64,000 bases of DNA from Sipunculus nudus (taxonomy: Eukaryota; Annelida; Sipuncula; Golfingiida; Sipunculidae). Position 1 is the first letter of the stretch, and each line of letters starts with the position of its first letter. The stretch is from positions 46,135,327 through 46,199,326 of the forward strand of contig CM049308.1 in NCBI GenBank assembly GCA_026874595.1, read 5' to 3'. Under the pieces are notes generated by a model. That model saw only the letters and a list, made by a program, of their open reading frames with translations. It did not search any database and was not told where the DNA came from. Of the stretch, positions 1 to 64,000 are shown one piece after another. The position numbers and the translations under genes are program-made.

Positions 1-296
1 CTCATTCCACCTATGTAATCAACGAGTCTCGCATTATTTGACTTCCAGACCCATCTGACTGGTTTTCCTGGATTTCCATTATGCTCCTTATGATAGCAGG
101 GGCTGTAGGCCTTATCATTCTTTACAAATTTAAACACATACTCCCCACATGCAGCCCAAAGGCCTGTAGTAAGCAACAACAAGACAATTCAGACAGTATT
201 CTAGATTCCAAGCCGCATCACGACCTTCAGCCACCCCGGTCAGGGAATTTGAACCCAACGTACACAACAGCCAGAAACTATGGAGGCTTTTCCTGA
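1..296 (+). pseudogene. 3' end of retroviral-type env (copy of element D tail)
   Basis: This is the C-terminal end of an envelope-like glycoprotein, truncated by the window edge. From about position 75 it encodes a hydrophobic membrane anchor (rich in Leu, Ile, Ala, Gly), then a Lys-containing stop-transfer segment, a cytoplasmic tail with Cys and Gln, and a stop at 294-296. In the same frame a TGA stop interrupts the segment just before the anchor, as it does in the 47637-47932 copy. It was therefore already broken before the duplication. It is a remnant, not a gene. Confidence 0.7.
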
Positions 297-428
297 ATAC
301 TTTTTCCAAAGTTAGTTAAGGCTTATGGCGCCACGGAATGTACTGAAAATATAAGCTTAACATCCTATGGATCTAAGGTGCACTTAAGGACTGTAAGCAC
401 AAACTCTAACGGCAAATAACCGCTTTTC

Positions 429-431
<3 letters not shown>

Positions 432-468
<37 letters not shown>
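432..468. repeat. (AT)n microsatellite
   Basis: Pure TA/AT dinucleotide run followed by TG- and TATG-rich sequence to about 545. The equivalent tract in the second duplication copy (48067-48101) has a slightly different length. ORFs here made only of Tyr/Ile/His are artefacts of the repeat. The stretch 297-1270 otherwise holds no gene; parts of 690-1265 could be the 3' LTR of the env-bearing element, but no partner LTR is visible. Confidence 0.9.
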
Positions 469-476
<8 letters not shown>

Positions 477-1269
477 AGGTATAGGTGTGTGTTGTATATA
501 TATATATGCATGTATGTATGTATGTATATGCGTATATCTATATGTGTATATAAATATATATACTTGATTTATCACTGTGCATGTTGTATACCATGATTTT
601 ATGTCACTTATATATTATTAATTATCAATTAAAGGTTACCTCCCTAAACTCCCACAACACTTATCAGACTGCTACTCCCTTTTTTCCTACTAGTACTGTG
701 TAGGGAGAGAACACTCCCTGCCCGCTGTTGAAGCACTGGAAAAACCTACCTCCCCCTCCTCACTTGGGAGTTTGGGTTGGGTAGCTTGCAGCCTTTACAC
801 AGACTATGGGGCCCTGTAAAAAAACAACTCCAGATGGTGATGTACTAGGACTGTGACCAGAAAAAATTGTAGCATCCCACTCTACATGATGCTTAACCTT
901 TGCTCTTACTGACCTCCTGTTGACCAGGGGCGAGGCATCCTGATGACTGACAGTCACCAGTTATGCCCTGACCAATCACCAGGCAGTGGGTACTTTACCC
1001 TGTCTCCCGCAGATAACATACAACTAGGCATCACTGACTGATTCGCTCTCTTTGGACCTGAGCATCAAGAAGAGTCGGTTCGTGCAGTGCACACCATCTT
1101 CGCTCGACCGGTGCAGTCCTAGGTATGTGTACTTATTATCTTAGATAACTTAGCAGTCACCATAAAGCAGTCTTGATAATGTGTGAGTGTAGTCTCTGTA
1201 TATATAACCAATACAAACTTGTTGTGGTTCTTTCAAATTTCCCTAAGTGGTATCACCCAATACATCTAC

Positions 1270-1650
1270 ATTCCCAAATTACAGTATTTTAAGAAAATAC
1301 TACAGTATAACAACAGTACAACAGCAAATCAATACAATTACACAGTATAATAAATAAAGTGTACAGTACCTGCATACCACCACTGTCACGGCGACAAAAA
1401 TTCCTTAAAAATGTATAATCAAGATGAACAGTTCACATAAATCTTCCCAGAGAATAACAGTCCAGTTCAATCACAAAATCAATTTGTTGTACTCCAAAAG
1501 TGAAGTTCTGATAGTGATCCCAAAGGCAAACCGAAGACTAATTTAAATCCGTTACAAATTCGAAGAAGTTCTGTAACTGCTGCAGTTATCGGAAAGGCCC
1601 ACAACTGACTCGCACTCTTCCGTGTACGCTGGAACATTTCTCTTTCAGGC
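1270..1650. repeat. Dispersed LTR-like fragment shared with 35270-35625
   Basis: About 350 bp are clearly related, though diverged, to 35270-35625 and nearly identical to 48900-49290. The 35-kb copy lies at the 3' end of the minus-strand Gmr1-type element, next to a polypurine tract and TATA box, so I infer that this sequence is part of that family's LTR. Here it stands alone without coding sequence, as expected for a solo or broken LTR. LTR ends and target-site duplications could not be defined. Confidence 0.55.
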
Positions 1651-2166
1651 TTCAAAATAGGTCTGATAGGATGAAAAAAGGTTGCGCCGGCTGAAAATGG
1701 CAACGGACCCTATGCATGGAGTCCCATTGGGTCCGCTTCTGCTGCTTATGAGGAATGCATATTTCTATTTCTTTCTTTAGAAACAGTTTCCTTGCAACGT
1801 ACATTTAATTAATCTTTCATGTGTTCCTCATATCAATCTATTCTTTATACGTCCAACGATAGAATCCATGCTGTCAAATATCATCGAAAACCTGAATGCT
1901 CCTGCGTCTCATTCCGGTTCGCAATGTAAACATCATCACTGACCAGGTAAACAAGTACTGGGGTATGAATTTCTTGCCATGAGCAGAGCGCCACAAAATA
2001 AATGTAAACAACATTTGTACATGTCTTATTGAGACAGACACAAATTAAAAACCTATATTTTCTTTTAACTTTTAGAATAAAAAAAAGAGCCAACATTACA
2101 TATCTCCTTTATATATCTCCCCAACCCCGGTGAAAAGCCCGGTATAATGGGTTTATCATGCAGCTA

Positions 2167-2221
<55 letters not shown>

Positions 2222-3879
2222 AATTAATGGTATAGCCGTGTTAGTCTGTAGTCCAAGTATAGGTAGATAGAAAGAGTGACGCCTTTCAGATAGACTTATA
2301 ACACGTTTAAGTAAATAAACAAGTTGGTCTAAAAGGCGTCGATCTTATATATATAATATATAAATATATTAACATGGCGAAAAGCAGGATAAGACAAACC
2401 ATGAATTAAGTAATTGTTAACAATATAGAAGACTATGAACAACACATGCTTCGAGTCACTTGTAGGACTGATACAATAAAATGCAATTTTGTCCTGTAAA
2501 TATATAGTAAAAGTTAAAAAGAAAATGTTTAACTATGTGTTCGTTGTAAGAGTTTAAAATGCAATCAAAAGGTGACCGTTGCAACATAAAAGGGCATAAC
2601 TTTAAAATACATCAACATGAACAAATTGCATTAATAAAAGTATATATTACTGTACATTACAATTTTTTTTTTTAGCAATGACGAAGAGGAAGAAAATGAG
2701 CCATGGTTTGTGAAGATAGGACCAATATTGACAAAGTTATGATCGAAATAAGATTTTGACGTGTTTGATGACCTATACCTTAAAATTCGACCTATTAAAA
2801 ATACACATACAGCTTCATGAAATCGTCCCGATATACGATATTGGTTAATACATAGTAATACCTGCAAAACTTTGGCATGTAGAATGCTAAATATAAGACA
2901 AAAGAACAATTAGCCAGAAGGCGAAATTGAGGACAACTGACAAACAGACATACAGACAAAGTGACACATCTGAGATAACAGATAACAGAGAAAATAAGCT
3001 AATGGAAAACTGAAGAGGAACAAAATACGCTATAGTTTATGTAGGAAAGGTTTATAGGTTTTGAGATATGGGCAAAAAATGATATGTTGTAATGTTTAGA
3101 GTGCCGCGCCCCCTAGCGGCTATTTTCCGCAAATGAAAAATCATTTTCGAGGTATAAGTATAATACAATAGACGTACCAGTTCCAAAAGGATTCTCTCAA
3201 AACTGTGGCCTGTAGAATGCTAATTGATCGCTAATTGAGATGATCGTACACATTATTTGATATTTGTGATCAAAACATACTCGGTTTTAATATATCTGAA
3301 AACAAAATAAGTAATATGTTTTAGGGAGACAACCCCTATGTATACATATAATTCAGAATAATCTTTAAAAACCTGCAAATAATAATAAGATCATACATTC
3401 TTCTCATGTTTAACAAACGATTCATGTTTATCTCATCAGGAAGACCTAAAAAGTATAAAATGCGATCTCTCGAAACGAAAATACTCACATTCAAAGAAAT
3501 AATGATATTCATCTCCAATGACATCAAGACTACATATCTCGCATTATCTTTCATCATAAAAATCCCTGGGAGACGTCCTGTCGTCACTGTTAAATGGTTG
3601 TTTCCAGCTCTAAATTCGCACACTAATTGACAGAATCCAGTCGGCAAAATAGTTAAGTGTGGTTAAAAAATATTTCTTTTAAAAATATGTATGCTCTACC
3701 TATTTGTGCCTCTGAGACAAGTTTATGCCATCTTTGTTGATACTGGTCGTGGAGTTTTAGTCGAAAACACAGGTATATACCACCTAGGGTTCATAACTTG
3801 CTGGCAAGACCATATGTTAAATAACCCCATAAATGCGGGGAACTGTCGGTTTTTCAGACTAATCTATGGGATTCTTTGC
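1651..3879. other. Non-coding interval of the duplication
   Basis: No gene is supported. It contains an (AT)n tract at about 2178-2218, a short imperfect inverted repeat around 2280-2340 (GACGCCTTT ... AAAGGCGTC), and AT-rich unique sequence. Short ORFs on both strands here have no recognisable domains, and most are shifted or broken in the second duplication copy. Confidence 0.6.
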
Positions 3880-5160
3880 TACCATTGCGCATGGTCCAGC
3901 ACAACGCGGCACATCTTGCTACTTTTATGTGCTGAACGGCTATTCAGCGAAAAGTGCGCGGTAGCAAATAGCTGTCGCACAGTAGCATATGCTAACCTTG
4001 CGCATAGCTTGCCACATCGCGCAATTAGCTGCCACTGGACTTGCTACCATAAGACAGAGACCGGCTCATACGCATAAAGTGCGCGGTAGCAAATCATAAC
4101 TGCGCGGTAGCAAATGGCTGTCTTTGCTACCCATGTGGCCTATGCACAGACCGCCTCATATGTGCAAAGTACGCGGTAGCAAATCAGACCTGCGCGCTAG
4201 CAGGTGGCTGTCATTGCTATCATGGCGGCTATGGTCGCAAAATCTGCTTCTATTGACGTAGTACAAGTCTTTGCTGCCAGAGGTCGCTCGGACAGGACCA
4301 CTCAAAGCGACATGCGCGGTAGCAATTAATTGTCGCAAAGTAGCAAACAGATCTGCTCAGTAGCAAAGGCCATGGGTCATATAAAGCTGCAATCGCAATG
4401 CGCAATGTGCGCGGCAAACAGACCTGCGCGGTAGCAAGTTGCTGTCAGCTCCTATGCATGTCTTTGCGATCGCAAAATCTGCTAATGTTAACGTAGTGCA
4501 AGTCTTTGCTGTCAGAGGTCGCTCGGGCACGACAACTCAAAGCAATATGCGCGGTAGCAATTAACTGTTGCAAAGAGCAAACAGATCTGCGGGGTAGCAA
4601 ATGCTACGGGTCATATTCAGCTGCGATCGCAATGCGCAATGTGCGCGGTCGCAAGTTGCTGTTACCTGCTACCTTGGGGACTATGAATTTGCGATCGCAA
4701 AATCTGCTATTGTTGACGTAGTGCAATTCTTTGCTGCCAGAGGTCGCTCGGACAAGACCACTCAGACCAATATGCGCCGTAGCAATTAACTGTCGCAAAG
4801 CAGCAAACAGTCTAGATTTGCGCGGTAGCAAGTGCCATGGACCATAATATGCTGCGATTGCAATGCGCAATGTGCGCGGTAGCAAATCAGATTTGCGCGG
4901 TATCGAGAACCCCGTGGAGGCTATCTATTGCGATCGAAAATTTTGCTGGTATCGTTTCAGTGCAAGTCTCTGTAGCCATAGGTCGCCCGGATAGGCCTGC
5001 AACAAGCTTTGCATTAGGCGTGTAAGGAATTAGTAGTCGAAGAGTAACACATTGACCTGCGCAGAAGCAGGTGTAATGGGCCATATTAACTAACGACAGC
5101 AAAGCGCAATGTGCACGGTAGCAAAACAGACCTGCGAGATAGCAAGTGCTTGTGACTTAC
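3880..5160. repeat. ~225-240-bp tandem repeat rich in GCGCGGTAGCAA
   Basis: A G+C-rich, diverged tandem array stands out in AT-rich surroundings. The landmark AATCTGCT recurs at about 4241, 4476 and 4701, with a degenerate copy near 4941, giving a period of about 225-240 bp. Within each unit the submotif GCGCGGTAGCAA and related GCGATCGC palindromes appear several times. The same array is at 51270-52520 in copy 2. Apparent ORFs in several frames are by-products of the repetition. Confidence 0.8.
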
Positions 5161-5858
5161 TCATCCTAGCCATAATTCTGGAATAATATATGCTTCATTC
5201 CATTCAGGTTTTTTTTTTCAAATAATCACTAATGATATATTAACATTTAATTTAAAAACACTTGTTCCAAACCTTTGTCGCCCTTCTCTTACAAAATCTG
5301 CATGGTTTGAACATATTTATATTAACAGGATTACAAAGTAGCCATTGGCTAATAGACAGGCTATCCTGTAAACATTTAACATGTTAACAACATATATACA
5401 TTTAAGCATAAGTTGACATTTAAGCATAAGGTGATATATAAGCACGTAATTCAATATATACAACATAATATAGGCGACAAATAATCTAACAGAATGACCT
5501 AACATAAACAGACGTGAAAACAATACATGCAGTATAACCGTTAACTATATACTGCACTAGTAGCGGGTTCATATGGAGCCCCTAAAGTGAAATACGTAAT
5601 ATTTTTTTCTGGGTAAATATCGCGTTCCCTGGCGACCATTTTGTAAAATGTGAGAAGTATTTGGAAATCTCTCCTCAAGGAGAGTTGAGGCCAATGCAGC
5701 TCATCGTACATTTTGTTTGAGCTTGTTGTGATAAAAGCGCCGGTGCTGATACTTTCTGGATGCTTTCTAATTTTTTACTATGTTTCGTTGTGCAGCTGTT
5801 AAATACTTGTGATCTGTATTCTAAAACCGGAAGAACCATTGATTTGTACACCCGTAAG

Positions 5859-6746
5859 CAGGGGCGTAGCTAGGATTGAGGGAGGGAAGGGGGCCATGAT
5901 CAATGGAGGATCCCGAAATTCGAAAACGGGGGGTGGGGGGGGGGTAGGGGCGCTAATATGCATGTAATGGTACTATGAAAACTGTTATATATACAAGTAT
6001 ATATATGTATATGTATATTATTATTATTATTATTACTATACGTTATATATTTTAGTGTATGAAAATATATTTTTTTGTTTATTTTCAATTATGAACCATC
6101 CTTTCATTATGGTTAGTTACAGGTACATGGGGAGGGTATGTGAGGGGGTATCCCCCTCCCATATTGGGAAATTTTTTTAATATACAATGTAAAAAGGACA
6201 TTTTGAAGCAATTTTTAAAATGTCTTTGCGTTATGTAGTCAAACTGTAGAGAAGTTCAATATTTAATATTTATATTTCTTCAAAATTAGGATATAATATT
6301 TCAGTCGTTTTCAAACAAGTCAATGGCACAAAGGCGCAATAACTGATAAGTTGAATTCTTATGGTAAACTTTGCATTTTACCGGGTTCCGTGGTCTCGAC
6401 AGCACACAGGACTCCTCAGAGCACAGATCGCGAGGTCGAGTACCGGTATCACCAGAGGAGCCGTAAGATTGTTCCCGGACCCAAACCAGGGCCTGGTGCT
6501 CGATCGATCTGCAGTTGTTCTGCAGCTGTTCATAAATATCCTTATACTCAACTAACAAATTTGTAAGAAATAAACTGCAGATAACTTAAATAAAGTCTAA
6601 TTCCGTATTAATAATACGAAAAATGAAAAACGAAAATTAATCACGAAAATAGGGAATTAGATAAAATGAGAGATATTGCAGCTCAACGGGGGGCAGCGCG
6701 CCGAAGGCGCCCCCTCTGGATCCTCGATTGATAGCAAAGGCAATTT

Positions 6747-6798
<52 letters not shown>

Positions 6799-6906
6799 TA
6801 GTATTAGATTAAGTGAAATTCAGAAAAGGACGGCGAGTACTGGATGCGACCGGGGGTGGCATGGCCCCCTGCGCCCCCACACCCCCCCCCCTTGGCTACG
6901 CCCCTG
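5859..6906. mobile_element. Non-autonomous DNA transposon with terminal inverted repeats
   Basis: The element starts CAGGGGCGTAGCTAGG and ends with the inverted counterpart CTTGGCTACGCCCCTG. Both ends are flanked by the direct repeat CGTAAG (5853-5858 and 6907-6912), read as a 6-bp target-site duplication. It is about 1048 bp long, encodes no transposase, and contains poly-G/poly-C runs beside the ends and an (AT)n tract near 6752-6790. CAGGGG-type ends are common in hAT-like non-autonomous elements, but hAT normally makes 8-bp duplications, so the superfamily stays open. The second duplication copy carries the same insertion. Confidence 0.8.
6369..6500 (+). repeat. Possible tRNA-derived SINE-like segment
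   Basis: Inside the inverted-repeat transposon lies a G+C-richer segment with a box-B-like AGGTCGAGTACC about 50 bp after a possible box-A-like TGGTCTCGACAG. This spacing resembles a pol III internal promoter. No cloverleaf or tail was confirmed. An almost identical segment is at 53733-53865. Confidence 0.3.
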
Positions 6907-7109
6907 CGTAAGTATTTTCATAGACATCTTGAATTTATAATATTTTAAAATGGTAATTTATTTTGGAAGCTGTAAGACATAAATTATTTATATGTTCGGA
7001 TCATGACAAGTTTTTAGAAAGTATATCCCCGACGTGTTTTACGCTGGTAACGTCAGTCAGTTTGACGTCATCAAAATGCAGCAGTAGATGAGTATTGTAC
7101 GATCTTTTA

Positions 7110-10100
7110 CTTGAAAAAACATATAACTTTAGTTTTTGATAAACCATTTACTGGAGTTTTTCATGTCTCAAGGCTTAGGGTCACCCGTATCCAGGATATA
7201 CCATATATCAATAGTGACAGACACTTACTGGAATTTACACTAACTGGTATTTTTCAGGTCTTGGATATATCATATATTAATAGTGACAAATACTCACTGC
7301 AGTATTTCATGTACAAAGGGTTAAGGTAACTTGTATTATGGATATAGCATATATCAATAGTGACAACACTTACCGGAGTATTTCATGTCCTAAGGGTTAG
7401 GGTAACCCGTATCCCAGATATAGCATATATTAATAGTTACCATCACTTACCTCTAGTCTTTCATGCTCGAACGGTAAAGGTAGCCCGTATCCCGGATAAA
7501 GCATATGTTTAAAGTGACTAACACCTACTGGAGTATTTCATGCTCGAAGAGTTAAGGTAACCCGTATCCTGGATATAGCATATATTAATAATAGTATATA
7601 CTTACTGAAGAATTTCATGTCTAAGTGTTAAGGAATTCGTATACCGAATATAGCAAATACTAATAGTGACAAACACTTACAGATGTATTTTATGCGCGAT
7701 GTATTTCATGCCAGAAGGGATACAGTAACCCGTATCCTCGATATAGCATATAGTAATAGTGACAAACACTTAGTGAAGTATTTCATGTCGGAAGGCTTAG
7801 GGTCGTCCGTATCCAGGATATACCATATATTAATAGTGAAAACTATTATTGGAGTATTTCATGCCCGAAGGGTTACGGTAACCCGTGTCCCGGATATACA
7901 ATATATTAATAGTGACAAATATTTATTGGAGTATTTCATGTCAGAAAGTTTAGGGAACTCGTATCCGTGATATACCTTATATTAATAGTGACAAATAGTG
8001 AAAACTATTATTGGAGTATTTCATGCCCGAAGGGTTACGGTAACCCGTGTCCCGGATATACAATATATTAATAGTGACAAATATTTATTGGAGTATTTCA
8101 TGTCAGAAAGTTTAGAGAACTCGTATCCGTGATATACCATATATTAATAGTGACAAATATTTATTAGAGTATTTCATGTCAGAAGGTTTAGGGAACTCAT
8201 ATCCGTGATATACCATATATTAATAGTGACAAATATTTATTGGAGTATTTCATGTCAGAAGGTTTAGGGAACTCGTATCCGTGATATACCATATATTAAT
8301 AGTGACAAATATTTATTGGGGTATTTCATGTCAGAAGGTTTAGGGAACTCGTATCCGTGATATACCATATATTAAAAGTGACAAATATTTATTGGAGTAT
8401 TTCATGTCAGAAGGTTTAGGGAACTCGTATCCGTGATATACCATACATTAATAGTGACAAATATTTTTTGGAGTATTTCATGTCAGAAGGTTTAGGGAAC
8501 TCGTATCCGTGATATACCATATATTAATAGTGACAAATATTTATTGGGGTATTTCATGTCAGAAGGTTTAGGGAACTCGTATCCGTGATATACCATATAT
8601 TAATAGTGACAAATATTTATTGGAGTATTTCATGTCAGAAGGTTTAGGGAACTCATATCCGTGATATACCATACATTAACAGTGACAAATATTTTTTGGA
8701 GTATTTCATGTCAGAAGGTTTAGGGAACTCGTATCCGTGATATACCATATATTAATAGTGACAAATATTTATTGGAGTATTTCGTGTCAGAAGGTTTAGG
8801 GAACTCGTATCCGTGATATACCATATATTAATAGTGACAAATATTTATTGGAGTATTTCATGTCAGAAGGTTTAGGGAACTCGTATCCGTGATATACCAT
8901 ATATTAAAAGTGACAAATATTTATTGGAGTATTTCATGTCAGAAGGTTTAGGGAACTCGTATCCGTGATATACCATATATTAATAGTGACAAATATTTAT
9001 TGGAGTATTTCATGTCAGAAGGTTTAGGGAACTCGTATCCGTGATATACCATATATTAATAGTGACAAATATTTATTGGAGTATTTCATGTCAGAAGGTT
9101 TAGGGAACTCGTATCCGTGATATACCATATATTAATAGTGACAAATATTTATTGGAGTATTTCATGTCAGAAGGTTTAGGGAACTAGTATCCGTGATATA
9201 CCATATATTAATAGTGACAAATATTTTTTTGAGTATTTCATGTCAGATAGTTTAGGGAACTCGTATCCGTGATATACCATATATTAATAGTGACAAATAT
9301 TTATTGGAGTATTTCATGTCAGAAGGTTTAGGGAACTCGTATCCGTGATATACCATATATTAATAGTGATAAACACTTATTGGTGTATTTCATGTCTGCA
9401 GTGTTAGGGTAACATGTAACACGGATCGAGCATATCTTAATAGTGACAAACACTTACTGGAGTATTTCATGTCCGAAGGGTTAGGGGAAGTGTCCGAATA
9501 CAGAATAGATCATTTGTGACAAATACTGACTGGAGTATTTCATGATCGATTGCTCAGGGTCACCCGTATCCAGGATATACCATATATTAACAGTGAAAGA
9601 CACCTACTGGAGTATTTCTTGCCCGAAGTTTTAGGGTAACCCGTGTCCCGAATATACCATATATAAACAGTGACAAATACTGACTTGAGTATTTCATGAT
9701 CGAAGGCTAAGGGTCACCCGTATCCAGGATATCCCATATATTATTAATGACAAACACTTACTAAAGAATTTCATGTCTAAGTGTTATCGTAACTCGTACA
9801 CCGGAGATAGCAAATACTAATAGTGACAAACAGTTACTGATGTATTTCATGCCCGATGTATTTCATTCCCGAAGGGATAGGGTAACCCTATCTCGGATAT
9901 AGCATATTTTAATAGTGACAACACTTACTGGAGTTAACACTTACTGGTGTATTTCATGCTCCAAGGGTTAGGGTAAACCGTATTCTGAATATACCATATA
10001 TTAATAGTGACAAACACTTACTGGAGTATTTCATGTCCGAAGGCGTAGGGAACTCGTATCTAGGATATACCATATATTAATAGTGACAAACACTTACTGG

Positions 10101-11490
10101 AGTATTTTATGCCCGAAGGGATAGGGTAACCGTATAATGAGTATGACATAAATTTAAAGTGACAAATATTTAATGGAGTATTTCAGGCCCTATCGGTTAG
10201 GGTAACCCGTATACCGGATAAAGCATATATTAATAGTGACAAGCACTTAATGGAGTATTTCATGCCCGAAGTTTTAGGGTAATCCGTATCACGGACATAC
10301 CATATATTTATAGTGAAAAACACTTACTGGAGTCCTTCATGCACGAAGGGTTCGGGTAACCCGTATCCCGGATATAGGATATATTGATAGTTACCATCAC
10401 TAACCTCTAGTATTTATGCTCGAAGGGTAACGGTAGCCCGTATCCCGGATAAAGCTTATATTTTTAGTGACAAACACTGACTGGAGTATTTCATGCTCAA
10501 AATGTTAGGGTAACCCGAATTTCGGATATAGCAGATATCAATTACCCAAACACTTACTGGAGTATTTCATGCCCGAAGGACTGGGTAACCCGTATTTCGG
10601 ATATAGCAGATATCAATTACCCCAAACACTTACTGGAGTATTTCATGCCCGAAGGATTGGGTAACCCGTATACCGGATATACCATATGTTAATAGTGACT
10701 AACACTTTTTGAGGTATTTCATGTCCGAAGTGTTAGGGTAACCCTTAACCCGGATATAGCATATATTAAAAGTTACAAACAATTACTGGAGTATTTCATG
10801 CCCGAAGGGTTAGGGTAACCTCTATCCCGGGTATACCGTATATCACTAGTGATCAACATTAACTGGAGTATTTCATCCCCGAAGGGTAAGGGTAACCCGT
10901 ATCCTGGGTATAGCATATATTAACAGTGACAATCACTTACTGGAGTATTTTCTGTCCTCAGTGTTAGGGTAACCCGTAACACAGATATACCATATATATA
11001 GTTGCAAACATTTAATGGAGTATATCATGTCCGAAGGGTTAGGGTAACCCGTATCCAGGGTATAGCATATATCACTAGTGACCAACATTAACTGGAGTAT
11101 TTCATCCCCGAAGGGTAAGGGTAACCCGTATCCCGGGTATAGCATATATTAACAGTGACAATCACTTAACACAGATATATAGTATTTCATGCTCGAAGGG
11201 TAACGGTAGCCCGTATCACGGAGAATGCATATATTAATAGTGACAAACACTTACTGGAGTATTTCATGCTCGAAGGGTTAGGGTAAGCCGTATCCCGGAT
11301 ATAGTATATATCAATATTATCTAACATTTATTGAAGTAATTCATGTCGAAGTGTTATGGTAACTCATATACCCAATATAGCACATACTAATAGTGACAAA
11401 CCCGTATCCCGGATATAAGTGACAACCTCTAACTGGAGTCTTTCATGCCCGAAGTTTTAGGGTAACCCGTAACTCGGATATACCATATAA
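7110..11490. repeat. 76-bp minisatellite, homogenised core plus diverged flanks
   Basis: The array has roughly 55 units. The core (about 8000-9360) is made of nearly identical 76-bp units containing ATTAATAGTGACAAATATTT and GGTTTAGGGAACTCG. Outer units (7110-7990 and 9360-11490) are diverged and often carry GGGTTAGGGTAACCC, a palindrome containing the telomere-like hexamer TTAGGG. Some outer units are truncated or duplicated. ORFs in this interval (for example 7683-7970) are repeat translations, not genes. The second duplication copy (54520-55420) has only about two core-type units. Confidence 0.95.
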
Positions 11491-11493
11491 TAT

Positions 11494-12270
11494 TGTCAGG
11501 GGTTGCTGACTTGCAGGTTCTCTCGTCAAACTCCAACTCAAGGCAGTCGTTAAGACGTTGTATAATCAATTCATATCAAAGCCGTATAGGTTCGCACCAT
11601 GCACATACATTAAAAATATATTGAAACAGCAGGCTACTGGAGACTGACTACCAGGTGCCCTCCCTCAATACTTGTACTATCCAGAGGCCCGAGTGAGGAC
11701 CTCAACGAAACAAGGGTTACAAGGCTGATGCTGGTATCGTTGTCTGTCCACTACAGAGTAAATGTGTGTTTCCTGTCTGCTCTTTAAATGCTTATTAAGC
11801 AAAGACTATTATAATTTCAACAAAAAATATTACCTTCCCAGATTACTCAAGGAACACTTAATCAGTGATACTAATTGTTACGTAATGACGAATTAGGCTT
11901 AAATAGTAATGAGAAATAAACTTAGATTATACTATGTGGATTTTAATTTATCAACTGAAAAATGATTAATAACTGGAAATTTAAATAAGGTAAGGTATCA
12001 TGACATATATGTACTTACAGAGAACAAAGAGGCCCACCTGATACTATATTATTCTAAGAAATATAAATTAGGACCTGCTTGCAAATAAAGAAATATACTT
12101 TGACAGAAAACACTCCATATATATCCATATAGGATATTGAGTACTGGGCTTGTGGCATCGCCTTTCCGCTTACGCAACAGGCCGGGGCGACAGGGACCAG
12201 AGCTAATTGATAACGGCTGGACGTCAAGTGTACGCCGAGACCTGGGTGTACTAGTGCGTACTCTGTAACA
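11494..12270 (-). repeat. 3' LTR of element A
   Basis: Read on the minus strand it begins TGTTACAGAG and ends CTGACA, the TG...CA ends of an LTR. It aligns along its length with 17721-18508 (3' LTR of element B). On the minus strand it is immediately preceded by a purine-rich tract (AGGGGGTAGGCA), the expected plus-strand primer. Confidence 0.8.
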
Positions 12271-12870
12271 TGCCTACCCCCTAAGTGTGAGGGTCCTCGG
12301 CACACTAATTAAAAAAATAGATCAGCTAGATAAATAAATAGAAGCTTAGATATACTAACTGAATTACCAAGAGCACCTATGAAACAGACTAGCCTGTTCT
12401 TCACTCGGTCAGTATATTTCCTTTATAGAATATGAATGTACTTTATCCACTTGCTAGTTAGCTAACCTATGTACTCCTTAAGTATGACCCGACCACCAAT
12501 CGGTGGGTTCCGTTTCCACGAACACTGGCCGATCAAATTAATTTTAGAGGTGCACACTGATCAACCTATCTCCTTCATATCAACATGTAAATATATCCTT
12601 ATGCTTTCTTTTTGATGACCACCTAAATTATACTTCTCACTATAGACCTCTTGCAAGCACCTATAATGCAATTAGACGAACCTACACTGTGTTCCTCTCC
12701 ACTTGTTAACTTAATAATAATTCCTGAATTTGCACGTCAACACATGAAACCTAAAATATATGAGCACTTATCCCTAATATAGTATCCCTACATTGCTAAG
12801 ATTCCTTAATTCCTCAATGAGACTGGCATTAAATATGCACATATAATTAAACCCAAGAGTCCTTTTTCTT

Positions 12871-13287
12871 TCAATATTTCATTTCAAAGTCCTGAATCAA
12901 GTCCTTATCACCAATCACTAGGTCTGTGTACTCCCAGTAGTTGTGTTCCGGCCCGAGGCCTTGCCACTGCACGAGGTACTTTGGTTCCAATCGTCCCGCG
13001 GCGTTCCGGGTCCACATCTTATCTAAGATGCGCTCGGGCTTTTTGTGGTCGGTCGCGAGCGGGTCATCTGAGGTCGAGGTTTCTGGAACTGTGTCTGAAA
13101 TTTGATCACCATTATTATTTACGTTCTTTTCAACTTCCGTGTCGTCTTCAAAGTCATCGATCGGGGTTCGGATCGGCGCATTATCCGGATCGACGTAAGG
13201 CTTTATACAATTAACATGCACTATGTGTTGCTTCCGCCGGTTATCACATGTTTCCACGCGGTAGTTCACGGGAGATGTTTTCTCCAT
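12871..13287 (-). pseudogene. Integrase tail with C-terminal chromodomain (element A)
   Basis: This is the last part of the pol polyprotein of element A. After an acidic linker (residues ~40-85) the final ~55 residues resemble a chromodomain: an ERILDK-type first strand, a YLVQWQG core, an NYWEY segment supplying aromatic residues, and a final helix ending DLIQDFEMKY. In chromoviruses such a domain follows integrase and guides integration to particular chromatin. Here it follows the integrase frame in the right order. The upstream join to 13306-14055 is broken by a stop or frame change. About 600 bp of 3' untranslated sequence separate it from the polypurine tract. Confidence 0.8.
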
Positions 13288-13305
13288 TATCCGGTAGGGC
13301 CCATG

Positions 13306-14055
13306 TCAGGAACGCGAGAGTTTTGGCGACAGCCCAGGACGTTTTACAGGAGTATATAGCCAAACGCAATGCCCAACTTGGTAATCTGTATCTTGTGCAC
13401 ACTCATCGAATCGTAGTTTAAGTTTCTGTTGTGCTAGTTCAGTGTTCCCTTTGACTAAATGAAATGCTTCCTGCAGCCGCGTGATCATTTCAGTCCGATA
13501 CTCGTCTGTGGAGGTGTATATGACCGCCGGACTCTGCAACGTAGCTTCGAGCGGTAGCACCATGTCACGTCCGTGACATAAGAAGAACGGTGTTTCCAGC
13601 GTGGTGTCATGTAAGCTAGACCGGTACGCGGCGAGCGCAAACGGAATTAACTGGTCCCAGTCTCTTTGATGGCTGCTCACATACATTGATATTTGTTGCA
13701 CCAACGTGGCGTTGAATCGTTCCACGAGCCCATCAGTCTGCGGCCTATAGGCACTCGTGTTTATCTTTTTTGTATTCATAATTGTACATATTTCGGATAG
13801 CACTTTCGACAGGAAGTTCCTCCCGCGATCGGAGAGCAGTGTTCGGGGTGCGCCGTGCCGGCAAACAATTTCTTCCACGAATGCCCGGGCAGTGGTAACG
13901 GCATCAACTGCTCTAACTGCACGTGCCTCAGGGTATCTTGTAAAATAGTCACTGAAGACGATAATATACCGGTTGCCGGAATCAGTAGGTGGTAGGGGTC
14001 CAAGTACATCGGCTGCCACACGGTCCCATGGGCCAGCCGCAGGTATTGGTAACAA
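13306..14055 (-). pseudogene. Ty3/Gypsy integrase catalytic core (element A)
   Basis: This is a retroviral-type integrase (rve fold), which inserts the cDNA into the host genome. The DDE residues are visible: Asp in the AADVLGP segment, Asp in the LLSDRGRNF segment, and Glu in the LVERFNA segment, with normal spacing. The C-terminal part has the usual VGHCVWLY-type beta-strand region. The N-terminal zinc-binding region is in another frame upstream (14163-14687). Length is about normal for core plus C-terminal domain. Confidence 0.88.
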
Positions 14056-14162
14056 TGGGGCCAGTTTTCTATTGCTCGGTGTCTTTCTTGTGGCACAGTG
14101 AACGCACGACTAACACCAGAATTCTACGTCGGCGTACATGAGTTTCCAGTAGAATCGCTCTT

Positions 14163-14687
14163 CTATCTTGGTATACGTTTATGGAAGGCTAAATGGCCAG
14201 CCGTTGGGTCGTCATGGCAACAGTACATTATCTCGTCTACGAGAACACGCGGTACTACTAACTGTCGGCGAGTTAGCTGTCGTCGGCGGGGGCCGGGACA
14301 CCACAGGTGGTACAGCACTCCATCTTTTAATATATATTCCCCCGATTCTGCTGCTATTCGGCGGGCATCCGCCGAGTTAGTGGGGAGTGTACCATCCTGT
14401 AAATACTGGATCAGTGGCCTCAGACTGGGGTCACGTGATTGTTGGTCGACGGCCTCCTGTTCCATATGGTCACTCAGGTCAGCGAGTTTTTCGATGGGTG
14501 CCACTGCGGTTTTCGGCATAGCGCCGATGTTGAACGGTGTTAACGACAGGCCGTCAGCATTCCCGTGCTTGGTTCGGTGTTTTACTTCTAAGTCATACTC
14601 TTGAACTTTCAATGACCAGCGTGCCAGCCGGCTGGCCGGGTCTTTGATGTTCATCAGCCACTTAAGGGGATTGTGGTCAGTGACCAC
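14163..14687 (-). pseudogene. RNase H end, linker and integrase zinc region (element A)
   Basis: It begins with the VTDHNPL motif that contains the last RNase H aspartate, followed by the typical region ending in ADGLS (RNase H connection). A linker then leads into an HH-type integrase zinc region (HDDPTAGHLAFHKR). It follows 14703-15074 with one frame break and precedes the integrase core. Order and motifs are those of Ty3/Gypsy pol. Confidence 0.82.
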
Positions 14688-14702
14688 GGTGAACTTACGC
14701 CC

Positions 14703-15074
14703 CTACAGGCAGTGGCGGAAGTGTTGCACTCCCCAGACTATTGCCAGTGCCTCCTTTTCGATCACAGCATAATTACGCTCATGCTTTCGAAGGTGGCCAC
14801 TACCATAAGCGACAGTAGTTTGACCATGTCCCTCAGTCTGTTGAGCTAACACAATCCCTAATCCAGTATCACAGGCGTCCGTATAGAGCACAAAAGGGGG
14901 AGAAAAGTCTGGGTGTTGTAGTATCATCTCACATGTCAGCGCTTTCTTTAGACTTTCAAAGGCATCGGCGCATTTATCGTCCCAGCAAAATTCAACATTC
15001 TTCTTCATCAACCGATGTAGCGGACTCGCAATACTAGCAAAATCCTTCACAAACTTTCGGTAATACGAAGCCAA
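14703..15074 (-). pseudogene. RT thumb and RNase H start (element A)
   Basis: It contains the YYRKFVKDFASIASPLHRL segment of the RT connection and the RNase H N-terminus with catalytic YTDACD, followed by the conserved Glu in the YAVIEKEALAIVWG helix. Just upstream (on the minus strand) the homology with element B ends at about 15082, so finger and palm of the RT are absent. Truncated copy. Confidence 0.85.
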
Positions 15075-15147
15075 TCCTAGCTTTGCATATGGACTGCCTC
15101 TGACAGTGACGTCACTTTGCCTAAGAAAAATATGATGGGATATTTCT

Positions 15148-15729
15148 TTGCTATTTCTTGAGGAGATAATCCACTCCCGATGGGAGGTGGTAAATCAAGA
15201 ACCAACAGCAGAAAAATCCATCCAATCCTTCCGAGAGATAGAGAGGAAGTGTTGTCACACAGTGTGTCACTTGTCTACAACAAGAGCTTCCGACTCCAAA
15301 AAATCCACCAGGAATAAAGAATTGCCAAAACATCTGCGGGACTGCGCACATTGTGTGGCGTGCCTGAGGTTAATCCAATGGACGGGATGTCCTGCCACCC
15401 CAGGATTCGTAAAGACTTTCCGGGAAGAAGCCCGTAGCCTGCTGACCGGGTTGTCTACTTCCAGAGAAGCAGATATAGTACAGACTGGTCTACAGAATAA
15501 GCCTCGTAAGGAAGCAGAGGTTGTGGCAGCTGAGACCTCTTCCTTGGATGAGGATTCGTTGGCTGATGGACGACCAGTGTCTCCTGAGTCAGCAGGTCTT
15601 ATAGACCTCATCTTAGAACCGGGTAACCAAGTCCGGACTCAGGGGCCCCACGATCCCAGAAATGTGTCAGTCGACAGGAACCAGAATCATCTGGCGCTAA
15701 GGTCGACTGGCAGGAGAGGGCGCTGGTAG
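15148..15729 (+). CDS. ORF of unknown nature
   Basis: A 193-codon ORF with no recognised domain and no good homologue in the window. It is rich in Ser, Glu, Arg and Cys, with a His/Cys cluster near residues 65-75 and a Pro/Asp/Arg-rich end. It starts soon after the break of element A. Downstream (about 15880-16065) the sequence looks LTR-like (TATA-like TTTAATATAAG, TG...CA type ends), so this could be the tail of a plus-strand retroelement polyprotein. No partner LTR was found. It may also be a chance ORF. Confidence 0.25.
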   Translation: MLFLEEIIHSRWEVVNQEPTAEKSIQSFREIERKCCHTVCHLSTTRASDSKKSTRNKELPKHLRDCAHCVACLRLIQWTGCPATPGFVKTFREEARSLLTGLSTSREADIVQTGLQNKPRKEAEVVAAETSSLDEDSLADGRPVSPESAGLIDLILEPGNQVRTQGPHDPRNVSVDRNQNHLALRSTGRRGRW

Positions 15730-16168
15730 TGGAGAACGCGGAACCGGTTGGTCTACCGGTTGAAGTGGAAGCTAAACAGTAGACGATGATAGACTGTCTA
15801 TTGGTCTCTTACGGGTCTTAACATGCTTCGATATGGATTTTTCTAATATTGAACTCGATTTCACTGCCTCTCTGTTTCGCACCTGATGTTCTGCTCTATA
15901 AGCAGTGACTGTTTCACTAAGAGGAGACGGTCCCTCAGTCGGGGTAGAACCCCGTGTTTAATATAAGCCTGTGGCCACAGAGATCGGGGTCATTCAATCG
16001 TATATTGTTTCAGTGTAAAGTTTGTATCTAGAGTACGGTTGACCAACCCTACAAAGATTTTGACTGTATACAGTGCCTTTGAACCAGTGAAAAATTTTTC
16101 TATGCCAGGGAGAAGAAAAAACAGGGGCCATTCTGCAGAAGAATACTACTAAGTCCAGTTTTCTTACA

Positions 16169-16170
<2 letters not shown>

Positions 16171-16220
<50 letters not shown>
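16171..16220. repeat. (AT)n microsatellite
   Basis: Uninterrupted AT run directly beside the first SINE copy. The 110-aa minus-strand ORF across it is a repeat artefact. Confidence 0.95.
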
Positions 16221-16224
<4 letters not shown>

Positions 16225-16380
16225 ATGAAGAAAAATTGCTCAGGGAAACGTATTGGGCTGATCCGGGAATCGAACCAAAGTCGGTGGCGCACATGTCTGG
16301 CGTTCCAACCGCTGGAAATGTAAGCTTGCCTAGCATGACAGTTCGGTCTACTTTTATGTCACCCCGTAACACACCCCTGT
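16225..16380 (-). repeat. tRNA-derived SINE, copy 1
   Basis: On the minus strand it carries a box B (GGTTCGATTCC, 16266-16276) at tRNA-like spacing from a GTTGGAACG region. It shares its body and the terminal GTTACGG/GTGACA segment with the two copies at 17398-17701. No intact cloverleaf is evident, so it is a SINE rather than a tRNA gene. Confidence 0.6.
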
Positions 16381-17397
<1,017 letters not shown>

Positions 17398-17541
17398 GTT
17401 ACGAAGACAAATTGCTCAAGGGAAAATATTGGGCGGATCCGGGATTCGAACCAATGTCTAGCGTTCCAACCGCTTCACCAGAAGAGCAAGCTTCATTAGC
17501 GATACAGTTTGGTCCGATTTTATGTCACACCATAACACATT
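17398..17541 (-). repeat. tRNA-derived SINE, copy 2
   Basis: The minus strand carries a perfect box B GGTTCGAATCC (17442-17452) after TGGTGAAGCGGTTGGAACGC, which resembles tRNA D-arm/anticodon sequence. It is followed directly by copy 3 in the same orientation. Confidence 0.65.
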
Positions 17542-17701
17542 TGTTACGAAGACATATAGCTCGGAGGGAAATATTGGTGGATCCGGGATTCGAACCCATG
17601 TTGATGGCGCATATGTCCGACGTTCCAACCCCTTTGTTGGAAACGAATCTAAGCTTCACCAGCGAGACAGTTCGATCAGCTTTTCTGTCACCCCGTAACA
17701 A
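17542..17701 (-). repeat. tRNA-derived SINE, copy 3
   Basis: Head-to-tail with copy 2. Box B GGTTCGAATCC is at 17586-17596. The 3' boundary is CCGTAAC followed by ATAGATAG simple sequence that abuts the 3' LTR of element B. Confidence 0.65.
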
Positions 17702-17720
17702 TATAGATAGATAGATATAG

Positions 17721-18508
17721 TGTCAGAGGTTGCCGACTCGCAGGTTCCCTCATCAAACTAGAACTTAAGGCAGACGTAATAAGACGTTGTGTAATCAATA
17801 TATCATATCAGAACAGGTTCGCATCATGTACATATGCGAAATATATTTAAACAGCAGGCCACTGGAGAACTAACTACTCGGTGCCTTCCCTCAATACTTA
17901 TATACTCTCTAGAGGTGCGAGTGAGGACCTTAACGAAACAGAAGCTATACGGCTGATGCTGGTATCGTTATCTGCCCTGTCAGAGTAAAAGTGTGTTTTT
18001 ACTTAAAATGGATATTTTCAAAGACTCTTACACTCTCAACTATAAATATTGCATTGCCAGATAACTCGCAGAACACTTTAAAAGTGATACTAATCGTGAC
18101 GTAATCACGAATTAAAGTTAACTTGTAATTTGGATTTTAATCTATCAACTGAAAAATGATTAATAACTGGAAAATGAAATAAGGTAAGTTATCTTGGCAT
18201 ATATGTACACAAAGAGAACCAAGGGCCCACATGAAAATCTATTATTCTAAGAAAAATAAATTAGGATCTGCTTGCAATTGAAGAAATATGTTTGGCAAAA
18301 ATACTCTATACACATCCATATGGGAAATTCAGCATGTGAGTTAAGGGGTCGCCGAGAGCCATCAGTTTCAGAGCACAGGCGATGGGCTGGTGGCATCGCC
18401 TGGCCGCTTACGCAATCGGTCGGGGCGACAGGGACCAGAGCTAATGGATAACGGCTGGACGTCAAGTGTACCCCTAGACCTGTTAGTATAAGTTCGTACT
18501 CTGTAACA
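17721..18508 (-). repeat. 3' LTR of element B
   Basis: On the minus strand it starts TGTTACAGAG and ends CCTCTGACA. It matches the LTR of element A throughout and the partial 5' LTR at 30836-31198. It is preceded on the minus strand by the purine-rich CTTAGGGAGCTAGGCA. The interval 18509-19088 is the element's 3' untranslated region and resembles 12271-12870. Confidence 0.82.
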
Positions 18509-19088
18509 TGCCTAGCTCCCTAAGTGTGAGCGTCCCCGGCACACTAATTAGAAATAGATTAACTAAATAAACATACAGAAGCTTAGATATACTAACTTTT
18601 AAGCTATTAAGGACACCTAAAACACAGATTAGCCTGTTGGTCACTCGGTCAGTATATTTCCTTTAAAACACCCGAATCTGAATGTACTTTATCTACCAGC
18701 TGGTTAGTTTACCTATGTACTCCTTAATTATGACCCGACCATAAAAATCGAACACTGGCCCATCACATTAATACTAGATGTGCACACTGATCAACCTATA
18801 TCTTCCATATCAACATATATATATACATCCCTATGCCTACTGTCGGATGAGCACCTAAATTGTTCTTCTCACTTTAGACGTCTTGCAAGTACGCATAATG
18901 CTATAAATCAAAACTACAGCGTGTTCCTCTAAACATGTTCATTTCATAATAATCCTTGGATTTTCATTTCAACACATAAAAACTAAAATATATGAGCAGT
19001 TATAGTACCCTAACATTGCTAAGATTCCTTACTTCCTCAATGAGTTATGCATTATGTAAACAGGCTGACTTTAAATATGCACATATAA

Positions 19089-19316
19089 TTAAACACAAGA
19101 ATACTTTTTCTTTCCATATTTCATTTCAAAGTCCTGAATCAAGTTATTATCACCAATCAGTAGGTCTGTGTACCCCCGGGAGTTGTATTCCGGCGCGAGG
19201 TCTTGCCACTGCACAAGGTACTCTAGTTCTAATCGTCCTGCGTTCTGGGTCAACATCTTATCTAAGAAGCGCTCGGGCATTCTGTGGTCGGCCGCAAGCG
19301 GGTCATCTTGGGTCAA
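19089..19316 (-). pseudogene. Chromodomain-like tail (element B)
   Basis: Homologous to 12871-13287: an ERFLDKM strand, YLVQWQD core and final NLIQDFEMKY helix. The NYWEY-type aromatic segment is degraded (NSRGY), removing one aromatic cage position, and the domain is separated from its integrase by stops. Confidence 0.75.
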
Positions 19317-19547
19317 GGATTATGTTGCTGTGTCTGTTTCATCATCATTACTATTTACGGTCATTTCAACTTCTGTGTCGTTTTCATAGTCATCAATGGG
19401 GGTTAAGATCGGCGCATTATCAAGGCGCTATTTGCTGCTTCCGTCGGTTGTCAAATGTCTCAACGCGGTAGTTCACGGGAGATGTTTTTCCATTATCCGG
19501 TAGGGCCAATGCCAAGGACGGCAGTTTGGGCGACAGCCCAGGATGTT

Positions 19548-20257
19548 TTACAGGAGTACAATCCAAACGCGATGCCCGACTTGGTAATCCGTATCTTGTG
19601 CGCACTCATCGAATCGTATTTTAAGTTTCTGTTGTGCCAGTTCAGTTTTCTCTTTGACTAAATGAAACGCTTCTTGCAGGCGCGTGACCATTTCAGTCCG
19701 ATACTCATCTGTTGACGTGTATGTGACCGCCTGGGTATGCAACGAAGCTTCGATCAATAGCACCATGTCACGTCCGTGACATAAGAAGAACAGTGTTTCC
19801 AGCAAGGTGTCATGAAAGCTAGAACGGTACGCGGCGACGCAAACGGAATAAACTGGTCCCAGTCTCCTTGATGAATGCTCACATACATTGATATTTGTTG
19901 CACCAACGTGGCGTTGAATCGTTCCATGAGCCCATCAGTCTGCGGCCTATAGGCACTCGTGTTTCTCTTTTTTTGTGTTCTAGTTGTACATATTTCAGAA
20001 AGCAATTTCGACAGGAAGTTTCTACAACGATCGGAGAGCAGTGTTCGCGGTGCGCCGTGCCAGAAAACAATTTCTTCCACGAATTCCCGCACAATGGTTA
20101 CGGCATCAGCTACTGAAACCGCATGTGTCTCAGAATATCTAGTAAAATAGTCACTGAAGACGATAATATACCGGTTGCCGGAATCAGTAGGTAGAAGGGT
20201 TCCAAGTACATCAACCGCCACACGGTTCCATGGGCCAGCCACAGGTATTGGTAACAA
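19548..20257 (-). pseudogene. Ty3/Gypsy integrase core (element B)
   Basis: Two overlapping frames (20257-19754 and 19805-19548) together cover the integrase core and C-terminal part. The first Asp lies in the AVDVLG segment, the second in LLSDRCRNF, and the Glu position in MERFNA. The frame changes near 19780-19800. It aligns with the element A integrase over its whole length. Further degraded frames at 20281-20606 correspond to the zinc region. Confidence 0.82.
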
Positions 20258-20623
20258 TGGGGCTAGTTTTCTATTGATAGGTGTCTTTCTTGTGGGACAG
20301 TAAACGCACGACTTTCACTAGAACTCTACGTCAGCGTACATGCCTTTCCAGTAGAATTGATCTTGTATCTTGGTACACTTTTTGTGGAAGGCTAAATGTC
20401 CGGCAGTGGGGTCGTCATGGCAACAGTCCATTATCCCGTCTACGAGAGCACGCAGTACTACTAACTGTCGGCGAGTTAGCTGTCATCGGCAGGGGCCGGG
20501 ACACCACAAGTGGTACTGCACTTCATCTTCCAATATATATTCCCCCAGATTTGGCTGCTTGGCGGCGGACATCCGCCAAGTGAGAGGGGAGCGTACCATC
20601 CTGTAAATACCTGATCAGTGGCC

Positions 20624-21375
20624 TCAGACTGGGGTCACGTGATTGTTGGTCTTCTGTTCCACATTGTCACGCAGGTCAGCAAGCTGTTCGATGGGTGCCA
20701 CTGCGCTTTCCAGCATCTCGTTTGAGTTGAACGGTGTTCGCGACAGGCCGTCAGCTTTCCCGTGCTTGGTTTCGGGTCGGTGTTTTACTTCAAAGTCATA
20801 CTCTTTGAGTTTCAATGACCAGCGTGCTAGCCGGCTTGCCGGGTCTTTGATGTTCATCAGCCACTTAAGAGGATTGTGGTCAGTGATCACGGTGAACTTA
20901 CGACCGTACAGGTAGTGGCGGAAGTGTAGCACTCCCCAGACTATTGCCAGTGCCTCCTTTTCGATCACAGCGTAATTCCGCTCGTGCTTTCGTAGCTGGC
21001 GACTTCCATAATCGACAGTAGATTCACCGTGTCCCTCACTCTGCTGAGCTAACACTATTCCTAATCCAGTGTCACAGGCGTCGGTATAAGGCACAAAAGG
21101 TCGAAGAAGGTGTTGGTGTTGTAGTATCGGCTCACATGTCAGTGCTTTTATTAGGCTTTCAAAGGCATTGGCACATTTATTGTCCCAACAAAATTCAAAA
21201 TTCTTCTTCATCAACCTATGCAGCGGACTCGCAATACTAGCAAAATCCTTCACAAACTTTCAGTAATACGAAGCTAATCCTAGGAAGCCACGGAGTTCCG
21301 ACACATCTCTAGGAGCCGGAAAGTCATGGATGGCATTTATCTTATCGGGATCCGGTTCTACTCCGTCCCATGGAC
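20624..21375 (-). pseudogene. RT end, RNase H and linker (element B, downstream half)
   Basis: It runs from the GVEPDPDKI segment of the RT thumb (about 21375) through KFVKDFASIASPL, RNase H YTDACD, the KEALAIVWG helix with Glu, and VITDHNPL, then the ADGLSRTPF linker. A TGA replaces Arg in the YYRKF motif, so the ORF restarts at 21253. Upstream on the minus strand the sequence stops at the inserted element C and resumes at about 28530. Confidence 0.85.
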
Positions 21376-22330
21376 CAGTCGACCAAGACATGATACTGTA
21401 GCGATCCTAGCTCCGGCCAGGGCTAGTGTGACAACCGAGGTGGGTTAACTGGATAAGTGGCTGTAAGGCGTGTATTCTCGTTGTGATAAGGTCGATGGGT
21501 GGTTTGGTTAACACTAGCCATATATCAGCCCACCAGGCGGAACGATCTCTGGATTGGGGCCTACTATGACAGCAGGTTACAGAATGATAAATTGAGGGGG
21601 AGGAGAGAAAAGCAGGGGCCTCGATGTATAATAAAAGACGGAACTACAAATACCAATTTAAATTATTCGGTTTATTGAATTTACACAGCAATCAAACATG
21701 TAATGTATCACGCCCTGGCTCAGCATTTTATCTATTTCTTCATTCGCTATCTTGCGCTGAGCCGGAGCCATCCGTCATGGAGGCAACCTGATAGGTCTTG
21801 TATCCCCTGTGTCTATCAAGCTTTATCAGATCCGTCCTCCCTAGCATTCCTCCTGGTACAGCAAAAACATCCGAATACTGTCAAAGCAATTGCATCAGTT
21901 GGGTGCGCTCCATAGCAGAAAGTTTATCTGACGCATTTTCTAAAAGGCTCTGCATATGTTCTGGTAGACAAGCCGTAGATTCCTTTTTGTCATTTTTCCT
22001 TGCATCAATGACACATACCTTGGTAGTTGTGGACCCTTATATGGCCTCCACTGTTTGAGCGCTGGCTACCTCTATTCCCCGTTTCAAGGTAACCGCTTCA
22101 CTATTGAGATTCGTCACTCTTATCGGAACCTCATTTGCCACGTCTACCAATGCCCTTGCTATGATTATATGATTATACCTGTATCCTCTGAAAAACATTT
22201 AGGTTCTATCATTTTGTTCCCTGTTGTAGCACTTCTTTGAAACTCGGAACTGGCTAAATATCCTGTGATTAAAAGCTCCGAATTCGTAGGAATGACCATT
22301 TCATCCTTAACACAAACTGCAACATGACCA

Positions 22331-22671
22331 TCAATCCGAGGTGTATCGGAGCAAAGACGCCCCATGAGTAGACATCTTTAGGCGCCCTGCCACAACATCA
22401 ATAACTGCTCTAGTGCCTTCTAGAAAGTCTATCCCTAGGATGCCGTCCATTTCACACAGATCAGTAACCACTAGATTCCACTTGTAGATTCCAACTTGAA
22501 CGTGTAGTTCGAACTCGACCTCCCCATATATTTGCATATCCATCCCCGTAGCTGTGCACAATCGGGTTTTTCCTGGCCGAAGAGTATGGCCACCAGACCA
22601 GCTGCACAACTGTTCAAACACATTCCCATTGAGCAAGCATGGGGTGATCCAGTGTCAACCAGCATTTTCAA
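22331..22671 (-). pseudogene. Retropepsin-like protease (element C, copy 1)
   Basis: An aspartic protease that would process gag-pol. The active site reads LVDTGSP, and about 75 residues later a GILGIDFL segment gives the second conserved protease motif (ILG-x-D). The two motifs are in different frames (22671-22471 and 22636-22331), so a frameshift separates them. Downstream (22165-22365, and on towards 21800) are the usual linker and the pre-RT segment with QYSDVFA and LGRTDL motifs. RT itself is missing. Confidence 0.78.
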
Positions 22672-22879
22672 GGACAGATGTCCGATACGGACTGGTTAAT
22701 AAAAACAACCTTTGTTACTTACATTGAGTTGGGCAGGTGACCTAATTTCTGATAGTTTGTTCAATTGGCCTGTGTTTCTGGCCGCAAACGCAAGCCATCC
22801 TGGTTAAACGCTTCTTCGTCAAGCACTTCTGCTCTCTCATGCTGCACCGCGCCGGTTTGGGCTGGCTGGTTTCTTTGGT

Positions 22880-23176
22880 TCAAAGGACACTGACGGGCAA
22901 AGTGCGTCTTATCCGAACAAATGAAACATCCGGCATCTCGCTGATGTCTCCTGCTCCTTGAAGCTTGTCCTGTCTGACCATCTGTCCTGCCTGCGGTATC
23001 GTTACAGTGTCCGGGGTAGATGTATTACATCGCACCACTGGCGAAACAAGCCCCGAAGGTTTGCGGATACCTCCGACTGCCGCAAGCGACTCAAACTCGA
23101 CTGCCAAGTCGACAGCTGCATCTAGATCTTCTGAGTGCCCAAACTGGACATGTTTGGTAACATCTGGTCCACCCAA
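22880..23176 (-). pseudogene. Gag C-terminal part (element C, copy 1)
   Basis: It continues gag with DLDAAVDLAVEFESL, the segment that usually follows the capsid in this gag group, then a Thr/Pro-rich linker. Just downstream lie degraded Cys/His codons (around 22770-22930) that probably represented a zinc knuckle. Broken from the capsid ORF by frame changes. Confidence 0.6.
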
Positions 23177-23275
23177 CCCAAAGATGAACTAGACAACACA
23201 TAGAGCATCCCTATTCACCTCAGATAACTGATGATGAGCTTTACTAGCCAACCTGCGTAAAGCTGATGAAAATGT

Positions 23276-23869
23276 TTATGGGCTCTCGTCTCTCCGACGT
23301 TTCCGATAGCGGAAATCGTTTCTGTAAGAAGGTCGCCGCTGGGTCGGACAGTAGCAACGTGAAAGGACCGCCTTCAATGCCTCGAAACTTCCGAGTTCCT
23401 GTTCCGTCAGCCCTCCCAGGACTGTTTGTGCCTTACCCCGAAGGCTCATGGCTAGTTGTTGGTCTTTTTCTCTTTCTGACCAGCCATTCCACATCGCCAC
23501 TGAAAGGAAATGTGACAAGAAGTCCTCCCATTCCCATACTGTATAATCAAAGAGGTCGGTTGTTTCTCCTCTCTGCTGGCACGTGGGCCCTTCTGCGGGG
23601 GCGGCCCACCATATGCAGTTAAACTCATCCGAGGTCCCTGGTAAGATGGCGGTGGCGCTTCCCTTCCGACCACGTTGCATGTTTTCACTATGCCTTGTAT
23701 GCCCGAAGACGGGCCTTTGATCTCTCCCGGTCATCAGAATATCCGCTTCCTGTGGGTATGGCGTAGAAACATGTGCGAGACGAGGACCGGAAGGAAAACA
23801 AACTTGTCTCCTCGTCACCTCTGCTCCAGGACACATCCGAACGAAGAGGCTTCTGGTCGGTTGGCTCAT
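23276..23869 (-). pseudogene. Gag capsid region (element C, copy 1)
   Basis: A 197-codon ORF. Its C-terminal half (from about residue 100) reads as a retrotransposon capsid: a WEDFLSHF-type helix, MWNGWSEREKDQQLAMSLRG, then AQTVLGGL and a SFEALKAVL helix, a common Gypsy gag layout. The N-terminal half is low-complexity and basic. It forms the virus-like particle shell in active relatives. Confidence 0.7.
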
Positions 23870-23971
23870 ATCTGTGTACAGACTGGTGTCTCCCTGAAGG
23901 AGTCCGTCAGATGACTCTGCATACCTCTACGAAATATCCGAAAAAGGACTTCGGGGTTGCTGCTCATTCTG

Positions 23972-24484
23972 TCACAGATACGGAGAAAATAACTCTTCCC
24001 CAGAATCAGCACATTTTGCTCGTGCCTGGTCACAGGCAATCTCTGAACGCCTTGGCGGTGTTAAATAACTGGGATCCGGACTGGAGAAAATACCTCCGTC
24101 TCTGGATTCAGCAGCCCTGTCGGGCATTAATCCGAATGAACTGTCCGGCATAGTCTTCTCAATATTATCAATCAAGGCTTCGTATTGTCCCCCATCGCTG
24201 TGCGGGCCCTCCCATCTCACGTTGCGTTCACTTATTGGCCGGTCTGACATGATGTCATCTGTATCTCCTGACAGCACCTCTCTGTACGAATCCTCTAAAT
24301 CAGACTCGTTTTCGTTACTACCTATCGATGGTGGGGGTGAGGTAGGATGAACATTTCGGGGAGAAATGCCTTCATTTCCATCAGTTCTAGGGGCGGATAA
24401 AGCACTAGGAAGCACAGAGACTAAACCCCGCCTAAGTGTCCCAAACAAAGTACTATATGACTCGATGGGTGGTTTGGCTGCCAC
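23972..24484 (-). pseudogene. Gag N-terminal region (element C, copy 1)
   Basis: A 170-codon ORF at the 5' side of gag, rich in Ser, Pro, Asp and Glu, with no fold recognised. Its position directly upstream of the capsid ORF on the same strand and its Ser/Pro/acidic composition fit a Gypsy gag leader. The start MAAKPP lies in the segment that is also present, diverged and without this start, at about 21500. Confidence 0.5.
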
Positions 24485-25298
24485 TAGCCATACATCAGCC
24501 CACCAGACGGAACGATCTCTGGGGGGAGGAGAGTTAAGCAGGGGCCTCGATGTATAATAAAAGACGGAACTACAAATACCAATTTAAATTATTCGGTTTA
24601 TTGAATTTACACAGCAATCAAACATGTAATGGTGATGGTCGGAGCAGCTGTGTCATTAATCAAACATGTAATGTATCACGCCCTGGCTCAGCATTTTATC
24701 TATTTCTTCATTCGCTATCTTGCGCTGAGCCGGAGCCATCCGTCATGGAGGCAACCTGATAGGTCTTGTATCCCCTGTGTCTATCAAGCTTTATCAGATC
24801 CGTCCTCCCTAGCATTCCTCCTGGTACAGCAAAAACATCCGAATACTGTCAAAGCAATTGCATCAGTTGGGTGCGCTCCATAGCAGAAAGTTTATCTGAC
24901 GCATTTTCTAAAAGGCTCTGCATATGTTCTGGTAGACAAGCCGTAGATTCCTTTTTGTCATTTTTCCTTGCATCAATGACACATACCTTGGTAGTTGTGG
25001 ACCCTTATATGGCCTCCACTGTTTGAGCGCTGGCTACCTCTATTCCCCGTTTCAAGGTAACCGCTTCACTATTGAGATTCGTCACTCTTATCGGAACCTC
25101 ATTTGCCACGTCTACCAATGCCCTTGCTATGATTATATGATTATACCTGTATCCTCTGAAAAACATTTAGGTTCTATCATTTTGTTCCCTGTTGTAGCAC
25201 TTCTTTGAAACTCGGAACTGGCTAAATATCCTGTGATTAAAAGCTCCGAATTCGTAGGAATGACCATTTCATCCTTAACACAAACTGCAACATGACCA

Positions 25299-25639
25299 TC
25301 AATCCGAGGTGTATCGGAGCAAAGACGCCCCATGAGTAGACATCTTTAGGCGCCCTGCCACAACATCAATAACTGCTCTAGTGCCTTCTAGAAAGTCTAT
25401 CCCTAGGATGCCGTCCATTTCACACAGATCAGTAACCACTAGATTCCACTTGTAGATTCCAACTTGAACGTGTAGTTCGAACTCGACCTCCCCATATATT
25501 TGCATATCCATCCCCGTAGCTGTGCACAATCGGGTTTTTCCTGGCCGAAGAGTATGGCCACCAGACCAGCTGCACAACTGTTCAAACACATTCCCATTGA
25601 GCAAGCATGGGGTGATCCAGTGTCAACCAGCATTTTCAA
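25299..25639 (-). pseudogene. Retropepsin-like protease (element C, copy 2)
   Basis: Exact copy of 22331-22671, including the frameshift between the LVDTGSP active site and the GILGIDFL motif, so the break preceded the duplication. Confidence 0.78.
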
Positions 25640-25847
25640 GGACAGATGTCCGATACGGACTGGTTAATAAAAACAACCTTTGTTACTTACATTGAGTTGG
25701 GCAGGTGACCTAATTTCTGATAGTTTGTTCAATTGGCCTGTGTTTCTGGCCGCAAACGCAAGCCATCCTGGTTAAACGCTTCTTCGTCAAGCACTTCTGC
25801 TCTCTCATGCTGCACCGCGCCGGTTTGGGCTGGCTGGTTTCTTTGGT

Positions 25848-27452
25848 TCAAAGGACACTGACGGGCAAAGTGCGTCTTATCCGAACAAATGAAACATCCG
25901 GCATCTCGCTGATGTCTCCTGCTCCTTGAAGCTTGTCCTGTCTGACCATCTGTCCTGCCTGCGGTATCGTTACAGTGTCCGGGGTAGATGTATTACATCG
26001 CACCACTGGCGAAACAAGCCCCGAAGGTTTGCGGATACCTCCGACTGCCGCAAGCGACTCAAACTCGACTGCCAAGTCGACAGCTGCATCTAGATCTTCT
26101 GAGTGCCCAAACTGGACATGTTTGGTAACATCTGGTCCACCCAACCCAAAGATGAACTAGACAACACATAGAGCATCCCTATTCACCTCAGATAACTGAT
26201 GATGAGCTTTACTAGCCAACCTGCGTAAAGCTGATGAAAATGTTTATGGGCTCTCGTCTCTCCGACGTTTCCGATAGCGGAAATCGTTTCTGTAAGAAGG
26301 TCGCCGCTGGGTCGGACAGTAGCAACGTGAAAGGACCGCCTTCAATGCCTCGAAACTTCCGAGTTCCTGTTCCGTCAGCCCTCCCAGGACTGTTTGTGCC
26401 TTACCCCGAAGGCTCATGGCTAGTTGTTGGTCTTTTTCTCTTTCTGACCAGCCATTCCACATCGCCACTGAAAGGAAATGTGACAAGAAGTCCTCCCATT
26501 CCCATACTGTATAATCAAAGAGGTCGGTTGTTTCTCCTCTCTGCTGGCACGTGGGCCCTTCTGCGGGGGCGGCCCACCATATGCAGTTAAACTCATCCGA
26601 GGTCCCTGGTAAGATGGCGGTGGCGCTTCCCTTCCGACCACGTTGCATGTTTTCACTATGCCTTGTATGCCCGAAGACGGGCCTTTGATCTCTCCCGGTC
26701 ATCAGAATATCCGCTTCCTGTGGGTATGGCGTAGAAACATGTGCGAGACGAGGACCGGAAGGAAAACAAACTTGTCTCCTCGTCACCTCTGCTCCAGGAC
26801 ACATCCGAACGAAGAGGCTTCTGGTCGGTTGGCTCATATCTGTGTACAGACTGGTGTCTCCCTGAAGGAGTCCGTCAGATGACTCTGCATACCTCTACGA
26901 AATATCCGAAAAAGGACTTCGGGGTTGCTGCTCATTCTGTCACAGATACGGAGAAAATAACTCTTCCCCAGAATCAGCACATTTTGCTCGTGCCTGGTCA
27001 CAGGCAATCTCTGAACGCCTTGGCGGTGTTAAATAACTGGGATCCGGACTGGAGAAAATACCTCCGTCTCTGGATTCAGCAGCCCTGTCGGGCATTAATC
27101 CGAATGAACTGTCCGGCATAGTCTTCTCAATATTATCAATCAAGGCTTCGTATTGTCCCCCATCGCTGTGCGGGCCCTCCCATCTCACGTTGCGTTCACT
27201 TATTGGCCGGTCTGACATGATGTCATCTGTATCTCCTGACAGCACCTCTCTGTACGAATCCTCTAAATCAGACTCGTTTTCGTTACTACCTATCGATGGT
27301 GGGGGTGAGGTAGGATGAACATTTCGGGGAGAAATGCCTTCATTTCCATCAGTTCTAGGGGCGGATAAAGCACTAGGAAGCACAGAGACTAAACCCCGCC
27401 TAAGTGTCCCAAACAAAGTACTATATGACTCGATGGGTGGTTTGGCTGCCAC
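25848..27452 (-). pseudogene. Gag (element C, copy 2)
   Basis: Exact copy of the three gag fragments of unit 1: N-terminal region 26940-27452, capsid 26244-26837, C-terminal part 25848-26144. Same stops and frame changes. Confidence 0.68.
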
Positions 27453-27625
27453 TAGCCATACATCAGCCCACCAGACGGAACGATCTCTGGGGGGAGGAGA
27501 GTTAAGCAGGGGCCTCGATGTATAATAAAAGACGGAACTACAAATACCAATTTAAATTATTCGGTTTATTGAATTTACACAGCAATCAAACATGTAATGG
27601 TGATGGTCGGAGCAGCTGTGTCATT

Positions 27626-28521
27626 ATACAACAGTCCTGTCTAAGCTGTATCCTACAATAAGAGGTTTACCTATTAATTACCCCCTAAATCCACGTAAAA
27701 CAGCCTTGTAAACTAGCCAACTCCGTCACGGAGAGCCAGTTACTACTGAAGAAAATGTATTCTTACCGCGTTAGCTCCGTCTTAACTTCAAATCATCAAT
27801 TAAAATTACGTCCGGTCCCTTCTATGTTCCGCACACCTCTCCCCGGTTTGTTAAAACTGCGCAATTCCTTAACACATGTCCAGCATTTTTAATATTAATC
27901 CACGTAGGGTAATTTAGTCAGATTTACATGTTATTACATTATAAAACCCACCCTGTATCAATCCGCGACAACCCGGTTACTTTTTTTCTGTCAATCATGC
28001 GTCGGCATATAGTCCCGCTTTTAAAGCGTATAAAAAGCTATTTATCTTTATCCAATCTTTTTACGTAATCTAAAATACGATTCTTACCAGAAATTAATAC
28101 TAATGTTACTAGCTTAATTTATAATGGGTGAAAGATGAACCATTAATTTTCATAGAAACTGACCATACCACGATAAACGGTCGCTTGTCAGACAAACCAC
28201 GAGAGCGGTACACGACTGCCGAGACAGGTTGGTCCATAAATGGGAGCAGGGGTGTTGGGTTGAAATCACCACATCAATAGCCCGTATTGAGAGAAAACCT
28301 GTATTATATTAACATAAATAAAAAGAAAGATGATGACCAATTAAGCCTTTTGCCTATATGGCCAAATAGCGAGCACGGAAGATGCACATATAACCATGTC
28401 CAAGGTGTTGCTCACCCTACCCTGTACATGGTTTTGACCTACACGCTTATCTCAGCCACGCTCCCCACTCAATGTACCCAGGAAGCACTCGCTAGTACCC
28501 GGCTTGTCTGCATCAAAAACG
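27626..28521. other. Non-coding 5' part of element C
   Basis: About 900 bp between the second tandem unit and the junction with element B at ~28530. No ORF is accepted. By position it should hold the leader and 5' LTR of element C. A possible LTR start on the minus strand is TGTGACG just inside the junction, but no matching 3' LTR was seen. Confidence 0.4.
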
Positions 28522-29305
28522 TCACAATATCTTTGGGTTGTAGAAGGTATATTCCCTACCTTTTAGTTTAAGTCCAGCTTCTCTGAAACGTCCAAAGATT
28601 TCTCCTTGTCCTTCCAGGTGCTCATCAAACGAAGATGAGAACACAAATATATCGTCCAGGTATACGAGACATTTCTGCCGTTGTATGCCACAGAGTAAAA
28701 CGTCCATTGATCCTTGGAACGTGGAAGGAGAGTTACATAATCCGAACGGCATGGTATTGAATTTGAACAGTCCGCAAAAGGTAGTGAATGCGGTTTTCTC
28801 CTCGTCTTCTTCAGTGACAGGTTTCTGCCAATAACCAAATGATAAGTCCATGGTTGAGAAATATTGCGATCCTTTGAACGCATCAAGCATATCATCAATG
28901 CGCGAAAACAGGTACACATTTTTTTTTCGTAACAGAGTCCAGATGACGGTAATCCACACAGAAGCGCTCGGAGTTATCTTTCTTCTTTACATGTAAGATC
29001 AGAGCGCCCCAGGGGCTCTTTGGTGGCTTAATGATATCACGGTCAAGCATATTCTGTATATGTTCTAGTATCACCTCTCTCTGAGACATGGGAACACGGT
29101 ATGGTCTCTGTTTAATCGGAGCATGATCACCAGTGTTTATGTGATGTTCTACAAGGTCGGTTCGGCAAAAGTCAAGCCGTTCTGAGTAACATCTGGAAGT
29201 TTCACCTTGAGTCGGAGTCTCAATTGTTATTCCGGAACGTGCTCGGATCTCTATCATTTCCAGCAAATTCAGAGACCATTCACGTACAGGTGGGTTGTTT
29301 GACAA
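28522..29305 (-). pseudogene. Reverse transcriptase, fingers and palm (element B, upstream half)
   Basis: Two frames (29305-28895 and 28959-28522) cover RT from the pre-RT linker through RVPMSQR, the DIIKPPKSPWGA fingers, CVDYRHLDSVT, then FSTMDLSFGYWQ, the MPFGLCNSPSTFQ motif and the catalytic VYLDDIFVFS. The frame change falls at a run of eight T (28920-28927), a likely replication or assembly slippage point. The ORF ends at the element C junction just after NPKI. The remainder of RT resumes at ~21375. Confidence 0.9.
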
Positions 29306-29386
29306 CCTGACTTTTTCTCCTTGCCAGATAACACACTGATCGTAAAAGTTTTTTTAACATTCCAACAGAATAAAATAAGTCAGTTC

Positions 29387-29629
29387 CTACCAGGCAGTCG
29401 TATGGGAAATTTTGGCTACCTGGGCGTTGCGTATGACTTTAGGACCAGCGATTAAGAATTCAATCGACACCTGTCCTATAATGTTTATTTGGTCCCCGAT
29501 AGCTGACACAATGGGCCTAAACGCGGCGGGGAGAATTTCTGCGACACCCATTTCAGTAGGCAATATGTGATTTACTATGGTTATTCCCGCACTAGTATCT
29601 ACAAGAACAGTAACGGGCACTCCATTCAC
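29387..29629 (-). pseudogene. Protease (element B)
   Basis: A short retropepsin-like ORF. The active-site motif reads VLVDTSAG, where the usual Gly of DTG is Ser. It sits between the gag zinc knuckle and the RT linker, the normal place in Ty3/Gypsy pol. The C-terminal ILG-type motif is not seen before the stop. Confidence 0.65.
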
Positions 29630-30016
29630 TTTTCCGGGGACCCTATGCGACCTAACGGGCGGGGAACATACCGTAACATGCGCGGCAGGCGGACGGTTCT
29701 AGTTTATAACTGAACTTGACAGACTCACTGAGTTGGCTCTGAGCTGGCATCTTGAATTGCAATTGACATTCAGCTGTTGATTGATTTTTCATACCGAAAT
29801 TTATACCGGTAACGTCCTCTGCGGTTGTAAAACAAGCGTTTGAACCATTAGGCTCTTCACTTAACCGATTTCTAGTACTATATTCGGTAAATCCGTAGCT
29901 TTCATCACGAATACAGGCAACAATATTTGGAGGATTTCCGACAGAAGCCCCTTCACCTCCAATGAAAGAGGCGTAAGTTAGTTTTTTGGAGTGTCACTGC
30001 GGCCGTGTTTCTCTTC

Positions 30017-30058
30017 ACATCGTGGCTCGGTGTGTCCTACGCGTCTGCACCAGTTGCA
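30017..30058 (-). other. CCHC zinc knuckle of gag (element B)
   Basis: The minus strand encodes C-x2-C-x4-H-x4-C (CNWCRRVGHTEPRC), the nucleocapsid zinc knuckle that binds element RNA. It lies between the capsid fragment and protease and is outside the longer ORFs. Confidence 0.75.
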
Positions 30059-30175
30059 GATAGGCTGCCCGTCTGTAGTCCTGAGCCCATCTGTACGGCG
30101 CTTTGGTGCTTGCCTGAATTTATCAGCAGTAGGCCGAGATGAGCGGTTATATCTCACTGGTTGCTTTTGGACGAT

Positions 30176-30799
30176 TTAACTTGCCAGTTGGTCTAACTTT
30201 TCAGTTAGTGAATTAAACAGAGTGTTTATATTACTCACAACTGCAGCCTCGCCCTGTACGCTTTTGCAAGGGATGGGTCCGCGTATAAATTGTTCGTGAC
30301 ATTCATCGCTTTTAGCCACGCGGAAAGCTTTTTCGAATGACATTGGGTCCGCTAGCATCATATATCTACGTAATTCCGGGCGCGGTCCTTGCAGGAAGTG
30401 TTCGCGTTTAAAATTATCTTGCACGTCTTTGTGCAATCCTGCGTGTGCACAACAAGCGAGGGACAGAAAGACTTGACTGAAATCGTCTACTGACTCACCA
30501 GGCAGCTGTTATCTCTGGAACAGTTCTGCATAGTGTAACCTTTGCAACTCCTCCGGCATAAACCTATTGAATAAGGCAGCGCATTGTTCACCGTAATTTT
30601 GCTTTATACTATCCTATAAGTCCTCATATGCATCGGCCGCACGTCCTCGAAGAAATGCTGTCAGTACGTCCAGTTTCCGAAACTCGTCCAAGGTATTGGC
30701 TTCGGCTATACGGTCGAATGACTTGAGCCAGGGGTCGATATCTTCTTTTGGTTCTCCATGGAACCGCGCTGGCGTGACGAGTCCACCAACCTGGGCCAT
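30176..30799 (-). pseudogene. Gag capsid (element B)
   Basis: Two ORFs (30799-30614 and 30436-30176) cover a Gypsy capsid. The first has F-x-G-x-P-x-EDIDPWLKSF and AFLRGRAADAYEDL. The second has the FLQGPRPELRRYM segment and a later helix. The first starts with ATG at 30799, near the end of the deleted leader. Stops between them mark decay. Confidence 0.75.
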
Positions 30800-30835
30800 T
30801 TGATTTGATTCGCTTACTTAGATAATACCATGTTG

Positions 30836-31198
30836 AGTTTAATCTATCAACTGAAAAGTGATTAATAACTGGAAAATGAAATATGGTAAGGTATCTTGGC
30901 ATATATGTACATAAAGAGAACCAAGAGGCCCACTTGATAATCTATCATTCTAAGAAAAATAAATTAGGAACTGCTTGCAATTGAAGAAATATACTTGGAC
31001 AGAAAACACCCTATATACATCCATATGGGAAATTGAGCGTGGGTGTTAAGGGGTCACCGGGAGCTATCTTTGTCAGCGCACAGGCGCTGGGCTGGTGGCA
31101 TCACCTAGCCGCTAACGTAATCGGCCGGTGCGACAGGGACAAGAGCTAATGGATAACGGCTGGACGACAAGTGTACGCCTAGTTTGTACTCTGTGACA
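30836..31198 (-). repeat. Partial 5' LTR of element B
   Basis: It matches 18134-18508 of the 3' LTR and begins on the minus strand with TGTCACAGAG. The downstream part of the LTR, corresponding to 17721-18133, and the primer-binding site are deleted, so gag starts about 37 bp after the LTR fragment. Confidence 0.78.
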
Positions 31199-33409
31199 AT
31201 ATAGTATATATATAGATATAGTTTATCTTCATTCAATGTTCTTTCACAGAATTCTTACTTTTTAATAAGTCTCGTATTATTATGTTAGCGTTAACGTAAC
31301 AGTTAATTTTGGTTACTTTTATCTAATTGTACCCGTCGTGGCTCCGGAGCTCAGATGTTGGATGCCCATTTGCACAGCATGAGAGTTTACCTTATATAGG
31401 TTTGTGGCTCAAGACTGTCTTTGTTGTCTTTTGTATCTAAGATGACAGTCATGCTTGTGGTGTTCAGTAAATCAGTACATCAGTGTAAGAGTGATTTTCT
31501 CTGTAATGACCCAAGTGCTTCCCGTGTCATACACAGCAATGGATGGTTTCTGTGCGAACTATATAAAGCCAGCAGGCTAGTGACAGGCAGAAAAAGATCA
31601 CATAAATCTAAGATTACCTAAATAGAGAAATACAGCTATTCAAAGTAAAATTTACATAAATTGTACAACAAATAACATCCTAATAATTCTGTTTCCTACT
31701 AATTCACTAAGAATATCAGCAGAAAATGTTGTACTGCCTCTGTTTTGGTTCAGAGACTGCCTTGGATCTGCCTGTTGTCAGGGAAAGCCTGGGCCAGCTT
31801 CTGTTTATATAAGTAATGACCAGTGGTGCTAATTGGAGAAGAGTACTTCACTTGGCAGTACTGGTTTCAACCGGAAGATAACCAACTGAACTACATAGAC
31901 TAGCTATCTGGTCTTTGATGATGGTCATGGATAAAAAGAAACACAGTCGGTCTTCTTCCGGGCATTAATCTGCTACTGTTAAGGGCTACAGCAATGATCA
32001 GACCCAACATTATCATGATAACTGGCTAATTTGTTTTTGAAAGGTGACAAGAATTGGAATGGAAAACTCTTACTGACTGGAGAAGAGACTTATGACTAGT
32101 TTTCTTATCAAGATTATAAATGGTCTAGCAGCATTATCTGAAGAATATCTTTAAAATACCAACAAAGACTCTACACTCAAAGGCAATAATTAATGTACTT
32201 ACCCCCGATACTGAAACATGAACATTCTGCTATTTCATAAAGAGATATAGACTGGAACCAGCTACGATAAGAAATTATCATCACGGAAACAAATGAACAG
32301 TTTGAAGCAGCCTATCATGACTTCCGATAATTCAAAATAATATTCAAGCCCACCACCTACCCAGGAAGATTATTGCTGAGCAATGAGAAACCTTCCAGTA
32401 CCAACAGATACAGACATTAAAAACTATATCTCTTCAGGAACAGTTATATATTCATTATACACATGAGCCCCGGACAAGTTTATTGTTCCTCATATTTGAG
32501 ATTTCTGCTACACTTGATTCAAAAAATTTATCACACAATGATCAAATATTATTCTAATTTTGCCAAGTACTGTTGTAGTCATCCTAGTCTGATGATGCAG
32601 ATAAATCCCATTTTCTATGTACTGAGCTGTTCTTATCATATTGTGGTTCTTTGTAGTTGAAGATTTATGTGATAAAGCACGGAAAATAAGGCATTTATTT
32701 TAAATTTGCCACTTTTTTGCCAGGGGTTGCCAATGCCGGCCTTGCCTGGCAGTGGCAGTTACCGCCGTGGCCTTTGTCGCCTATGCATTTACTGCCATCC
32801 TTGGGGTTCACTCATAATTAGTTGTATAAAAGTGTTATTCTTTTTACTATTTATTTACTTTGATCATTCTGTAACTTGTATGGTCAACCTTTCAGGACAA
32901 GTGTACAGCCCTGTGCAGTGCCACTTCAGTATGATGACATGACCATGATCTTCAAGTTGCCCCCTGGACCGATGCAGCCTCTTTAATCGTCCCCTGGCTG
33001 TAGCAGTTTAGCTTATTTTATGTGAACCCCAGTCACTCAGTTTATTATTACGAAAATTAATATTCAACCCGATCTTGATGAAACATTTAAATTAAACATA
33101 ATACATTATAACAAAGTAAACTGACCATAACGTACGTACTAGTAGGCCCATGCCTTATTTCTTGCCGGAAATCGAAGATTTCTACAAACATATTGGTCAT
33201 TTGTGTATGTCTGTTTGTCACGTTGTGTTTGTGTGTTTGTCCCCACTCTACTGGCGACAATTTTGCAGCTATCGATCTGACACTTGCAACAGTCGTGGAA
33301 GCCTATTGTTTTTGGTCAATATATGTCAATGATCAAAGTCATCTAAAAATGTCGAAAATTTAATTTTCGTCATCACTTCGTCAATATTGGTTCAATAAAA
33401 TAAATCGAA
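31199..33409. other. Interval without a supported gene
   Basis: AT-rich unique sequence. Short ORFs at 31421-31621, 32463-32660, 32706-32942 and 33150-33332 show no domain or coding character. No RNA gene, LTR or tandem repeat was recognised. Confidence 0.55.
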
Positions 33410-33790
33410 CGAAATTATGATTAAAATTGTTACAGAAAGGTATTTGGTAAATTATCGAGATCTATATTTGAATTGTATATGAATAGAAAAAATGTGTATT
33501 TTGATTGATGAATACAGATATGATTTTTACGCGAGAGATGTTGGTTTACGACAAGGTTATTATCTATCTCCGCTGCTTTTTGCGTTGTTTGTGAGAGATT
33601 TAAACTGTAGGCTTACCGCAAAAATGTAAAGGTTCAAAACTGTTAAATAATTTCAGACTTTATCTCTATCAGCCCGCGACATCCTTGTAATGCAAAACAT
33701 TCATGTTCTTCTTTATGCAGGCGATACAGTGATCTCAGCTGAAACTGACAAGCAACTGCAAAAGGCATTTAATATTTTGTATACCTGCAG
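33410..33790 (+). pseudogene. Non-LTR (LINE) reverse transcriptase fragment
   Basis: One frame encodes GLRQG (33543-33557) followed by YLSPLLFALFVRDL, the LINE RT motif that precedes the catalytic box. In the same frame, 57 codons on, is the catalytic loop as YAGD (33714-33725), where the normal YADD has lost one aspartate. An in-frame TAA near 33625 separates the two. No other LINE domains (endonuclease, 3' tail) are visible. Confidence 0.72.
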
Positions 33791-35260
33791 AGGGGCCCCC
33801 GGGAATCGCACGGGAAAATAGCAGTTATTTGCTACCACAAAAAGTGTCAAGACTGCCGCCAGGGGGAGTGGACATGAGAGCGGGCATACAGAGGTTCCCC
33901 TATGAATCGTACGCGCAAATAGCACCTATTTGCTACCCTAAGAACTTAAGTGGGGGTAAAAATTCTCTGATGAACAGTGATGAACATGCCAAATTTCAGA
34001 CCAAAACCTTAACCCACTCCGGAGATAATTTTCACCCAAAGCACATGTATGGATGGATGCCACGGGTACAAGATGGAGGAGTCCAAGATCTATGTATATG
34101 CACCATTTTATGCCAATACTTGGAATCACTCCTGAGAAAAGGGAATTAATTTATTCTATTAAAACGGAAAGTTGAGTGGCGCGACCTGTCTTGTTTATGA
34201 GAAAACTTTCCAAGATGGATGAACATGCCAAATTTCAGACTAATATCTAACCCCCAGCAAGGTGAAACTAAACTGAACTTAAGAGCCCTGACAGTTTCCA
34301 GGGCTACAGGCATCCATTAGGTGTCAACATTCAGCCTTGGGGGCATGGCACCCATGAAGTGATCACATGCAGCCTTAAGGAAAAGGGAGCTGAACTGATC
34401 TTATGACCCCTAGGAAACTCTGTGCACTCATTAAACTTTTGACCTGTAAGAGGCTGCACTGAGTGAACTCTTGACCTATATCTATAGCTGCACTGAGTGA
34501 ACTCTTGACCTGTTGTGAAATCTGATACAGTTTTATAGATACAGACACAATTTTGGCCTGTTGGTAAATCTGTTTACACATACTGAAAGACTTTAGCTGA
34601 AATGATTTTTTTTTCAAACTGACATATAAGACTTTTATCAAAATGTTTAGAATAATGAAAAATGCAGCTCCTGCTGTTCCTGAAAAATTATGGGTTAATG
34701 TGTCAAGATAAACGATGACCTCCGCACAAGAAAGGTTGATGCAGGTGGCGCCACCAATACCTAAATTTCAGATATGACTCATTTGACAAACATTAGCATA
34801 AAATTTGGTGATGATAGCTCCAGCCGTTTCTGAGATGGTAATTTTAGTATGCTTTTTATGACAGATGAAAAAGTTCAACTTCCTGTAATTAACTCAGCCA
34901 AAAATCACCGAACAAGGGCCATTCGAACGAAATTGAGAGGGACTGTTCTGGGAATAATTTCTGTGAAATATTGGACAATTTGGCTGAACAGTTTCGGAGA
35001 AAAAAATTGTAAAATATTTTGTAGCTTTTCTACTATAAAATCTAAGAAAATGCAGTTAGCCAATTTTAATGTACTGTTGCGGAACCTAATATCAACAGAT
35101 CACGCAGTTGATTACAAATTCTGTTATGGAGATAAAAAAAAATGATTCTGTAACACTAGGCAGCGTGAAATGTCTAGGGGAATGAATAAAGAATTCAGTG
35201 TTTTTTTTCTTTAAAATAATTTATTTTTTTTATTCTTAAAATAATTTATTCTAAAAAAAA
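33791..35260. other. Interval without a supported gene; short repeats
   Basis: It contains two ~110-bp related segments around 33795-33945 (each with TATTTGCTACC), two copies of GATGAACATGCCAAATTTCA (about 33976 and 34210), and a ~34-bp direct repeat around 34450-34512. ORFs at 33829-34149, 34375-34641 and 34849-35145 have no domain. It probably consists of old dispersed repeats. Confidence 0.5.
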
Positions 35261-35269
35261 CTAACATTA

Positions 35270-35925
35270 CAATACACTAAATCAATACAATTTCACAGTA
35301 TAACAACAGTACAACAGCAATTCAATACAATTACACAGTATTAAAAATAAAGTGTACAGTACCTGGATGCCACCTCTTTCATAGCGACAAGTCCTTTAAA
35401 ATGTATAATCCAGATGAAAAGTTCACATAAATCTTCTCAGAGAATAACAGTCCAGTTCAATTTGTTGTAATCCAAAAGTGAAGTTCTGAAGGTGATTCCA
35501 AAGGCAAAATGAAGACTAATTAAAATCCTATACAAATTCGAAGAAGTTCTATAAATGCTGCAGTTATCGGAAAGGCCCACAAACTCACTCGCACTCTTCC
35601 GTGTACGCTGGAATATTTCTCTCTCCTCTCTCCTCTAAAACACATCCCCCTATTTATAACTTTTCATACGAAAATTCTAGAAAATTCTATTTCACCAACA
35701 ATCCAAAAGAACCTAACATAAAACACACGCCCAAAGAACATCACAAGACACGCGCCCAAAGAGCGCGACCAGCCAAGAAAGTTCCAGATTAGTGTGGTCG
35801 CTGTATTTCTACATACCGCGAGAGTTCAGCAGGTGCGGTTATTTATAGCAGCGCACAGGTTTTGGGACTGACACGAAACTGAATGCCTATAGACACATGT
35901 ACCACTGTAAAAGAGAAATCTGTAA
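35270..35925 (-). repeat. Probable 3' LTR region of the Gmr1-type element
   Basis: It follows the candidate polypurine tract and contains on the minus strand a TATA box (TATAAATA, 35658-35651). The part below about 35625 is repeated at 1270-1650 and 48900-49290. The exact TG/CA ends are not clear. A polypurine-like ACAGGAGGGGAAG on the minus strand is at 35940-35928. Confidence 0.5.
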
Positions 35926-36031
35926 AACTTCCCCTCCTGTAAGAATTGCGATCACAGTCACTTAATTGTTACAATATTTTAAAAAAATCATCCTATTTAT
36001 AACATTTACAACATCCGCTTACAACATTTCA

Positions 36032-36711
36032 TTAACATCTTGATAAGCAGTCAGCAAGTACATTGTCTTTCCCTTTAATGTGTCTGATTTCAAGATTGTA
36101 ATCCTGCAAAAACAAACTCCATCTCAACAATCTTTGATTTTTACACTTCAACTTGTTCATGAACGTGAGGGGATTGTGATCACTGAAGACATTGATAGGC
36201 TTGACTGATGAAGTAACATAAACTTCAAAATGTTGCAATGCCAAAATCAAAGCCAAACATTCTTTTTCAATAGTGGAGTAGTTTTACTGGTTTGCATTAA
36301 ACTTTCTTAAAAAATTACAAATTGGATGATCTATGCCATCACTGCCTCTTGTAACAACACAGCACCAGCAGCAGTATCACTAGCAACTACAGCTTACTTA
36401 AAAGGTACAGAAAAGTCTGGAGCTACCTAAACTGGTAAACTTTGCAGAATTGCTTTCAAATTCTGAAATGCATTTTCACACTGAACATTCGATACAAACT
36501 CTTGTTTCTTCTTAAACAAATTAGTCAAAGGTTCAGCTACAGCAGAAAAATTTGGACAAAACAACCTGTAGTATCGAACCATACCAAGAAAACGCATTAT
36601 TTGCTTTTTTTCTGGTCTAGGAAATGAAGAAAGGGACTTATTATAGCAACAACATGTTATACTTGACCCTGCCCTACAATATGACCCAAAAATGTTACTT
36701 GTGCATGACAA
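36032..36711 (-). pseudogene. RT thumb and RNase H (Gmr1-type element)
   Basis: 36711-36427 contains the MRFLGMVRYYRLFCPNFSAV segment that links RT to RNase H, followed by the beginning of RNase H. The region up to 36256 is broken by stops. 36256-36032 contains the helix with ALILALQHF, the VFSDHNPL motif with its Asp, and the terminal KDNVLADCLSR. RNase H closes the polyprotein, with only non-coding sequence between its stop and the polypurine tract, which confirms that integrase is not at the C-terminus. Confidence 0.8.
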
Positions 36712-36729
36712 AACTCAGATTTTACTAAG

Positions 36730-37423
36730 TTGATGGTCAGACGTGCTTCACTGAGTCTTTCAAAGAGGTCGCGAAGAATTTGCAGATGTTTTTACCCAGG
36801 TGTCGCTGTACACGATAAGGTCATCAATATATGCGTCGCAGCCCTGAATATCCTTGACAACCATACGGATGAGGTGCTGGAACGTGGCTTGTGAGTTCTT
36901 CATGCCAAACGGCATAACTTTATACTGGTAAAGTCCTCGCGGCGGACACTTCTTCCACTCGTTCTGTCAGCGGAACTTGCCAGAATCCTTTTAGCAAGTC
37001 AGACTTGGAGACATATCTGGAGCTACCGACTCTATCAATACAATCATCGATCTGCCGAATCAGGAACGTGTCAGTCTTGGTGACAGAGTTCAGTTTTTGA
37101 TAATCTGTGCACATATGGTAACTTCCATCTCGTTTTGGCAAAAGAATACATGGTGAACTCCAGTTACTGTTACTAGGTTCAATAAAATCATTGTCCAGCA
37201 AATATTGAACCTCATCTTGTAGATACTTTTGCTTTTCTGGATTCAGTCTATAAGGATGTTGCTTGACTGCGCTTGCCTCGCCAACATCGACGTCATGGTA
37301 CAATATGTTAGTTCGCGTTGGAATGTCACTAAACAAATGTTCATAAATCTGCAGCAGGTTCTTGAGGTCTTTTAGTTGTTGTACAGTAAGGTGTGACAGT
37401 TTGGCATCCAGGTTCTTAAGCAC
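36730..37423 (-). pseudogene. Reverse transcriptase (Gmr1-type element)
   Basis: The ORF 37423-36920 carries the pre-RT linker, KQHPYRLNPEKQ, the DFIEPSNSNWSSPCILLPKRDG fingers region in two parts, CTDYQKLNSVT and the SKSDLLKGFWQVPL palm motif. In a shifted frame after about 36920 come the MPFGMKNSQATFQ motif and catalytic AYIDDLIVYSDTW (near 36835). It starts about 85 bp downstream of the integrase C-terminal ORF. Confidence 0.85.
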
Positions 37424-37507
37424 GTCTGAGTTTTAAAGTGGTACTGTCTACACTGAATGTCTACATCACACAATCAGTATCTACTTTAACTGGGTCCGGG
37501 TCAGTAT

Positions 37508-37756
37508 TTACACAATTAACAGCAGTAACATTATGTACAACATCTGATGTTCTATGTTAACATGGCACAGTTGTTTTTTCTGGTGCCTATCTGGTGTTAA
37601 CAGTATGTAATTTAAATCACTGACTTTCTTGTCAACAATGTTAGAACCAAAATACCTAGCTTGCAGAGGTCTGCCAGGGATAGGTAGTAAGGCAAGGACC
37701 TTTTCACCAGGCTCAAACGTCCTGCTTACAGGGTGCTTGTCATACTTTGCCCCCAT
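37508..37756 (-). pseudogene. Integrase C-terminal domain (Gmr1-type element)
   Basis: It encodes the FEPGEKVLALLPIPGRPLQARYFG segment (in two adjacent pieces) that is typical of the beta-barrel C-terminal region of integrases of this group, followed by NYILLTPDRHQKKQLCHVN. It lies between the integrase core and RT. Confidence 0.75.
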
Positions 37757-38029
37757 TTTACTTTGTGCAGATTTTAGATTAGACCTTGCAATCTCACAAG
37801 CATTGTGTTGTTTAGTGCGAAGTCTGAGACATATTGCAACAAACTAAGAGAATCAGGATTTTCACACAAAAGTTTTTCGTAAAGCAGTTTCAATGGACCG
37901 TGAACTCAGTGTCCGAAAACTAGTTCAAAGGGACTGAAACCCAAGGACTCTTGAAAGGATTCTTTGACAGCAAACAGCAATAGGTTGGATTCCTTCATCC
38001 CAGTCTTTCTAGGGTCATAACAATAAGTC

Positions 38030-38621
38030 TTAATCATGTTTTTTAATGTTTGGTGAAAAACGCTCGAGGGCATCCTGACTTTCAGGATGGTATGGCGAAG
38101 AGCTGTACTGTTTTATACCAAGCTCAAGCATAACTTGCTGGAATATGCAAGACCCTTGCATAAGACCCTTGGTCAGACTGGACAGATTTTGGTAATCCAA
38201 AAGTTGTAAAAAAAACTTGGTCAGAGCCTTGACAACACTTTTGACATTAATTTTGCGCAATGGTATTGCCTCAGGGAACCTGGTAGATGCGCACATAATT
38301 GTCAGCAAGTATTCATGTCCAGATTTTGTTTTGGGCAGTGGTCCAACACAATCAACAATATGCCTACTAAATGGTTTCTCGAATGCAGGAATAGGCTTAA
38401 GTGGGGCTTTAGGAGGATTCTTATTGCCTGAGGTTAGGCCAATAGAAGTGTGTACTAACTTTCTGATAAGTTTTATTTATACCTAAATGGCCAGACAAAG
38501 GAGCCTCATGTGCCATGCTTAGAACTTCTTTGCGAAAGATTATGGGCATTACTATTTGATGTTTGATGGCCCACTCATCATCAGCGCATACATCAGGTGG
38601 TCGCCATTTACGCATAAGCAC
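38030..38621 (-). pseudogene. Integrase zinc region and catalytic core (Gmr1-type element)
   Basis: 38621-38421 is the HHCC zinc region (AHEAPLSGHLGINKTYQKV then HFYWPNLRQ). After a frame change the core has a first Asp in HIVDCVGPLP (near 38365), TRFPEAIPL, a second Asp only in a shifted frame (SDQGS near 38175), and a Glu in the ALERF segment. Several frameshifts. Integrase clearly precedes RT on the same strand. Confidence 0.82.
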
Positions 38622-38700
38622 TCAATGTTTGACATCGAAACAAACTGGGTTCTGTGACAGTTCATCTTTAAAAACTGCCCTGGGAAACACACATGAAATA

Positions 38701-39266
38701 TCACGGTCCTTGTGCTGTCTGCGATAAGTTCTGACCTTGAAAATGCTGCATCCTGTACGGGCGAGTCCTTAGATGAGCCACTAGTGACTCCCAGAGTGTT
38801 ATTGTCTGGACCTTTTTCCTCATGTGTGTTTTCTTGGCCATAGATCTTGTTACAGCAGATGAAGGATACAAACCAGGAATTTCCTGACTTTCAGGATCAG
38901 TTTCCTGATTAAGTGACGGCTTTTCTGTCACTATTGGTACAGGCTGTACTTTGTCACCTGCAACATCATGCCTAGCAGCAACTGAATTCCCTTAAAAGGT
39001 AAAGTAGTTCTTATGCCAACAGTAAAATTCCCAGAAATCAAATCTGAATTTAAATGTGTACTGTGAAGCAGAACTGAAGTGTGCTTGTCTGAAAACACAC
39101 CATTAACAAGTGCGTGTGCACCAGTAAAAGACCTATTAGAAAATGGCAAAGTGTTTGCTAAAATAAGAGTTTGGCCTGAACCATTGTCCCTCAAAATTCT
39201 TATAGGGGTAGAATCTGAAAAATCACTTGAAAGTGATAAAAAAACCGTCATGTATGAATGGCTCAA
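38701..39266 (-). pseudogene. Protease and linker (Gmr1-type element)
   Basis: 39266-38931 has a retropepsin-type active site with the motif RILRDNGSGQTLIL (Asp-Asn-Gly where Asp-Thr/Ser-Gly is usual), then VLLHSTHLNSDLISG and the LLLGMM flap-like end. 38931-38701 is a Ser/Glu-rich linker with AVTRSMAKK, the type of sequence that follows protease in these elements. It sits upstream of integrase. Confidence 0.75.
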
Positions 39267-39377
39267 ATAACTCCATTTCAGAGTCAGGAGAGGAATCTGC
39301 TACCTCAGTTTCATCCAAAAAAGAACTGACACTGACAGTGTCAGGCATAAACTCTTTTTCATAGCCATTAAAGGAAT

Positions 39378-39900
39378 CTACATCCTTATTACAATCAAAC
39401 TCTTCATGGGAGTCAACTTCTGTTTGTCATAAGAGGACCTGGCCTCATTTAAGATACTCTCGCAAGAGTCATAAAAGGACTTAGCTTTATTTAGAGGATA
39501 CTCCTCGCAGGAGTCTTGAAAGGACCCAGCCTTATTACGTTCCTCGCAAGAATCAAATGAGGTTTTTACCCCGCAAGCTACGGATTCTTCTTTGGCTTCA
39601 GACGGCACGTTGGCCTCCGTAGCATAAAACTCTTTTTTCAGAGTCAATAAAGGAGTTGTACCCCTTATTTGCATGAAAGAGACTGGCTCTTGTACTATGC
39701 TATGCATAGATTTTGAGACACAACCAGAAGGTTTACGCTATGGTTTATTTGCAAGTTTCCAGCAGTCAGGTATTAGATGACCTTTTTGCAGTAGTTATAG
39801 ATTTTCTTAGAAAATGACTGGCCTTGGTTGGATTCAGACGCAGTGGACGTGGACTGAGGTGTAGCAGTGGACTTTGCTAAACTATCAGGATTACCCCAAG
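39378..39900 (-). pseudogene. Gag end with zinc knuckle and spacer (Gmr1-type element)
   Basis: Near 39790-39760 the minus strand encodes a degraded zinc knuckle (YCKK...GHL...DCWKL, first Cys replaced by Tyr and with a frame change). 39707-39378 is a spacer with imperfect repeats of SFDSCEE/SFYDSCE-type units, three or four times. The homology stops at about 39905. Confidence 0.55.
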
Positions 39901-39905
39901 TTCCC

Positions 39906-41181
39906 CTACAGATAAAGATATAAATATTATATGATGTGCTAATGCCTAGGCTGTTTTATCTTAGATAGCCGCCTATTCTTAGTATATTTTCTACCTCATT
40001 TAACATTTCATAAAACGTATAGATAATTACAAGCATAAATAAATCCTAAAAATAATAAAACAATACAGGTAATTAAAGCCCAACTTTTAAGAATACTGAA
40101 AAGCCCGCTCATCTTTTGCAGCCCTAAAAAGTTCTAACCGAATTCTCAGGAAATTCTACATAAAAGTACAGTAACTTCAGGTTGTATCTCTCAGTTTATG
40201 AGACAAACTAATATATTCCTTTTTTTCTTCATAATTCCATAAAAATACCCGTATCTTTCATAAGACATTTTTTATATTATATAACTGCATATATATTATC
40301 AAAAACACATTTCAAATCTTACAAATAATACATACAGCTCATATTACCATTCTAGTCACTATAAGTAAAGTAAAGGAACACTGGTGTACATAGGCACTGT
40401 ACCCTACATACACCCCAAATCCCTCCTTTGTCTTATTTGAATTCAAATCATATATGTACCTAAATTGTTTTTGCACAACCTTGCCCTGTGACTCTTTGAA
40501 CTGTACCCCTATGTGATACCGCTTCTCTCTGTCAGCCAAGCAGGCTTACATAATCCCACTACATAACACCAGACCCTACAGCCTCCTGGGCTTATCCAAA
40601 TATCACAGCCACATGCACCTGCCCGAGATTAATCCCTCAAGCATATACATTTACCTCCGTGAGATAAGCAATTTCTAAATCCCTCAACACTGTGGGTCGT
40701 TAGTAATTAATCACAGCCTGACTGATCTTACCAACAGACACACCTCACACCCTTTGCCTTTGGTATAATTAAGCACACACACTATTTCAATTAAGACAGT
40801 TGTGCACTTACTCATAAACCATTTTCTCCAGCTGTTTTACTTGGCAGCCAATAGCCCCATACTATATACATATCCTTGACTGTAATGATTAATTGATCTA
40901 ATAATCTGTTCCTAGGTAAGCGTTACACTATATCTTATTTCAATACACAGTCCTTTTCCATACTGATTATACACCCCTCCCCTTCCCTCCTAGACCAATG
41001 CCCTGTCGTGGGACATTCTTTATTTATTTCTTTCTTTTCTTCTGCGACTAGAAATCTTTACCAAGTCCCCCCCCCCCCCCAACCCCAACTTACCTACAAA
41101 CATCAAACAAAGTCACCACATTTGACAACACATTTTAACACCTACAGGTAATTAAATAATTAATTACCCTTGCCACATTTC
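39906..41181. other. Interval without a gene; leader of element D expected here
   Basis: No ORF with a domain. It is AT-rich and has a poly-C run at about 41069-41082. A 5' LTR and primer-binding site of element D would be expected here, but no sequence matching the region after env (47936-48900) was found, so the 5' LTR seems to be missing or too diverged. Confidence 0.5.
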
Positions 41182-42483
41182 ATGAGTGACTCTGATCACC
41201 ATATACCTACTGACAGTGACGACTCTGATTCATACACTACTAGTCTAGATGAGACTACGGCGTTAAATCTCTCTCGAGAATTTAACTGCCTACATATAAC
41301 AGAACACAACATGACGAGCACAACTGAACAACTCACTCTAGCATTACAAGAGTCCACTAACACAAACAAACTTGTCTCTCTCCAATCTAACCTTGAGAGA
41401 ACAATATGCAGAGTAGGCCAGTGTGCCTGCAGTAACCCAAGACAGATCAGGCATTATACAGATCAGATCAAACAGGCGGCTATCGACCTGGGAAATGACG
41501 ATAATCTTGTGAAGTCAGTGATTCGGTCCACTCTAGTGGGTAGAGTCTCCAGATCTGTGGAATGTTTCTTGGCCAGAAAAACAACAACAGACAGTGAGGG
41601 CAAGTTTGCCCAAAATATCACTTGGCAGGAAATCATTCAACATATAAAATTTACCTTCCTGCCACCTGATGACAATGACTATCTAAAACATAGACTGACC
41701 AAATTCCGACAGAGGCCAAATGTGACACTGGAGGAGCACAATGACACATTTATACAAATGGTTGTCGACCTGTATGGCTCTAGCCCTCCTGCAGAGAAAA
41801 ATAAAGAAATTGTTGAGCATTATGCTCGCAGTCTAAGCAGTGCTGTTACTGCAAGGGCAGTCATAAAATGTCAAGCCATAGACCAGGCAATGCAAACAGC
41901 TAGAAACATGCTGCATGATGATCCTGCTTTCGAAAAATTGGGGAGAGACACTGACACAAGAGAAGAAACCCCCATGGAAATAGATCTGATAAACAAACGC
42001 TTCCAAATTTTTAGCATCAGGAAGACACAAAATAGACAATACACTAACGCTAGACAGTCACAGAATAAAAGACCAGACTGCAGCTTTTGCTCCAAACTGG
42101 GTCACAAACGGAGCCAGTGCTATGCCCTCAAGAGAATAAATTCACAGGGCCAAGAAGCCCCACGGGCCCCTCAGAACCCCACTTGGGCTAGAAACCCGCC
42201 ACACCATATGTACAGACACAACCACAGCACAATACACAATTACCATCACGACAAACAAATGGACCCAGAGGGAGCTACACTGATCAGTATGGGCGGCAGA
42301 TTGAACCCATGGTCAGTCAGGTACAGCAGTCTAATGTACAAATTCACGCTGTGCAACCATAGGAGCAGAAATACCCTGACCCTCCTCAAGATATTCTGCA
42401 TGAGGGATACACATACAGCCTTAATCGATCAGGCGAACAGTCCCCAAATCATTTATACTTGTGAAAGCCGCATCACAGTATAA
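41182..42483 (+). CDS. Gag (element D, env-bearing Gypsy-like element)
   Basis: A long ORF of 434 codons from the ATG at 41182, the first in frame and preceded by CTTGCCACATTTC. It would form the capsid of the element. The N-terminus is Ser/Asp/Thr-rich. The middle (about residues 130-260) has the helical capsid layout with FRQRPNVTLEEHNDTF and AEKNKEIVEHYARSL. A CCHC zinc knuckle (CSFCSKLGHKRSQC) is encoded at 42079-42120. After about 42290 the frame probably drifts, because the predicted protein loses similarity to a gag end. It overlaps the protease frame by about 23 bases. It is the only long intact ORF of this element. Confidence 0.75.
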   Translation: MSDSDHHIPTDSDDSDSYTTSLDETTALNLSREFNCLHITEHNMTSTTEQLTLALQESTNTNKLVSLQSNLERTICRVGQCACSNPRQIRHYTDQIKQAAIDLGNDDNLVKSVIRSTLVGRVSRSVECFLARKTTTDSEGKFAQNITWQEIIQHIKFTFLPPDDNDYLKHRLTKFRQRPNVTLEEHNDTFIQMVVDLYGSSPPAEKNKEIVEHYARSLSSAVTARAVIKCQAIDQAMQTARNMLHDDPAFEKLGRDTDTREETPMEIDLINKRFQIFSIRKTQNRQYTNARQSQNKRPDCSFCSKLGHKRSQCYALKRINSQGQEAPRAPQNPTWARNPPHHMYRHNHSTIHNYHHDKQMDPEGATLISMGGRLNPWSVRYSSLMYKFTLCNHRSRNTLTLLKIFCMRDTHTALIDQANSPQIIYTCESRITV

Positions 42484-42853
42484 ACACGGACGCCCCTTCA
42501 TTAGACTACAATATGCCCAAGCAAGCTTAGAAGCTCTCATTGATACTGGGGCGGCTGTTTCGTTGATGCGGCATGACACCTTTATGGAATTAAATAAAAT
42601 AAATAAAAACTTCACCCTCAATGTCCCTCCCCATGGCCTGCAGTCAGTCACAGGTAACAAACTCGTCGTTACTGGCGTAACCTTCATGCAATTCCTGCAT
42701 CCTGACACTGCACTACGCCTCTTTGTGGTACCAGATTTTCCACATGACATTATTTTAGGGTGTGATGTCCTGAATAGGGGACATGCTACACTTGACCTTA
42801 AACAAAATATATTAACATGGTACAAACGCATGTTCAAGGTCAAACACGAATAA
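42461..42853 (+). pseudogene. Protease (element D)
   Basis: A retropepsin with active site ALIDTGAAVSLM (near 42538-42570) and the second motif DIILGCDVL (near 42750-42775), normal spacing of about 70 residues. The frame opens without an ATG and overlaps the end of gag, so expression by frameshifting from gag is plausible. Domain complete by eye; the following pol is broken. Confidence 0.85.
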
Positions 42854-42960
42854 ATGGGAACACCATCTAAAATCTTCATCACACGGCCATGTTATGCTGA
42901 TGCAGACCTGGATCATCACTTAGACAGTTCAGTGACGTATTCGCCTCATCTGAGGAAAAA

Positions 42961-43660
42961 ATGTCTATTTCAAGTCTGCCGCCTCTAAAAGTCAGATCAA
43001 ATGGAATCACATCCCTTCCCCCATATAGGGTTCCCCTGGCAAAGAAAACGGTGCGCGAACAAGAAGTACGAAGACTACTTAAAGAAGGAATAATTAGACC
43101 CAGTAGGTCACCCTATAGTAGTACTGTGTCCCTTGTAAACAAACTGGATGATTCGGTGCGACTGGTAGTCGACTACCGGAAGGACATTCTGATAATTCAG
43201 GCAGACAAGTTCCCTCTCCCACGCTTGGCTGACACTTTTGATGACTTACAGGGAGCCAAGGTTTTTCCACCCTCGATTTGAAGTCAGGGTACCATCAATT
43301 AGCTATGCACCCGGACAGCATACCCCGGACAGCAATGGCGACACCTAGTGGACTATATGAGTTTGTCCGATGCCCATTCGGGCTCTCAGTAGCGCCCTCT
43401 GTATTCCAAAGAGCTATAAGCTGGGCCCTTAAAGAGGCTCTGCTAGACAATTGTGCCCGTGTCTTTATAGATGACATTGTTGTTTTTAGTAAAAGCAGAG
43501 AGGAACATGTCCAACACTTGTAAAAGATATTTCGTTGCCTTAAACAATACATCCTTAAACTCAAGGCCTCAAAATGCAATTTTGCAAAACCAGCAGTAAA
43601 ACTGCTAGGCCACATCATATAAGCAGAAGGGAAGCTGCCTGACCCCGAAAAGACTGAAGC
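42961..43660 (+). pseudogene. Reverse transcriptase (element D)
   Basis: 42961-43281 holds the fingers (EGIIRPSRSPYSS, RLVVDYRK, FPLPRLAD). A frameshift near 43270 leads to 43278-43523 with the LDLKSGYHQLAMHP palm motif, CPFGLSVAPSVFQRA and the catalytic FIDDIVVFS, where Phe stands in place of Tyr/Val. In-frame TAA stops at 43521 and about 43619 interrupt the thumb. The protease lies ~110 bp upstream. Confidence 0.88.
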
Positions 43661-43670
43661 CATAAGAAAC

Positions 43671-44461
43671 ATGGGTGCACTCAAAAATGTTAGGGGTGTC
43701 CGCAGTCTGCTAAGCAGCTGTGGGTTTTACAGGCAATTTGTAAAAAACTATGCCGAAATTGCAGCCCCGCTGTTGGCACTGACAAAGAAACATGCTAAGT
43801 TTCACTTGGGACTAAAGCAAAAAATGAAAGACCTGCTAGTTTTACCTCAGCTAATGGCCTACCCAGACCCTGCAAAGCCATATCACCTATACACCGAGGC
43901 TTCAAATGTAGCAGTAGGTGCTGTCCTAGTCCAACTAGACGAGAATAACACAAAGAGAGTTATTGAGTATGTGTCACACACACTTAACCCAGCCCAGAGT
44001 AATTACTCAACCATAGAGCGTGAAGGTCTAGCTGTCATGGTGGCACTGACAAAGCTTAGGCATTACCTGCTTGGTAGCGAGTTCACATTCTATACTGGCC
44101 ACAGACCTTTACAATGTTTGTTTACCTCCAAAATAAACAACACAAGGGTACAGCGCTGGGCACTTACACTGCAGAGTTCAACCCGAAAATTGTGTATAAG
44201 AAAGGCTCCTTGAACATAAAGGCAGATATGTTATCAAGATTGCAAAATTCAAAGCAGATACCACCAGTGCCGGAGCCACCAGTCATCGCTTGTGTCTTCC
44301 CAGGAGCAGTAGATTTGGTGGACCTGGAGGAGGATAGTGAAGCTGAGGATTTAATTCCAGTTACAGCACGTAATGTTTATGATGACATAGACCTTGACGC
44401 CATTGTTGAAGCCCAAACACTACATTTCCCACTCCTGAAAAAAACAAGCTCAAAGGGGTGA
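43671..44461 (+). pseudogene. RNase H and connection (element D)
   Basis: 43671-44213 has the SSCGFYRQFVKNYAEIAAPL link and RNase H. Two catalytic positions look altered: YTEAS for the usual YTDAS, and FYTGHRPL for TDHKPL. The conserved Glu in STIEREGLAVMVAL remains. A frame change near 44150 leads to 44114-44461, with IVYKKGSLNIKADMLSRL, the usual end of RNase H, and an acidic linker. Confidence 0.85.
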
Positions 44462-44530
44462 CCCATATCTCACACTGATTGATGGAGCCCTCTATAACTT
44501 ACGAATGCCCCACAAGAGGGCGCCACAGTT

Positions 44531-45618
44531 ATGCCACCACCCTACCCAGGAGAAAGTAATAAAAAATGCGCACCTTCAATTAGGTCATCTAGGGATGATC
44601 AAAACCACGATAGAGTAAATGAGGCTTACATGTGTCCTGAATTAAAAAAAAAGGTTCAACGCGTCATTCATAACTGTCCAAACTGTGCCTTACAAAAAGT
44701 ACCTAAAGACAAAGTAGCTATTCAGAAAATGCCCGTTCCCACACAATGCTTCCAGTTTATCTCATGTGACCTTATAGGCCCATTTATTGTAAGTGTGAAT
44801 GGCAATAGATATGTTCTTACAGTCATGGAACACCTCAGTTCATTCTTAGACGTCTTCCCCATCCCAGATAAAATATGCAAATCTGTATGGACAGCTCTGC
44901 ACCAGCAATACCTTGCTCGCTACGGCACACCTAAAACCATCCTTACAGATAATGGCCTGGACTGGAATTTAATGCCAGAGCATGGGAACAATATCTTAAT
45001 GAATTGGGCATCGAGCACAGAAGATCCACTGCTTATCACCCACAATCAAATGGAAAAATTGAGAGAGTCAATCGGACAGTAAAGGAACTCCTGTCCAGGA
45101 TACTTGCAAATAACCCTGAACAATAGGAATCTGCCCTCAGTGATGTACAATTGGCTCACAACAGTTCCCATAATGAAGCTACAAGTAATAGCCCATACTT
45201 TGTGGTATTTGGGAGACATCCAAATGCTCCATTACGCCACATCAATCCAAATGTTGCTTACACATTAACTGACAGAATACAGAGGATGCACAGCATCTGG
45301 CTTGAGACTCAAGCCCACATTCAAGCTAGCCGCATACCAGACAGACTGAGGTCTGAACAGAAAGCTTCTGCACCAGAAATGGCAGACAGTACCCCAGTTA
45401 TACTAAAAGCAGAGAACCCTCTTACTTTTAGTGCTAAATGTGACCCCAACTGGGTGATCACACAGCAGCGAAACACTACCTGTCACATCAAGAATCAACA
45501 AACTGGTGCAACAAAGAAAGTGCATCGCTCAAAAATTGCACATGCTCCAATCAATGCTGACTGGACCATGATCAACACAAAAAGGCCATCCCACAAACAT
45601 CACATTCGCAAAGATTAA
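44531..45618 (+). pseudogene. Integrase (element D)
   Basis: 44531-45082 carries the second half of the zinc region (NCPNCALQKV) and the core with Asp in FISCDLIGPF, VFPIPDK, and Asp in TILTDNGLDW. The Glu region (MEKLRES) follows after a frame change. A TAG near 45124 separates it from 45151-45618, which has the SHNEATSNSPYFVVFG segment and a basic C-terminal domain. Near the start, the HH part of the zinc region is degraded. Confidence 0.85.
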
Positions 45619-45652
45619 AAAAATCCCTGTTCTGACCCAGCAAACAGACAGA

Positions 45653-46123
45653 TTGCAAAGAAAAGGCAGACTTTCCGCTAAGCGCCCTGGTAACATACGT
45701 TCAACTAATCCTTTCACCTGGAATGGTGAAACACCGAACTGTTACGAATGTGCACGAGCCGGTCATGTCGCGGATGACTGCGACGTTAGATTATACAGGG
45801 TTCAACAGGGAGATTACTCAGGCATTCCCCCAAAATCTCTAAATAGAATTCGGGCCCGGCTGAATAGGTCTAGCAAAGGTAAATCTCCCCTAGATAAACT
45901 GTGCCCATCAAGGAATAAAAAAAGCCCTACACACATCAATGATGAACCTGTAGCAGGCCCATCACAGGCTTATATTCATAAGCCCACAGTTCTTAGACGT
46001 AGTAGCAGGAATACTAGAAAACTAAACTACACACGCCTTCATGAACAAGGCTATGAACATGACTACAAGAAAACCTTACCTATCAAATCTTACATATTTT
46101 CAGATTGTGGGAGACACTGTTAA
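45653..46123 (+). CDS. Extra CCHC zinc-knuckle ORF between integrase and env (element D)
   Basis: A 156-codon ORF, 35 bp after the integrase stop, encodes a second CCHC zinc knuckle (CYECARAGHVADDC, 45740-45781), distinct from that in gag. Around it are many Arg/Lys, Ser and Pro residues, and an SSRNTRKLNYTR stretch near the end. The start could be earlier in the same frame or spliced. Gypsy elements usually have no nucleocapsid-type knuckle here, so it may be a separate accessory RNA- or DNA-binding protein, or a C-terminal extension of pol. It overlaps the first frame of env by a few tens of bases. Confidence 0.55.
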   Translation: MQRKGRLSAKRPGNIRSTNPFTWNGETPNCYECARAGHVADDCDVRLYRVQQGDYSGIPPKSLNRIRARLNRSSKGKSPLDKLCPSRNKKSPTHINDEPVAGPSQAYIHKPTVLRRSSRNTRKLNYTRLHEQGYEHDYKKTLPIKSYIFSDCGRHC

Positions 46124-46157
46124 CAAAAAGAAGGTCAATATTAAATACGCATCAAAC

Positions 46158-47935
46158 ATGGCACCCCCTGTCCCCGTGTTGGTTTGGCTGTGTCTTCTGT
46201 GCTACTCCCAAGCTGCACATTCAGGTAATGTCTCAACACTTTTCAACTTTACACCCATAAGACATGGTATTGTTGTCCATGAACAAGGGGAATGTTTCCA
46301 TAAGAAAGGTTCATGGTCACTGTTGGTTTTTTCTCCGCATCGAACCCTACATAGCAACGTCTTGTAAACTCTGTTGACGTTTAATGCTTCCAACCAACGG
46401 GCTAAAACATATCACCGTTCATGTCCTCTCTGGACACGGAAAATCAATAGGCTAATAAAGTATCTGCAAAACCATGACGCCTCACATAGAGAAAAACGAG
46501 GGCTGTTAGATTTTGTGGGGAATTCTCAAAATCCCTATTTGGAATAGCAACACAAAAAGATTTGGAAACTTTCAGAAAGGCATTTAAAAAATTGGCTAAG
46601 TCACAAGAAGACACTATCAGTATCTCTTAGAAAATGGTCACAGCAGCTAATGAGATAACAGTAGTCGCAAATGAGCATTCAAACCAACTTACCCTACTTA
46701 ACAGTACTTTAAATCTCTGGAAAAATACATTAGAATATAACTTAAGGACATTGGCTGGCACTACAAAATTATTACAACATGCTCGGGAAATAGACTTACA
46801 CATTGATTACATGGAGGATATTTTCCAAGAATACCGGCTAGCATGTGAAGTATATAAACTAAAAAGTGCATCTGTTATGCACGGGTATATCTCTCCCGAT
46901 GTTCTCCCCATGAAATACTTAGAACCAGCCCGCAGCAAGATTTCAGCTCTTGGGTTTGGGATACCCCCACCAGGGTGGATATATAAATATGTCAAGACTC
47001 ACCTTGTATTTGCGTTAAATCTAACTTTAAAATATGCTATCAAAATTCATGTTTTCGAGAAAAACCCATACTTATGCTATAACCTCCACTCATGGCCTTT
47101 ACCTATCAAGCCAAATTTTGCTGTCACCTTTAAGATTGTGACCTCAGTCCCAATAAACATGCAGCAACAAATCTTATTCATTCCAAGAAACTGCTCAGGG
47201 TCTAGCCCTTTTCTCTGTAAGGGTACCCCGGTACTCTCAGAATCCCACTACAGGTGTGAAAAGGCAATAATCCATGGCAACCAGGCACTCAGGAAACACT
47301 GCCTGTTCAATGGGTACATTTTAATATTTCTCAGGTTTTCCGGCCATCCCCTCTACACAGTGTTCTTAGCTTTGCCGGAAAACCTTTATCACTGCACTGT
47401 ATGCACGAGCGGCCCTCAAAAGTGGCCCTGCAACCGATAGTTTATTCTATATTCCTTCACCATACATGCTTCTTATTTTACCCTTCATGGCACATTCAAG
47501 GCTTGCTAACAGAAGCTTCGATGATCGATCTTGCCAGTGCTCTCTTTCAATGTCAACCCCCATAAGAAATACAGATGTAATAACATTGAAACACCTGGCT
47601 GCCATCCCAAGCTGGCACAGCTTCAAACATTTATCCCTCATTCCACCTATGTAATCAACGAGTCTCGCATTATTTGACTTCCAGACCCATCTGACTGGTT
47701 TTCCTGGATTTCCATTATGCTCCTTATGATAGCAGGGGCTGTAGGCCTTATCATTCTTTACAAATTTAAACACATACTCCCCACATGCAGCCCAGAGGCC
47801 TGTAGCAAGCAACAACAAGACAATTCAGACAGTATTCTAGATTCCAAGCCACATCAGGACCTTCAGCCACCCCAGTCAGGGAATTTGAACCCAACGTACA
47901 CAACAGCCAGAAACTATGGACGCTTTTCCTGAATA
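46158..47935 (+). pseudogene. Envelope-like glycoprotein (element D), broken
   Basis: Third gene after pol, as in errantiviruses. From the ATG at 46158 there is a signal peptide (residues ~1-22, hydrophobic Val/Leu/Cys core). This frame stops at 46365-46367. In another frame a basic REKR cleavage-like site at 46489-46500 is followed by a hydrophobic Gly-rich stretch. The largest fragment, 46634-47440, has a heptad-like N-terminal region, several Cys and Asn-X-Ser/Thr sites. The membrane anchor and tail are at about 47711-47932. At least three frame breaks and stops (one TGA right before the anchor) make it non-functional. Confidence 0.75.
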
Positions 47936-48064
47936 CTTTTTCCAAAGTTAGTTAAGGCTTATGGCGCCACGGAATGTACTGAAAATATAAGCTTAACATC
48001 CTATGGATCTAAGGTGCACTAAAGGACTGTAAGCACAAACTCTAACGGCAAATAACCGCTTTTC

Positions 48065-48112
<48 letters not shown>

Positions 48113-48134
48113 AGGTATAGGTGTGTGTTGTATA

Positions 48135-48167
<33 letters not shown>

Positions 48168-49816
48168 ATGCGTATATCTATATGTGTATATAAATATATA
48201 TACTTGATTTATCACTGTGCATGTTGTATACCATGATTTTATGTCACTTATATATTATTAATTATCAATTAAAGGTTACCTCCCTAAACTCCCACAACAC
48301 TTATCAGACTGCTACTCCCTTTTTTCCTACTAGTACTGTGTAGGGAGAGAACACTCCCTGCCCGCTGTTGAAGCACTGGAAAAACCTACCTCCCCCTCCT
48401 CACTTGGGAGTTTGGGTTGGGTAGCTTGCAGCCTTTACACAGACTATGGGGCCCTGTAAAAAAACAACTCCAGATGGTGATGTACTAGGACTGTGACCAG
48501 AAAAAATTGTAGCATCCCACTCTACATGATGCTTAACCTTTGCTCTTACTGACCTCCTGTTGACCAGGGGCGAGGCATCCTGATGACTGACAGTCACCAG
48601 TTATGCCCTGACCAATCACCAGGCAGTGGGTACTTTACCCTGTCTCCCGCAGATAACATACAACTAGGCATCACTGACTGATTCGCTCTCTTTAGACCTG
48701 AGCATCAAGAAGAGTCGGTTCGTGCAGTGCACACCATCTTCGCTCGACCGGTGCAGTCCTAGGTATGTGTACTTATTATCTTAGATAACTTAGCAGTCAC
48801 CATAAAGCAGTCTTGATAATGTGTGAGTGTAGTCTCTGTATATATAACCAATACAAACTTGTTGTGGTTCTTTCAAATTTCCCTAAGTGGTATCACCCAA
48901 TACATCTACATTCCCAAATTACAGTATTTTAAGAAAATACTACAGTATAACAACAGTACAACAGCAAATCAATACAATTACACAGTATAATAAATAAAGT
49001 GTACAGTACCTGCATACCACCACTGTCACGGCGACAAAAATTCCTTAAAAATGTATAATCAAGATGAACAGTTCACATAAATCTTCCCAGAGAATAACAG
49101 TCCAGTTCAATCACAAAATCAATTTGTTGTACTCCAAAAGTGAAGTTCTGATAGTGATCCCAAAGGCAAACCGAAGACTAATTAAAATCCGTTACAAATT
49201 CAAAGAAGTTCTGTAACTGCTGCAGTTATCGGAAAGGCCCACAACTGACTCGCACTCTTCCGTGTACGCTGGAACATTTCTCTTTCAGGCTTCAAAATAG
49301 GTCTGATAGGATGAAAAAAGGTTGCGCCGGCTGAAAATGGCATACGGACCCTATGCATGGAGTCCCATTGGGTCCGCTTCTGCTGCTTATGAGGAATGCA
49401 TATTTCTATTTCTTTCTTTAGAAACAGTTTCCTTGCAACGTACATTTAATTAATCTTTCATGTTTTCCTCATATCAATCTATTCTTTATACGTCCAACGA
49501 TAGAATCCATGCTGTCAAATATCATCGAAAACCTGAATGCTCCTGCGTCTCATTCCGGTTCGCAATGTAAACATCATCACTGACCAGGTCTTCAAGGTAA
49601 ACAAGTACTGGGGTATGAATTTCTTGCCATGAGCAGAGCGCCACAAAATAAATGTAAACAACATTTGTACATGTCTTATTGAGACAGACACCAATTGAAA
49701 ACCTATATTTTCTTTTAACTTTTAGAATAAAAAAAAGAGCCAACATTACATATCTCCTTTATATATCTCCCCAACCCCGGTGAAAAGCCCGGTATAATGG
49801 GTTTATCATGCAGCTA

Positions 49817-49873
<57 letters not shown>

Positions 49874-51269
49874 AATTAATGGTATAGCCGTGTTAGTCTG
49901 TAGTCCAAGTATAGGTAGATAGAAAGAGTGACGCCTTTCAGATAGACTTATAACACGTTTAAGTAAATAAACAAGTTGGTCTAAAAGGCGTCGATCTTAT
50001 ATATATAATATATAAATATATTAACATGGCGAAAAGCAGGATAAGACAAACCATGAATTAAGTAATTGTTAACAATATAGAAGACTATGAACAACACATG
50101 CTTCGAGTCACTTGTAGGACTGATACAATAAAATGCAATTTTGTCCTGTAAATATATAGTAAAAGTTAAAAGAAAATGTTTAACTATGTGTTCATTGTAA
50201 GAGTTTAAAATGCAATCAAAAGGTGACCGTTGCAACATAAAAGGGCATAACTTTAAAATACATCAACATGAACAAATTGCATTAATAAAAGTATATATTA
50301 CTGTACATTACAATGTTTTTTTTAGCAATGACGAAGAGGAAGAAAATGAGCCATGGTTTGTGAAGAAAGGACCAATATTGACAAAGTTATGATCGAAATA
50401 AGATTTTGACGTGTTTGATGACCTATACCTTAAAATTCGACCTATTAAAAATACACATACAGCTTCATGAAATCGTCCCGATATACGATATTGGTTAATA
50501 CATAGTAATACCTGCAAAACTTTGGCATGTAGAATGCTAAATATAAGACAAAAGAACAATTAGCCAGAAGGCGAAATTGAGGACAACTGTGGCTGTAGAA
50601 TGCTAATTGATCGCTAATTGAGATGATCGTAAACATTATTTGATATTTGTGATCAAAACATACACGGTTTTAATATATCTGAAAACAAAATAAGTAATAT
50701 GTTTTAGGGAGACAAGCCCTATGTATACATATAATTCAGAATAATCTTTAAAAACCTGCAAATAATAATAAGATCATACATTCTTCTCATGTTTAACAAA
50801 CGATTCATGTTTATCTCATCAGGAAGACCTAAAAAGTGTTACGTATAAAATGCGATCTCTCGAAACGAAAATACTCACATTCAAAGAAATAATGATATTC
50901 ATCTCCAATGACATCCAGACTACATATCTCGCATTATCTTTCATCATAAAAATCCCTGGGAGACGTCCTGTCGTCACTGTTAAATGGTTGTTTCCAGCTC
51001 TAAATTCGCACACTAATTGACAGAATCCAGTCGGCAAAATAGTTAAGTGTGGTTAAAAAATATTTCTTTTAAAAATATGTATGCTCTACCTATTTGTGCC
51101 TCTGAGACAAGTTTATGCCATCTTTGTTGATACTGGTCGTGGAGTTTTAGTCGAAAACACAGGTATATACCACCTAGGGTTCATAACTTGCTGGCAAGAC
51201 CATATGTTAAATAACCCCATAAATGCGGGGAACTGTCGGTTTTTCAGACTAATCTATGGGATTCTTTGC

Positions 51270-52520
51270 TACCATTGCGCATGGTCCAGCACAACGCGGC
51301 ACATCTTGCTACTTTTATGTGCTGAACGGCTATTCAGCGAAAAGTGCGCGGTAGCAAATAGCTGTCGCACAGTAGCATATGCTACCCTTGCGCATAGCTT
51401 GCCACATCGCGCAATTAGCTGCCACTGGACTTGCTACCATAAGACAGAGACCGGCTCATACGCATAAAGTGCGCGGTAGCAAATCATAACTGCGCGGTAG
51501 CAAATGGCTGTCTTTGCTACCCATGTGGCCTATGCACAGACCGCCTCATATGTGCAAAGTACGCGGTAGCAAATCAGACCTGCGCGCTAGCAGGTGGCTG
51601 TCATTGCTATCATGGCGGCTATGGTCGCAAAATCTGCTTCTATTGACGTAGTACAAGTCTTTGCTGCCAGAGGTCGCTCGGACAGGACCACTCAAAGCGA
51701 CATGCGCGGTAGCAATTAATTGTCGCAAAGTAGCAAACAGATCTGCTCAGTAGCAAAGGCCATGGGTCATATAAAGCTGCAATCGTAATGCGCAATGTGC
51801 GCGGCAAACAGACCTGCGCGGTAGCAAGTTGCTGTCAGCTCCTATGCATGGGGACTATGTCTTTGCGATCGCAAAATCTGCTACTGTTAACGTAGTGCAA
51901 GTCTTTGCTGTCAGAGGTCGCTCGGACACGACAACTCAAAGCAATATGCGCGGTAGCAATTAACTGTTGCAAAGAGCAAACAGATCTGCGCGGTAGCAAA
52001 TGCTACGGGTCATATTCAGCTGCGATCGCAATGCGCAATGAGCGCGGTCGCCAGTTGCTGTTACCTGCTACCTTGGGGACTATGAATTTGCATTCGCAAA
52101 ATCTGCTATTGTTGACGTAGTGCAATTCTTTGCTGCCAGAGGTCGCTCGATAAGACCTCACAGACCAATATGCGCCGTAGCAATTAACTGTCGCAAAGCA
52201 GCAAACAGTCTAGATTTGCGCGGTAGCAAGTGCCATGGACCATATTATGCTGCGATTGCAATGCGCAATGTGCGCGGTAGCAAATCAGATCTTCGCGGTA
52301 TCGAGAACCCCGTGGAGGCTATCTATTGCGATCGAAACTTTTACTGGTATCGTTTCAGTGCAAGTCTCTGTAGCCATAGGTCGCCCGGATAGGCCTGCGA
52401 CAAACTTTGCATTAGGCGTGTAAGGAATTAGTAGTCGAAGAGTAACACATTGACCTGCGCAGTAGCAGGTGTAATGGGCCATATTAACTAACGACAGCAA
52501 AGCGCGGTAGCAAAACACAC
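51270..52520. repeat. ~235-bp tandem repeat, second copy
   Basis: Same array as 3880-5160 with scattered substitutions and small indels (for example a GGGGACTAT insertion near 51851 relative to 4460). No coding function. Confidence 0.8.
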
Positions 52521-53262
52521 CTGCGAGATAGCAAGTGCTTGTGACTTACTAATCATAGCCATAATTCTGGAATAATATATGCTTCATTTCATTCAGGTTT
52601 TTTTTTCAAATAATCACTAATGATATATTAACATTTAATTTAAAAACACTTGTTCCAAACCTTTGTCGCCCTTCTCTTACAAAATCTGCATGGTTTGAAC
52701 ATATTTATATAAACAGGATTACAAAGTAGCCATTGGCTAATAGACAGGCTATCCTGTAAACATTTAAAACACATGTTAACAATGACGGTAACAACATATA
52801 TACATTTAAGCATAAGTTGACATTTAAGCATAAGGTGATATATAAGCACGTAATTCAATATATACAACATAATATAGGCGACAAATAATCTTACAGAATG
52901 ACCTAACATAAACAGACGTGAAAACAATATATGCAGTATAACCGTTAACTATATACTGCATTAGTAGCGGGTTCATATGGAGCCCCTAAAGTGACAAACG
53001 TAATATTTTTTTCTGGGTAAATATCGCGTTCCCTCGCGACCATTTTGTAAAATGTGAGAAGTATTTGGAAATCTCTCCTCAAGGAGAGTTGAGGCCAATG
53101 CAGCTCATCGTACATTTTGTTTGAGCTTGTTGTGATAAAAACGCCGGTGCTGATACTTTCTGGATGCTTTCTAATTTTTTACTTTGTTTCGCTGTGCAGC
53201 TGTTAAATACTTGTGACCTGTATTCTAAAACCGGAAGAACCATTGATTTGTACACCCGTAAG

Positions 53263-54107
53263 CAGGGGCGTAGCTAGGATTGAGGGAGGGAAGGGGGCCA
53301 TGATCAATGGCGGATCCCGAAATTCGAAAACGGGGGGTGGGGGGGGGGGGTAGGGGCGCTAATATGCATGTAATGGTACTATGAAAACTGTTATATATAC
53401 AAGTATATATATGTATATGTATATGTAAAATATATTTTTTTGTTTATTTTCAATTATGAACCATCCTTTCATTATGGTTAGTTACAGGTACATGGGGAGG
53501 GTATGTGAAGGGGTATCCCCCTCCCATATTGGGAAATTTTTTAATATACAATGTTAAAAGGACATTTTGAAGCAATTTTTAAAATGTCTTTGCGTTATGT
53601 AGTCAAACTGTAGAGAAGTTCAATATTTATTATTTATATTTCTTCAAAATTAGGATATAATATTTCAGTCGTTTTCAAACAAGTCAATGGCACAAAGGCG
53701 CAATAACTGATAAGTTGAAATCTTATGGTAAACTTTGCATTTTACCGGGTTCCGTGGTCTCGACAGCACACAGGACTCCTCAGAGCACAGATCGCGAGGT
53801 CGAGTACCGGTATCACCAGAGGAGCCGTAAGATTGTTCCCGGTCGACCCCAACCAGGGCCTGGTGCTCGATCGATCTGCAGTTGTTCTGCAGCTGTTCAT
53901 AAATATCCTAATACTCAACTAACAAATTTGTAAGAAATAAACTGCAGATAACTTAAATAAAGTCTAATTCCGTATTAATAATACGAAATATGAAAAACGA
54001 AAATTAATCACGAAAATAGGGAATTAGATAAAATGAGAGATATTGCAGCTCAACGGGGGCAGCGCGCCGAAGGCGCCCCCTCTGGATCCTCGATTGATAG
54101 CAAAGGC

Positions 54108-54172
<65 letters not shown>

Positions 54173-54279
54173 TATTAGATTAAGTGAAATTCAGAAAAGG
54201 ACGGCGAGTACTGGATGCGACCGGGGGTGGCATGGCCCCCTGCGCCCCCACCCCCCCCCCCCCCTTGGCTACGCCCCTG
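53263..54279. mobile_element. Terminal-inverted-repeat transposon, second copy
   Basis: Same element as 5859-6906, with CAGGGGCGTAGC and GCTACGCCCCTG ends and CGTAAG on both sides (53257-53262 and 54280-54285). It is about 1017 bp; the internal ATT repeat is shorter and the (AT)n tract longer than in copy 1. Confidence 0.8.
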
Positions 54280-54519
54280 CGTAAGTATTTTCATAGACAT
54301 CTTGAAAATAATATATAATAAAATGGTAATTTTTTTTGGAAGCTGTAAGACATAAATTATTTATATGTTCGGATCATGACAAGTTTTTAGAAAGTCTCCC
54401 CGACGTGTTTTTCGCTGGTAAGTCGGTCAGTTTGACGTCATCAAAATGCAGCAGTGGATGAGTATTGTACGATCTTTTACTTGAAAAAACATATAACTTT
54501 AGTTTTTGTTAAACCATTT

Positions 54520-55420
54520 ACTGGAGTTTTTCATGTCCCAAGGCTTAGGGTCACCCGTATCCAGGATATACCATATATCAATAGTGACAGACACTTACTG
54601 GAGTTTACACTAACTGGTATTTTTCAGGTCTTGGATATATCATATATTTATAGTGACAAATACTTACTGCAGTATTTCATGTCCAAAGGGTTAAGGTAAC
54701 TTGTATTATGGATATAGCATATATCGATAGTGACAACACTTACCGGAGTATTTCATGTCCTAAGGGTTAGGGTAACCCGTTTCCCAGATATAGCATATAT
54801 TAATAGTTACCATCACTTACCTCTAGTCTTTCATGCTCGAACGGTAAAGGTAGCCCGTATCCCGGATAAAGCATATGTTTAAAGTGACTAACACTTACTG
54901 GAGTATTTCATGCTCGAAGAGTAAAGGTAACCCGTATCCTGGATATAGCATATATTAATAATAGTAAACACTTACTGAAGAATTTCATGTCTAAGTGTTA
55001 AGGTATTCGTATACCGAACATAGCAAATACTAATAGTGACAAACACTTACAGATGTATTTCATGCGCGATGTATTTCATGCCCGAGGGGATACAGTAACC
55101 CGTATCCTCGATATAGCATATAGTAATAGTGACAAACATTTACTGAAGTATTTCATGTCGGAAGGCTTAGGGTCGTCCGTATCCAGGATATACCATATAT
55201 TAATAGTGAAAACTATTATTGGAGTATTTCATGCCCGAAGGGTTACGGTAACCCGTGTCCCGGATATACAATATATTAATATTGACAAATATTTATTGGA
55301 GTATTTCATGTCAGAAGGTTTAGGGAACTCGTTTCCGTGATATACCATATATTAATAGTGACAAATATTTATTGGAGTATTTCATGTCAGAAGGTTTAGG
55401 GAACTCGTATCCGTGATACC
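54520..55420. repeat. 76-bp minisatellite, short allele-like copy
   Basis: About 12 diverged units matching 7140-7990 in order, then only about two core-type units before the end of the duplication. The ORFs 54454-54699 and 55053-55340 are repeat translations. Confidence 0.9.
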
Positions 55421-55835
55421 CCATTTAATACATCTAGTCATCTATTACCTAAGTATGCCGCTTTCTTTGCTCTTAATTATTTTTTTTATCAGTGTTAAAC
55501 ATTGAAACATTAACTGTAACTGTTTAAAATTGGAAAATACAAAAGTAATCAATGTAATCATATCTTATTGTCATGATTATGATTACATTTGGAGAGTAAT
55601 TGATTACAATTACAATAACTTTCTTTTTAAAATGAATATAATTGATTACAATTACGATTACTTTAAAAAATGTAATTTGTTACAATTACTGATTACGATT
55701 ATCCAATGTCTGCCTCTCACCCATATCTATACACATGTAATGCTTGATAAAGATCTGTGACATATTTTTTTTAGTTATCTAGCTCTCAAGTTTTTTCTTC
55801 ACCGGTGGAAATTAATTGTTTGAATAATAAACATA
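55421..55835. repeat. AT-rich interval dense in GATTACA/TGTAATC
   Basis: From about 55540 to 55705 the heptamer-like GATTACA and its complement occur many times in alternating orientation. Such sequence is common in internal parts of non-autonomous DNA transposons. No TIRs or target-site duplication were identified. Confidence 0.4.
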
Positions 55836-55839
55836 CTTA

Positions 55840-56350
55840 TTAAGGGTCCCATAATAAAGGGCTCATGTGCGTCTGTATCTAAGGGGCTTTATTATACTCT
55901 GGCATTGTCCAATAATTAGTGACTTAATCTTTTAACTAATAAGATTGTCATACTTAATAATCAACATACTTAGGGTCCAAGAATTAAGGGCTTTTGTATG
56001 TCTGCATGTATAAAAGAGGCTTTATTATACCATGGTATTGTCTAATAATTAGGGGCTTAATCTAATGACAAGTAGGACTATCATACATACTTAGGGTCCA
56101 AGAATTAAGGGATTTTGTATGTCTGCATGTTTAAAGGGGCTTTATTATACTGTGGTATTGTCTAATAATTATGGGCTGAATCTAATAACAAGTAGGACCA
56201 TCAAACTGGATAATCAACATACACGGGGTCCAAGAATTAAGGGCCTTTGTGCATTTGTATCTAAAGGGCTTTATTATACCCTGGCACTGTCCAATAATTA
56301 GGGGCTTAATCTAATATAAAGTAAGACAATCATACTGAATGATCAACATA
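55840..56350. repeat. ~121-132-bp tandem repeat, four units
   Basis: The landmark AGGGTCCAAGAATTAAGGG (or variant) occurs at about 55842, 55972, 56093 and 56224. Each unit continues with GGCTTTATTATAC and GTCTAATAATTAGGGGCTTAATCT-type sequence. Units are roughly 80-90% alike by eye. Confidence 0.8.
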
Positions 56351-56404
56351 ATATTACATTGGCGGCGAAACTAAATTTTCATTGGGGGGGGGCCCAATAG
56401 TAGA

Positions 56405-56466
<62 letters not shown>

Positions 56467-57219
56467 CACACATATTTATACATATATATATTAGTTGTAT
56501 ATATATATATTTATACATATATATATATATATTAATATAAATATCTATATTAATACATAGGTACATAGGGGTAATATGAGCATACGGGATATATGAGCAC
56601 CCCGGGATAAAAAATTTTGAAAGCGTCAACGTGCTGCCCTCTGTTGTTTTTGTGTGGCAAACGCCCAGACAAGGTCGATGGAAGCAAAGGCCGAGGCGCT
56701 TTAAGACTTGCTAATGAAATTTCCATTGAAACAAATTTAAGCCCATTTTGTTAAATTGTTGATTTATATTGAAAGCTTCAATTTGCACATAAGATGCATT
56801 ACAACTGAAATATACAATATTAACCCTTATTGCTTGTTTTAAAGGGTAATAGTGGAGGTATATATTGTAACATGATTTAACTTTCACATAAATGTGAAAC
56901 GTGTCGCTTTGGGGAACATGAGCATACATGCCATGGGGTAATATGAGCATATGACTTAGTGGGTGCCCATATTTCCCTTGCAACAGGAAAAAGCAGGAAA
57001 AGGTAATTTACATGCAAACAAAGGGTAGGAAACTGTTAAATTAGGTTGAATACTTATGCTTAAGATAAATATTTAAGTTCAGATATACATAAGGCATCGT
57101 TTATTTCACAGTCGCTTAAATTATTAATTTAAGGGAGTTTAAAAAACGATAAAGCTCAGGAGAAATAGAATGTCTGTTAGAGACACAATCTGTGGTGAAT
57201 TATAACCTCTATTTTGTGG

Positions 57220-57269
<50 letters not shown>

Positions 57270-58333
57270 CCTTAAGTGCAGAGTTCCGTCCATTTCATGT
57301 CACCTGTCACACATCAGGATTCTTGTAGTGACTGAGTGGGTATGAAATATGTTTATAGGGGGCGGTGGAAATAAAGGTAAGGTCCCTGGTACTTTAATGA
57401 GGGATTGTGTGTGACCAGCTAAAACAGTAACTGTATCTGGAAAAGACGTATGTTAAATGTCAAAACAAGTGGCCCATGGGATATGACGCTCAGCTGATAT
57501 GACATACAGTTGATCGACGCCTGCATTAATTACTGATGTTATGATCTGGTTAAAATGATTTGATAAAGACCATGAACATATGGGTAGAATGACTTCTATA
57601 GTAATCAGAATCATAATTTTTGTCCATCGTCCTCGATAAATAGGTGACAGTGACCTTAGTTAGGGTTTCCAAGAAGATTTTAATAGGACCTCCATAGATG
57701 TCAAATTTAAAAAATAAAGGTGCAAGGGTAAAGTAATGTGCCTTGCCAGACTGTCTTGATGCTTAAAATCATGTTTTCGACCGGTAATTCGAAAATACAT
57801 AGGTCAATGTGACTTAATTTCATTTTCCAAAGTAGATTTGCTTAGTACTTCCCTGGATGCACAGTTAAAAGTTTCTAGGTCTTACGGTTACGGATCACGG
57901 TTATTTACACACAGGTCGTCATTTCAAGATAAGATTCAAATGGAAAATCAGTTCTTTCAAATACATCAGCATATTATAAATATTGATATATTGTCATATA
58001 ATTCTATATAGCACCGGTACACCAGATGTCTGAAATGCACTGAACCCACTTCGTACTCTACCTGTGGAAAGGGAATCCTCAGAAAATGCACGTATACTTT
58101 CATCTGTATAAAAGATTTGAGAAATAAATACTACATATATAAGTTTATGTAGGCCTAAATGTGCGTTAGTTATATTTCTTATACGTTCCTTTTTTTTGGG
58201 TGCATTTTATTTTTACGAAGTGCATATATATACCTCATCAATGGCGTAAATTTTTCTCCAAGAGTTGGTAGGGGGGGCACTATATGGGCAACCTTTTATT
58301 GTTTGTGTGACACATTGACAACATATTACAACA

Positions 58334-58389
<56 letters not shown>

Positions 58390-58394
58390 ATTAT
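56351..58394. other. Interval without a gene; microsatellites
   Basis: (AT)n tracts at about 56407-56456 and 57224-57256, and (AC)n-(AT)n at 58341-58389. The remainder is AT-rich with no domain-bearing ORF and no recognised repeat. Confidence 0.6.
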
Positions 58395-58421
58395 ACAAAA
58401 TGAAGACGAGTCAAGTATTTT

Positions 58422-58486
58422 CAGACATTTTATTACTACGTAGTTTCGTGCAAGATGTTGTTGCACTCGTCAGGTAATGCTGTCTG
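58422..58486 (-). ncRNA. Hammerhead ribozyme of a Penelope-like element
   Basis: The minus strand contains all core elements of a hammerhead: CUGACGA (58473-58467), stem II GUGCAA/UUGCAC (58466-58461 with 58453-58448) around a 7-nt loop, then GAA (58447-58445), a minimal stem III (AC-UAC-GU, 58444-58438), H17 = A at 58437, and stem I AUUAC/GUAAU plus CAGACA/UGUCUG closing at 58486/58422. Predicted self-cleavage is between 58437 and 58436. Very short stem III is characteristic of the ribozymes in Penelope-like elements, which often act as dimers. Its place just downstream of a GIY-YIG fragment fits. Confidence 0.82.
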
Positions 58487-58847
58487 GCTGAAATGGAATA
58501 GATCATACTGGTATATATGTGTTACATAGACTTACATAGATATGCGACCTTGAATGTATATATGTTACTTGCCTGCTGTGTCACTTGTAACCAAGACTGT
58601 TAAGTGTAAATGTGCGCACTGGGGCAAAGATATACCAGGGTCAGATAATGAGAGTCGGGATACAGGAGGACTGGGGTCAAAGGTCGCTCTGTGAGGGGGG
58701 CTGTAGTGAGAGCAGTTAGTGACAGTGCTTAAAGACGGCTATATGTGTATAAACATGGGGCTCTACATGTGTTTTCTTGTGGCTGTTATGAAAGAAAGAA
58801 GGAGAGAGAGAGAGAGAGAGAAATGGGAGTATCCTATAAACTTAAAT

Positions 58848-59178
58848 CTATGTTATGAAATTCTTAAGGAGGAATTTGTTCGCATGTCTACAGGCGGTGA
58901 CAAGTTCGTTCCGTTTATTCAGGGTGGCCAAATGGGGGTTCCAAATGATATAGTATTTTTTCCATAAGCATAGGTTACATCTGTTGGTAGCGCTGTTATA
59001 AGCCTTTGCCTGTTTCAGTATTTTCCATGTGATACTGTAGTCTACACCTTTGTCTTTCAACTGCCATATATATTTGCTAAGTTCTGTGTTAAATTTCTTA
59101 GATTTGTTCATGAAGGATGATTTGTGATTTGCATAGCGTGACTTGAATGAATTTTCTGTTAATCCTAAGTAGTTATAT
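58848..59178 (-). pseudogene. GIY-YIG endonuclease end of a Penelope-like element
   Basis: It encodes YLGLTENSFKSRYANHKSSF (59163-59104 region), then TELSKYIWQLKDKG, the RCNLCL Cys pair and a C-terminal LNKRNELVTACRHANKFLL stretch. This succession is the typical end of Penelope-like element proteins, where a GIY-YIG endonuclease follows the RT. The ATG at 59111 is internal; the frame continues upstream to about 59178, with a TAA in it. Normal stop at 58848. Confidence 0.85.
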
Positions 59179-59783
59179 TATAGTTGAATGAGGAGCAAAA
59201 AAATGCAGGGAAACCGACCAAGGTCAAGGGCAAGGTCACAGAGTACGAACAGGTGGTAAGTCACCAGAGGGTATATAGAGGGAGCCTGCCCAAGGTCAAG
59301 GTCGGGGGTCATAGGGTACGAACAGGTGGTGAGTCACGAGGGGGTTATAAAGAGAGAGCCCGCCCAAGGTCAAGGCCGTGCCCTAGATGGGATTGCATCA
59401 CGCAGTGTGGTCCGTATATGGGTCACACTGTCCAAGCAGGCCCTGAGGTGTGTGTGTGTGTGTGTCGAGGGTGATGTGCGTGTGTGGAAGGTGGAATTAA
59501 AATGATGGGTAGAGTTAGAAAAGCATGGGATCATGAAAAGGCTTGCTTACCTAGTGACAGAGATATGTGTTAATGATTCCAGATGGCAAAGCTATTAAGG
59601 TCAGACACTGTCTATGTAAGCAAAGTCGATATATGGGTCGGGGTGAGAAACTGGGACGGCATTGCTGATGGAGATTCAAGCGGGATGCTTGGGTGAGTGG
59701 TAAACTCATTAACTCCCAGCGATTTGTTTTTGTGGCTTGGAGTCCAAAGTCCAAAGTCAGGACCGGTTGTGTGTAGTAAATAA

Positions 59784-59839
<56 letters not shown>

Positions 59840-60003
59840 CAGTATTTAGCTGAGGGAAGCTTCATGGTGGCATCCGTGTGTGAACCGAGTAATGGACTTA
59901 CCTTTACCACTATTGGTGATCGTGACATGCATCTGGTCATTTCTGCTACCGTGACGTTGGTTGTGTGAATTGCTTGAGCATACGATCAACGTAAAATAAC
60001 AAT
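59179..60003. other. Leader region of the virus-like cluster, no ORF
   Basis: Between the Penelope remnant and the first cluster gene. It holds the 72-74-bp promoter-like repeats (59218-59366), a (GT)n tract (59448-59464), a possible 5' splice site (GGGTGAGTGG near 59690) and an (AT)n tract at about 59788-59834. That tract ends in TATAAAACAC, which could serve as a TATA box for the gene at 60004, with a TTCATGG near 59861 at about +30. No coding sequence is accepted. Confidence 0.5.
59218..59366 (+). promoter_or_regulatory. Tandem 72-74-bp promoter-like repeats
   Basis: Two units (59218-59289, 59290-59363) and the start of a third. Each unit has CCAAGGTCAAG (AAGGTCA, a nuclear-receptor half-site), GTACGAACAGGTGGT, then TAAGTCACC or TGAGTCACG (the latter containing the AP-1 site TGAGTCA), and ends in a TATA element (TATATAG 59272-59278; TATAAAG 59346-59352). 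The TATA elements are 74 bp apart. Repeated enhancer-TATA units on the same strand as the downstream genes suggest a viral-type control region. Confidence 0.5.
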
Positions 60004-60654
60004 ATGTGTTTTGAAGAGGACGAGGTGTACCGGCCCTGTTCTGGGCGGAACCCTTTAGTTCCACTGAACTTGGCTCGGTGTGAACAATGTGAGTTACCGT
60101 TGTATGTTACTTGTCGGGGCCATTGTTGCGACTGTACGTGTCGTTCTGTGGACCTGGGTCCCATCAAGAACCCCTCGTGTGAAAAGTGCGGGTCACCCAA
60201 AGTGGCGCGATGTAAATGTCATTGTTGCACTTGCGCTCGTAAGAGTTATGATTTTGTGGGAAAATTCGAGGCTGACGAGGCGGCCTGGGCTGCTGGTGTT
60301 ATAACAGAGAGGGAACTCGACTGTCGCCCAGAAGGTCTGAGTCAGCTGGATGAAGATTTACTGTTGATGACCCCACCCAGCAGCCCGAAACGTCAGTCTC
60401 CTGCTACTACCCTTCCGCTACCCTTACGGATTCGTTTACCCTCACCTGTGAAGGAAGTCGGTGAGCTGACTCCGACACCATCGCCACCATTACCACCGAC
60501 GAACCCCGTGCCCGTGGTTGAAAGGTCACGGCGCAGGCGTAAACGAGGGGGTCGGAATCACAGGAGGCAGCGCGAGAACGCTATAAAAGCGATACGTGAA
60601 ACTGCCGGTGCAGCATATCATCAGCGGTTATGCTTCCGGCAACACCTAACATGA
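60004..60654 (+). CDS. Cys/His-rich two-repeat protein with basic C-terminus (virus-like cluster)
   Basis: A 216-aa protein from the ATG at 60004. Residues 26-46 and 59-77 are two similar putative metal-binding repeats: Cys-x2-Cys-x7-Cys followed by a HisCysCys-x-Cys cluster (Cys26, 29, 37, 41, 42, 44, 46 with His40; Cys59, 62, 70, 72, 74, 75, 77 with His73). The middle is acidic (residues ~85-120), then Ser/Pro-rich with SSPKRQSP-type sites, and near residue 172 an Arg/Lys-rich segment (SRRRRKRGGRNHRRQR) that should act as a nuclear signal or bind nucleic acid. No family is recognised. A regulatory or genome-binding protein is an inference. Its last 25 bases overlap the next gene. Confidence 0.75.
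   Translation: MCFEEDEVYRPCSGRNPLVPLNLARCEQCELPLYVTCRGHCCDCTCRSVDLGPIKNPSCEKCGSPKVARCKCHCCTCARKSYDFVGKFEADEAAWAAGVITERELDCRPEGLSQLDEDLLLMTPPSSPKRQSPATTLPLPLRIRLPSPVKEVGELTPTPSPPLPPTNPVPVVERSRRRRKRGGRNHRRQRENAIKAIRETAGAAYHQRLCFRQHLT
60582..60588 (+). promoter_or_regulatory. Possible internal TATA box for the gene at 60630
   Basis: TATAAAA lies within the end of the preceding coding sequence, about 30-37 bases upstream of a TCATCAG stretch (60618-60624) that could be an initiator, and 48 bases before the ATG at 60630. The next in-frame ATG is at 60651. As it is embedded in coding sequence, chance cannot be excluded. Confidence 0.3.
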
Positions 60655-61076
60655 ATCAGTATAACCACGAAATGCTTCCCCTACCCCCTCCGCCTACGTC
60701 TATACCTATGGAGAACATGAGAAGGGGTGGTTATTCGAAAGGGTTCAACATGGGTCCTACATTTTGTGTCGCTGGTAGCGACGCCGGGATGAAGAACCAC
60801 GACGAGTCACGGCAGGTGCGCACTGACTGCGGTGTTTTCACGTGCAGGTGTTGTCAAGGGAAAGGTGTGGTAGCTAGGAAGCCTGGCCCCCCACCAGCCG
60901 TGCAGAACGCGAACCGTGAGTACACGGGTAGTGTGTCCACGTTCGAGGCCAGGCCAGGTGACCGACCTGCTACACCCGCCGCGCTTGAGCTGTTCAGTGG
61001 TTTAGGCAGTGGAATCAACACAGGTGGGGAAATGTTTAAGCGTGATGATGTGGGCAAGCACACGCATCTGTTTTGA
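60630..61076 (+). CDS. Small Pro/Gly-rich protein with a CxCC motif (virus-like cluster)
   Basis: A 148-aa ORF in a different frame from the preceding gene, overlapping its end by 25 bases. The N-terminus is rich in Pro, Met and Asn (LPLPPPPTSIP), the centre has DCGVFTCRCCQGKGV (Cys near residues 67, 71, 73, 74) and the C-terminus has ALELFSGLGSGINTGG. No family is recognised. The Cys cluster echoes that of the upstream protein but has too few ligands for a complete repeat. The overlap and same strand suggest a real gene. It ends 7 bases before the TATA box of the next. Confidence 0.6.
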   Translation: MLPATPNMNQYNHEMLPLPPPPTSIPMENMRRGGYSKGFNMGPTFCVAGSDAGMKNHDESRQVRTDCGVFTCRCCQGKGVVARKPGPPPAVQNANREYTGSVSTFEARPGDRPATPAALELFSGLGSGINTGGEMFKRDDVGKHTHLF

Positions 61077-61083
61077 GAGCGGG

Positions 61084-61118
61084 TATATAAAGAGACGCTG
61101 CGTGTGCGTCGCTTCAGT
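61084..61118 (+). promoter_or_regulatory. TATA box plus initiator
   Basis: TATATAA at 61084-61090 is followed 32 bases later by TTCAGTT (A at 61116), a good match to an arthropod/invertebrate-type TCAGT initiator. The predicted start lies 32 bases ahead of the ATG at 61148. This is the clearest core promoter of the window. Confidence 0.6.
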
Positions 61119-61147
61119 TGTATCGTTTTGTGACCAGTGCTACAGAC

Positions 61148-61369
61148 ATGTCCAGTACCTTCCTGGCCGTTGCAGACGGATTGATATTTTTGGCCGTGGC
61201 GCCTCTCTACCTCCCTTTGTTGGGGTGTCTGATCCTTAAAGATAAGATTCAGAGCGGTAGTTTCACGTGGGATAAAGTGAAACGAAAGCTGGGATTTTTC
61301 CGCTGTTGCTGTCGTGTTCCCCAGGAAGATGTGAGAGATGCAGGTGGCAGGGAACCGGGAGCATTATAA
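61148..61369 (+). CDS. Small single-span membrane protein with Cys triplet (virus-like cluster)
   Basis: 73 aa from the ATG at 61148, the first ATG after the predicted transcription start (the frame is open upstream only from a TTG). Residues ~5-31 form a hydrophobic membrane segment (LAVADGLIFLAVAPLYLPLLG), followed by a basic amphipathic stretch (KDKIQSG..WDKVKRKLGFF) and Cys-Cys-Cys near residue 52-54, a likely palmitoylation site. Type III or tail-side topology cannot be told. Its own promoter upstream and poly(A) signal at 61496 make it a separate transcription unit. No family recognised. Confidence 0.65.
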   Translation: MSSTFLAVADGLIFLAVAPLYLPLLGCLILKDKIQSGSFTWDKVKRKLGFFRCCCRVPQEDVRDAGGREPGAL

Positions 61370-61393
61370 AAAAACTGTGTTGGCAATTGACAA

Positions 61394-61411
61394 GCGTGTA
61401 TTCAAACACGC
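61394..61411 (+). other. Short hairpin in the 3' untranslated region
   Basis: GCGTGT-ATTCAA-ACACGC is a perfect 6-bp stem with a 6-nt loop, between the stop at 61369 and the poly(A) signal. It may stabilise or mark the 3' end of the transcript; chance is possible. Confidence 0.35.
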
Positions 61412-61495
61412 ACTGTTTGGCTATTGTTGTGGCTATTTTGTTTTAATTATACCATCTCCCCTCCACATAATGAATACTCTGCCTGTTGATTATAC

Positions 61496-61501
61496 AATAA
61501 A
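61496..61501 (+). terminator. Poly(A) signal AATAAA with GT-rich downstream element
   Basis: AATAAA is followed about 20-45 bases later by TTGTTTTGTCG and TTTTTGGTGTGT, the usual GT-rich element. It would end the transcript of the membrane-protein gene at 61148. The GT-rich run also overlaps the start of the next ORF and ends in a splice-acceptor-like TGTGTAG. Confidence 0.55.
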
Positions 61502-61563
61502 AGGGTAAAATGTTATTTTCTTGTTTTGTCGTGTTTTTGGTGTGTAGCAATTGCAAAGTGCAC

Positions 61564-61770
61564 ATGGCGAAACGCAAGAGAAAGGCAAGCAAGGGTGTGA
61601 GAAAGCAAACCAAAGGTTTGAGAAAGACGCAAAAGGGAGGTATATTACCCTTTTTACCCTTACTGTTAGCTGCCGCGCCTGCCATCGGGAAAGCTGTCGC
61701 GTTGGGGGCTGCCGGTGGGGCCACGTCTTACGGCGACACCAAAGCTTTACAGGCTGCGGTGGGGCGGTAG
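61564..61770 (+). CDS. Basic, hydrophobic pX-like core/membrane-active protein (virus-like cluster)
   Basis: 68 aa from the ATG at 61564 (good context CACATGG); the frame also opens at the ATG at 61510, which would add 18 hydrophobic residues. Residues 1-24 are very basic (KRKRKASKG, KKTKGLRKTQK type), then a Gly-Gly and a hydrophobic stretch (ILPFLPLLLAAAPAIG, residues 27-42), then a Gly/Ala-rich segment. A basic head, GG, and hydrophobic Pro-containing tail is the layout of adenovirus pX (mu precursor) and the pX-like proteins of adintoviruses and Polinton-like viruses, which sit in the virion core. Assignment is by pattern only. A Gly-Gly-Xaa processing site cannot be confirmed. Confidence 0.55.
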   Translation: MAKRKRKASKGVRKQTKGLRKTQKGGILPFLPLLLAAAPAIGKAVALGAAGGATSYGDTKALQAAVGR

Positions 61771-61828
61771 ACGGACAATTTGAGTTCCCAAATGTATATA
61801 TTCTCATTAGATACTCTCTAAAGCAAAA

Positions 61829-62077
61829 ATGTTGTCACGTGAATCTGAAACAGAAACGACCAGTCAGGCCAGCTTTGCACAGCAGATGAACCGGCGTTCG
61901 TTTGCGATGTTTTGCTGTACAATTTTCGTGATCGCCTTTGTCGTGGTAGCGTCAGTGGTGAACTTGTCTTTAAACGGTATTGAGGGCGAAGGTCGCGATA
62001 TCTGGATATCGTTGCTGTTTACGTGTTTGGGCGTATTGTTCCCGACACCTAAGATCCGTAAAGACCGAAAGCCGTAA
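61829..62077 (+). CDS. Two-span membrane protein, stop overlapping next start (virus-like cluster)
   Basis: 82 aa from the ATG at 61829. Residues 1-24 are polar; residues 27-48 (FCCTIFVIAFVVVASVV) and 58-72 (IWISLLFTCLGVLFP) are membrane spans with a short acidic loop between, and the tail is basic (PKIRKDRKP). The arrangement ...W-x-x-L-L-x-x-x-L-G-x-x-x-P-x-P-K is one I recall from small proteins beside F54H12.2-like genes in aquatic invertebrates; this is memory, not a search. The stop TAA (62075-62077) shares its final A with the ATG of the next gene (TAATG), allowing termination-reinitiation. Confidence 0.65.
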   Translation: MLSRESETETTSQASFAQQMNRRSFAMFCCTIFVIAFVVVASVVNLSLNGIEGEGRDIWISLLFTCLGVLFPTPKIRKDRKP

Positions 62078-62991
62078 TGCTCTCTGTGGAAGGGGAGGAG
62101 GACGAGCACCTCCTGGTCATGCCTTCTGACGCCGATAAAGAACAGCACCCAAACAACACAGCAGCAGAATTTAAAGTCAGTCTGAGGCAACCCATCCATT
62201 TACATTCGGAGAAAAGATGGGAGATCGCATTGGTGAAACTGTACGTTCCGAGGCAGGTGCCACAGCCTATCATCCCGATAACCTTCGACATCTTTTACCT
62301 CTGGGAACTGCCAGAAGGTGCCCTAACCAGCCCTAAATCGAGCACCCATTCTTTCGAGGTGACAGGACGGCAAAGCATGATCACGGATTTGACGAGGTAT
62401 TTTGACATGGCCGCCAAGTCAGGTCTCCATTCCGATGCCGTCGAATACATGAAGAACAACACCGTTTCTAACGTGCCCCAAGGGTTGAACATGGAGCGCG
62501 TGGGTACAAACCAACTGCGGATCCGATGGGTGTTAGCCGGCAAGTTCGTGGATGTCACATGTTACCGTATCCCGCCCATCATTATTGATTTCGGAGAAGT
62601 GTTCCCGAAGCTGGTGTCTCTGCCACAGAGACGGGTGGAGCTGGCTCAGTTTATGGGCCCCGAGAAATTGTTGACGGGTGGGTCTTCGTATTATTTTAAA
62701 TTACGTATCATAACGGGAGGTGATGTGATAAGTACCTATTTCCAAGCATTCGAGAGTAGGCAAGAGGAGAAGACGTTTTATCTTCCCAAACAAACGACTG
62801 CTGGTTTCGGTGCTATGTTTAACATGATCATGAAAGATGTGTACACCCATCCTGAGAAGTACGGGTTTGCTCCTGTCATGAAAGGGCGTACGGAAGCCCG
62901 TTACACACAGGGTGAAGACTGGGTGCAGATGAGGGTGGGCTGTTCGTTTCAGAAGGTGGGGATTTCAAACATTTCCACTTACCGTCATTAA
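62077..62991 (+). CDS. Candidate virion structural protein, 304 aa (virus-like cluster)
   Basis: A clean 304-aa ORF. Near residues 16-58 it has the pattern PSD...PNNTAAEFKVSL..PI...WEIALVKLYVP: Asn-Asn-Thr (26-28), Phe32, Leu36, Trp48-Glu-Ile-Ala-Leu52. This pattern marks a family of metazoan proteins of mobile-element origin (often annotated F54H12.2-like or beside such genes), to which a jelly-roll-like structural fold has been attributed. The remainder is beta-rich by eye with no long helices or membrane spans. Later segments (FYLPKQTTAGFGAMFNMIM, residues ~252-270) match the usual LP-x-x-x-Y...L...aN region of that family. A capsid, penton or spike role is inference. Translation is probably coupled to the upstream gene through TAATG. 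Confidence 0.65.
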   Translation: MLSVEGEEDEHLLVMPSDADKEQHPNNTAAEFKVSLRQPIHLHSEKRWEIALVKLYVPRQVPQPIIPITFDIFYLWELPEGALTSPKSSTHSFEVTGRQSMITDLTRYFDMAAKSGLHSDAVEYMKNNTVSNVPQGLNMERVGTNQLRIRWVLAGKFVDVTCYRIPPIIIDFGEVFPKLVSLPQRRVELAQFMGPEKLLTGGSSYYFKLRIITGGDVISTYFQAFESRQEEKTFYLPKQTTAGFGAMFNMIMKDVYTHPEKYGFAPVMKGRTEARYTQGEDWVQMRVGCSFQKVGISNISTYRH

Positions 62992-63072
62992 GAGACCACT
63001 TCTTATTCAAGATTGCGATTTATCTTCAGCCACGCCCTGGCTTCAGCGTTAAGGTTGCACCCTGACCCGGGG

Positions 63073-63273
63073 ATGGAAGTGGAATGGGACTTCCGGGAGA
63101 AGCAGTCATTGGCGAAGTCGGCTTGGGACAAGGGCGGTGACAGGATTTACGACGTGCCCCACAGTATTTCCAGTGAATACATTAAGAGGTCAGAGTACTC
63201 TCAGACCAAGTCGAAAGCAAGCAACGGGAATTTAAAATATTTTTTCGACTGGGAGGCGGATTATTTCATATAG
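63073..63273 (+). CDS. Small acidic/aromatic ORF (virus-like cluster)
   Basis: 66 aa from the ATG at 63073; the frame is open further upstream only from a TTG at 63013. It is rich in Trp, Tyr, Asp, Lys and Ser (MEVEWDFREK ... YFFDWEADYF) and has no family I recognise. It lies between two structural-type genes, 81 bases after the former and 18 bases before the latter, on the same strand. A splice-acceptor-like TTTATCTTCAG precedes the extended frame at 63017-63028, so the true 5' end might come from elsewhere. Confidence 0.45.
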   Translation: MEVEWDFREKQSLAKSAWDKGGDRIYDVPHSISSEYIKRSEYSQTKSKASNGNLKYFFDWEADYFI

Positions 63274-63291
63274 ACACACAGGTTAGAGGGG

Positions 63292-64000
63292 ATGGAGCCG
63301 AAGGGCAAGAAAACCACCGACTACATCCGCATGGACGCTGAAAGATATCAGCTCACCGGGACGTTGTTCAGTCGCGATATCCCCAAGTTTGAAACTGACG
63401 ATCAGGTGTGGGTAAAAGTGAAGATGGAGGACACGTTGCAAGAAGGGCACGACGTGATCCGAGCTCTAGAGCGGCGGGACGAGATCCCTTCCTCTGGCGT
63501 GAGTGCTTCTGACGTGGTGGACGTGCCCGTGTTAGTGCCCGAATACCGCCCCTTGACGGCTGGCAAACGGAAACTGGACCAGGTGTCAATCCGGTTGGAG
63601 GATGAGTACGGGAAGAAGTTACGGTTCACTGACGGGGGGTTTTCAGGCGTGAGTTTGCATTTGAAGACGGTCCCTCTCCTGTCCCCAGAGCACATACACC
63701 TTTTAGTACCTTGCGACGTCCTGTACACTTTGCCTCACCTTAAGGACATTTACATCCAGAACAAGTACGTGGCGGGTATTACCAGTTTAAAACTGCCCAG
63801 GACGTACGTGAACGTGAAGGAGAAGGAATATGTCGTCACCGTGAAAAGGAAGAAAGCGGGCGAGGAGGATCAGATCTTGACGGAATATTGGTTGCCAGAA
63901 GGGCAATACCTGAACGAAAGTTTAGTGCAAGCCGTGAGCGTCGCGGTGGACCAGATGGGCGAGGAAGGGTTTTGTACGGGGATGCCATGCACACCCAGGT
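63292..64000 (+). CDS. Large ORF running off the window, candidate structural protein (virus-like cluster)
   Basis: From the ATG at 63292 the frame stays open for 236 codons to the end of the window with no stop, so only its N-terminal part is seen. Context GGGGATGG is good. The sequence is charged and beta-rich: DQVWVKVKMED near residues 40-50, a poly-charged turn, HLKTVPLLS near 125, LVPCDVLYTLPHL near 140, and YWLPEGQYLNESLVQAVS near 205. The last segment again follows the LP-x-G-x-Y-x-x-x-x-L-x-x-A pattern seen in the 62077 protein, suggesting a related fold. Spacing and strand fit an operon-like late cluster. No catalytic motif is visible; capsid or capsid-associated function is inference. 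Confidence 0.7.
   Translation, partial: MEPKGKKTTDYIRMDAERYQLTGTLFSRDIPKFETDDQVWVKVKMEDTLQEGHDVIRALERRDEIPSSGVSASDVVDVPVLVPEYRPLTAGKRKLDQVSIRLEDEYGKKLRFTDGGFSGVSLHLKTVPLLSPEHIHLLVPCDVLYTLPHLKDIYIQNKYVAGITSLKLPRTYVNVKEKEYVVTVKRKKAGEEDQILTEYWLPEGQYLNESLVQAVSVAVDQMGEEGFCTGMPCTPR

Follow-up and report, generated by a model that had tools for sequence, protein, structure and literature searches.

Gene content of the locus

The right edge of the window, by which we mean the whole 64,000-nucleotide stretch of Sipunculus nudus DNA analysed here, carries a compact cluster of same-strand open reading frames (Table 1), lying where the initial annotation had placed them and with the overlaps at 60630-60654 and 62077 that it described. 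As that annotation also reported, the cluster is richer in G+C than its surroundings (0.498 from position 59168 onward versus 0.408 in the window to the left of 59168). The combined length of forward ORFs of at least 70 aa between 59995 and 64000 is 1145 aa, a total far above chance: 300 dinucleotide shuffles averaged 175 aa and never exceeded 500 aa.

Comparison of the eight window ORFs with Pfam gave nothing above cut-off, and the best PHROGs match had an E of 0.08. Relatives were found in other copies within the host genome, named here by location. For ORF A, identity is 85% across 214 aa to C9 copy 2 and 46% across 123 aa to C2, and ORF C is 86-89% identical in the C9 copies, 50% in C2 and 38% in C13, with no match in the remaining four compared copies. 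The basic/hydrophobic protein and the membrane protein of the initial annotation are both present as ORFs D and E; the former, read from its inner ATG at 61564 and pX-like by composition only, had matches in the C9 copies and in C2 and none in the other five compared copies.

Table 1. Features of the locus, in window coordinates unless another sequence is named
Feature	Position	Strand	Remarks
In-window portion of the element	59168..64000	+	remainder reaches C3:46216511 (L022:7511), carrying capsid genes, protease, integrase, ATPase and polymerase
Left terminal inverted repeat, ~300 bp	59168..59473	+	homology with C9 copies starts at 59166-59168
73-bp tandem repeat, 2.2 copies, inside the terminal repeat	59214..59375	+	units with TATA-like box (59269, 59343)
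ORF A, 216 aa	60004..60654	+	N-terminus Cys-rich, C-terminus basic
ORF B, 148 aa	60630..61076	+	93% identical in C9 copy 2; 52% over 82 aa in C2
ORF C, 73 aa	61148..61369	+	single hydrophobic stretch; TATA-like box at 61081-61096
ORF D, 68 aa from inner ATG	61564..61770	+	basic, then hydrophobic
ORF E, 82-aa membrane protein	61829..62077	+	long hydrophobic region; matched in 8/8 compared copies
F, first part of F-G-H gene	62077..62991	+	NNT..WEIAL domain; ends at in-frame stop
G, middle part of F-G-H gene	63013..63273	+	sole listed start TTG; ends at in-frame stop
H, last part of F-G-H gene	63292..64000	+	continues to L021:506 (C3:46199832)

Extent and ends of the element

We assign the gene cluster, with a probability of about 0.96, to the left part of a Maverick/Polinton of about 22 kb, present in the animal chromosome as a decayed, integrated copy that spans C3:46194494-46216511 of the host assembly (22,018 bp). 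A cluster whose proteins had no recognisable family could thus be placed by reading 17.2 kb beyond the window. That stretch holds two copies of a capsid-type gene, an adenain-like protease, an rve integrase, an A32-type packaging ATPase and a family-B DNA polymerase. Each of the genes which the initial annotation had proposed to look for past position 64000 thereby has a candidate, the capsid being weakly supported. Its reading of the cluster as a virus-derived element is borne out by the Maverick/Polinton gene set, gene order and ends.

The element begins at 59168 with an (AGT)2 end motif (59168-59173) that forms the first bases of the left terminal inverted repeat; the start proposed earlier, 59218, falls within this repeat. 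The left-end sequence reappears inverted at the polymerase ends of the C9 copies, where it is interrupted by 2.3-2.8 kb. The C9 insertion at 50.7-50.8 Mb retains both inverted ends and has a 6-bp target duplication without mismatch, and an inverted duplicate of that insertion carries the same 6-bp target duplication. The search for terminal inverted repeats suggested by the initial annotation was therefore productive at both loci, with the left repeat and Maverick end motif in the window and both ends at C9:50 Mb. No right terminal repeat of the window copy was found in L022/L023, and the stretches examined around the C9:69 Mb copy contained no inverted repeat. With only one end present, the window copy's own target duplication cannot be seen. 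A third box similar to the two TATA-like boxes of the tandem repeat precedes ORF C. The count of these boxes used a pattern derived from the boxes themselves, and a search of other copies with a single pattern, which proved over-strict, hit two sites elsewhere and no more than one box of the three in the window.

The window copy is what remains of an element that replicated itself and made capsids. Its right end has been lost beside satellite DNA, its polymerase lacks the N-terminal part and is frameshifted, and both capsid copies and the F-G-H gene are interrupted. With these genes damaged and no right terminal repeat found, replication, packaging and insertion are no longer within the reach of this copy. 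The description of all the ORFs as undamaged fails: F-G-H is cut by stops at 62989 and 63271, and both capsid copies and the polymerase are broken too.

Replication, integration and packaging genes

The polymerase matched the family-B Pfam family PF03175 above cut-off both in the window copy (E 2.1e-9) and in the C8 copy (E 6.7e-12), the two being 54% identical, and is predicted from these profiles to be of the protein-primed type; its comparison with the PDB returned nothing credible. Matches above cut-off were also obtained for the integrase (PF00665, rve; E 1.8e-8) and the ATPase (PF04665, A32-type; E 2.1e-7), and an alignment of the ATPase compared with a protein database yielded 144 relatives at E<=1e-3 among 3372 candidates.

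The protease gave only a weak Pfam label, below cut-off. A profile built from four family members retrieved three PDB sequences at E<=1 (E 0.038, 0.038 and 0.37), one named adenoviral proteinase and two named only 'Protease', which we take to be adenovirus proteases as well. The His, FDP-G, Gln and Cys blocks line up in the alignment, and the product is classed as an adenain-like cysteine protease of the Adenain/Ulp1 type. For the capsid-type gene, two of eight family rows matched the Pfam family 'Double jelly roll-like' (PF21738) at E 0.017-0.025, below cut-off, and the capsid profile found no credible relative in the PDB; together with its position, these profile matches make its product a weakly supported, putative double-jelly-roll capsid protein.

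The F-G-H gene and its paralogue

F, G and H lie in one reading frame and are divided only by the in-frame stops. In relatives, parts of F, G and H together form a single open frame, and in a second Maverick family of the same host genome one open frame is matched by both F and H. The shared frame and these open frames lead us to read F, G and H as one gene of about 809 codons; G is therefore no separate gene, the eight ORFs counted initially make up fewer genes, and the 304-aa protein then singled out is the first part only. What looked like three genes thus codes for a single long protein; its second-family relatives are open over the whole of the sequence read.

F-G-H is the least ordinary part of the element, being a long chain with a domain that is duplicated in a second family and with a short paralogue, I, beside it. 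Judged from its position, F-G-H is possibly a minor capsid (vertex) protein and may sit in the capsid shell. A more specific proposal, which we regard as speculative and rather improbable, is that F-G-H and I constitute a vertex/minor-capsid system, with a chain of about 700-800 aa, two tandem vertex-type domains and a short third paralogue, present in two or more Maverick families within a single animal; we did not find such a system described in the literature examined. If true, the usual single jelly-roll penton would be replaced in these particles by vertex proteins in which two domains are fused.

The domain duplication is strong in the second Maverick family and weak in the family of the window copy. 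Here hhalign gave probabilities of 11.9 for the first against the second part of H and 18.6 for I against the second part of H, and the observed score was reached by 67 of 500 shuffles for the start of F against the second part of H and by 0 of 500 for the end of the first part of H against the end of H. When F and the window part of H were folded from single sequences, model quality (pLDDT 45.8 and 31.5, respectively) was too low for any viral fold to be supported, and a structure search with the F model, not meaningful at that pLDDT, returned nothing at E<=0.001 (best E 0.032). Neither F nor an alignment of H found a relative in the protein database, F had no match among phage records, and F, H, the ATPase and the capsid-type protein had no relative among viral contigs. 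The F-G-H profile retrieved nothing credible from the PDB and no Pfam family above cut-off. Out of nine proteins scanned, one, from the second family, matched DUF5901 weakly (E 6.6e-4, below cut-off), which is no more than a lead; DUF5901 was not named in any paper of the literature searched.

Relation to known elements and alternative readings

The closest known systems are the Maverick/Polinton elements (Polintoviricetes); according to PMC8097293, those of vertebrates have (AGT)2 ends, an inverted repeat and a 6-bp duplication. The element described here shares with them the (AGT)2//(ACT)2 ends, an inverted repeat of about 300 bp, the 6-bp target duplication and a length of about 22-25 kb, together with PolB, rve integrase, packaging ATPase, adenain-like protease and a capsid-type gene adjoining the protease. 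It differs in that the integrase, listed in the capsid block for vertebrates, lies here in the polymerase-strand block; in that the capsid-type gene occurs as two tandem copies, both here and in C2; in its long F-G-H gene; and in the lack of a jelly-roll minor capsid protein detectable by sequence. Elements of this kind are already known, Mavericks having been reported in PMC10294476 from all mollusc genomes analysed there. The earlier term 'undescribed' can accordingly stand at most for the family of the window copy.

The initial annotation had suggested an adintovirus or Polinton-related element, and it is the Polinton-related part of that suggestion that holds. In the strict sense of PMC11071296, a true adintovirus would have an OTU-bearing PolB, a BLASTp-recognisable hexon and an rve integrase with a chromodomain. 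The animal-like host, PolB and rve integrase are shared with adintoviruses as described there, duplicate hexons and duplicate pentons also being reported from a few genomes, and in the family member at C9:69.1 Mb an OTU-like Cys motif can be seen by eye in an N-terminal PolB ORF (L043:1415-3112). Against this, that ORF has no Pfam match at E<=10, and the integrase of the window copy gives only rve at the same threshold, the chromodomain not being found, so that strict adintovirus status is not established and we consider it unlikely. The N-terminal part of the polymerase, where an OTU-like domain would lie, is missing from the window copy.

A polinton-like virus or virophage would likewise have ATPase, protease and capsid-type genes, but PolB and rve integrase, present here, are mostly absent from polinton-like viruses according to PMC11071308, and the Maverick end motif and target duplication further make this origin very improbable. 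That several ORFs remain open might instead point to a host gene cluster or to a module that the animal has domesticated and retained; transposon-type ends and a target duplication in the family, the same order at seven further sites, and broken capsid and polymerase genes leave that explanation scarcely credible.

Proposed life cycle

A Maverick/Polinton is a linear dsDNA element that replicates its own DNA with a protein-primed polymerase, packs it into a virus-type capsid and integrates by means of its rve integrase. What we observe is the gene set, the gene order, the terminal repeat with its end motif and, from the family member inserted in C9, the two inverted ends with the 6-bp target duplication; the steps of the cycle are drawn from knowledge of Mavericks in general. 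By that analogy, replication would start at the terminal repeats, primed on the polymerase's own N-terminal domain, the ATPase would fill capsids built of the double-jelly-roll protein, and the protease would mature them. D and E may act on membranes or in the core, and F-G-H and I could serve as minor capsid (vertex) proteins.

Other copies and families in the host genome

The gene order of the window copy is repeated at seven other insertion sites, extending from E to the ATPase or polymerase at five of them, covering the late half only in C10 and occurring in near copies at C9:50 Mb. Between lineages, silent sites are saturated and protein changes are fewer, which argues for long purifying selection. 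The second Maverick family (L016, L018) shares with that of the window an E-like membrane protein (E 1.8e-21 for ORF E), an integrase of similar type and the long open frame matched by F and H, and the ATPase assigned to it by position near L016/L018 is about 41-43% identical to that of the window family. Unlike the window family, it has the integrase end, a 304-331-aa gene, the E-like gene and the long gene on one strand (the E-like gene in L018). At least 128 ATPase match rows were obtained in the host genome, so that this animal genome holds many Mavericks, to which the present family adds a lineage divided into several subfamilies.

A Maverick/Polinton element at the right edge of the window

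The gene cluster at the right edge of the window belongs to a Maverick/Polinton element (C3:46194494-46216511), which we name so on its polymerase, integrase, ATPase and protease, on its left end, and on the paired ends and target duplication of a family member at C9:50 Mb, with capsid genes that are candidates. The open reading frames (ORFs) listed by the initial annotation exist, and their coding length is above chance: forward ORFs of ≥70 aa at 59995-64000 total 1145 aa, whereas 300 shuffles that preserved dinucleotides averaged 175 aa and reached 500 aa at most. None of the 8 window proteins scored above the Pfam cut-off (0/8), and their best PHROGs match had E 0.08. The 28.7 kb directly right of the window (L021-L023) revealed the family-B polymerase, rve integrase and ATPase that had been proposed as a check, all with Pfam matches above cut-off (see table). 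The adenain-like protease was also recovered: a four-row profile matched three PDB entries at E≤1 (0.038, 0.038 and 0.37), of which one bears the name 'adenoviral proteinase' and the others simply 'Protease', though we take these to be adenoviral too. The double-jelly-roll capsid sought in the same check was borne out in part, by a weak Pfam match to 'Double jelly roll-like' in 2/8 rows (E 0.017-0.025), while a PDB search gave the capsid family no credible relative. The strict-sense adintovirus label (defined in PMC11071296, excerpt) is not assigned, as a chromodomain was sought in the integrase and not found.

Genes of the element from ORF F rightwards
Feature	Position	Strand	Remark
F	window 62077-62991	+
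G	window 63013-63273	+
H	window 63292 to L021:506	+	rest of H directly right of window
I, 171 aa	L021:499-1014	+
J	L021:960-1574	+
K	L021:1670-2014	+
Capsid-type gene, copy 1	L021:2097-3507	+	tandem with copy 2
Capsid-type gene, copy 2	L021:3517-5134	+	tandem with copy 1
Protease	L021:4971-5564	+
Middle part	between protease and ~296-aa gene		genes on both strands
Gene of ~296 aa	spans L021/L022 border	-
Integrase	L022:399-1265	-	PF00665, E 1.8e-8
Two small genes	between integrase and ATPase	-
ATPase	L022:2544-3296	-	PF04665, E 2.1e-7
Polymerase	L022:3824-7505	-	PF03175, E 2.1e-9

Ends and target site

Alignment with two near copies at C9:50 Mb starts at window 59166-59168, and the element's end sequence, AGTAGT, lies at 59168. 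Both near copies repeat the first ~300 bp, inverted, at their polymerase end, which supplies the terminal inverted repeats that the initial annotation had proposed to look for; there the repeat is interrupted by 2.3-2.8 kb. The C9:50 Mb insertion has the AGTAGT motif or its complement at both ends and a perfect flanking 6-bp duplication, resembling vertebrate Mavericks, for which 6-bp duplications, (AGT)2//(ACT)2 ends and inverted repeats 46-1447 bp long are published (PMC8097293, excerpt). Because the second copy has identical flanks in opposite orientation, the two copies probably derive from a single insertion that was afterwards duplicated in inverted orientation. This inverted pair (C9:50736000-50795999) has about 94-98% identity and a common target duplication. 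Its members measure 25,329 and 18,303 bp and carry insertions in the right repeat; the shorter one, copy 1, is also deleted from the first capsid gene to the polymerase. No inverted repeat was seen within the stretches read of the separate C9:69 Mb copy.

The window copy as it stands spans 22,018 bp. Its homology with the C9 copies ends at L022:7511, on the N-terminal side of the polymerase, and no right terminal repeat was found in L022 or L023. A satellite (L022:7516-7798), related to and in the same orientation as the 129-bp tandem repeat at window 56000-56350, may be linked with this truncation. At the left end, a minus-strand ORF (58851-59177) resembles by eye the GIY-YIG-type end of a host retroelement; since it spans the element's end, the element may have landed in it.

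One interrupted gene in a relic copy

The initial annotation treated F, G and H as separate, undamaged genes, and neither description held: they occupy one common frame split solely by stops at 62989 and 63271. Both stops are absent from the C9:50 Mb copies, which are damaged elsewhere. G and H lie within a single 525-aa frame in C2, and the F C-terminus, G and H within one frame of 349 or 550 aa in C11 and C13; no window-family copy read has the entire gene open. In a second Maverick family of the same genome (family 2; loci L016 and L018), the F match lies inside open frames of 732, 787 and 528 aa, with 558 aa (L018) and 595 aa (L016) open as far as the loci reach. F matches near the start of these long frames (E 6e-10, L018; 4e-11, L016) and H from residue 368 (E 5e-13) or 397 (E 3e-9) onward; neither G nor the final portion of H was matched (E≤0.1) within the reach of these loci.

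Two in-frame stops and one frame change interrupt capsid copy 1, one frame change interrupts copy 2, and another near L022:6800 splits the polymerase, whose N-terminal part is missing. With F-G-H, both capsid copies and the polymerase broken and this part lost, the window copy is a relic. One relative, at C9:69.1 Mb, has the N-terminal part in an ORF of 565 aa, whose Cys motifs look finger-like and OTU-like by eye; a Pfam scan gave it no match. In polintons this part is described as a priming domain plus a protease thought to release it (PMC11071308, excerpt).

Domain duplication and a vertex-protein candidate

The N-terminal WEVAL block of the family-2 long proteins occurs again downstream (near residues 467-509 in L018; BLASTP E 2e-8 in L018, 1e-7 in L016; local scores 74 vs 23.1 +/- 4.6 and 75 vs 23.3 +/- 4.3, 0/500 shuffles each). 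I aligns with the N-terminus of F (hhalign: probability 96.9, E 1.7e-10) and with the first part of H (probability 83.6 and 85.4, E 8e-6 and 6e-6). Direct comparison of F and H gave no match, as would follow if each represented a separate portion of a single domain. Within the window family the two H halves match weakly (hhalign probability 11.9); 0/500 shuffles reach the score for the H half ends and 67/500 that for the F start against the H second part. In our reading, F-G-H would comprise two tandem domains and I a shortened single one. The gene order (F-G-H/I candidate, then J, K, capsid and protease) resembles the Maverick list published as 'minor capsid, PW, major capsid, protease' (PMC8097293, excerpt), which makes F-G-H and I the leading vertex-protein candidates. 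Single-sequence models gave this reading no fold support (pLDDT 45.8 for F, 31.5 for the window part of H).

Related copies and their divergence

In the host assembly (1.43 Gb, 153 contigs), where the window occupies C3:46135327-46199326, F gave 21 match rows, representing the window and 13 other places with the C9 pair counted once. Gene order was kept at all 7 of the 13 that were read (20 to 60 kb each): C2, C8, C9:69 Mb, C11 and C13 carry the late genes through to ATPase or polymerase as far as read, C10 the late half only, and C9:50 Mb the near copies described above. Leaving the second capsid copy aside, genes of the C9:50 Mb pair are 59-94% identical to the window copy, mostly 81-94%; in the others identity is 25-84% where a gene matched; ORFs C, D and G had no match in several more distant copies. 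Among the copies compared, the second capsid copy is present only in the window element and C2, and as query it meets only the relative of the first copy in the C9 pair (42-47%). A few adintoviruses have duplicate hexons and duplicate pentons (PMC11071296, excerpt), so the two capsid-type copies are not new as a duplication.

Comparisons between lineages show saturation at silent sites (pS 0.65-1.01) and fewer non-silent differences (0.09-0.51 per site), demonstrating purifying selection over a long period. Against the C9 pair, dS is 0.05-0.18, but 0.22-0.29 for PRO and B, and dN/dS runs from 0.15 to 1.01 (15 of the 16 gene pieces run, with MCP2b excluded because it meets a paralogue). The integrase is 84% identical to the window's in C2, C8, C9:69 Mb and C11 and 57% in C13 (L038, 44.67 Mb), out of step with other genes in which C13 is nearer than C8 (e.g. 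MCP1b, 63% vs 45%); a candidate integrase exchange in the C13 lineage fits this pattern without being proven by it.

The ATPase query gave at least 128 match rows, a row not being equal to an element. Those listed include about eight window-family loci, thirteen rows of the second family (39-43%, near-equal scores) and dozens at ~35%. The near-equal scores suggest, but do not show, near-identical copies and hence recent Maverick activity. Beyond the window family, at least two groups of Maverick-type ATPases, spread over many contigs, have many near-equal scores. Mavericks are reported across molluscs (PMC10294476, excerpt) and in hard clam (PMC8905726, excerpt); the titles and abstract openings searched, with partial coverage, describe neither the window family nor a fused vertex protein.

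Elsewhere in the window, two tandem copies of a 2,969-bp segment containing retroelement-like ORFs, 100% identical, occupy 21690-27626 and reflect either very recent duplication or an error of the assembly. A repeat of nearly 8 kb (1-8052 and 47637-55412; 96-99% identity, about 47.4 kb apart) lies either side of the mid-window retroelements, and a long diverged tandem-repeat array in ~76-bp steps is common to 7137-11420 and 54511-55418. One retroelement lies in pieces at 41164-47437, with gag-, pol- and possibly envelope-like ORFs labelled by eye.
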